Source: Betaproteobacteria bacterium
Lineage (GTDB): Bacteria > Pseudomonadota > Gammaproteobacteria > Burkholderiales > SG8-41
Assembly (NCBI GenBank): GCA_016202615.1
Contig: JACQOI010000286.1
Span: 1 to 33,593 of the forward strand
Direction of reading: 5' to 3'
DNA: 33,593 bases
In this document: positions 1-33,593 of the stretch, one piece after another
Numbering within the stretch: position 1 is the first letter of the stretch
Layout: each line of letters starts with the position of its first letter
Notes under the pieces: model-generated
What the model was told of the DNA's origin: nothing
The model's input: only the letters and a program-made list of their open reading frames with translations
Database searches by the model: none
Translations under genes and position numbers: made by a program

Positions 1-635
1 GGAACCCGTCTGAGGCGTTCTGCCATTTGAGCGCTGGTTCTGGGGGTGGGGGTGTCGATGGACCCGGGCCCTACCGTATTGACGGTCACGCCTTTGGCCG
101 CGATCTCGTTGGCAAGATGCTTCATGTAGGCTGTCACGCCCGCGCGAAACACGGTCGACAAGCCGTGGTGCACCATGGGCTGCTTGACCGACGCCGATGT
201 GATCGCAATGACGCGCCCCCAGCCGCGTTCCACTATCAGCGGCACGATCCTGCGCGCAACCAGCACCGCACCCCACAACTGAGTTCGATACGCGTCTTCC
301 CAGCGTGCCTCGTCGGTTTCTTCCAGCACTTCACGCAAAGGATGGGGCGGGCGTCCGGTGTTGAGCACCAGAATGTCGGGCGACCCGAATTTCTGCTGCA
401 TCTCGGTGACCAGGCGCTCAACATCCGCAGGGGAACGCATATCCCCCGGTACCGCGAGCACCGGCACGGTGTGCTGTTTTTCGATTTCAGCGGCAGCCGT
501 GCGCAATAAATCGGCCGACCGCGCGAACAACACCAGTCTGACCCCTTCCGCGGCCAACGCCTGGGCAACCGCCTTCCCCAAGCCTGAACTGCAGGCAGTT
601 ACGACGGCAACTTTACCGCGAATTCCAAGATCCAT
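1..635 (-). CDS. SDR family oxidoreductase, 3' end beyond window
   Basis: This gene is missing from the ORF track because it is open at base 1. The minus strand from the ATG at 635 reads MDLGIRGKVAVVTACSSGLG and stays open for 211 codons to the window edge. The N-terminal Rossmann fold is clear, with a TGxxxGxG-like motif near residues 13-20. The later SITSASVK-type strand and the VNTVGPGSIDTP segment also fit short-chain dehydrogenases. Two canonical features are altered: the NNAG position reads LNTG, and the catalytic YxxxK position appears to read STVFRAG. A FabG-like subfamily with a comparable 'NALRAG' segment exists, so this may be a lineage feature rather than decay. It lies 64 bases after the CoA-transferase on the same strand and probably ends the operon seen here. 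The substrate cannot be inferred. Confidence 0.85.
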   Translation of the reverse strand, partial: MDLGIRGKVAVVTACSSGLGKAVAQALAAEGVRLVLFARSADLLRTAAAEIEKQHTVPVLAVPGDMRSPADVERLVTEMQQKFGSPDILVLNTGRPPHPLREVLEETDEARWEDAYRTQLWGAVLVARRIVPLIVERGWGRVIAITSASVKQPMVHHGLSTVFRAGVTAYMKHLANEIAAKGVTVNTVGPGSIDTPTPRTSAQMAERLRRV

Positions 636-699
636 AAGCCGGCGGCTCGCTATTCGTGTGCGTGGGGTAAACGGACCATGGCTGCCTGCGTGCGCTGTG

Positions 700-1920
700 T
701 CATCCGGATGCGCGCGCGCTGTCGCTTTTTCGCGTAACCAGGACCTCACGGATTTCCCCCTCGCTGAGGCCGTATTCGGCGAGCACCTCGGCAGAATCCT
801 GGCCCAGCGTCGGCGAATGATGGCGCAGCTTGAATGGCGCGCTTGCGTATTTGACCGGACTGCGCACGACCCGGTATTTGCCTTCGGTCGGATGATCGCA
901 AACATTGAACAGCCCGACCGCGCGCACATGCGGATCTTCGTGTATGTCATCGAGGCTGATTACCGGCATGCACGGTATGCTTGCCTGGTCGCAGAACGTG
1001 ACCCATACCGAATTAGGGCGCTTGGCGGCTTCGCGTTCGATCAGGCCATAGAGCACGTCAACGTGCTGAACGCGCGCGTCGTAGCTCGCGAAACGCGGAT
1101 CGGTCCTATGTTCCGGCGTACCGATGTAATCGAAGAAATCGTGCCAGTTTTTTTCCGAATACGGCATGATGCAGATATACCCGTCCGCGGTCTTGAACGG
1201 TTTGCGGGAGCGATCGAGGATGCGCATGTATCCGACCTTGCCGAGCGGGGGCTCGAACGAGCCGCCGCAGATATGCTCGCTCAGCATGAACTCGATCGAG
1301 GTTTCGAACATCGGGACTTCGACGTGCTGGCCGCCGCCTCCACTCGCGCGCTGGTAGAGCGCTCCCAGTATCGCATAGGCTATGGTCTGCCCCGTGAGCT
1401 TGTCGCAGAGCGCCGTCGGCAGGTAGGCGGGCTCGCCATGCACGCGCGCGCTGAGCGCTGCCGCGCCGCATCCGGCCTGTATCATGTCATCGTATGCGGC
1501 CTTGTCTTCGTACGGTCCACCGGATCCGAAGCCGTGGGCGCCGCAGTAGACGAGATCCGGGTTGAGGGCCTTTACGTCTTCGTAGCTGAACCCCAGGCGC
1601 TGGATCGCCTTCCTGCGCATGTTGTGCACGAGTACGTCGCTTTTCTCTATCATGCGCCGCAACGCCGCGGCGCTCTCCGGCCGCTTGAGATCGAGCACCA
1701 GACTGCGTTTGTTGCGGTTCAGATGCAGCACCTGTCCCGACATGCCGGAATGCCGGTACGGCTGGAAGTAACGCATCAGATCGCCCTCGGGACTTTCAAC
1801 CTTGATCACGTCCGCGCCCATGTCCGCAAGGATGTGCGTCGCGTAGGGGCCCATAACGATGTTCGTGAGATCGATCACCTTGACGCCCGTCAGAGGGCCG
1901 TTCTTGAAGTTACTGCGCAT
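700..1920 (-). CDS. CaiB/BaiF family CoA-transferase
   Basis: This is a 406-residue class III CoA-transferase, the usual length for the family, which moves CoA between acyl-CoA and a free carboxylic acid. The N-terminus [31 protein letters not shown] is diagnostic. An Asp in [11 protein letters not shown] sits where the catalytic aspartate that forms the acyl anhydride is expected. The track ORF runs to 2364, but the ATG at 1920 follows AAGGAG at good spacing and begins the homology, so the upstream 148 codons are not part of it. In the operon it could activate the substrate without ATP, since no acyl-CoA synthetase is visible. The substrate is unknown. Confidence 0.93.
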
Positions 1921-2095
1921 GCCAACCACTCCTTGTGTACGCGTGCGTCCGGCGCGCAGGCACCGATGCGGCCCTCGCACGGTCGGCACGGGCAGCAAGT
2001 GTACTCCAAAGGCATGGCTGCTTTCCACGAAATTCACTGCGAAGCGCAGAACTGTCCGCAACGTTCGCCGGCGTTTGCCCAACTTCCAATGTCGA

Positions 2096-2335
2096 TCTGC
2101 CTTTTTTGGCCGTCCGCGTCTGGAATCCCTGGTGATTCTGCGGCACTCTTTCTCGGGCCTCGCGCAGACGCTCGTCAAAGAAATTCGGTGGTAAATGCTG
2201 GGTGTCGACGGGTACGCGATAATGACAGGCAAGTGCGAGCTCAAGCCCGCCACCGAGAACGGTCCCGTGCAAGGCCGCAACAATCGGACGCGGCGATCCT
2301 GCGAGACGAGCCAAAGTGCGGGTGGTTGATTCCAC
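2096..2335 (-). pseudogene. FadB-like enoyl-CoA hydratase/3-hydroxyacyl-CoA dehydrogenase remnant
   Basis: The minus strand reads [20 protein letters not shown] then [14 protein letters not shown], which is the central strand of the hydratase domain of multifunctional FadB-type proteins. It then jumps directly to [14 protein letters not shown] and QGFQT, which resembles the linker found far downstream in full FadB-like proteins (FFD...R.....HRGFQAP). The oxyanion-hole and AGGT/RLPR region between them is absent, so the fragment has an internal deletion. It has no credible start or downstream domains. Bases 1921-2095, between this remnant and the CoA-transferase start, show no recognisable gene apart from that gene's ribosome site. 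Confidence 0.7.
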
Positions 2336-2339
2336 GGAA

Positions 2340-2553
2340 AAACCGGGAGCGTCACAAGGAACAACTGGGCACGCTGATCGATCGGGTCAAAACCACGCCG
2401 CGCCAGCCGGGCGTGGAAGAAATCCGCATTCCCTCTGAACGGTCATTTCGCGAACGGGCACGCCTTGCGCGCGAGGGTATAGAAATCGGCCGCCGCATCC
2501 GCGACGCGCTTCTGCGGCCGGCTTCCGGCAAGGTTGGCGACGCAACGGCTTGA
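2340..2553 (+). pseudogene. C-terminal tail of an Ldh/malate-L-lactate dehydrogenase family protein
   Basis: The last 70 codons of the plus ORF ending at 2553 read like the extreme C-terminus of the malate/L-lactate/ureidoglycolate dehydrogenase family. PGVEEIRIPSERSFRERARL followed by REGIEIGRRIRDALL matches the family's typical 'PG.DEI.IPGER..R.RA.R..GI.I' ending. The rest of this roughly 340-residue family is missing, because upstream sequence belongs to an antisense FadB-like remnant. The tail therefore abuts that remnant head-on at about 2336-2340, marking a rearrangement junction. The 731-codon plus ORF in the track is otherwise a shadow of minus-strand genes. Confidence 0.65.
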
Positions 2554-2590
2554 TGCTGCCGAAAAAGCGCCTGGTCGAGGCCTTGCGAAA

Positions 2591-3370
2591 CTATCTGCTC
2601 CTGCTGCGGAAGGCCTTGAGCTTTTCGCGAAAATCGTCCGTGTCGTACAGCACTGCCATGTGCGAAGACACCATGTCGAGGTGCGTTTCGAGAGAAGTGT
2701 CCAGGCTCTGGTAGAGCGCGCGCTTGGTCAGGCGGATGGCCTGCTGCGGCTGGCGGGCAATGCTTCGTGCCAGTTCGCGCGCTTGCGCGAAAAGCTCGGC
2801 ATCTGGAACTACGCGATTGACGAGGCCCATGCGCAGCGCTTCTTGGGCGTCTATCAGACGGCCGGTCCAGAGCAGGTCGAAGCTGTTCGCGACGCCTATC
2901 AGCCGCGGCAGCAGGTAAGTGCCGCCATCTCCCGACATGACGCCCATATGTATATAGCTTTCGGCGAACGTGGCCGATTCGGCGGCAAGGCGCATGTCGC
3001 AGAACAGCGCCATGTCGAGCCCTGCTCCGCGCGCCGTGCCGTTGAGAACAGCGATCACCGGCTTTTCCATGCGCGCCATCGCCATGGGAATGCGATGCAC
3101 GCCGCGCCACAGGTAGTCCTTGCGGCTCACATTGTCGGATACGGCCAGTTCCTCCATTTCGCCAGCATCGCCCCCGGCACAAAAAGCGCGGCCTGCGCCG
3201 GTAATCAGAACAACCCTGGTGGCCGGATCGGCGTCGGCAAGCTGCAATGCCTCGGTCCACTCGGCAATCATCTGACGGTTGAATGCGTTCAGCCGGTCCG
3301 GCCGATTGAGCGTGATGAGGGTGACGCCATCGTCATCGGTGTCCATCTTGATGCTTTGATACTCTCCCAT
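2591..3370 (-). CDS. enoyl-CoA hydratase/isomerase family protein
   Basis: This is a 259-residue crotonase, a typical length. The family signatures appear in order: ITLNRPDRLNAFN near residue 18, GAGRAFCAGGDAGEM near 58 (first oxyanion-hole strand), NGTARGAGLDMALFCDMRLA near 108 (second oxyanion-hole glycines) and GVMSGDGGTYLLPRLIG near 142. The last has Asp where hydratases of the PxAG(G/A) type vary, so the reaction could be hydration, isomerisation or C-C cleavage. The ATG at 3370 follows AAGGGGAAG. It lies downstream of the acyl-CoA dehydrogenase genes and could act on the enoyl-CoA they make. The 363-base gap on its 5' side holds a possible promoter and a gene remnant. Confidence 0.93.
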   Translation of the reverse strand: MGEYQSIKMDTDDDGVTLITLNRPDRLNAFNRQMIAEWTEALQLADADPATRVVLITGAGRAFCAGGDAGEMEELAVSDNVSRKDYLWRGVHRIPMAMARMEKPVIAVLNGTARGAGLDMALFCDMRLAAESATFAESYIHMGVMSGDGGTYLLPRLIGVANSFDLLWTGRLIDAQEALRMGLVNRVVPDAELFAQARELARSIARQPQQAIRLTKRALYQSLDTSLETHLDMVSSHMAVLYDTDDFREKLKAFRSRSR

Positions 3371-3578
3371 GCCACTTCCCCTTGCACTGGCTCGCTGGAT
3401 TTGCCCGTCACCAACGGGGCGGCGATATTACCGTAAAGCCGTACCCCTTCGCGCCGCACGCGCAGAGAGCGCCAGCGATCCGCTTGACACCTACGTACTT
3501 ATCCCCAGGTTTTGCTCGAAGAGCACAGCCAGTATGGCACAATACAGAATCCCGGGACAAATCACCGTTGGCGGCGCG

Positions 3579-3608
3579 ATTACATCAGGGTATCCCCCCC
3601 TTTGTCAA
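3579..3608 (-). promoter_or_regulatory. sigma70-like promoter candidate for the 2591-3370 hydratase
   Basis: On the minus strand, TTGACA (3608-3603) and TGTAAT (3584-3579) are separated by 18 bases. The -35 is a perfect consensus and the -10 matches four of six. It points at the hydratase starting at 3370 and would give an internal promoter within the operon, with a leader of about 200 bases. It overlaps the end of the hydratase-like remnant at 3580-3717. This is a sequence match only. Confidence 0.4.
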
Positions 3609-3717
3609 CGCTCACCCCGCTAACGTTCGATACGTTCATAAGCCTCTTGCAGCCCGGCGGCCGATGCAACTCGATGGCGGCAATGGCGCCGCTGTCTTTC
3701 CAGCTCAGTTGAAACAT
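3580..3717 (-). pseudogene. possible N-terminal remnant of an enoyl-CoA hydratase
   Basis: A 45-codon reading frame begins 17 bases after the stop of the upstream acyl-CoA dehydrogenase. It reads MFQLSWKDSGAIAAIELHRPPG and then loses any likeness. The head resembles the first beta strand of crotonases ('...gaia.ieLnRP'), and enoyl-CoA hydratases often follow dehydrogenases in this way. GAGAGG lies upstream of the ATG. If real, it is a truncated gene or a short translated leader. The rest of the gap (3371-3578) shows no recognisable gene. Confidence 0.35.
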
Positions 3718-3733
3718 GTTGGTGCGCCTCTCA

Positions 3734-4957
3734 TCACAATGCGCTTTTATTGCGAGGCACACCTTTGGAAAGTTCGAGTTTTGCGATCGTCTCCATGTGC
3801 ACTTCATCGGGACCATCTGCGAACCGCAGCGAGCGCGCAAGCGAGTAGGCAGCCGCCAAAAAGAAGTCACCCGATACCCCTGCGCCGCCATGTGCCTGAA
3901 TAGCGCGATCGATCACTCGACAGGCCATGCGCGGCGCAACCACTTTGATCATGGCTATTTCGGTGCGCGCGGCTTTGTTGCCTGCTTCGTCCATTTTTGC
4001 GGCGGCGTGCAAAGTCAATAACCGGGCCTGATCGATTTCCATTCTGCTCATGGCGATCTGCTGCCGCATTCCGCCGTGGTCGGCGAGCGCTCTGCCGAAG
4101 GCGACACGGGAACGCGCCCGCGCGCACATTGCCTCGAGTGCTCGCTCGGACAAGCCGATCAGACGCATGCAGTGGTGGATGCGCCCCGGTCCGAGCCGAC
4201 CCTGCGCAATCTCGAAACCGCGGCCTTCCCCCAGCAGCATGTTTTCAACCGGCACACGCACGTTGTCAAAAACCACTTCAGCGTGACCGTGGGGGGCATC
4301 GTCATACCCGAACACCGTCAGCGGCCGGATGACGCGAAGACCGGGGGTGTCAAGCGGAACCAAGACCATGGATTGCTGCTTGTGCGGCGCCGCGGTGGGG
4401 TCGGTCTTGCCCATGACGATGGCTATCTTGCAGCGCCGGTCCGGCGCACCGGAGGCCCACCATTTGCGACCGTTGATGAGGTAATCGTTTCCCTCGCGCG
4501 TGATGCTGCAGGCAATGTTGGTTGCATCCGAAGAAGCGACATCAGGCTCGGTCATCGCAAAGCACGAGCGAATCTCGCCTGCCAGCAGCGGCTTTAGCCA
4601 CTGTTCCTTTTGTGCCGGAGAGCCGTATCGGACCAGCACTTCCATGTTGCCCGTATCAGGCGCCGAGCAGTTGAAGACCTCGGCCGCGAAAGCAACGCGA
4701 CCCATTGCCTCGCAGAAGGGCGCATATTCGCGGTTGGTGAGTCCCAACCCGTATTCGCTTTCCGGCAGAAACAGATTCCACAGTCCCGCCGCCTTAGCCT
4801 TGGACTTGAGATCGTCGAGTAGGGGCGGTGGATGCCAGCGATCCCGTGCTGCGGCGTGCTGTGCTGCATAAAGCGCCTCGCTGGGCACGACCTCCTCGGC
4901 CATAAAGTGGTCAAACTTCTGTTGCAACTCCATCACTCGCGGGGAAAGATTGTTCAT
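3734..4957 (-). CDS. acyl-CoA dehydrogenase, ACAD10/ACAD11-like
   Basis: This is a 407-residue FAD-dependent acyl-CoA dehydrogenase. The FAD/substrate strand [14 protein letters not shown] is near residues 134-147, [12 protein letters not shown] near 160, the dimer-interface motif [12 protein letters not shown] near 353, and the C-terminal ADGPDEVH near 380-387. The 'DGPDEVH' ending and the WWxSGA segment are typical of the ACAD10/11 branch. ATG 4957 fits the family N-terminus. It lies 12 bases after the larger dehydrogenase, so the two are surely co-transcribed. ACAD11-type proteins in animals are fused to an APH-type kinase, and in Pseudomonas levulinate catabolism LvaC works with the kinase LvaA. 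Here a separate APH kinase gene lies about 2.8 kb upstream in the same operon. The substrate is inferred only. Confidence 0.93.
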
Positions 4958-4969
4958 GACCGTCCTTTG

Positions 4970-6793
4970 TTAGAACCACGTGTCTTGCATCGTCAAGCAA
5001 GTATCATCGAGACCGGCGACGAGCTTCGCGCAATGCTCCACCCGAGGTAATTCATGGCGGAAGAAAAACCGTGCCGTGTGGAGTTTGCCCAGGTAAAAGT
5101 CGCGCAGTCCGGGTGCGCCATTCTGAATTCGTGTCGCGGCCGCTGTCGCCTGCCGCAGCCACATCCACGCAATCACCACATGCCCGAACAGATCCAAATA
5201 CGAGGTGGCATTGCTCAAAGGCAGCGCATCGCCGAGCCGAGCGCGAGCTGCGGCCACAGTGGCCGTAGTGTCCTGGAGAAGGGCAAGGGCCCGATCGAGC
5301 TGTGCCGCGTGAGCGGCGACCGCGGACAAGGCGTTTGCCGCCTCGATGTCCACGCGCATCGTTGTTGCGACCGTGCGAACGGCCTGACCGTCATTCATGC
5401 TCGCCTTGCGGCCAAGCAGATCGATCGCCTGGATACCATTGGTGCCTTCGTGGATCGGGTTGAGGCGGTTGTCTCGATAATACTGCTCGACCGGAAAATC
5501 GCGTGTATAGCCATAGCCGCCAAGCACTTGTATGGCATTCGAGTTGGCGCGTAAGCACCATTCGGACGACCAGGCTTTCATGATGGGCGTCAGGACGTCG
5601 AGAAGCGCGCCCGCGCGTTCTCTCGCCGAAGTCTCTTCCACCGTTTTCTGCTCGTCCAGCAGCCGGGCGCAATAGAGGCCTAGCGCCAGCGCTCCCTCGG
5701 CGTAGGCTTTCTGCTCGAGCAGCAGACGGCGCACATCGGCATGCTTGATAATCATCACCGGAGGCGCACTAGGATCCTTGGCTTGCGGCAGTCGACCTTG
5801 TGGTCGCTGGCGAGCGTAGTCGAGCGAAACGCGAAAACCGGCCAGCCCTAGTGCCGCGGCGCTCATCCCAACCACGATGCGAGCCTCGTTCATCATATGG
5901 AACATGTAGGCGAGACCACGGTGGGGCTCGCCGACCAGTTCGCCAATGCAATCACCGCGTTCCCCGAAGTTCAATGCCGTGTTGATCGTGCCGCGGTAAC
6001 CCATCTTGTGATTGAGGCCGCCGAGTACGACGTCATTCAGCTCTCCTGGCCCGCCGTCGGGTCGCAGCCGCCGACGCGTGACCAGAAAGAGCGAAATCCC
6101 CTTGACCCCGGGTGGAGCGCCATCAGTACGGGCCAACACCAGATGCACAATATTTTCCGACAACTCGTGTTCGCCGCCGGAAATCCACATTTTGCTTCCA
6201 GTGATGCGATAACGGGAACCACCAAGCGGCGTCGCGCGGGTGCGGATATCGGCGAGTGAGGACCCTGCCTGTGGCTCTGACAGACACATCGTGCCGAGAA
6301 AACGCCCCGACAGCATCGGTCGCATGTATCGCTGTTTCTGCTCCGCAGATCCAAAGGCGTCGAGCAAGTTGGCAGCGGCGATGGTCAGGAAGCAATAGGC
6401 AAATGTGGCGACATTGGCAGCGTGAAAGTGCGCGTAGCAGGCCTGCGCAACCACCCAGGGCAGCTGCATTCCCCCGGCCGCGTAGCCGTGATGCGCCGCC
6501 AACAATCCGCTGCTCGCAAAATCATTGATCGCGGCGGCAATTTCCGGAATCAGCCGCACCCGACCGTCGACGACCCGGGGTTCCTCGAGGTCGGACTTGC
6601 GGTGGTGCGGCCGGAACCGTTCCTCGGCGAGCTTGCGCGCCATTTCCAGGGCCGAATCGAAAGTGGTCCTGTCGTGATCGGCGAACCACGCTCGCCGCGT
6701 CAAAGTTTCAACATCGAGCACGTCGTAGAGCTGGAACGACAGTTCTCGTGCGTCGATCAGGCAGGATGGGTTGTTCACGTCGAGTGCAATCAA
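4970..6793 (-). CDS. acyl-CoA dehydrogenase, long form with C-terminal extension (DmdC/FadE-like)
   Basis: The 607-residue length and domain order match the long acyl-CoA dehydrogenases related to DmdC: an N-terminal extension, the ACAD core and a C-terminal helical domain. Landmarks are MCLSEPQAGSSLADI (FAD site, near residue 178), YRITGSKMWISGGEH, and GGYGYTRDFPVEQYYRDNR followed by HEGTNGIQAIDLLGRK, whose Glu fits the catalytic base of this branch. The start shown is a TTG that overlaps the SDR stop as TTGA, indicating translational coupling. A GTG five codons later is an alternative. It would introduce the alpha,beta double bond in an acyl-CoA that the shorter dehydrogenase downstream may not accept. 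Confidence 0.92.
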   Translation of the reverse strand: MIALDVNNPSCLIDARELSFQLYDVLDVETLTRRAWFADHDRTTFDSALEMARKLAEERFRPHHRKSDLEEPRVVDGRVRLIPEIAAAINDFASSGLLAAHHGYAAGGMQLPWVVAQACYAHFHAANVATFAYCFLTIAAANLLDAFGSAEQKQRYMRPMLSGRFLGTMCLSEPQAGSSLADIRTRATPLGGSRYRITGSKMWISGGEHELSENIVHLVLARTDGAPPGVKGISLFLVTRRRLRPDGGPGELNDVVLGGLNHKMGYRGTINTALNFGERGDCIGELVGEPHRGLAYMFHMMNEARIVVGMSAAALGLAGFRVSLDYARQRPQGRLPQAKDPSAPPVMIIKHADVRRLLLEQKAYAEGALALGLYCARLLDEQKTVEETSARERAGALLDVLTPIMKAWSSEWCLRANSNAIQVLGGYGYTRDFPVEQYYRDNRLNPIHEGTNGIQAIDLLGRKASMNDGQAVRTVATTMRVDIEAANALSAVAAHAAQLDRALALLQDTTATVAAARARLGDALPLSNATSYLDLFGHVVIAWMWLRQATAAATRIQNGAPGLRDFYLGKLHTARFFFRHELPRVEHCAKLVAGLDDTCLTMQDTWF

Positions 6794-7554
6794 GCAAGCC
6801 CGAAACCACCGTCTACACGGATCGTGCTTCCATTCATGTAGGCCGACGCATTGGAGGCAAGCAACAGAAGCGGCCCTTCGAGATCGGCGGGCTTACCCAG
6901 CCGCCGCATCGAAATGCGCTTCAACATGGCGCAGCCGGCATCGGTTTCGAAAAAGTCGCGGTTCATATCGGTGGCTACGTAACCAGGCGCCAACGCATTG
7001 ACGCGGATCCCATAGCGGGCCCATTCGAGCGCCATGCCCCTCGTCATATGCAAGACGCCCGCTTTCGAGGCTAAATAGGGCATCACGTTTCCAATCACGA
7101 CCTCTCCTATCGCCGAAGCAATGTTGACGATGCGCCCCGTGCGACGGGAACGCATTCGCCGCGCTGTCTCGGTCGCGACGAGGAACATGCCTTTCAAATT
7201 GGTGTCGACGACCGCATCCCAGTCGGCTTCTGTCTGCTCCAATGCCGGTTTCGTAATGGCGATCCCGGCATTGTTGACGAGAACGTCGAGCGCGCCGAGT
7301 CCATCCTCTGCCTGTTCGATCGCTGTGCGCACGCTCACCGCTTTGGTAACGTCCATCACCACCGGAAAGGCGTGGCGCCCGAGAGCGACTATGTCGGCAG
7401 CAACCTCCCGTAAGGCGTCGAGCGACCGGGCAGTCACGGCAACATCTGCCCCGTACCTCGCTAGGGTCAGCGCGAAATGGCGACCGAGGCCGCGCGATGC
7501 GCCGGTCACCAAGGCACGATCACCCGACAAATCGAATGGCGTTCCGGGCATCAT
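6790..7554 (-). CDS. SDR family oxidoreductase (classical, FabG-like)
   Basis: This is a 254-residue classical short-chain dehydrogenase. It has TGASRGLG near residues 17-24 for NAD(P), NNAG near 93, the catalytic Ser in NIASAIG, YLASK (YxxxK) near 160, and the C-terminal IRVDGG. Two ATG codons open the gene (MMPGTP), and a GGGAGAGAG stretch just upstream favours the first. It probably oxidises a hydroxyacyl-CoA or a secondary alcohol for the neighbouring beta-oxidation enzymes. Its stop overlaps the start of the long acyl-CoA dehydrogenase. A hairpin repeat separates it from the kinase gene upstream. Confidence 0.93.
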   Translation of the reverse strand: MMPGTPFDLSGDRALVTGASRGLGRHFALTLARYGADVAVTARSLDALREVAADIVALGRHAFPVVMDVTKAVSVRTAIEQAEDGLGALDVLVNNAGIAITKPALEQTEADWDAVVDTNLKGMFLVATETARRMRSRRTGRIVNIASAIGEVVIGNVMPYLASKAGVLHMTRGMALEWARYGIRVNALAPGYVATDMNRDFFETDAGCAMLKRISMRRLGKPADLEGPLLLLASNASAYMNGSTIRVDGGFGLA

Positions 7555-7567
7555 GCGTCTCTCTCCC

Positions 7568-7638
7568 TAGCAGCCTGTCGGACTTAGCATTCGACAGGCT
7601 GCTAAGGAGTTTGTCCGACCCAAGTCCGACAAACTCCT
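7568..7638. repeat. double-hairpin repeat element (copy A)
   Basis: Two inverted repeats lie back to back. TAGCAGCCTGTCG (7568-7580) pairs perfectly with 7592-7604 around an 11-base loop. AGGAGTTTGTC (7605-7615) pairs with 7628-7638, with three more pairs inside after a C-C mismatch. The two stems are themselves related (AG[GC]AGnnTGTC). A shortened copy occurs at 14656-14692. The layout resembles terminal inverted repeats of a non-autonomous transposable element, but no transposase is visible. It lies in the 164-base gap between the SDR and the kinase. The remaining gap (7639-7718) shows no gene. Confidence 0.75.
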
Positions 7639-7718
7639 GGTGCAGCTAGTCACTCTCCGGATCCTGAAAGCAATGTGGCTTCGTAGACCATGACACGGCG
7701 GATGCCTGCGCGATGGCA

Positions 7719-8786
7719 TCATTTCCTCCCACCCGGCGATGTATCCAGAGCGGCCAAGCCCGCTTCGGCGCAGAGCCCCGCCAAGTTCCCGTGCTCGAGC
7801 GCGTCGGGGGAGCTCGCATTGCCGTCCAGTGCACGGTGCAGGATCCCCTGAAGAATGGCCGCGAGCCGGAACAATGCAAACGCGATGTAGAACCCCCACG
7901 GTGCCAAGGGGCGGATCCCGGTTCGCGAAAAGTAGGCTTCGATATAGTCCTCCTCTGAAGGGATACCGGTCTCCTCAAGGGATATGTCCGCGAAACCCCC
8001 GAACGCTCTCCGCGGCAGATGGTAAGCAAAGCAGTTGTACGCAAGATCCGCGAGCGGATGGCCAACGGTGGAAAGCTCCCAGTCGAGAATCGCCAGTACC
8101 ACCGGCTCGGTCTCGTGAAAAATAAGGTTCTCGAGTCTGAAGTCGCCATGCACGATGCTGGAACGATCGTCTGCTGGCACTAACTGCGGCAGATGACGCA
8201 TGAGTTCATCCATGGCCGCGATCGTCCCGGTTTCGCTGTCGCGGTATTGTCGGGTCCACCGCTCGATCTGGCGAGCGAAGTAGTTGCCCGGCCGCCCGTA
8301 ATCGGCGAGCCCGCAGGCTGCATAGTCGACCCCATGCAGCTTGGCGAGCGAGGCGTTCATGGCATCATAAAGTGCGCCACGCTCGGCCCGAGGGAGCGAC
8401 TCCAGCAGCGGATCCTTGAACACGCGTCCGCTGACATGCTCCATCAGATAAAACAGTGTTCCAATCACGTTCAGATCGCTACAAAAATGGATCATCTTCG
8501 GCACTGGTACATCGGTTGTGCCCAATGCCTGCATAACACGGAACTCGCGATCCAAGGCGTGCGCCGACGGCAACAGGCGTCCTTCAGGTTGCTTGCGGAG
8601 TACCACTTTCCGCTTATCCGCCGCCAACAAATATGTTGGATTCGATTGGCCGCCAACGAACCGACGCAGTTCCAGATCACACCAGCGCCCGGGAAGGTGC
8701 GCGTCGAGATACCTGGCAAGAGGCTCGGGACTGAAGCCTGTTTCAGCCGGTCCTTTCACGACCGCAACGGAAGACAGTGTGCTCAT
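7719..8786 (-). CDS. APH-family phosphotransferase (ACAD10/11 kinase-domain-like)
   Basis: This is a 355-residue protein of the aminoglycoside phosphotransferase/choline kinase fold. It has a glycine-containing nucleotide loop region (FVGGQSNPTYLL, near residue 43), VVLRKQP with the ATP-binding Lys, the catalytic loop IVHGDFRLENLIF (213-220 HGDxxxxN) and the metal site ILDWELSTVGHPLADL near 233. The track ORF extends to 8876, but ATG 8786 begins the homology and overlaps the stop of an SDR remnant as ATGA. In acyl-CoA operons such proteins are not antibiotic-resistance enzymes. Homologues fused to ACAD in animals, and LvaA in Pseudomonas, phosphorylate 4-hydroxyacyl-CoA. That role is inferred here from context. 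No LvaB-like small partner is seen. Confidence 0.92.
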   Translation of the reverse strand: MSTLSSVAVVKGPAETGFSPEPLARYLDAHLPGRWCDLELRRFVGGQSNPTYLLAADKRKVVLRKQPEGRLLPSAHALDREFRVMQALGTTDVPVPKMIHFCSDLNVIGTLFYLMEHVSGRVFKDPLLESLPRAERGALYDAMNASLAKLHGVDYAACGLADYGRPGNYFARQIERWTRQYRDSETGTIAAMDELMRHLPQLVPADDRSSIVHGDFRLENLIFHETEPVVLAILDWELSTVGHPLADLAYNCFAYHLPRRAFGGFADISLEETGIPSEEDYIEAYFSRTGIRPLAPWGFYIAFALFRLAAILQGILHRALDGNASSPDALEHGNLAGLCAEAGLAALDTSPGGRK

Positions 8787-8870
8787 TCCGCGGTGCAGCC
8801 GCCGTCGATGTAGACCGTATGGCCGGAGATCGCACTCATTGCGGTACCGATCAGTGAGAAGTCGAGCACA
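8783..8870 (-). pseudogene. C-terminal tail of a lost SDR gene
   Basis: The minus strand reads IGTAMSAISGHTVYIDGGCTAE followed by TGA. The segment 'S.ISG.T.YIDGG' is the standard C-terminal strand of classical SDRs, yet nothing upstream in this frame belongs to one. The complete SDR at 8914-9750 already has its own end (LTVDGGQMLSWM). The stop overlaps the kinase start (ATGA), so the tail preserves an old coupled SDR-kinase junction. A recombination between SDR genes is the simplest explanation. Confidence 0.65.
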
Positions 8871-8913
8871 ATGCACTCATTCGCTGCAGTGGGAATGACG
8901 GTCGGTGTGACCG

Positions 8914-9750
8914 TTACATCCAACTCAGCATTTGACCGCCGTCGACGGTGAGCACAGCCCCCGTCATATAGCGGCCGGCATTTGAAGCAAGCAGCAAAAA
9001 GGCGCCCTCCAGGTCGTCGGGGCGGCCGAATCGGCGCAGCGGCGTGCGCTTGAGCATCGTATCGTGGAAGCCCTTGTCGCCGAGGGTGGTCTGCATGTCG
9101 GTTTCGATGTTGCCTGGACACAGCACGTTTACGCGGATGTTCTTGCCGGCCAGCTCGAGCGCCATAACTTGGCTGAACTGTATCAGCCCAGCCTTTGATG
9201 CGGCATAACTTGCCATGAAGGCGCCGGCGCGCAGGCCTGCCGTGGAGGCCACGTTGACAATAACGCCGCGCTTGAGCACAAGCATGCGTCGCGCCGCCTC
9301 TTGCGCGACGCGGAAGGCACCCTTCAGGTTCGTGTCGATGACGCGGTCGAGATCGTCGTCGCCGTGTGCGACAAAGGACTCGGCGTGCAGCACGCCGGCG
9401 TTGTTGATGAGCACGTCGACCGGCGCATCGAGTTGCCGTTCGGCTGCATCGAAGGCCGGCGCGATGGTATGCGGGTCGGTGACATCGAGATACACCGCTG
9501 CGGCGCGCCGGCCCGTCGCCTTCAGCGCCGCCGCTTCGGCTTCGATGCGTTCGCTGCGCCGCGCCGCGAGCGCCACGGCTGCGCCGGCTGCTGCGAAGGT
9601 CTGTGCGACGTGCAACCCTATGCCGCTGGAGGCGCCAGATACCAGAACCGTCCTGCCGTGCAAGCTGAACATCGTCTCGAACATCTTTGTACTTTCTTGA
9701 ATCAGTGCGTCCGTGTTGTCCGAACCGACGGCGTGCTCGAGCATAGCCAT
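8914..9750 (-). CDS. SDR family oxidoreductase
   Basis: This is a classical short-chain dehydrogenase. It has SGASSGIG (about residues 38-45 from the start chosen), NNAG, NVASTAG with the catalytic Ser, YAASK (YxxxK) and LTVDGG near the C-terminus. The start at 9750 gives 278 residues and overlaps the DUF35 stop by one base (TGATG), implying coupling. An ATG at 9684 (MFETMFSLHGRTVLVSG), preceded by AAGAAAG, gives a more usual length and is a real alternative. It probably handles a hydroxyacyl/oxoacyl-CoA or an alcohol made by this pathway. Confidence 0.92.
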   Translation of the reverse strand: MAMLEHAVGSDNTDALIQESTKMFETMFSLHGRTVLVSGASSGIGLHVAQTFAAAGAAVALAARRSERIEAEAAALKATGRRAAAVYLDVTDPHTIAPAFDAAERQLDAPVDVLINNAGVLHAESFVAHGDDDLDRVIDTNLKGAFRVAQEAARRMLVLKRGVIVNVASTAGLRAGAFMASYAASKAGLIQFSQVMALELAGKNIRVNVLCPGNIETDMQTTLGDKGFHDTMLKRTPLRRFGRPDDLEGAFLLLASNAGRYMTGAVLTVDGGQMLSWM

Positions 9751-10181
9751 CACGCGCTTTTCCCGTGGAGTTGAGCAACTGGCTGAAACCGATGCAAGGA
9801 AATCGTGTCGTTGATATCGACAAACGATACTTCTACTTCCATTCCTGCGCCGATCGCTTCGGGAGAACATCCAACGATGTTGGTCGGCATGCGCACCCCA
9901 TCGTCGAGCTCGACGAGTGCCACCACGTAAGGCACTTCCTTGACGTATACGTCTGACGGGACCGGATGTCGCACCACAATCCAGCTGTAGATTGTGCCGT
10001 GGCCGCTGCTGGTGATCCAATCCAGTGCCGAGGACCGGCAATGTTTGCAGATAGGCCCGGGAGGAAACTGCGCCTTGCCGCAGCTACCGCATTTCTGCAG
10101 GCGCAGCCGATGCTCACGGCAGCCTTCCCAGAACGGCCTGGAGAGGTGATCCAGCACGGGGAGCGGTCGCTGCATCGTCAT
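9750..10181 (-). CDS. DUF35 zinc-ribbon/OB-fold protein
   Basis: This 143-residue protein has the DUF35 architecture: an N-terminal helical arm (PFWEGCREHRLRLQKC), a four-cysteine zinc ribbon CGSCGKAQFPPGPICKHC near residues 31-49, then an OB fold (GTIYSWIVVRHPV ... PYVVALVELDDGVRMPTNIVG). Such proteins bind CoA thioesters and nearly always partner a thiolase-like enzyme encoded next door. Here that is the gene ending one base upstream at 10183. In the Ltp2-ChsH2 system the DUF35 partner is needed for retro-aldol activity. ATG 10181 is the natural start, with MQRPL two codons later as an alternative. Confidence 0.93.
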   Translation of the reverse strand: MTMQRPLPVLDHLSRPFWEGCREHRLRLQKCGSCGKAQFPPGPICKHCRSSALDWITSSGHGTIYSWIVVRHPVPSDVYVKEVPYVVALVELDDGVRMPTNIVGCSPEAIGAGMEVEVSFVDINDTISLHRFQPVAQLHGKSA

Positions 10182-10182
10182 T

Positions 10183-11340
10183 TCAGTTCCTCAGGATCAT
10201 GGCACTACCGCAGGTCATGGCGCCGGCAGTGGTCAGGGCGATCCGCGCGCCCTCGATCTGGCGCGCGCCACTGTGTCCGCGAAGTTGCTCAACCGCTTCG
10301 ATGACGTGGTTGAAGCCGTGAATATAGGCTTCAGAAAGCAACCCGCCGTGGGTATTGGTGGGCAGTGGGCCCGTTCGTCTTAGCCCGCCACCCTGCGCGA
10401 AAGCACCGGCCTCTCCCGGTTTGCAGAAGCCCAGGCCCTCCAACACCATGATGACAGTGTAAGTAAAGCAGTCGTAGATTTCGGCAACATCCACATCTTC
10501 GGGGCCGATACCTGCACTCTTCCAGAGATCGCCGGCGATGTATTTGCTGAAGTTCTCCGACAGGTCGGGCCATCGGATCGCGTCGAACAGGTCTTCTCCC
10601 TGGTGAATGCCGCCACCGTACGCGCCGCCCATGATGTACACCGGGCGGTGGCGCATATCGCGGGCGCGTTCGGCCGAAGTGACCAGCGCCGCGCAAGCGC
10701 CGTCGGATTCCAGGCAGATGTCATACAGGCCGAAGGGGTCGACGATCTTGCGCGCGCCGAGGTACTCGTCGATGGTCAGCGGCGTGCGTATCATTGCCCG
10801 CTCGTTTAGCACCGCGTTCTCGCGGAAGCTCACGGCGACTGAACCGAGCTGCTCTTTCGTGGTGCCGTACTTCACCATGTGCGCGCGGCACCACATGGCC
10901 ATGGCTTGCGGATAGGTAATCCAGCCAAAGGGTGCGGTGTATTGCGTGACGTTGTAGGCCGACAGATCCCGGCTTCCACCCAAGCGGAATCCAGATCGGC
11001 CGTTCATCGCGCGAAAGCACAACACGTTCTTCGCCAGACCTGCCTCAATCGCGGCAGTTGCGGCCAGGGTGATCAGGTTGGCGGCGTTGCCGCCGGAATC
11101 GAAATCGACCACGTACTGCGGATCGGGCAGACCCATGGCTGTGGCGACTGCCATTCCCGGTACCGAATCGCCGAAGTTAAAACTGATCAACCCGTCGACT
11201 TCGTCCGGGTTCACTCCAGCATCCTCGCACGCTTTGAGACAGGCCTCGGTCGCCAGTTCGAGCACCGTAACGCCTGATGCTTTGGAGAATCTGGTGAAGC
11301 CGATGCCGCCTATGGCATATCTATCGCGCAAATTCCACAT
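10183..11340 (-). CDS. thiolase-like (SCP2/Ltp2-type) acyl-CoA lyase
   Basis: This is a 385-residue protein of the thiolase fold. The nucleophile-loop region reads VVDFDSGGNAANLITLA near residues 77-93. It has no cysteine where true thiolases carry the catalytic Cys, as in the non-thiolytic SCP2/Ltp2 branch. IYDCFTYTVIMVLEGLGFC and NTHGGLLSEAYIHGFNHVIEA are typical of that branch, and the NTHGG His is conserved. With the adjacent DUF35 protein it probably forms a complex that cleaves a C-C bond by retro-aldol chemistry, or condenses two CoA esters. A thiolytic role is less likely. It lies 21 bases downstream of the operon's first hydratase. Confidence 0.9.
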   Translation of the reverse strand: MWNLRDRYAIGGIGFTRFSKASGVTVLELATEACLKACEDAGVNPDEVDGLISFNFGDSVPGMAVATAMGLPDPQYVVDFDSGGNAANLITLAATAAIEAGLAKNVLCFRAMNGRSGFRLGGSRDLSAYNVTQYTAPFGWITYPQAMAMWCRAHMVKYGTTKEQLGSVAVSFRENAVLNERAMIRTPLTIDEYLGARKIVDPFGLYDICLESDGACAALVTSAERARDMRHRPVYIMGGAYGGGIHQGEDLFDAIRWPDLSENFSKYIAGDLWKSAGIGPEDVDVAEIYDCFTYTVIMVLEGLGFCKPGEAGAFAQGGGLRRTGPLPTNTHGGLLSEAYIHGFNHVIEAVEQLRGHSGARQIEGARIALTTAGAMTCGSAMILRN

Positions 11341-11361
11341 AGTGTTATATGCTCAATAATG

Positions 11362-12156
11362 TCAGTGACCCTGGAAGCGCGGCTTGCGCTTCTCCTGGAA
11401 AGCCATGAGGCCTTCGGTCGCGTCTGCCGAGTTGGTGGCGTAGCGATGAACGTATTCGAGCTCCATGCGCAGTCCAGTGGTGAGGTCTTTGCGAAGTCCC
11501 TGGTTGGCGAGGTACTTCATGCCTGCAAGCCCCTGCGGGCTTAGAGACGAAAGGCGCTCCAGGAACTGTTTGGTGAAGCCTTCCAGCTGAACGTCGGGCA
11601 CAAGCTTTGATACAAGACCGATGCGTTCGGCTTCCGTGGCATCAACGATCTCGCCCGTGAGCATGAGGTAGCGTGCGCGCATTGGACCGACAGTGCGAGG
11701 CAGCCGCTGCGAGCCACCGGCACCCGGCAACTGACCGAAATTCACATGCGCATCGCCGATCTTGGCCGAGGTGGCCGCGATGACCACGTCGCAGGCCAAA
11801 AGCAACTCCAGGCCTCCGGCCACGCAATAGCCCTCGACCACTGCCACGTAAATCTTGCGCGACGCCTCGATTAACTCGAGCAGCCGGTGAAAGTCCTCCA
11901 GGAATGCCTGAAAGTCGTCAGGCCGTCGGTACAAGTCGACATAGTCCTTGAGATCGCCGCCCGCCGAAAAATTCTTGCCCGCACCGCTTACCACCACAAC
12001 CTGTGCAACTGCATCGTCTTCGACGCGCTTCACGATATCGACTAATTGCCGGACGGTTGACCAATCGAGCGGATTTCGCTTCTGCGGCCGATTCAACGTG
12101 ATACGAACGACCTGTTGGCCGAATTCTGCGATCACCGAGTGTTCTGCCATGCGCAT
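11362..12156 (-). CDS. enoyl-CoA hydratase/isomerase, first gene of the operon
   Basis: This crotonase of about 264 residues shows RITLNRPQKRNPLDW, GAGKNFSAGGDLKDY (oxyanion hole), EGYCVAGGLELLLACDVVIA and FGQLPGAGGSQRLPRTVG in order. The track start at 12201 is a TTG that would lie almost on the predicted transcription start. The ATG at 12156 (MRMAEHSV) or 12150 gives a normal family length and a leader of about 50 bases, so I use 12156, although no strong ribosome site is visible. It is the first gene after the regulator and is predicted to be transcribed from the promoter at 12211-12238. Confidence 0.92.
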   Translation of the reverse strand: MRMAEHSVIAEFGQQVVRITLNRPQKRNPLDWSTVRQLVDIVKRVEDDAVAQVVVVSGAGKNFSAGGDLKDYVDLYRRPDDFQAFLEDFHRLLELIEASRKIYVAVVEGYCVAGGLELLLACDVVIAATSAKIGDAHVNFGQLPGAGGSQRLPRTVGPMRARYLMLTGEIVDATEAERIGLVSKLVPDVQLEGFTKQFLERLSSLSPQGLAGMKYLANQGLRKDLTTGLRMELEYVHRYATNSADATEGLMAFQEKRKPRFQGH

Positions 12157-12207
12157 AAGTTTCAAAGGGGCTGTTTGTATTTGGACGAACGTCGCGGCCA
12201 ATGTCCT

Positions 12208-12224
12208 TACATTATTTTAATGTA
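12208..12224. promoter_or_regulatory. AT-rich inverted repeat over the operon -10 region
   Basis: TACATTA and TAATGTA form perfect 7-base arms around TTT. The repeat covers the predicted -10 of the operon promoter and could be a second regulator site or a melting element. No particular protein is suggested by the sequence. Confidence 0.45.
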
Positions 12225-12238
12225 CCGTAGTCCGACAA
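12211..12238 (-). promoter_or_regulatory. predicted promoter of the acyl-CoA operon
   Basis: On the minus strand TTGTCG (12238-12233) and AATAAT (12216-12211) are 16 bases apart. The -10 matches five of six consensus positions and the -35 matches four. The -35 lies inside the FadR-like operator at 12228-12238, so bound repressor would block RNA polymerase. Transcription would start near 12204 and run through the catabolic cluster. Confidence 0.5.
12228..12238. promoter_or_regulatory. FadR-subfamily GntR operator candidate (operon)
   Basis: TAGTCCGACAA fits the FadR-subfamily consensus TNGTNNNACNA at every fixed position. It shares GTCCGACAA with the site upstream of the regulator at 13144-13156. 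Its position over the operon -35 fits repression by the neighbouring GntR protein. Confidence 0.55.
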
Positions 12239-12304
12239 TCGAATGCAATGATCCGCGGACATTTGCCTGCGCAGGCCGACCTTTCGGGCTCTGTTTCCTA
12301 GTCA

Positions 12305-13039
12305 CTACACAGCGCTGTCCATCGGACGGTTCATGTCGATTCCCGTACGCTCATAGCCGCGCTTCAAGTCGGCCATGTGGCGCTCCATCCAGGCGCGCAC
12401 GCCTGCCTCATCATGTTTGCGCACCAATGCGACGATCCTTTTATGGGCATCGAGAATTCGCTTTTGCGTTTTCAATCGCGTAAGGATTATTTTCCCGGCC
12501 GGGTAGAACAGGAGGCTGATCGGTTCCCTGGCGAGGCTCAGTGCTCGATTGTCGGCGTACTCCGCGAGCAGGTTATGAAATTCGATGTCGAGTGACACCA
12601 CGCTGTCGATATCGTTGAGCCTGGCTTTCATCTCCTTAAGATTGTTTTCGAGCGCGCGGATGCCCCCTTCGTCTATGCGTTGGGCGGCGAATATTGCGGT
12701 AATGGTCTCCAGTGCCGCTGCCGCTTCCGATAACTCGCGGAAGGTGACTTGATGCATCACAAGCGCTCTGGACGCGCGGGAGGCCAGTTCCGTGTAATGC
12801 GGGATCGCAACCTTGAGCCGCTTTCCATCGCGTCTTACTAGTCCCGCATGCTCTAGCCCACGGAGACCCTCCCGTACGGTCGAACGATTGACACCTAGCT
12901 GTGCCGCCAGCTCCGTCTCGGGCGGAAGCCAGTCACCCAGAGAGAGTCGACCGGATCTAATCATCTTTTCCACTGAATCGGAGACCTGTCGGTAAGCAGG
13001 GGCCAGGTCAAGTTTTTCAAAAACAGTTTTAGAAGTCAT
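12305..13039 (-). CDS. GntR family regulator, FadR/FCD subfamily
   Basis: This 244-residue regulator has an N-terminal winged helix (LPPETELAAQLGVNRSTVREGLRGLEHAGLVRR, near residues 38-70) and a C-terminal all-helical FCD effector domain. Potential metal ligands of that domain are visible as Asp151, His155 (DIEFH), His199 (AHKRI) and His221 (MERHM), so the effector is likely a carboxylate or CoA-type metabolite bound at a metal. ATG 13039 starts the HTH domain at the usual distance. The gene lies at the head of the catabolic operon on the same strand, and operator-like sites flank it. The likely role is local repression relieved by a pathway intermediate. Confidence 0.93.
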   Translation of the reverse strand: MTSKTVFEKLDLAPAYRQVSDSVEKMIRSGRLSLGDWLPPETELAAQLGVNRSTVREGLRGLEHAGLVRRDGKRLKVAIPHYTELASRASRALVMHQVTFRELSEAAAALETITAIFAAQRIDEGGIRALENNLKEMKARLNDIDSVVSLDIEFHNLLAEYADNRALSLAREPISLLFYPAGKIILTRLKTQKRILDAHKRIVALVRKHDEAGVRAWMERHMADLKRGYERTGIDMNRPMDSAV

Positions 13040-13132
13040 GATTTCAATTCATTAAATTGGAAAACATTTCGACACTTCGGCGCCCCTGCCAGGTTGTAAC
13101 TACGTGTGCGCTGGTCGCGCCGCCTGGCGACA

Positions 13133-13161
13133 AGTATAATCGGATTGTCCGACAATATAAA
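13133..13161 (-). promoter_or_regulatory. predicted promoter of the GntR regulator
   Basis: On the minus strand TTTATA (13161-13156) and TATACT (13138-13133) are separated by 17 bases, with five of six -10 matches. The palindromic operator at 13144-13156 fills the spacer, a classical autorepression layout. On the plus strand a perfect TATAAT lies at 13135-13140 without a good -35. It could belong to a divergent promoter for the tctC gene at 13507. Confidence 0.5.
13144..13156. promoter_or_regulatory. FadR-subfamily GntR operator candidate (regulator)
   Basis: ATTGTCCGACAAT is a perfect palindrome with 6-base arms around a central C. Its core TTGTCCGACAA fits TNGTNNNACNA fully. It lies in the spacer of the predicted regulator promoter. 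The remaining gap to the tctC start (13162-13506) shows no recognisable gene; the track ORFs there have no family likeness. Confidence 0.6.
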
Positions 13162-13506
13162 GCGTGTCACGCCACAATTGCGCCCCGGCACACGTAATTG
13201 CGTTCCAAGTCTCCTCAACTCTCATCTCGTACCTCCTTGGGGGCGCTATGACGACCGGACAGATTACGAACTCGCAACACCCGGCTTGACGGAATTTCAG
13301 TCTGGCAGTAGCATTGTTAGACATTCAGACCATATGAAGGCCAGGGTACTTCGTGCAAAGGCTCTGCCCTTTGACGAAGTGTCGATTTTTGCGAAAGTGC
13401 TTACGGATGGTTTGGATGGCTTCACTGCTGCGGAGGAAGCGTTTTCCGCGTGGCTCGATACGGAGGCGCAACACATTTTTCGCATACACCTGAACAGGAG
13501 GATTCA

Positions 13507-14478
13507 ATGCGTGTAAAGAAATGGGGCAGGAGCGCCATTTTATTGGTGTGGCTCGCTCTTGTTTTCGGCGTGGCATCCACATGGGGAGCGAGTTTCCCGG
13601 AGCGCCCCGTACGTTTCCTCGTTGGCTTCAACCCTGGAGGAGGAACAGATCAGGTGGCTCGGATAATTGCCCCGAAATTGTCGGAAAGATGGGCCCAATC
13701 TGTCATTGTCGAGAATCGGCCGGGTGCTGATGGCGATATTGCCTTAGGAATCTTGATGAGCTCGGAGCCGGATGGATATACTCTTGTAATGGCTACGAAT
13801 GCTTTTACGATTACGCCCAATCTACGCAAGCTCAATTACGACCCGATAAAAAGCTTTTCGCCTATCATTTTGGTAGCGTCGGTACCTGGTGTCCTAGCGG
13901 TCCGAGGATCCCTCCCGGTTTCGTCCCTCAAAGAATTGATCGCATTGGCTAAGTCCAAGCCTGGGCAGTTGAACTTCGCTTCCAGTGGAACGGGCACGAC
14001 CCCATATTTGCAGATGGCGCTTCTCATGAAGCTGACCGGAATCGATATGGTCCATATACCCTACAAGGGCAATGTGGGTCCTCCACTGCTGAGCGGCGAG
14101 GTTGATATGGGTTTCTCCGGGGTGCCGGCTCTTCTCGCGCTGGTGAAGGCAGGCAGGATCAAAGCGCTTGCGGTTTCAACCACAGAGCGGGCAGCGCAGT
14201 TACCGGAGGTGCCTACAGTCGCCGAAGCAGCCAATCTCCCGGGCTACGAGGCTTTTACCTGGTATGGTGTATTGGGGCGAGTCGGCACTCCCAAAGAAAT
14301 CATCAATAAGTTGAATGCTGATATATCTGAAGTGATGCGTGACCCGACTGCTCGTCAACGCATATCCAACTCGGGCTTTCTGATTGTAGCCGGCAGTCCC
14401 GAAAAATTCAGCGCTACCATAAAGAGCGACGTTGCGAGGTGGTCAGCATTGCTAAAAACGATCGACATTGTCAAGTAG
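13507..14478 (+). CDS. TctC/Bug tripartite tricarboxylate transporter receptor
   Basis: This is a 323-residue periplasmic solute-binding protein. The N-terminal signal peptide has positive charges (MRVKKWGR), a hydrophobic core (SAILLVWLALVFGVA) and probable cleavage before ASFPERP. The family marks follow: PVRFLVGFNPGGGTDQVAR, VIVENRPGADG, PDGYTL, MVHIPYKGN and EVPTVAEAANLPGYEAFTWYG. ATG 13507 follows CAGGAGGATTCA; the track start at 13450 is upstream of it. The ligand is normally a carboxylate held by the two lobes. It heads a plus-strand group with MmgE/PrpD and a hydratase. By eye it is more AT-rich than the minus-strand cluster. Confidence 0.94.
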   Translation: MRVKKWGRSAILLVWLALVFGVASTWGASFPERPVRFLVGFNPGGGTDQVARIIAPKLSERWAQSVIVENRPGADGDIALGILMSSEPDGYTLVMATNAFTITPNLRKLNYDPIKSFSPIILVASVPGVLAVRGSLPVSSLKELIALAKSKPGQLNFASSGTGTTPYLQMALLMKLTGIDMVHIPYKGNVGPPLLSGEVDMGFSGVPALLALVKAGRIKALAVSTTERAAQLPEVPTVAEAANLPGYEAFTWYGVLGRVGTPKEIINKLNADISEVMRDPTARQRISNSGFLIVAGSPEKFSATIKSDVARWSALLKTIDIVK

Positions 14479-14655
14479 GGGATTGTTTTACCGCATGTCC
14501 GGTGAAGAACATCCTGACGCCAGGGTGGTGTGCATTGCGCGACCCTGGATGGGGACGACCAATGATAGAACGCTGGATCGATTCCAGTAATTCCTGAAAG
14601 CTAAGAGCGGTTGTTGATCTGGGTTACGTTCAAATTCGGCGGGCGGTTTTGCTGT

Positions 14656-14692
14656 TAGCAGCCTGTCGAATGCTTAGTCCGACAAACTCCTA
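14656..14692. repeat. short copy B of the hairpin repeat, with operator-like core
   Basis: TAGCAGCCTGTCGAATGCTTAG is the reverse complement of the centre and right arm of copy A's first hairpin with one mismatch. TCCGACAAACTCCT equals the right end of copy A. The element folds as one imperfect hairpin and ends 11 bases before the MmgE/PrpD start. It contains TAGTCCGACAA (14675-14685), identical to the operator candidate at 12228-12238, so it may either carry a regulator site or mimic one by chance. The rest of the 14479-14703 gap shows only a weak CCAGGGT/ACCCTGG inverted repeat at 14520-14548. Confidence 0.7.
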
Positions 14693-14703
14693 GGGACAAT
14701 CGA

Positions 14704-16068
14704 ATGGATAAGACGACCGAAAGACTGGTCGATTACGCCATGGAGGCGAGGCACGAGGCACTATCGGCCGAAACGAGACACGAATGCAAGCGCCGTCTCG
14801 TCGACACCTATGCATGTGCCATGGGCGCGTACGATGATTCCGTATGCCGGATCGCTCGGGAGATTGCAGAGCAATACTCCGGCAAGTCGGGTGCCAGCGT
14901 GTGGGGCAGCGGCATCAAGACTGTTCCCGAGATGGCCGCGTTCGCGAATGGGGTAATGGTGCGTTTCATGGATATCAGCGACACCTATCAAGGGAAAGGA
15001 CGTGGGCATCCGAGCGATGTTATCTCCGGGATACTCGCGATCGGCGAAGCCGTGCATGCAGACGGACCGTCCGTCATCAACGCAATTACGGTTGCCTATG
15101 ACGTCTACTGCAGCTTCGAGGATGCTATCGACATTAACAGCAAAGGATGGGACCACGCTGTGTATGGCGTGGTCGCCGGTGCGCTTGGAGCCGGGAAGGT
15201 CCTCGGCCTGTCGTGCGAACAAATGGCCCACGCCGTAGCTCTCGCGGTGGCGCCCAACATGGCGCTGATAGTGAGCCGGCATGGGGATCTTTCGAACTGG
15301 AAAGGATGTGCTGGCGCCAACGCCTCGCGCAACTCTGTGTTTGCGGCCATGCTCGCGCACCGCGGCTTGACCGGGCCGGGCGCCGCTTTCGAGGGGAAAG
15401 GCGGTTTGTGGGAGGCCCTCGGTGGAGGTTTTGCTTGGCCTCTGCCGGACCCGAACGCTCCACGGATGATTACGCGGACGCATCTCAAGAGTCTGCCGAT
15501 CTGTTATCACGGACAGTCAGCGGTGCTCGCCGCGTTCGAATTGCGTCGGCGTGTGCCCATTGACGACATCGGCGAAATCGAGGTTGACACCTATGGTGTC
15601 GCCATCCAGATGATGGCGGGAGATCCTAACCGCTGGGCGCCTACCACACATGAAACCGCCGACCATAGCCTGCCCTATGTGGTGTCGAGGGCGTTGCTCG
15701 ATGGCAAAATCGAGTCGGCATCATTTACACACGAGCGTTTAACCGATCCTACAGTCTTGAAGATGATGCGCAAGGTGAAGGTTCGCGAAAGCAGGGCTCT
15801 CTCCGAACGGTATCCGCAAGGCGCGCCCGCAAGACTAACCGTCCGCCTCAACTCTGGCGAGGAGTTAGTGCATGAAATCGAGCACCCGCTAGGACACGCG
15901 GGGAATCCGATGAACGACGCGCAGTTAGAGGAGAAGTTTCGCCGCATGTTTGGTGCTGTGGGCAGGTCGGATCGATGTGAGCAGGCACTGCGGGTGTTAT
16001 GGAACTTTGACAAGGCCGCAGATGTGAGTCTCGACGTGTTCGAGCCGTTGGCTGCGGTTCATCGATAG
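14704..16068 (+). CDS. MmgE/PrpD family protein
   Basis: This 454-residue protein belongs to the MmgE/PrpD family (2-methylcitrate dehydratase and relatives such as immune-responsive gene 1). The all-helical N-terminal domain is visible as LSAETRHECKRRLVDTYACAMGAY, then ANGVMVRFMDISDTY, GHPSDVISGILAIGEA and AVYGVVAGALGAGKVLGLS. SLPICYHGQSAVLAAFELR and the mixed alpha/beta lid domain (EIEVDTYGVA) follow. The family dehydrates or isomerises branched di- and tricarboxylic acids, which fits its place behind a tctC carboxylate receptor. True PrpD is unlikely, because no prpB/prpC genes are near. ATG 14704 follows TAGGGA. Confidence 0.92.
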   Translation: MDKTTERLVDYAMEARHEALSAETRHECKRRLVDTYACAMGAYDDSVCRIAREIAEQYSGKSGASVWGSGIKTVPEMAAFANGVMVRFMDISDTYQGKGRGHPSDVISGILAIGEAVHADGPSVINAITVAYDVYCSFEDAIDINSKGWDHAVYGVVAGALGAGKVLGLSCEQMAHAVALAVAPNMALIVSRHGDLSNWKGCAGANASRNSVFAAMLAHRGLTGPGAAFEGKGGLWEALGGGFAWPLPDPNAPRMITRTHLKSLPICYHGQSAVLAAFELRRRVPIDDIGEIEVDTYGVAIQMMAGDPNRWAPTTHETADHSLPYVVSRALLDGKIESASFTHERLTDPTVLKMMRKVKVRESRALSERYPQGAPARLTVRLNSGEELVHEIEHPLGHAGNPMNDAQLEEKFRRMFGAVGRSDRCEQALRVLWNFDKAADVSLDVFEPLAAVHR

Positions 16069-16108
16069 GCCGTTCCACGCGACCAAAGCATCAACAAGGA
16101 CTGAAAGC

Positions 16109-16663
16109 ATGATCTACATGGTGGAATGCGCGCTCACGGAACGGCAGACGGAGGAAGACTGGAACCGCTGGTACCATAGCATGAAGCCGCCGCACGTCCT
16201 GCCGACGGTTCCTGGAATCTCGTCGACACAGCGCTTCAAAGGCATCAACGTAAGCCCTCCGGCCTATTTCGCGATCTACAGCGTAGCGTCGGCTGATGTG
16301 ATGACAAGCGCCGCATACAGGAACGCGGGTGGCGGGCGCTTTCAGACCGAGGACTGGAAGCCGCTCATTACGTTCTGGAACCGCGATCTGTTCGATGGCT
16401 CCGATGCGCCGGATGTCCCGATGGATTCCATCTTGCTGGTGCTGGACCGACCCGCTCCAGAAGGCTCCCCACTCGGTATTTCCTTCACTTGGCTGCCTTC
16501 TATTGGCCTCGATCGTTCGACACCGTTTCGCGGCCTCGCGGTGCTTGGCCGTGCGGAAGCGGATCGGCTGGCACTCGCTGCCATTCCAGGGCTGCGAACC
16601 TTTCGACCGGTGATACCGCAGGTAACGCGCGAGCGGCCGCTCCCGGAAGGCTGGAAATTCTGA
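16109..16663 (+). CDS. conserved hypothetical protein, dimeric alpha/beta-barrel-like
   Basis: I do not recognise a specific function. The 184-residue product starts MIYMVECALTERQTEEDWNRWY and continues LPTVPGISSTQRFKG, then AYFAIYSVASADVMTSAAYRN. This pattern (strand, helix with a WY, 'PG....RF', strand with 'Y.V', then 'S.AY') resembles EthD/DUF4286-like ferredoxin folds. The C-terminal half (LDRSTPFRGLAVLGRAEA ... GLRTFRPVIP) may be a second degenerate copy of the fold. AAGGA lies upstream of ATG 16109. It lies 40 bases after MmgE/PrpD and 54 before the hydratase, so a role as a small isomerase or lactonase-type helper in the same pathway is possible. Confidence 0.8.
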   Translation: MIYMVECALTERQTEEDWNRWYHSMKPPHVLPTVPGISSTQRFKGINVSPPAYFAIYSVASADVMTSAAYRNAGGGRFQTEDWKPLITFWNRDLFDGSDAPDVPMDSILLVLDRPAPEGSPLGISFTWLPSIGLDRSTPFRGLAVLGRAEADRLALAAIPGLRTFRPVIPQVTRERPLPEGWKF

Positions 16664-16717
16664 TTCCGTGAAAGTGTGCCCTCGCGCTTGTCAGTAATCA
16701 TAAATGGTGAGGTTTGA

Positions 16718-17542
16718 ATGTCTGACAATCTTTCAGAAGGTATCCAGCTAGCTGGACCGCTCCTGTTCAATGTCAATTGCGGTATTGCTACCGTTACGTT
16801 GCACGATCCCCGAACGAGAAATTCGCTAAGCGAAAGAGTTATTGACCTAATTGTTGAATCAGTAGAACGCGTTAACGCGGACGTGGACGTGAAATGCATG
16901 GTTATTACGGGTTCCGGGAGTACTTTTTGTTCCGGCGGAAACATGAAGGAAATGTTTACCCAAGGCTCGTTTACCCAAGGCTCGTCCGTTGCAATTCGCA
17001 AGGCGATGATGGGTTACCAACGCATCGTCCGCGCCATACAAAGTCTGGAAGTGCCTTCCATTGCCGCCATAAACGGGCCCGCCGTAGGTGGTGGCTTTGA
17101 CCTTGCTCTGGCGTGCGATATGAGGTTGGCCTCAGAGAACGCGAAGCTAATACAAAGATTTCTTTCGTTAGGAGTAATTTCTGCTGATGGCGGGTGGTGG
17201 CTACTGCCGAGGATCGTTGGACTTGCGAGAGCATATGAAATCGCGCTGCAAGACAAGCCGATTAATGCTGAAAATGCGCTAAAACTTGGATTGGTTTCCG
17301 CCGTTTTTGGTGTCGAGCAATTCATGCCGAAGACGATTGAGTTTGCTCAGGAAATCTCCAGACATCCTCCCCATTCAATAAGGCTGGCTAAGCGGTTAAT
17401 TCAACAGTCGTCCCGGTGCGACCTTGACGCAAGCCTGGAACTGGCCGCGTCAATGCAAGCTGACCTTTATCGTACTGAAGATCAACGAGAAGCTGTAGCG
17501 GCGTTTGTTGAAAAGCGAAGTGGAAATTATAAGGGCCGATAA
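16718..17542 (+). CDS. enoyl-CoA hydratase/isomerase family protein
   Basis: This is a 274-residue crotonase. It contains TVTLHDPRTRNSLSE, GSGSTFCSGGNMKEM (first oxyanion-hole strand), NGPAVGGGFDLALACDMRLA and LGVISADGGWWLLPRIVG. The last segment has Asp-Gly-Gly as in the hydratase at 2591-3370, so the two may share a reaction type. A five-codon tandem duplication (FTQGS twice) lies near residue 80-89, in the variable loop after the first oxyanion strand. GGTGAGGT lies upstream of ATG 16718. By eye the codon usage is AT-richer than in the minus-strand cluster, suggesting a different origin. It completes the tctC-MmgE group. Confidence 0.93.
   Translation: MSDNLSEGIQLAGPLLFNVNCGIATVTLHDPRTRNSLSERVIDLIVESVERVNADVDVKCMVITGSGSTFCSGGNMKEMFTQGSFTQGSSVAIRKAMMGYQRIVRAIQSLEVPSIAAINGPAVGGGFDLALACDMRLASENAKLIQRFLSLGVISADGGWWLLPRIVGLARAYEIALQDKPINAENALKLGLVSAVFGVEQFMPKTIEFAQEISRHPPHSIRLAKRLIQQSSRCDLDASLELAASMQADLYRTEDQREAVAAFVEKRSGNYKGR
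16955..16984 (+). repeat. in-frame 15-bp tandem duplication
   Basis: TTTACCCAAGGCTCG occurs twice with no gap and no mismatch, adding five codons to the hydratase gene. Perfect identity suggests a recent slippage or duplication event. Confidence 0.95.
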
Positions 17543-17683
17543 GCGGAATTAGTGCAGCGATGTTCCCATAAGAACGAGTTCCGCTTCGCCGCGCAGGATG
17601 AAGTGATGATTCGAGGCGAGGACTCGAACAGGCAAAGTCAACGGCGTGAGTCTGCGCTACGATCATGCGCACCGGAACGGAAC

Positions 17684-18601
17684 ATGAAACCGCAAACTTT
17701 TAAAACACGCACCATCGCGATGCACGGCTTGGCGCTGTTCCTGGCGCTTGGCTGCGCTGGCGCCATGGCACAGCCAACCGCGGATGTGGAGGCGCTTGAA
17801 GCGGCGGCGCAACGCGGCGACGTGCGGGCGCTGTTCACGCTTGCCGTGAAATACGAGCGCGGCGAGAACGTAGCGCGGGACTTCATCAGGTCCAACGAGC
17901 TTTACTGCAAGGCGGCGGCGCGCGGCGATACAGAGGCCCTGATGAAACTGGGCGTGATCTATTCCATCGGTCGCGGAGTGCTGGCCGATGAGGGTGTGGC
18001 CGCGTTATTGATCGGCAAGGCCGCCGAACAGGGCAATGAACGCGCAAAAGAACTGCTCCAACATGTAAGCGGGAGAACCGGCAGCGTGATGCCCGCTTGC
18101 CTGAGCGAACCGGTGGCGGTGCCGGCTGAATCGCCGTTTGTTCCGGTCGCAAGAAAAGACCTCGAGCTTTTGGTGCTGCGCTGGGCGCCCGAATATTCAG
18201 TCGACCCCGACCTCGTGATCGCGTTGATCTCGCTCGAATCGAAATTCGACGCTACCGCCGTGTCGCCGAAAAACGCGCAGGGGCTGATGCAGCTTATTCC
18301 GGCCACCGCCGAGCGCTTCGGGGTGAAGAACGCTTTCAACCCGCTGGATAATTTGAAGGGCGGACTCGCTTATCTGCGATGGCTGATGGCTTACTTCAAA
18401 GGCGATGTCGCGCTGGTGCTTGCCGCCTACAACGCCGGCGAGGAGGCCGTCGAGAGGTACCGCGGCATCCCTCCGTACAAGGAAACACGCGATTACGTAA
18501 AGCTGATCACCAGCGTCTACAAAAAGGCGAGCCACCCGTACCTCGCGGAGATCGTCGCGCCCTCATCTGCGCTAAGCCGCATCAGGCGCGCCAACTACTG
18601 A
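17684..18601 (+). CDS. lytic transglycosylase with Sel1-like repeats
   Basis: This is a 305-residue exported murein hydrolase. A signal peptide (GLALFLALGCAGAMAQ) follows the ATG at 17684; the track start at 17552 lies upstream of any homology. Next come Sel1-type repeats (EAAAQRGDVRALFTLAVKYERGENVARD, then CKAAARGDTEALMKLGVIYSIGRGV and a third), which may bind a partner. The C-terminal SLT domain has ISLESKFDATAVSPKNAQGLMQLIPATAERFG, with catalytic Glu about residue 185, and VLAAYNAGEEAV. It cleaves peptidoglycan glycan strands in the periplasm. It is unrelated to the catabolic genes and marks older chromosomal backbone. Confidence 0.92.
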   Translation: MKPQTFKTRTIAMHGLALFLALGCAGAMAQPTADVEALEAAAQRGDVRALFTLAVKYERGENVARDFIRSNELYCKAAARGDTEALMKLGVIYSIGRGVLADEGVAALLIGKAAEQGNERAKELLQHVSGRTGSVMPACLSEPVAVPAESPFVPVARKDLELLVLRWAPEYSVDPDLVIALISLESKFDATAVSPKNAQGLMQLIPATAERFGVKNAFNPLDNLKGGLAYLRWLMAYFKGDVALVLAAYNAGEEAVERYRGIPPYKETRDYVKLITSVYKKASHPYLAEIVAPSSALSRIRRANY

Positions 18602-18606
18602 GCATT

Positions 18607-18634
18607 GCGGAAATGGTTGACAAACCATTTCCGC
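18607..18634. terminator. strong hairpin between convergent genes
   Basis: GCGGAAATGGTT and AACCATTTCCGC form a perfect 12-base stem with a GACA loop, six bases after the transglycosylase stop. No uninterrupted T-run follows, so intrinsic termination is likely but not certain. It could serve both convergent genes. Confidence 0.65.
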
Positions 18635-18642
18635 TCTACGTT

Positions 18643-18667
18643 CCCTTCCCCCCCCGCGGGGGAAGGG
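18643..18667. repeat. GC-rich intergenic hairpin, 'ggggaagggttaggg' type
   Basis: CCCTTCCCCC pairs perfectly with GGGGGAAGGG around a five-base loop and is followed by TTAGGGATGGGGG. Similar 'GGGGGAGAGGGTTAGGG' intergenic palindromes are scattered through many proteobacterial genomes. It lies in the gap between convergent genes, next to the 12-base stem. Confidence 0.6.
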
Positions 18668-18767
18668 TTAGGGATGGGGGTCGGGCGACGTCAGGTATTT
18701 ACGTAAAGCCCGGTAATGGTTTGCGTCGTCATTCCCAGAACATAAAACAGCAGGGTCAAGCCCGGGT

Positions 18768-20687
<1,920 letters not shown>

Positions 20688-20759
20688 GGAATATTCTTCG
20701 AAAAGCCCGCATTCTAACGGAGATGGCGCATTGAACGGTATCCGACTATTGGTCCCGAG

Positions 20760-20829
20760 GCCTGGCCGGCGCACACCAGCCTGCCGCTTACCTATCGCCC
20801 GGTTGCCGACATCGTCTGAGCGCAGGGCG
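20760..20829 (+). repeat. 70-bp imperfect repeat, copy 1
   Basis: This segment matches 32092-32161 at 59 of 70 positions without gaps, ending in the shared TGAGCGCAGGGCG. Both copies lie 100-115 bases upstream of a tctC gene. In one frame both read through to the same TGA (ending TYRPVADIV here, IYRPVPDIA in the other copy), so it could be the tail of a lost gene. The mismatches do not favour third codon positions. Otherwise the 20688-20944 gap shows only the ribosome site of the next gene. Confidence 0.8.
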
Positions 20830-20944
20830 CGCTTGACTTGGCGCGCCCGGAGGCTGCATGATTTGCCGCAATGTCTGTTGCGAGGTGCTCGGGCAGCGCG
20901 GATCGGACGGCGGACCAATCGCATAACACCAAGGAGGATTTGAG

Positions 20945-21901
20945 ATGAACATATTGCGAGCAATTGTTGTTTGCCTGCTGCTCGGCGGCTCGATTGGATC
21001 GGCGCAGCAGTTCCCGGCTAAGTCCATACGTTTTATTGTGCCGTTTCCTGCCGGTGGTGGAAGCGACGCTCTCGCGCGCCTGGTTGGCCAGAAGCTGGCG
21101 GAGGCGTGGGGGCAGCAGGTGATTGTCGAAAACCGGCCCGGGGCACAAGGCAGCATTGGCACCGCGCTTGCAGCCAAGGCAGCCCCCGATGGCTATACGA
21201 TACTGCTCGGCGAGGTCGGCGCGCTATCTGTGAATCCACATCTTTATACAAACGTGGGGTTCAACCCGTACAAAGATTTCGCGCCCATCACACAGGCTAC
21301 ACAACATCCGTCTGTGTTCATCGCTCATCCCTCGGTTCCGGCCAAATCGATCAAGGAACTCATCGCAGTCGCAAAAGCCAAACCGGGCAAGCTGACGTTT
21401 GGCACGAGTGGTGCCGTGGCGCAGACCGCTGGCGGGCTGTTCCAGATTATGGCTGGAATCAACCTTACCCACGTACCCTACAAAGGCAGCAACCCGGCGG
21501 TCATCGACGTGATGGGCGGGCACGTCGATTTGATAATCTCCGGGCCGTTCTCGCCGCTGCCGTTCATCCGTAGCGGCCGTTTGAGAGCCCTTGCCGTAAC
21601 CACGCGCACGCGCGTGGACATTCTCCCTGACGTGCCGACGGTGATCGAAGCCGGTATTCCCGAGTACGAAATGGCTAATTGGTATGGCGTGCTCGCGCCC
21701 GCGGGCACCCCAGGGGAAATCGTGTCCCGGTTCAATACGGAACTGGTCCGTATTCTGAAGCTTCCTGAGGTCAACGAGCGGTCGTCACGGGAGGGATATC
21801 AGCCCGTGGGCAGCTCGTCCGAGGAGTTTGCGGCGTTCATGAGAAGCGAAATCGCAAAATGGGGTAAGGCGGTGCAGGTCACGGGAGTTAAAGCCAACTG
21901 A
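20945..21901 (+). CDS. TctC/Bug solute-binding receptor
   Basis: This 318-residue periplasmic binding protein follows AAGGAGGATTTGAG at ideal spacing. The short signal peptide MNILRAIVVCLLLGGSIGSAQQ precedes FPAKSIRFIVPFPAGGGSDALARLVGQKL. VIVENRPGAQGSIG, APDGYTILLGE, LTHVPYKGSNPAVIDVMGGHVDLI and PTVIEAGIPEYEMANWYGVLAP are family marks. It is the first of two tctC genes in tandem, 61 bases apart and probably co-transcribed, and neither has an adjacent permease gene. The ligand is unknown; the gene context gives no enzyme partner on this strand. Confidence 0.94.
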   Translation: MNILRAIVVCLLLGGSIGSAQQFPAKSIRFIVPFPAGGGSDALARLVGQKLAEAWGQQVIVENRPGAQGSIGTALAAKAAPDGYTILLGEVGALSVNPHLYTNVGFNPYKDFAPITQATQHPSVFIAHPSVPAKSIKELIAVAKAKPGKLTFGTSGAVAQTAGGLFQIMAGINLTHVPYKGSNPAVIDVMGGHVDLIISGPFSPLPFIRSGRLRALAVTTRTRVDILPDVPTVIEAGIPEYEMANWYGVLAPAGTPGEIVSRFNTELVRILKLPEVNERSSREGYQPVGSSSEEFAAFMRSEIAKWGKAVQVTGVKAN

Positions 21902-21962
21902 GACTGGCGGTCGTACCTATTTCGCTGCAAATACACGCTGCTAAAAAGCGGAGGAATACATC

Positions 21963-22940
21963 ATGACACTGCGATATCGAACCGCTCTTGTGATTACTAT
22001 CCTGACGACGCTCGCGGCGACACCGCCTGCCCTTGCACAGCAGTATCCGAACAAGCCGATTCGGCTGCTCATCCCCTCGCCGCCCGGTGGCGGGACCGAT
22101 GTTTTGGGTCGTATCCTGAGCGATGGCCTCACCAAGCTATGGGGGCAGCCGGTAGTAGTCGATAATCGCGGCGGAGCAAGCGGAAGGATTGCTGCAGCGG
22201 TGGCCGCCAGGTCAACGCCGGACGGTCATACCTTATTATTTACGTACGGTGGTGTCCTGACCACAGGTTTGCCGCTGTTTCGCAAACTCCCGTACCACCC
22301 CATCAAGGATTTTGCGCCCGTCGCGATGATTGCCCACGTGCCGGGCGTTCTCGTCGCACATCCCTCTTTCCCGGCAAAGACGGTAGCGGAACTCATCCAG
22401 CTCGCCAAGTCCAAGCCCGGAGCGCTGAATCACGGTGCATCCAGCATTGGTTCCAGCAGCCATCTCAACATGGAGCTGTTCAAGCAGATGGCAGGAATCG
22501 ATATGTTGCAGGTTTCGTATCCCGGTGACGGACCCGCTCTCATAGCACTTTTGGGCGGCCACGTGCCGTTCGCGTTCAATAACGTCGTGGCGGCTGCGCC
22601 GCATATTCAGTCTGGTAAGTTGAGAGTTATGGCGGTAGCTACCGCTCAGCGCGTGCCTAACCTGCCGCAGGTCCCGACGATCGCCGAAAGCGGGCTGCCC
22701 GGCTACGAGGGTCTTCTTTTCTATGCGCTCGTAGCGCCCGCAAGGACGCCGCCGGCAATCGTAAACAGGTTGAATGATGCCATGAGGAAAATAAAGCAAG
22801 ACGCGGACGTAAAGCAGCAATTCTCACGCTTAGGAGCGATTTCAGTAGACATGACTCCCGAAGAGTTAGGTGCTTTCCTCGAGCGGGAGCTCGAGAAATG
22901 GACGAAAGTCATACAAGCCGGGGGAATCCAGGCTGACTGA
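21963..22940 (+). CDS. TctC/Bug solute-binding receptor
   Basis: This 325-residue receptor has a clear signal peptide (LVITILTTLAATPPALAQQ). PIRLLIPSPPGGGTDVLGRILSDGL, VVVDNRGGASGRIAAAVA, TPDGHTLLFTYGG and PTIAESGLPGYEGLLFYALVAP are visible. The usual PYKGxGPAL loop reads VSYPGDGPALIALLGGHVPFAF, so the pocket lip differs from the upstream paralogue and the ligand probably does too. AGCGGAGGAATACATC precedes the ATG. It is the second gene of a tctC tandem and is directly followed by a fragment of another tctC. Confidence 0.94.
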   Translation: MTLRYRTALVITILTTLAATPPALAQQYPNKPIRLLIPSPPGGGTDVLGRILSDGLTKLWGQPVVVDNRGGASGRIAAAVAARSTPDGHTLLFTYGGVLTTGLPLFRKLPYHPIKDFAPVAMIAHVPGVLVAHPSFPAKTVAELIQLAKSKPGALNHGASSIGSSSHLNMELFKQMAGIDMLQVSYPGDGPALIALLGGHVPFAFNNVVAAAPHIQSGKLRVMAVATAQRVPNLPQVPTIAESGLPGYEGLLFYALVAPARTPPAIVNRLNDAMRKIKQDADVKQQFSRLGAISVDMTPEELGAFLERELEKWTKVIQAGGIQAD

Positions 22941-23115
22941 AAATTACAAATCCGGTGGATCGGTACTCAACGATATCATCAGCGGCCAAGTGCAATTGAT
23001 GTTTGGCAGCGCGGCTACAGTGGCGCCGCATATCAAATCGGGCAGATTGAGGGCGTTGGCGATTACCAGCGCGCAACCGTCCACGCTCTTCCCCAGTTTG
23101 CCTACGTATGCATAA
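22941..23115 (+). pseudogene. internal fragment of a third tctC
   Basis: Immediately after the tctC stop, one frame reads YKSGGSVLNDIISGQVQLMF then GSAATVAPHIKSGRLRALAITSAQPS and FPSLPT before a stop. This is the middle-to-late part of a TctC protein (PYKG..PAL.DLI.GQV...F......P.I..G.LRALA.T). Both the N-terminal half and the last third are missing. It differs from the neighbouring receptor, so it is not a partial duplication of it. The remaining stretch to 23236 shows no gene. Confidence 0.8.
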
Positions 23116-23236
23116 GGAGACGATCGGCAGCTGCGGGAGCTTAAGCGAAATTGCCAGGTGGCGGCGCCGTCGCTGATTCCGAAGAAAGCGGGCGTGGGCA
23201 ATTGGCAATGGGGTCACAATTGTCATGGGGGTCGGA

Positions 23237-24913
23237 TCAATTCGGCATCCAAGGCATGGCGACCTGGGACGCGAACTCCGTTTTCACGTCGATCACCGCC
23301 GGCAGATCGGAGGCCATCGCAGCCTCGAACGCTTTGCGGAAGTCCTGCGGTTTTTCCACGGTGACGCCGAAGCAGTCGAACGACTGGGCGACGCGCGCGA
23401 AGTCGGTGTTGCGGTACTCGTAACACTCACCCTTGTGGCTGTCGTCGTGGCCTTCGTAGGCAATGTTGAGGTTGCGCAGTCCCTGCGACAGGCAGCTGTT
23501 GTTGTTCACGATGGTCACGGTCTTGATGCCGCGGCGGCGCGCTGTCTCCAGCTCCGGCAAGTGGTAGTAAAAACCGCCATCGCCGCAGAAGCAGATGACT
23601 GGCTGGTTGGGCGCGGCGCATTTCGCGCCGAGGGAAGCGGGGAAAGACCAGCCCAGCGATCCCGCAGCGCGGAAAAAGCGCTGGGCCGGGTGACGCAGGT
23701 AAACAAGCGTGCCGGTCAGCAAGGCGGCAAAGCCGGTGTCGGCGATCAGGATCGCGTCCTTGGGCAGCCGTTCGGTCAGTTCGCGGCAGATGCGTTCAGG
23801 CCGCATCGGCACCCGGTCGGACCCGCGCAACTTCTCGGCCTCATTGCGCCACGCATCGACCAAGGTCCGGGTGTGTGAGAGCCAGTCATCGTGTTTGGCG
23901 GCACTGGCGGCAGCCGCCAGCGCTTCCAGCGCCGCGCGAACATCGGACTGGATGCCGATGACGCCCGGGTAGTTGCGGCCGATTTCCACCGGGTCGAGGT
24001 CGATTTGAATGATCGCGGTGCCTTCCTTGGGCATTTTCCAGCCGGCCGTGGTGTGGTCGCTGGTATTGCTTCCCGCGTAAACCACCAGGTCAGCGTCGGC
24101 CACGACGTGGTTCGCGCAACTGCGCCCGTAGAGGCCGACTATGCCCCTGAACAACGGGTGATCTTCAACCATCACCGCCTTCGCGTCGGGCGTCGCGACG
24201 ACCACTGCCCCAATACGCTCCGCGAGCTTCGTCACCGCCGCCGCTGCATCCGAGACGATTACGCCGCGGTCGGCCACGATCACCGGCCGTGTTGCGGCCT
24301 TGAGCGCGGTCGCCGCCCGAGCTACCACAGCCGGATCAGGCGCGGGACGGAAGGCGGGAAAGCGCGCGTGGACTTCGTCCGCGACGACGTCGAACATGCC
24401 TTCGAGAGCGCAGAGCGCATCGCCAGTGTAGCCCGCGACGTCCAGATGCACCGGACGGGGCGTGCCGGTGGTCGCTTCGCGGAATGCAGCGCGCAGCAAA
24501 TGAGGAATCTGCTCCAGCGCGTCGATCCTGCCTTGAAACTTGGTCACCGCCGCGTACAGCGGCTCGTGCGCAACCTCCTGGTAGGCGTTGCGGTACTGGT
24601 TCGGCGCCACGTGCCGTCCGGTCAGCGCGATCACCGCCGAGTGACCGAGATAGGGGTCCTGCATGCCGGATGCGAGGTTGGCTGCGCCCACCGACTGCGC
24701 CATGCAGATGCCGGGGCGGCCCGACACGCGTGCGTAACCATCAGCCATGTAGGCGACGGCTTTCTCGGAGTGTCCGAGAATGCGCTTGATGCCGACGTCC
24801 TCCATCTCCGCCAGCGCGCGCCGCATGATCGCATCCATGAAAAACACGTAAGTGACCCCGTGGGCCTTGAGCATCTGCGCGATGAGACGCGCGCCCGTCA
24901 TCTTCTGAGCCAT
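23237..24913 (-). CDS. ThDP-dependent enzyme, acetolactate synthase large-subunit-like
   Basis: This is a 558-residue enzyme with the three-domain IlvB fold. The Pyr domain carries Glu50 (RILGHSEKAVAYMADGYARVSG), which activates the thiamine cofactor. The central domain includes ATRPVIVADRGVI and YAGSNTSDHTT. The PP domain carries the ThDP/Mg motif CFCGDGGFYYHLPELETARRRGIKTVTIVNNNS (GDG...NN). Phe-Phe-Met in place of usual IlvB residues near residue 24, and the lack of an IlvN partner, argue against branched-chain synthesis. A decarboxylase or carboligase of a 2-oxo acid or CoA ester is more likely. A tctC tail just upstream on the same strand suggests an original tctC-ThDP operon. Confidence 0.9.
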   Translation of the reverse strand: MAQKMTGARLIAQMLKAHGVTYVFFMDAIMRRALAEMEDVGIKRILGHSEKAVAYMADGYARVSGRPGICMAQSVGAANLASGMQDPYLGHSAVIALTGRHVAPNQYRNAYQEVAHEPLYAAVTKFQGRIDALEQIPHLLRAAFREATTGTPRPVHLDVAGYTGDALCALEGMFDVVADEVHARFPAFRPAPDPAVVARAATALKAATRPVIVADRGVIVSDAAAAVTKLAERIGAVVVATPDAKAVMVEDHPLFRGIVGLYGRSCANHVVADADLVVYAGSNTSDHTTAGWKMPKEGTAIIQIDLDPVEIGRNYPGVIGIQSDVRAALEALAAAASAAKHDDWLSHTRTLVDAWRNEAEKLRGSDRVPMRPERICRELTERLPKDAILIADTGFAALLTGTLVYLRHPAQRFFRAAGSLGWSFPASLGAKCAAPNQPVICFCGDGGFYYHLPELETARRRGIKTVTIVNNNSCLSQGLRNLNIAYEGHDDSHKGECYEYRNTDFARVAQSFDCFGVTVEKPQDFRKAFEAAMASDLPAVIDVKTEFASQVAMPWMPN

Positions 24914-24987
24914 TGATCTTTTCCAAGGTGAGTGTTTTTGAGCTGGGTTCCGGCGGTGGTATTGTGGCGTAAGCCGACGCTATTGCG

Positions 24988-25089
24988 CTAATCGACTTTG
25001 GCGCCCGATATTCGCACGACCTCGGCCCATTTCGCAATGTCATCGCGTATGGTAGCCGCAAACGCCTCAGATGAGGCAACGAATCGTTT
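24988..25089 (-). pseudogene. C-terminal fragment of a tctC gene
   Basis: The minus strand reads RFVASSEAFAATIRDDIAKW then AEVVRISGAKVD and a stop. This is the conserved last helix and strand of TctC proteins ('SSEEFAA.IRSEIAKWA.VV..SGAKVD'). No upstream part of the receptor remains; the homology ends near 25089, next to a short direct repeat (AGATGAGGCAA at about 25069 and 25103) that may mark the deletion junction. It lies 74 bases upstream of the ThDP enzyme on the same strand. The remaining 25090-25285 shows only the next gene's ribosome site on the plus strand. Confidence 0.75.
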
Positions 25090-25285
25090 TCACTCAGATT
25101 TTAGATGAGGCAATTCGAAGATTTGCATTATCCCTGAGCGTTGCGTAGTATTAATTTCAGGCGCCGATGAGGAGGTCTTTGGAAGCTCCATCCTGCCAGC
25201 GATAGCCGCCCATCTCTACCCCATTCGGCGGTTAATCCCGCTCAGGCGGGGAGTTTTGCAAGAAGCTAAAAAGAAAGGAGATCCT

Positions 25286-26275
25286 TTGAAAAACATGAAA
25301 TCAACGCTATTCAAGACCTTCGGAATACTGCTTTCATTCTCAATGGTGGTCACACTCTCCATGGCCGTCCTAGCGGCCGACCCTTACCCGGACAAGCCGG
25401 TGCGACTCGTTGTTCCGTACCCGCCGGGCGGGGGCACCGACATCACCGCGCGTCTGATCGCCACTAAATTGTCCGAAAGCCTCGGCAAGCATGTGGTCGT
25501 GGATAACCGTGGGGGGGCAGGAGGCATCGTCGGCGCGGAAGTTGTGGCGAAAGCTGCCCCGGACGGTTACACGCTGCTCATCGTCGCTGCAGACCATACT
25601 ATACAGCCCGCACTCCGGAAGCTGCCGTACGATGCGGTGAAGTCCTTTACCCCGATCGCGAAGCTGGCAAGCGGGCCGCACGCGCTCACCGTCCAATCGA
25701 GCGTTCCGGCCAACTCGGTGAAAGAGCTCGTCGCCCTGGCGAAGCAGAAACCCGGCCAGTTGATTTTCGCAAATTCGGGCTACGGCTCCTCCCCGCATAT
25801 GTCGGCTGAGCTCTTCAAGATAGTGGCCAGCATCGATTTCATGATCGTGCCTTTCAAGGGCCTCGGTCCCGCGCTGATCGATCTGCTCGGGGGGCAGAGC
25901 CATGCAATGATCAGCTCGATGCTTGCGCCGATGCCCCACATCAGATCCGGAAAATTAAGGATTCTGGGCATCGCCGGAGTGAAGCGCAGCGCTATCCTGC
26001 CCGATGTGCCGACCATCGCGGAGGCGGGCGTACCCGGGTTCAATGCGGGCGGCTGGTATGGGATCCTCGCGCCGGCCGGTACGCCGGCGCCGATCGTAGA
26101 CAGGTTGAACAATGAGCTCAAGGCCATTATAGCCTCGGATGAAGTAAGGAAGCTGTTCTCGAACCAAGGGTCGGGGGCAGACTATCTAGGCTTGACTGAG
26201 TTCGTCACATTTCTTGAGGAAGAAATGACCCGCTGGGCAAGCGTCGTAAAGAAGGCCAACATCAAAGTGGAGTAG
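25286..26275 (+). CDS. TctC/Bug solute-binding receptor
   Basis: This 329-residue receptor is read from a TTG that lies five bases after AAAGGAG; an ATG three codons later is too far from that site but possible. The signal peptide (FKTFGILLSFSMVVTLSMAVLAAD) is followed by PVRLVVPYPPGGGTDITARLIATKL, VVVDNRGGAGGIVGAEVVAKAAPDGYTLL, MIVPFKGLGPALIDLLGGQSHAM and PTIAEAGVPGFNAGGWYGILAP. It precedes a ThDP-dependent enzyme by 160 bases on the same strand, so the two may act on the same imported oxo- or hydroxy-acid. Confidence 0.93.
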   Translation: MKNMKSTLFKTFGILLSFSMVVTLSMAVLAADPYPDKPVRLVVPYPPGGGTDITARLIATKLSESLGKHVVVDNRGGAGGIVGAEVVAKAAPDGYTLLIVAADHTIQPALRKLPYDAVKSFTPIAKLASGPHALTVQSSVPANSVKELVALAKQKPGQLIFANSGYGSSPHMSAELFKIVASIDFMIVPFKGLGPALIDLLGGQSHAMISSMLAPMPHIRSGKLRILGIAGVKRSAILPDVPTIAEAGVPGFNAGGWYGILAPAGTPAPIVDRLNNELKAIIASDEVRKLFSNQGSGADYLGLTEFVTFLEEEMTRWASVVKKANIKVE

Positions 26276-26435
26276 CTCTGGGTATCGCTTCTCGCTGGTG
26301 TCTCCGATGGAACGCAATGTTGACGGAAAATGATCAGGCGATTGTCGTGCGCAGCGTCCTCGGCGCTCATGCAAAGAGCGGGTGCGCGTGCGAAAATACG
26401 GCCTTTGCACTCTCACAGTCGAACGGATCGTCTCC

Positions 26436-27977
26436 ATGAACGGCGCCGAAAGCCTCGTCCGCACATTGCTCGCAAGCGGGGTCGATACCTGCTTTGCCAA
26501 TCCCGGCACGTCAGAGATGAACTTTGTCGCCGCGCTCGACCAGGTTGAGGGCATGCACTGCATCCTCGGTATGGCAGAGACGGTCGTCACCGGCTGCGCC
26601 GACGGCTACGCGCGCATGGCGGGAGGCCCTGCGGCCACGCTTCTGCACTGCGGACCCGGGCTCGCCAACGGCTTGGCCAACGTGCACAACGCGCGGCGTG
26701 CGTATGCGCCGATGGTGAACATCGTCGGTGATCATGCCACCTACCACCGGCCTTATGACACTCCGCTCACGAGCGACATCGACGGCCTCGCGCGCACGGC
26801 GTCGCATTGGGTACGGACCAGCAGCTCGTCCAAAACCGTCGGCGCGGACGCCGCAGCCGCGGTGCAAGCGGCGAGAACCGCGCCGGGCCAGATCGCAACC
26901 CTGATACTGCCGGCAGACGCGAGCTGGAGCGCGGGCGGCGAAATCGCCGCACCACTGCCGGTGCCCGCGCGCCCGGCCGCTGCGCCGGAAGTCGTGCGCA
27001 ACATTGCGCAGGTCTTGCGCAGCAAAGAACCGGCGGTGCTGATGCTTTCGGGCCGGGCGTTGTCGGAGGCCGGCCTCCTCGCAGCGAACCGCATCGCGCA
27101 TGTGACTGGCGCGAAGCTGCGTGCGCCCTCCCAGGTGCCGCGCATGGCGCGCGGCCGCGGGCGAGTGCCGGTGGACCGCGTGCCCTACATGCTGAACAAC
27201 GCGCTCAAGATGCTCGCCGGCACGAAGCACGTGATCCTCGTTGGCGCGAAGCCGCCGGCGCAGTTCTTTGCCTACCCGGGCAAGCCGAGTCTGGTCTCAC
27301 CAGCGGATGCGGTCACCCACGTGCTTGCGCGCCCGGAGCAGGATCAGGTTGCCGTTCTAGCGTCGCTCGCTGACGAGCTCGGTGCGCCGATGAACGCACC
27401 GATTCCGGAAGTCGGGACGCAGCCGGAACTCCCGCGCGGCAAATTCGAGCCCGAAGCCTTTGGGCGCGCCTTGGGCGCGCTGCTGCCGGAGAACTGCATC
27501 GTCGCTGAGGACGCGGTAACCTCCGGCCGCTCTTTGTTCGCCGTCACCTATAATGCCGCACCCAACGACTGGCTGCAGAACACCGGCGGCGCGATCGGTC
27601 ACGGACTGCCCTGCGCGACGGGTGCGGCGCTCGCCTGTCCCGGCCGCAAGGTCGTGTGCCTGCAGGCGGACGGCGCGGGCATGTACACGCTGCAGGCGCT
27701 ATGGACGCAGGCGCGCGAAAAGCTCGACGTGGTGAACGTGATATTCGCGAACCGCATCTACAAGATTCTGCAGACCGAGCTGCTCGCAGTCGGCGCGCAG
27801 CCCGGGCACGTTTCGAAAGAACTCTTCGATCTCGCGCGCCCCGAGCTCGACTGGGTGAAGCTCGCCGGGGGCATGGGCGTGGAGGCAACGCGCGTCGAAA
27901 CGCTCGAAGGATTTGCCGATGCATTCAAGGCGGCCTGCCGCCGCCGCGGCCCGTTCCTGATCGAATTCAGAATCTAG
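26436..27977 (+). CDS. ThDP-dependent enzyme, acetolactate synthase/benzoylformate decarboxylase-like
   Basis: This 513-residue IlvB-fold protein starts at ATG 26436 (MNGAESLVRTLLASGVDTCFANPGTSEM). The track start is upstream of the homology. Glu48 in LGMAETVVTGCADGYARMAG is the cofactor-activating residue. The PP motif is altered at the front: VVCLQADGAGMYTLQALWTQ in place of GDG, with the later Asn in FANRIYKIL. Members with 'ADGAGMYT' form a distinct annotated 'acetolactate synthase large subunit' group whose substrate is unsettled. There is no small regulatory subunit. It shares a strand with the tctC upstream. It is clearly different from the ThDP enzyme at 23237, so the two are not recent duplicates. 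Confidence 0.9.
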   Translation: MNGAESLVRTLLASGVDTCFANPGTSEMNFVAALDQVEGMHCILGMAETVVTGCADGYARMAGGPAATLLHCGPGLANGLANVHNARRAYAPMVNIVGDHATYHRPYDTPLTSDIDGLARTASHWVRTSSSSKTVGADAAAAVQAARTAPGQIATLILPADASWSAGGEIAAPLPVPARPAAAPEVVRNIAQVLRSKEPAVLMLSGRALSEAGLLAANRIAHVTGAKLRAPSQVPRMARGRGRVPVDRVPYMLNNALKMLAGTKHVILVGAKPPAQFFAYPGKPSLVSPADAVTHVLARPEQDQVAVLASLADELGAPMNAPIPEVGTQPELPRGKFEPEAFGRALGALLPENCIVAEDAVTSGRSLFAVTYNAAPNDWLQNTGGAIGHGLPCATGAALACPGRKVVCLQADGAGMYTLQALWTQAREKLDVVNVIFANRIYKILQTELLAVGAQPGHVSKELFDLARPELDWVKLAGGMGVEATRVETLEGFADAFKAACRRRGPFLIEFRI

Positions 27978-28036
27978 ACAACTACTCATGCAGAAACCGG
28001 GATGGAACATATTTCGATCACCGCGATCTCGCGCTG

Positions 28037-28078
28037 AACGCCAGGTTGATCAAATTGTCCGGAGCGAAAGCGGAATAG
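28037..28078 (+). pseudogene. very short possible tctC C-terminus
   Basis: After the ThDP gene one frame ends NARLIKLSGAKAE and a stop, which looks like the last residues of a TctC protein ('WA.LIK.SGAKAE'). Only about 13 codons support this, so it may be chance. If real, it is a third tctC scar. The rest of the gap (28079-28174) shows no gene. Confidence 0.35.
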
Positions 28079-28174
28079 CGCAGCAATTGGGCTGGGGGTA
28101 GTAGCAATTACGTCGAGCGAGATATTCCTCGGTTCCATCGCGTTGCGTCTTCGGCGAATATCGACGAAATTGGC

Positions 28175-29665
28175 TTACAAAGCCCGGTTCGCGAAATGCG
28201 CAGCGCCCTCACCCGCTATTCGTCCAAACACTGCGCCGCTCGTCAGGCCAGAGCCGCCGGGATAATTAAAATAGAAGAGACCGCCAACCAATTCACCCGC
28301 AGCATACAGACCGGGAATCGGCTTTTCCTCTATATCAACCACCTCTGCTTTTGTCGTTATCTTTAGCCCTCCGAACGTAAATGTGATGCCACAAGTCACG
28401 GCGTACGCTTCAAAGGGAGGGGCGTCGATCGTGGTCGCCCAATTCGACTTTGGAATTGTCAAACCGGTGGTTCCACGCCCGTCTTTTAAGTTTGGATTGA
28501 AAGGCACGTCCTGCTTGACTGCTGCGTTAAATTCCTTGATGGTCTTGAGTGCCTGCTCTTTGTTCACGCCATCGAGTTTGCCAACAAGCTCCTCAAGGGT
28601 ATTGGCGGTTACCTTGGTAACCTGCTTAAACCGGTACGCGTCGGCCAGCAAGTGCAGCACCTTTGAGTCGAAGATCTGCCACGCGGACTGCCCCGGCTGC
28701 TCCAGAATGATACGACCGTACTTGGCATAGGTGTAATTTCTGATGTCCGCTCCTTCGTCGAGAAAACGCACACCGTTTGCATTGAGCATGATGCCTGAGG
28801 TATAGCTCACCTTCATGTAATTACTGCCGACGGCTATATCTCCGAATTCCGGGGCATTAAGGTCACAAGCGCACGCGTGCGCAATCGACCAATTACCACA
28901 AGGTTGGGCCCCGATCTCGAGCGCCATCCTAATGCCGTCGCCGGTGTTGTAACGGGTGCCGCGGACCTTTGCCAAATCCCAGCCCGGTCCAAGGTAGCGC
29001 GCGCGCCATTCGCGGTTCGCCTCAAAACCGCCGCAGGCGAGCACGACGGCACGTGCGCGGATCTCTTCATCAGCACGGTCTACCGTTATGCGCACTCCCT
29101 CGACACCGGCGCGCCCGTACAGCAGCGATGTTGCGCGGGCGTTGTAACGTATGGTGATCCGTTGCATCTCGGCGGCGTGGAATTCCGCATCCATCAGCCC
29201 ACGCCCGCCGCCGATGGCCTCGACGGCAAGTCCGCCAAAAAACTTATAGCGTCCCTCGTGCTTGAAGGCCTGGAATCCGTACGAAGGTGCAAAGCGCAAT
29301 CCCTTTTTCCGAATCCATTGCCAGGTATCGGTACTGCGGTTCACGAAGATTTCCGCCAGGTCAGGGTCGATACGGTACTCAGTGGTACGGCCGAGATCGT
29401 CGAGAAACTGCCCCGCCGTGTAATCTTCAAAGTCGCTGCTTGCGATTTCCTCCGGCGAGAGATCGACGAATTTTTGCACGTCCTCGAGTCCGTGATAAAC
29501 CATCCGGAACCCTCCGGCCGCATATGCGCTGTTGCCACCGCGTAGTTCCTGCGGCGCGCGTTCGAGCACGAGCACGTTTGCACCTTGTTCCTGGGCCGAC
29601 AGGGCGGCGCAAAGCGCGGCGTTACCGGCGCCAACGACGATGACATCATAGGACGTATAATTCAT
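28175..29665 (-). CDS. tcuA: FAD-dependent oxidoreductase, tricarballylate dehydrogenase (TcuA)-like
   Basis: This 496-residue flavoprotein belongs to the fumarate reductase/succinate dehydrogenase superfamily. The Rossmann motif VIVVGAGNAALCAALSA is near residues 8-24, then VLVLERAPQELRGGNSAYAAGGFRM, the central RAVVLACGGFEANREWR and the C-terminal FAD strand GLYAAGELVGGLFYFNYPGGSGLTSG. The start, spacing and RGGNSAY segment are closest to TcuA, which oxidises tricarballylate to cis-aconitate. TcuB and TcuC are not in the window, so the true substrate may be another dicarboxylate or a steroid-like ketone. ATG 29665 is chosen over an upstream TTG. It could process a carboxylate imported through a TctC protein. 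Confidence 0.85.
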   Translation of the reverse strand: MNYTSYDVIVVGAGNAALCAALSAQEQGANVLVLERAPQELRGGNSAYAAGGFRMVYHGLEDVQKFVDLSPEEIASSDFEDYTAGQFLDDLGRTTEYRIDPDLAEIFVNRSTDTWQWIRKKGLRFAPSYGFQAFKHEGRYKFFGGLAVEAIGGGRGLMDAEFHAAEMQRITIRYNARATSLLYGRAGVEGVRITVDRADEEIRARAVVLACGGFEANREWRARYLGPGWDLAKVRGTRYNTGDGIRMALEIGAQPCGNWSIAHACACDLNAPEFGDIAVGSNYMKVSYTSGIMLNANGVRFLDEGADIRNYTYAKYGRIILEQPGQSAWQIFDSKVLHLLADAYRFKQVTKVTANTLEELVGKLDGVNKEQALKTIKEFNAAVKQDVPFNPNLKDGRGTTGLTIPKSNWATTIDAPPFEAYAVTCGITFTFGGLKITTKAEVVDIEEKPIPGLYAAGELVGGLFYFNYPGGSGLTSGAVFGRIAGEGAAHFANRAL

Positions 29666-29752
29666 TCGGTTGTGCGATGCGACGACCAACGATTTCTACG
29701 TCGAGGCGCTCTAAGCGGCCTGTCTAAACGGGTGGAGATGCTGCTTTAACAA

Positions 29753-30883
29753 CTACAATCCAACGACAATCTCCCGGTCTTCAGTCGAGAACCGGGTATT
29801 CAATCCCTGGCTGGTAGATAGCTCTTTTATATCCTCCAGTGCTTCCTGAAACTCGTCCTCACCGGATATTACTACCGGTTGGGCCTTATTATTTATCAAC
29901 ACAGGCAAGAAGGATGCTTTCTCAATCTTTTTATTAGAGATTCGGCATTTGACAATCATTGATCGTCGACTGTCCGGAGCCCAAGAATACCATTCTGCAT
30001 ATTCGGAATCGGCCTTAACATCATGGAAGAACTTTTCCTCTAAGCGCTTTTCCCGCGCCTTTCGAACAGATAGGGGCAAATCAAAGGCAAAGTTTCCCAT
30101 GCTGTAGAAAATCGCCTTACCGCGGTAAACTTCGATTCCTTTCAATATATGCGGATGGTGACCGAGAATCAGATCAGCCCCGACATCGATAGCCTCATGG
30201 GCTACTTCTCTTTCATACATTGCCAGGACGCCCCGGGTGAAGTGAATACCCCAATGAAAAGAAACCACGACAACGTCTACCAGTGGCCTCACTTTCCTGA
30301 TGTCTTCCTTCAGCGCCTCCAAATCCTCGCGATGGGGTAAAGTGATGATCGCGGGTGCCGTCCCTGGCTGATAGTCAATTTGCTTATAGAAGGTCGAAGC
30401 TCTCATGGGTGCGCAGCCCGGCCTATTAATGCCTGCTTCCCAACCGGAGCGCAGTACCGAGCAATAAGCCAGGTAGGCAATCTTTGTTCCTTTGCGTTCG
30501 AAAATGGCTGGTTTGCGGGCTTCCTCTATATTCTTACCGGCACCGATGACTGTAAAACCATTGTTTCGCAAGGCTGCGACAGTATCCAGCATGGCGTCAG
30601 GACCTAAGTCCATGCAGTGGTTGCTGGCGAACGACATGACGTCAAAGCCTCCCCGCTTGAGCGCGGCGGCATGCTCTAACGGGCAGACTTCTGTCATCGG
30701 AACCCCGGGCATGAGGTCGTGTTCTTCAGAGTAGCGGTTAGTGTAGTGCCTCTCATTCTGACCAAATGTAATATCCGCTTCATTTAGGATAGCGCCAGTA
30801 TGAACAAACATGGACTCAGGATCTTTGAAGAAAGCAGTAACATCACCGACGGCACAAAGTGAAACACTATTATCCAATGTCAT
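29753..30883 (-). CDS. CapA family protein (metallophosphoesterase-like)
   Basis: This 376-residue protein has the CapA/PgsA fold: an N-terminal LCAVGDVTAFF metal motif, MSFASNHCMDLGPDAMLDT (NHxxD), VVVVSFHWGIHF and the metal-binding LILGHHPHILKGIEVYRGKAIFYSMGNFAFD. Classical CapA acts in poly-gamma-glutamate capsule export, but this one has no signal peptide or membrane anchor and no CapB/CapC neighbours, so it may be a cytosolic hydrolase or amide-bond enzyme. AGGAG lies only one base before ATG 30883. A TTG two codons later fits that site better and is a possible true start. It is lower in GC than its surroundings by eye, and lies 87 bases upstream of the TcuA-like gene on the same strand. 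Confidence 0.88.
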   Translation of the reverse strand: MTLDNSVSLCAVGDVTAFFKDPESMFVHTGAILNEADITFGQNERHYTNRYSEEHDLMPGVPMTEVCPLEHAAALKRGGFDVMSFASNHCMDLGPDAMLDTVAALRNNGFTVIGAGKNIEEARKPAIFERKGTKIAYLAYCSVLRSGWEAGINRPGCAPMRASTFYKQIDYQPGTAPAIITLPHREDLEALKEDIRKVRPLVDVVVVSFHWGIHFTRGVLAMYEREVAHEAIDVGADLILGHHPHILKGIEVYRGKAIFYSMGNFAFDLPLSVRKAREKRLEEKFFHDVKADSEYAEWYSWAPDSRRSMIVKCRISNKKIEKASFLPVLINNKAQPVVISGEDEFQEALEDIKELSTSQGLNTRFSTEDREIVVGL

Positions 30884-30902
30884 TCTCCTCAAGTATCGTC
30901 AT

Positions 30903-30918
30903 TTAGGGGAACCCCTAA
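30903..30918. promoter_or_regulatory. inverted repeat just upstream of the capA-like gene
   Basis: TTAGGGG and CCCCTAA are perfect 7-base arms around AA, ending 20 bases before the ATG. It could be an operator or a hairpin in the leader. The surrounding 30884-31208 divergent gap is AT-rich and shows no other gene. Confidence 0.4.
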
Positions 30919-31068
30919 TAATTCCCACCGTATCCGTAATTTTCGATTTTACACAGGCAACTAAAGAAGCAGAGTTGCGTTCAGCTCCGAGCGCCGTAAT
31001 AGCCCGGTTTATTGCTTCGAGGAAAATCGCAACCATAAAATGCTATGCCCAAACGACGGAATATGTCA

Positions 31069-31100
31069 ATGATTTTGAGACACCATGATTTTGAGACACC
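31069..31100. repeat. 16-bp perfect tandem duplication
   Basis: ATGATTTTGAGACACC occurs twice in direct succession, with the first bases (ATG) repeated again at 31101. It lies in the leader region of the SDR gene at 31209 and probably arose by slippage. Confidence 0.95.
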
Positions 31101-31208
31101 ATGCTCATCTTGCGGTGGAAAAGTCATACAACGAGACACGTGCAACTGTTTTCCGCTAATATGGGCAGACAGTTGGACATACATCTGCATACCAAATGGG
31201 GTAACGAG

Positions 31209-31982
31209 ATGAGGCTGCAGGACAGGGTGGCGATTGTGACAGGGTCGGGATCGGGGATCAGAAAGACGATGGTAAAGCGTTTCACTGAGGAGGGGGCTTC
31301 TGTGGTCATCGCCGACATCAACCAGGAAGCCGTCGATACGGTTGTTCGCGAACTGAAGGAGGCAGGACGAACGGCACTGGGCTTTAAGGTGGACGTAACG
31401 AACAGGTCGGAACTCAAGGAGCTGATGAAGACCACGGCCAGCAAATTCGGGCGCATCGACATCCTGGTCAATAATGCCGGCGTCACGCGCAACAGGCCCT
31501 TCCAGACAATGAACGGGGAGGACTGGGATTTCGTGCTCAGAGTCGATCTGAAGGGTGTGTTCTACTGCGTTCAGGCTGTGGCAGAGTATATGATCAATCA
31601 GCGGTACGGAAAAATCGTCAATATCTCGTCGACTTTGGGTACCGGGACAACGCCTGGGGTCGGTAGCGGTACCTACAACTACGCGGCAGCGAAAGCCGGC
31701 GTTATCCAGCTCACAAAGACCTTGGCGAGAGAGTTGGGCCCCCATGGAATCAATGTGAATTGCGTCGCCCCAGGCAACGTAGGTAAGTCAACATTCCATT
31801 CGACCCGTACTCCGCAGGAGATGGAGAAGCATTTAGCGCTTAGGAGAAGTTTAACGGTGTTAAACCGAACGGGCACGCTCGAGGAGATAGCGAATGCCGT
31901 CCTCTTCCTCGTGTCGGACGAATCAAGTTTCATATCCGGGCAGTTGCTGTGCGTAGACGGAGGCCGGACCGACCGAATGTAA
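31209..31982 (+). CDS. SDR family oxidoreductase with altered glycine motif
   Basis: This 257-residue classical SDR starts at ATG 31209 (MRLQDRVAIVTG). The 36 extra codons of the track ORF lack homology. NNAG, NISSTLG and YNYAAAK (YxxxK) are present, as is LLCVDGG at the end. The nucleotide motif reads TGSGSGIRKTM, where TGxxxGIG is expected, so the third glycine is Arg. This residue lines the dinucleotide phosphates, so cofactor binding may be weakened or the gene may be decaying. The segment after PGNVGKSTFHSTRT also departs from the usual PG.(I/V).T pattern. It is followed, after a repeat, by a tctC-MmgE pair on the same strand. Confidence 0.88.
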   Translation: MRLQDRVAIVTGSGSGIRKTMVKRFTEEGASVVIADINQEAVDTVVRELKEAGRTALGFKVDVTNRSELKELMKTTASKFGRIDILVNNAGVTRNRPFQTMNGEDWDFVLRVDLKGVFYCVQAVAEYMINQRYGKIVNISSTLGTGTTPGVGSGTYNYAAAKAGVIQLTKTLARELGPHGINVNCVAPGNVGKSTFHSTRTPQEMEKHLALRRSLTVLNRTGTLEEIANAVLFLVSDESSFISGQLLCVDGGRTDRM

Positions 31983-32091
31983 GAGCCGAACGTATTTCAG
32001 GTGCACGATGTTAACGAGCCGGGCAAAGCGGTGCCGCGCAAGTCGTTGAAGCGGGCGGAAGTGGCGAAGTCCTTCGGCAGGCTCGAGCCCT

Positions 32092-32161
32092 GCCTGGCCG
32101 GTGCACGCCCGCCTGCTGCTCATCTACCGCCCGGTCCCCGACATTGCCTGAGCGCAGGGCG
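32092..32161 (+). repeat. 70-bp imperfect repeat, copy 2
   Basis: This is the second copy of the repeat at 20760-20829 (59 of 70 identical, no gaps), again upstream of a tctC gene and again reading through to TGA in the corresponding frame. The rest of the 31983-32262 gap shows no gene; GACAGGAGA at its end is the ribosome site for the following tctC. Confidence 0.8.
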
Positions 32162-32262
32162 GGGCGCCCCGCGTTCCACGAGCCGTAGTATTATTAGTAG
32201 CGTTTGTTCAAAACGATCGTTCCAGCCGTTTTCGCTTCGCCCCTTCCTGACAGGAGACAAAC

Positions 32263-33234
32263 ATGATTCGACATGCCCGTTTCGTCATCGTCCCACTGCT
32301 CTTCATAGCGACCGTTTCGCCTGTGACTTGGGCACAGGTCTATCCAGCGCGACCGATCCGCCTGATCGTTGGATTCCCGCCGGGCGGCGCAGTCGACATC
32401 ATTGCGCGCATCGTTGGACCGAAGCTGGGTGAAAGCTTCCGGCAGCAAATCGTCGTCGACAATCGCTCCGGCGCCGGCAGCAGCATCGCTTCGGGGATTA
32501 CCGCGAAAGCCGCTCCCGATGGCTACACGCTGTTGATGATTACGAGCAGCCATGCCGCGAATGCCAGCTTCTACAAAAAGCTGCCATACGACCCGGTCAA
32601 GGATTTTGCTGCGGTGATACTGGTGGCATCGACGCCGCAGGCCGTTGTCGCCAATCCGTCGCTGCCAATAAAGTCGGTCAGCGAACTGATCGAGATGGCG
32701 CGCGCGAAGCCCGGGCAACTCAATCTCGCTTCTGGCGGCAGCGGCAGCACAGCGCACCTTGCTATCGAGTTGCTGAAGTTGATGACGAACATCAATATCA
32801 CGCACGTGCCGTACAAGGGTGCCGCGCCGGCGCTCACGGATGTGATCTCCGGGCAGACGCAGTTGCTGTTTTCCTCTCTGCCCGCAGCGCTGCCGCAAAT
32901 CAAGGCCGGCAGGGTCAGGGCGATTGCCGTGACCTCGACCAAACGCTCGGGCGCGTTGCCGGAGATTCCTACTGTTGGCGAGTCGGGTGTCGCCGGGTAC
33001 GAAGCAACCAACTGGTATGGCGTGCTCGTCCCTGCGGCCACACCGAAGCAGATCGTCAACAAGCTCAATGCCGAAATTCTGCAGGCGCTGAATAATCCCG
33101 ATGTAGCCCACGCCATCAGCCGGGCAGGTGCTGATCCGCTTGGCAGCACGCCGGACGAGTTTGAAAGTCATCTGAAGTCCGAAATCGCGAAATGGACCAA
33201 GGTCATCCGCGCCGCCGACCTGCGTCTTGATTAG
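32263..33234 (+). CDS. TctC/Bug solute-binding receptor
   Basis: This 323-residue receptor follows CAGGAGACAAAC. A signal peptide (FVIVPLLFIATVSPVTWAQ) is followed by PIRLIVGFPPGGAVDIIARIVGPKL, IVVDNRSGAGSSIASGITAKAAPDGYTLL, ITHVPYKGAAPALTDVISGQTQLLFSSL and PTVGESGVAGYEATNWYGVLVP. In PPGGAVD the third glycine of the usual PGGGTD loop is Ala and Thr is Val, and that loop contacts the ligand carboxylate in known Bug structures. It precedes an MmgE/PrpD gene by 59 bases, mirroring the 13.5-16 kb arrangement. Confidence 0.94.
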   Translation: MIRHARFVIVPLLFIATVSPVTWAQVYPARPIRLIVGFPPGGAVDIIARIVGPKLGESFRQQIVVDNRSGAGSSIASGITAKAAPDGYTLLMITSSHAANASFYKKLPYDPVKDFAAVILVASTPQAVVANPSLPIKSVSELIEMARAKPGQLNLASGGSGSTAHLAIELLKLMTNINITHVPYKGAAPALTDVISGQTQLLFSSLPAALPQIKAGRVRAIAVTSTKRSGALPEIPTVGESGVAGYEATNWYGVLVPAATPKQIVNKLNAEILQALNNPDVAHAISRAGADPLGSTPDEFESHLKSEIAKWTKVIRAADLRLD

Positions 33235-33293
33235 TGCACGCGGTTATTCGTCCACCAAATCCAGCCTCGTTCACATCAACGGAGATTACAACC

Positions 33294-33593
33294 ATGGCAA
33301 TCAGCACCGGTCCTACCACTAAGTTGTGCCGCTGGGCATGTTCGACCCGGTACGAAGATCTTCCCGCTGAAGTACGTAAAGAGACAGTGACCCTCCTCTA
33401 TGACCAGGTGGGAGGCATGATTGCGAGCGCAACCCTTCCCTCATGCCAGCCCGTGGTCGATCTGGTGCGCAAGCTCGACTTGCGCGGCGAGTGCAGTATC
33501 GTGGGTCATCCGGTGCGAACCTCGGTAACCAACGCCGCCCTGGCTAACGGCACCATCGGACACGGAGACGAAGTGGACTCCACCGGCCAACAC
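33294..33593 (+). CDS. MmgE/PrpD family protein, 3' end beyond window
   Basis: The window ends after 100 codons. MAISTGPTTKLCRWACSTRY then LPAEVRKETVTLLYDQVGGM is the N-terminal helical start of MmgE/PrpD proteins. TNAALANGTIGHGDEVDST carries the conserved 'ANG...H..D.DD' type motif near residue 85-95. GGAGATTACAACC precedes ATG 33294. It is not in the ORF track because it is open at the edge. It is paired with the tctC gene before it. It is divergent from the MmgE/PrpD gene at 14704 in the part visible. Confidence 0.88.
   Translation, partial: MAISTGPTTKLCRWACSTRYEDLPAEVRKETVTLLYDQVGGMIASATLPSCQPVVDLVRKLDLRGECSIVGHPVRTSVTNAALANGTIGHGDEVDSTGQH

Follow-up and report, generated by a model that had tools for sequence, protein, structure and literature searches.

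Regulators of the FadR subfamily recognize palindromic operators in which a TKGT box and an ACMA box are separated by a 3-nt gap (Suvorova et al. 2015, PMC4494728). Atu1419 (VanR) of Agrobacterium fabrum is an FCD repressor that acts on its own gene and on neighbouring catabolic genes via identical palindromes. One of these operators lies between the -10 and -35 boxes of its own promoter and the others lie on -10 boxes; the operator is the 10-bp ATGTATACAT, and a tetramer of the protein loops 190 bp of DNA (PMC7797058). In both FadR and Atu1419, Arg45 reads a G of the operator (PMC7797058). Among catabolic enzymes, kinase-dehydrogenase pairs of bacteria and mammals convert 4-hydroxyacyl-CoA to enoyl-CoA via a phosphorylated intermediate (PMC12440821).

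Here, we analyse a stretch of 33,593 nucleotides from a Betaproteobacteria bacterium (the window), in which two palindromes, termed site A and site B, flank a gene for a GntR/FCD regulator next to an acyl-CoA gene cluster. We consider it probable, at about 0.8, that this regulator is a TTGTCSGACAA-binding repressor that controls its own gene and the acyl-CoA operon and is released by an inducer. The locus resembles that of Atu1419 in that a putative FCD repressor has matching palindromes at its own and at neighbouring catabolic genes (PMC7797058). Unlike the 10-bp ATGTATACAT operators joined in a 190-bp loop by the Atu1419 tetramer, the sites in the window are 917 bp apart.

The regulator gene (12305-13039, minus strand) encodes a protein of 244 amino acids, a putative repressor by its domains, translation, and alignment. 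Its N-terminal part is a GntR winged helix (PF00392, E=3.2e-17, 62 bits vs a cut-off of 27) and its C-terminal part is an FCD domain (PF07729, E=2.4e-19, 70 bits vs a cut-off of 24), which bears out the preliminary description, where an FCD regulator had been placed between the two sites. The domain carries the ligand pattern of metal-type FCD proteins: D151, H199, and H221 are invariant and H155 is nearly invariant in 16 orthologs. These four residues, which we take to be metal-binding, align with the Asp and the three His of LldR from Corynebacterium glutamicum (CGL2915, PDB 2di3). LldR has both the GntR and the FCD domain and is the best sequence match among solved structures (about 27% identical), the nearest of which are LldR-like and other FCD proteins. 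It regulates lactate genes, not an acyl-CoA operon. An AlphaFold model of the regulator (pLDDT 79, pTM 0.60) was used for fold class only. In the recognition helix, VNRSTVREG, R52 and R56 are invariant in 16 orthologs, and R52 would be, by position, the counterpart of Arg45 in FadR and Atu1419.

With E. coli FadR the regulator shares the winged helix, the operator class, and an acyl-CoA gene neighbourhood. It differs in its FCD effector domain and in its scores against the FadR equivalog models, which reach 29-31 bits vs cut-offs of 189-249 (NF003444, 31.3 bits, cut-off 189; TIGR02812, 29.1 bits, cut-off 249). The domain and the scores together exclude it as the fatty-acyl-CoA FadR. The label FadR-type, applied earlier, suits the operator, whose consensus has TKGT and ACMA boxes 3 nt apart (PMC4494728), but not the protein, if the fatty-acyl-CoA FadR is meant.

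Site A (TTGTCCGACAA, 13145-13155) is a perfect palindrome located 105 bp upstream of the regulator ATG (13039) and conserved in orthologous loci. Site B (TAGTCCGACAA, 12228-12238) is palindromic at 10 of 11 positions and lies after the stop of the regulator gene (12305) and before the in-frame ATG of the enoyl-CoA hydratase gene (12150). Neither putative operator has a strand. Both were found again where the preliminary description had put them; both fit TNGTNNNACNA and share the core GTCCGACAA, as it had said. They agree with FadR-subfamily operators (PMC4494728) in the TKGT-N3-ACMA palindrome, the 3-nt centre, and the adjoining regulator gene, site A fitting in full. They depart from the general consensus of the subfamily in that the centre is fixed here as C[C/G]G and site B has TAGT for TKGT on one side.

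The loose pattern TNGTNNNACNA occurs four times in the window vs 3.7 expected, a chance-level frequency; a match to it, therefore, proves nothing by itself. Shuffles often give the two intergenic regions a 9-mer in common (98 of 300), but TNGTN3ACNA in both regions with 9 nt in common arises in 0 of 5000 shuffles. Across the 4.23-Mb genome, TWGTCSGACWA is present 11 times, five of them copies of a dispersed repeat (see below), and the exact TTGTCSGACAA is present three times. One of the three is site A; the second falls within a coding frame that resembles nadB (C344), and the third is close to the end of a contig, where no frame was called over it (C305). Site A is the sole exact occurrence clearly within a promoter region. 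A genome-wide motif scan, which had been proposed as a check, thus recovers site A at the regulator but yields no large regulon, the core being mostly repeat. Since the genome encodes only two FCD proteins, it is reasoned that the regulon is local. Neither TTGTCCGACAA nor TTGTCGGACAA was found as a reported operator in the literature searched.

Orthologs of the regulator (38-69% identity) are scattered over alpha-, beta-, and gammaproteobacteria, several of them on plasmids. Their hosts are Burkholderiales, Sphingomonas, Sphingopyxis, Paracoccus, Shinella, Aquisalimonas, Bosea, Cupriavidus, a Comamonadaceae bacterium, Rhizorhabdus, Salipiger, and other Pseudomonadota. No close ortholog was found within the regulator's own genus, where the best match is 29%. 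The scattered occurrence and the plasmid location suggest horizontal transfer of the regulator.

Most orthologous loci examined carry TTGTC[C/G]GACAA, exact or nearly so, either ahead of the regulator gene or where its operon begins. The palindrome is CTGTCGGACAG in the hydratase/regulator divergent region of L071, TTGTTGGACAA in L072, TTGTCCGACAA and CTGTCGGACAA at the operon heads of L073 and L074, GTGTCCGACAA in both L075 and L115, TTGTCTGACAA in L112, and CTGTCCGACAG in L114. It is exact in L113 and at the operon head of L136, and it stands at the head of a divergent operon in L111. Each of L104-L107 and L109 has a pair of sites spaced by about 100 bp, and all but one of these ten sites are exact. 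L110, a syntenic locus of Sphingopyxis macrogoltabida 203N, has two sites between regulator and hydratase (14902 and 14974), which are the equivalent of site B; its regulator is 69% identical, and hydratase, thiolase, OB-fold, kinase, and dehydrogenase genes come after it as they do in the window. A good site was not found at the orthologs L108/L142 and L116.

When a fixed 300-bp window upstream of the regulator is compared with dinucleotide shuffles, p is 0.01 or less at L072, L075, L104-L107, L109, L112, L113, and L115. With L104-L109 counted once, this amounts to 6 of about 14 genus-level loci (binomial p ~3e-9), and two further loci give p of 0.02 and 0.07. Operon-head sites beyond this 300-bp span, where the regulator is not the first gene, came to light in a wider search and count for less. 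The exact TTGTCSGACAA is absent from all 18 of the more distant FCD paralogs (about 27-34% identity), one of which has a 10/11 match, TTGTCTGACAA; the contrast between orthologs and paralogs gives a Fisher p of 0.012, two same-genus loci being counted separately. In unbiased word discovery in the upstream regions, the motif came out on top, though without a clear margin over the shuffled maxima, a limit set by the small number of sequences. The earlier proposal that the sites are operators of the intervening FCD regulator is strongly supported by this cross-species conservation, and we regard sites A and B as very likely to be its operators. Two orthologous loci have additional sites. In L137, two exact TTGTCGGACAA (3002 and 3086) immediately precede a kinase-dehydrogenase pair that lies some 6 kb away from the regulator gene. 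In L110, on a Sphingopyxis plasmid, further operators with well-formed -35/-10 boxes (1847, 6479, and 27137) precede an aldo/keto reductase, a TonB receptor, and an MFS/TonB divergent pair, which suggests a wider regulon in that locus.

The two sites had been described as lying exactly in two promoters. Both promoter pairs exist, but they are weak (9/12 matches each), and a scan finds three such pairs vs 1.2 +/- 1.0 expected. The predicted regulator promoter is TTTATA-17-TATACT (13133-13161, minus strand); site A lies in its spacer but, rather than filling it, covers the first 11 of the 17 bases. The predicted operon promoter is TTGTCG-16-AATAAT (12211-12238, minus strand), and its -35 falls within site B, just as described; a faint parallel in L110 reads TTGTCG-16-CATCAT. 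The preliminary description had overlooked a perfect TATAAT on the plus strand (13135-13140), which ends four bases short of site A. Together with a poor -35 (3/6) this box forms a candidate divergent promoter, TGGTCG-17-TATAAT (13112-13140, plus strand), near the layout of the relatives. Of 20 sites from the relatives, 10 have a TTGAC-like -35 together with a -10 box that ends at most 4 nt from the operator start (shuffles, 0.9 +/- 0.9, maximum 5 in 1000 shuffles). The operator there sits over -10/+1, at the transcription start, which is the standard position for a repressor, and not in the spacer or on the -35. The window approaches this layout only at site A on the plus strand; neither site has a strong promoter so arranged, and site B has none.

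The shared core is not peculiar to the two sites. GTCCGACAA occurs 257 times vs 28 for its reversed control, and in 188 exact copies vs 0 for the control it continues as GTCCGACAAACTCC, part of a dispersed hairpin repeat. The repeat unit resembles TAGCAGCCTGTCGAATGCTTAGTCCGACAAACTCCTAGG and looks like a REP/REPIN or MITE element. It is about TAGCAGCCTGTCG...TTAGTCCGACAAACTCCTAGG in form, often in inverted pairs, and has window copies at 7572-7640 and 14656-14693. Copies number at least 188 in this genome, 96 in a congener, 17-22 in two genera of its family, and 0 in the remaining congeners sampled. An Rfam search at the window copies gave no match, and among 10 matches to Y1 transposase genes in the genome the repeat adjoins none of the 8 loci inspected. 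A third TAGTCCGACAA in the window (14675), missed earlier, was rejected as an operator, as it is one of these copies. A genome-wide regulon drawn from the 257 cores was likewise rejected, given the repeat and the two FCD proteins. If sites A and B were themselves fragments of the repeat, the copy at 14675 would be the precedent; however, both sites lack the repeat flanks and so are not repeat copies, and the same palindrome stands at orthologs in other classes, beyond the reach of this genome's repeat. Such an origin is highly improbable and largely refuted already. That the palindromes arose near the regulator by chance would accord with the ordinary frequency of TNGTNNNACNA in the window, but conservation across genera and absence in the paralogs largely refute this too, and chance is hardly credible as an explanation.

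Site A may mainly control the divergent plus-strand genes, the first of which encodes a TctC-type substrate-binding protein (13450-14478, PF03401) and another an MmgE/PrpD family protein (14704-16068, PF03972), with the regulator weakly or indirectly autoregulated and the minus-strand promoter of the preliminary description unused. The perfect TATAAT, close to the conserved layout, would drive these genes, and the 9/12 minus-strand promoter with its poor -35 points the same way. The plus-strand -35, however, matches at 3/6, the first plus-strand gene is about 300 bp off, and in L105-L107 and L109 the divergent genes have an operator each of their own, so that sharing is not the rule there. We hold this reading to be rather unlikely, and consider that the switch probably serves the divergent genes as well. 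Some FCD proteins activate instead of repressing. The overlap of site B with a predicted -35 would suit an activator that recruits polymerase from its operator, and E. coli FadR both represses and activates (PMC4259882); the position of the relatives' operators over -10/+1, usual for repression, speaks against activation, which we judge improbable. The window contains five TctC-type genes in 33 kb (13450-14478, 20945-21901, 21963-22940, 25256-26275, and 32263-33234). TctC gene expansion is typical of some Burkholderiales.

Repression thus remains the preferred reading, and the placement of the sites makes it likely that the regulator controls both its own gene and the acyl-CoA operon next to it. 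The minus-strand cluster begins with the enoyl-CoA hydratase/isomerase (11362-12150, PF00378; the open frame extends to 12201), followed by an SCP2-type (lipid-transfer) thiolase (10183-11340, PF22691, NF005892 similarity) and its ChsH2-type zinc-ribbon/OB-fold partner (9750-10181, PF01796, PF12172). Next are an SDR dehydrogenase (8914-9680, PF13561, PF00106; its start is approximate, as the domain begins at residue 127 of the open frame 8914-10041), an APH-fold kinase (7719-8876), a second SDR dehydrogenase (6790-7554, PF00106), and two acyl-CoA dehydrogenases, one with a C-terminal extension (4970-6793, PF12806, PF00441) and one of the ACAD11 type (3734-4957). A further enoyl-CoA hydratase (2591-3370, PF00378) comes after a 363-bp gap, and its membership of the operon is uncertain. 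The earlier claim of control over the whole acyl-CoA cluster is unproven, because the hairpin repeat (~7572-7640) with a 164-bp gap, and the 363-bp gap before the last gene, divide the minus-strand genes.

The cluster encodes both halves of a split ACAD11. Both enzymes of the ACAD11/LvaA-LvaC route have their counterparts: the kinase is a homologue of the ACAD11 kinase domain (8v3v, E=6e-79), and the dehydrogenase is closest to the ACAD11 dehydrogenase domain (2wbi, E=1.7e-142), with other ACAD families at ~1e-43 at best, apart from the unassigned 4hr3. The operon, therefore, probably degrades 4-hydroxyacyl-CoAs. It resembles the lva operon and mammalian ACAD10/11 in its ACAD11-type kinase and dehydrogenase (PMC12440821). 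It differs in its extra thiolase/OB-fold and SDR genes, and its substrate is predicted from the genes. Relatives of the kinase and dehydrogenase lie near the regulator in L073, L110, L111, L112, L115, L137, and L142, some of the dehydrogenase matches being weaker.

The proposed switch builds on three observations: the two sites exist, they are conserved together with the regulator from genus to genus, and the relatives share a -10/operator layout. The regulator would act as a dimer that grips TTGTCSGACAA palindromes via its winged helices, at site A between its own gene and the divergent genes and at site B ahead of the hydratase operon. Without inducer, it would block RNA polymerase at both promoters and thus hold down expression of both its own gene and the acyl-CoA operon; an inducer bound in the FCD domain would take it off the DNA and turn the genes on. 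The inducer is probably a carboxylic acid or an acyl-CoA related to 4-hydroxyacyl-CoA, since the kinase-dehydrogenase pair recurs by the regulator and operators precede the pair in L137.

Such a switch is a standard mechanism. Newly assigned, and well supported by comparison across loci, is the predicted operator of this FCD regulator, TTGTC[C/G]GACAA, for a group without a reported site in the literature searched. A bolder reading, a long shot in our estimate, is that this lineage, having spread horizontally among alpha-, beta-, and gammaproteobacteria, serves specifically to sense ACAD11-type 4-hydroxyacyl-CoA breakdown and as a rule has TTGTCSGACAA over the transcription start. If so, about 190 hairpin repeats, which match 9-10 of the 11 operator bases, could serve as decoys in this genome. 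The operator assignment links the FCD group to operons with the bacterial split ACAD11, and the motif may be used for regulon prediction in other genomes.

Follow-up and report, generated by a model that had tools for sequence, protein, structure and literature searches.

The locus and its predicted operators

The window, i.e. the whole stretch of 33,593 nt analysed here, carries a minus-strand catabolic operon, a regulator gene and a plus-strand gene group. The operon begins with an enoyl-CoA hydratase gene (11362–12152, minus strand; Pfam ECH_1), the start of which was set at the ATG at 12152, with the reading frame open to 12201. The regulator, encoded at 12305–13039 on the minus strand, combines an N-terminal GntR winged helix-turn-helix (Pfam GntR, 3.2e-17) with a C-terminal FCD domain (Pfam FCD, 2.4e-19), which is the arrangement of the FadR subfamily of GntR regulators. 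In the plus-strand group, the first clear gene encodes a TctC-type solute-binding protein (13508–14478, plus strand; Pfam TctC, 3e-63), and an MmgE/PrpD-family protein is encoded at 14704–16068 on the same strand (Pfam MmgE_PrpD_N, 3e-69), downstream of a truncated repeat copy referred to below as copy B.

Between the regulator gene and the plus-strand group, and upstream of that group, lies the perfect palindrome ATTGTCCGACAAT (13144–13156), which is the top-scoring site of the window (21.8 bits) with an operator matrix built solely from the operators of homologous regulators. A promoter predicted for the regulator gene (TTTATA-17-TATACT) has this palindrome in its spacer, and the palindrome fits the FadR-subfamily operator consensus TNGTNNNACNA of Rigali 2002, as quoted in PMC2230225. 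Palindromes of the form TTGTCSGACAA occur three times in the genome, and the one at 13144 is the only one seen adjoining a regulator gene. A second site, TAGTCCGACAA (12228–12238, minus strand; 12.2 bits), lies upstream of the enoyl-CoA hydratase operon and overlaps its predicted −35 box (TTGTCG at 12238–12233; −10 AATAAT). A reading of the sequence alone, without database searches (hereafter the sequence-only reading), had already taken this site for the operator of the operon, and comparison with other genomes bears this out, as the site belongs to an operator family common to the upstream regions of most regulator homologues. The exact sequence TGTCNGACA was found within 200 nt upstream of the regulator's own gene in five of nine homologous regulators, with around 0.003 occurrences expected per locus, and one-letter variants of it were present in two further homologues of the nine. 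In the closest homologue (L072, 60 % identity), a stretch with CTGTCGGACAG separates the regulator gene from an enoyl-CoA hydratase/thiolase operon. A palindrome of the TNGTNNNACNA type is thus found upstream of the regulator's own gene and is kept in homologues. TGTCNGACA would be the core operator sequence for a FadR-type (GntR/FCD) repressor, which probably controls its own gene through the 13144 site and the enoyl-CoA hydratase operon through the 12228 site, and perhaps also the divergent TctC–MmgE/PrpD group.

Of note, the second-best match to the operator matrix in the window (15.3 bits) is AATGTCTGACAAT at 16717–16729, overlapping the start codon of an enoyl-CoA hydratase-like gene at 16718.

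A miniature element with hairpin ends in high copy number

The sequence-only reading had described a mobile-looking repeat present in two copies, the shorter at 14656–14692. The pair is real, i.e. an inverted pair of 42 nt with 90 % identity (near 7564–7605 for copy A and 14655–14696 for copy B), but 14656–14692 is only one end of copy B, which blastn extends to 14603–14693. Copy A (7567–7638, plus strand) is internally deleted, with the two terminal hairpins of the element, H1 and H2, standing back to back, each 100 % identical to the respective end of the full-length copy at locus L027 (blastn), and it folds far better than shuffled sequences (z −8.1). Copy B (minus strand), in the opposite orientation to copy A, is a truncated 91-nt fragment of the roughly 212-nt element, with 87–90 % identity to the full copies at L027 and L044 (blastn). 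It retains the H1 end and the interior and lacks the H2 half; the outermost arm of its H1 hairpin resembles the H2 arm in the alignment, and its fold is not better than that of many shuffled sequences (z −1.3). Copy B would accordingly be a truncated relic inserted into the gap of 225 nt that precedes the MmgE/PrpD gene. Neither the repeat nor a palindrome resembling the operator was present upstream of three paralogues of this gene and two homologues (57–65 % identity), which are non-syntenic and so provide no true empty site.

The sequence-only reading was also right that the repeat looks mobile. In the draft genome (4.23 Mb) the arm GTCCGACAAACTCC has 188 exact occurrences, and 301 when at most one mismatch is allowed; the reversed pattern yields 0 and 2, respectively. 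These whole-genome counts are of arms, the number of elements being lower, while positions and contexts were taken from a sample of 60 loci. Judging from the collected pairs of ends, the full element measures around 200–212 nt and carries one hairpin at each end, in the order H1 (CTAGCAGCCTGTCGGACTTA...AGGCTGCTA), an interior with subterminal GCAAAACCG / CGGTTTTGC, and H2 (AGGAGTTTGTCGG...CCGACAAACTCCTAG). The ends are TIR-like, reading CTAG[C/G]AG[CC/TT]TGTCGGACTTA, with CTAG/CYRG borders; CTAG itself was found on the left in 41 and on the right in 35 of 53 elements. Deletion derivatives of about 75, 114, 150 and 160 nt were also identified. As a short, non-coding repeat with terminal inverted repeats and a high copy number, the element has the features of a miniature inverted-repeat transposable element (MITE). 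Rfam returned nothing relevant on four element-bearing loci, the plasmids, phages and viral contigs searched contained no match, and neither the element nor its core strings were found in the literature searched.

Example loci are L027, L033, L044, L054 and L110 in the same genome and L178 and L180 in relatives; across the bacterial family the distribution is patchy, with many internal deletion derivatives. Several copies end within around 30 nt of a start codon (L007:1540–1600 and 2660–2710, L018, L020, and 14690–14704 in the window), the terminal CTAG touching the ribosome-binding region, and in other cases (L016, L019, L023, L039, L043, L054 and L058) the outer CTCCTAG apparently provides the stop codon of the adjacent gene as predicted by a simple gene caller.

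Regarding mobilization, truncated IS1182-type transposase genes in two relatives (L187 and L188; called by NCBIfam IS1182 match) have within about 50–100 nt downstream the sequence CTAGCAGCCTGTCGGACT, which is the H1 end of the element and lacks its hairpin partner at both loci. These C-terminal remnants (L187:1404–1975 and L188:2325–2744) are candidates for the parent insertion sequence (IS); no intact parent was found, the match being of a single end beside the two truncated transposases. The element is probably mobilized by an IS1182-family transposase, and TGTCGGACTTA / TAAGTCCGACA at its ends would be part of a transposon terminus probably recognized by this enzyme. IS1272 of Staphylococcus aureus belongs to the same family. 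It is reported to replace stem-loop targets without target-site duplication (PMC5678879), a mode of insertion that would suit the mosaic of hairpins seen here. Two other sources were considered and rejected. None of the Y1_Tnp loci inspected (10 in this genome and 30 in relatives, covering the genome itself and seven relatives) had the repeat within about 1.5 kb, speaking against a REPIN/RAYT system, and the genes between closely spaced repeats in the sampled pairs were ordinary ones (TctC, acetate kinase, protein kinase) and not a parent IS.

Origin of the shared 11-mer

The 11-base identity between the 12228 operator and the short repeat copy, on which the sequence-only reading was built, is exact: TAGTCCGACAA occurs on the plus strand at 12228–12238 and, within copy B, at 14675–14685, i.e. 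18 nt ahead of the start codon of the MmgE/PrpD gene, and at no third position in the window. Only 0.016 recurrences of this 11-mer would be expected in the window, and in this respect the match is not random. GTCCGACAA is fixed within the repeat, and therefore only the first two letters of the 11-mer are free to vary. In the whole genome TAGTCCGACAA is found six times, once at 12228 and five times in repeat copies.

Most arms read AAGTCC, with AA preceding GTCC in 55 of 78 sampled arms, and in the majority arm AAGTCCGACAA the operator's first T is missing. The TAGTCC form is limited to five copies and has arisen by different small changes, i.e. a deletion (C64), GGAGCCTAG (C116 and C148) and an A-to-T change (C307 and copy B). 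In copy B, the 11-mer would have become identical to the 12228 operator through this single A-to-T substitution, which lies in the loop of the hairpin and turns GCTAAGTCC into GCTTAGTCC. The genes near the other four TAGTCC copies are unrelated (among them Fur, peptidase U32, NAPRTase, an FAD protein and an FAA hydrolase). In addition, the dyad of the repeat is the hairpin AGGAGTTTGTCGG-loop-CCGACAAACTCCT, with the loop as its symmetry centre. The repeat and operator palindromes are out of register, because the 11-mer spans the hairpin loop and one arm and is not an operator dyad.

Repeat and regulator are doubly dissociated across genomes. The arm is present in 20 of 74 genomes of the family, several of them with tens to more than 100 copies, and a regulator homologue at 1e-40 is found among these 74 only in the present genome. 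Seven genomes with homologous regulators contained 0–2 arms at one mismatch, which is the level of the reversed-pattern control. Nor do the repeats favour promoters: of the sampled elements, the 59 that have a gene on either side lie in 31 tandem, 21 divergent and 7 convergent gaps, approximate counts obtained with a simple gene caller, and the corresponding shares of intergenic length are 52 : 37 : 11 % (chi-square p = 0.97). Repeat positions thus track intergenic length at this approximate resolution. The suggestion that the repeat spreads regulator sites is not supported by these comparisons, and genome-wide abundance without a link to promoters, one half of the evidence that had been named against it, is what was found.

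The best explanation, and in our judgement a quite probable one, is a coincidence in which two unrelated sequences, one the operator of a FadR-type regulator and the other the end of a transposon, share GTCCGAC; this chance overlap had been offered as the alternative by the sequence-only reading and fits the data best. Two observations count against it. With the operator matrix, copy B scores 14.6 bits, the third-best value in the window and more than the 12228 site reaches, so that by its score the sequence fits the operator model; and copy B is located beside the regulator, so close to the start of a catabolic gene that an operator or roadblock could act there. Going by the scores from this matrix, which was derived from homologues only, weak binding of the regulator to copy B, and to some other arms, might occur.

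One alternative is a single exaptation, in which copy B arrived as a mobile element, underwent the A-to-T change by chance and then became a working secondary operator for the MmgE/PrpD gene, the repeat family as a whole not being a regulator carrier. Besides the independent matrix score and the position next to the regulator and the start codon, the fit of TAGTCCGACAA to the FadR-subfamily consensus TNGTNNNACNA, in the form quoted in PMC2230225, would agree with such a history. Against it, a simple consensus scan detected no promoter-like site in 14478–14704, and 9 of 92 sampled repeat arms score as high as or higher than the 12228 operator, so that such scores arise without any regulon. Moreover, copy B is not needed for co-regulation of the plus-strand group because the stronger 13144 palindrome already lies upstream of it, and the proposal that copy B brings this group into the regulon is not supported. 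On balance, we regard exaptation of copy B as unlikely, although it is the best placed of the alternatives.

An effect at the RNA level, with copy B acting as a 5′-leader hairpin or RNase site in a TctC–MmgE/PrpD transcript and the operator match being irrelevant, appears more doubtful still: intact copies such as copy A fold strongly and several copies lie close to start codons, but copy B has lost its matching outer arm, and many of its shuffled versions fold equally well. Finally, that the element disseminates the operator as a functional part, comparable to Correia elements with their IHF sites, is very improbable: GTCCGACAA is indeed part of the consensus arm and arms number in the hundreds, but the double dissociation from the regulator, the missing T of the majority arm, the lack of promoter bias and the unrelated genes beside the other TAGTCC copies all speak against it.

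With coincidence as the preferred reading, this regulator most likely does not act through copy B. More generally, an operator-like match within a repeat can be tested, and dismissed, by computation, here by asking whether repeat and regulator travel together, by reading the repeat consensus and by assessing the promoter preference of the copies. Should copy B be bound, it would neatly illustrate how a single base change can turn the end of a transposon into an operator.

Comparison with known systems

The regulator resembles the FadR-subfamily GntR/FCD repressors in its GntR and FCD domains, and TNGTNNNACNA, the consensus cited in PMC2230225, is matched fully or nearly so by the palindrome at 13144 and by those preceding most homologues. 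It differs in that its closest homologue has CTGTCGGACAG. The element shares with bacterial MITEs (PMC10969869) its short, non-coding nature, the hairpin-forming inverted ends, a high copy number, a mostly intergenic location and internal deletions, but shows no clean target-site duplication beyond CTAG/CYRG. The likeness to the IS1182 family, represented by IS1272 (PMC5678879), consists of the H1 end CTAGCAGCCTGTCGGACT beside the truncated transposases at L187 and L188, whereas stem-loop replacement was reported for IS1272 itself and no intact parent IS was found for the element here. REP/REPIN sequences with RAYT transposases (PMC3116915, PMC3733652) likewise form abundant intergenic palindromes in mosaics; unlike the GTAG-tagged REPs, the present ends are CTAG-bordered, TIR-like hairpins, and the Y1 loci examined had no repeat nearby. 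Lastly, Correia elements with IHF sites (PMC10969869) are similar in being mobile repeats able to place a protein-binding site beside a gene. In those elements the IHF site is a functional part, as has been shown, whereas the operator likeness described here is probably an occasional by-product.
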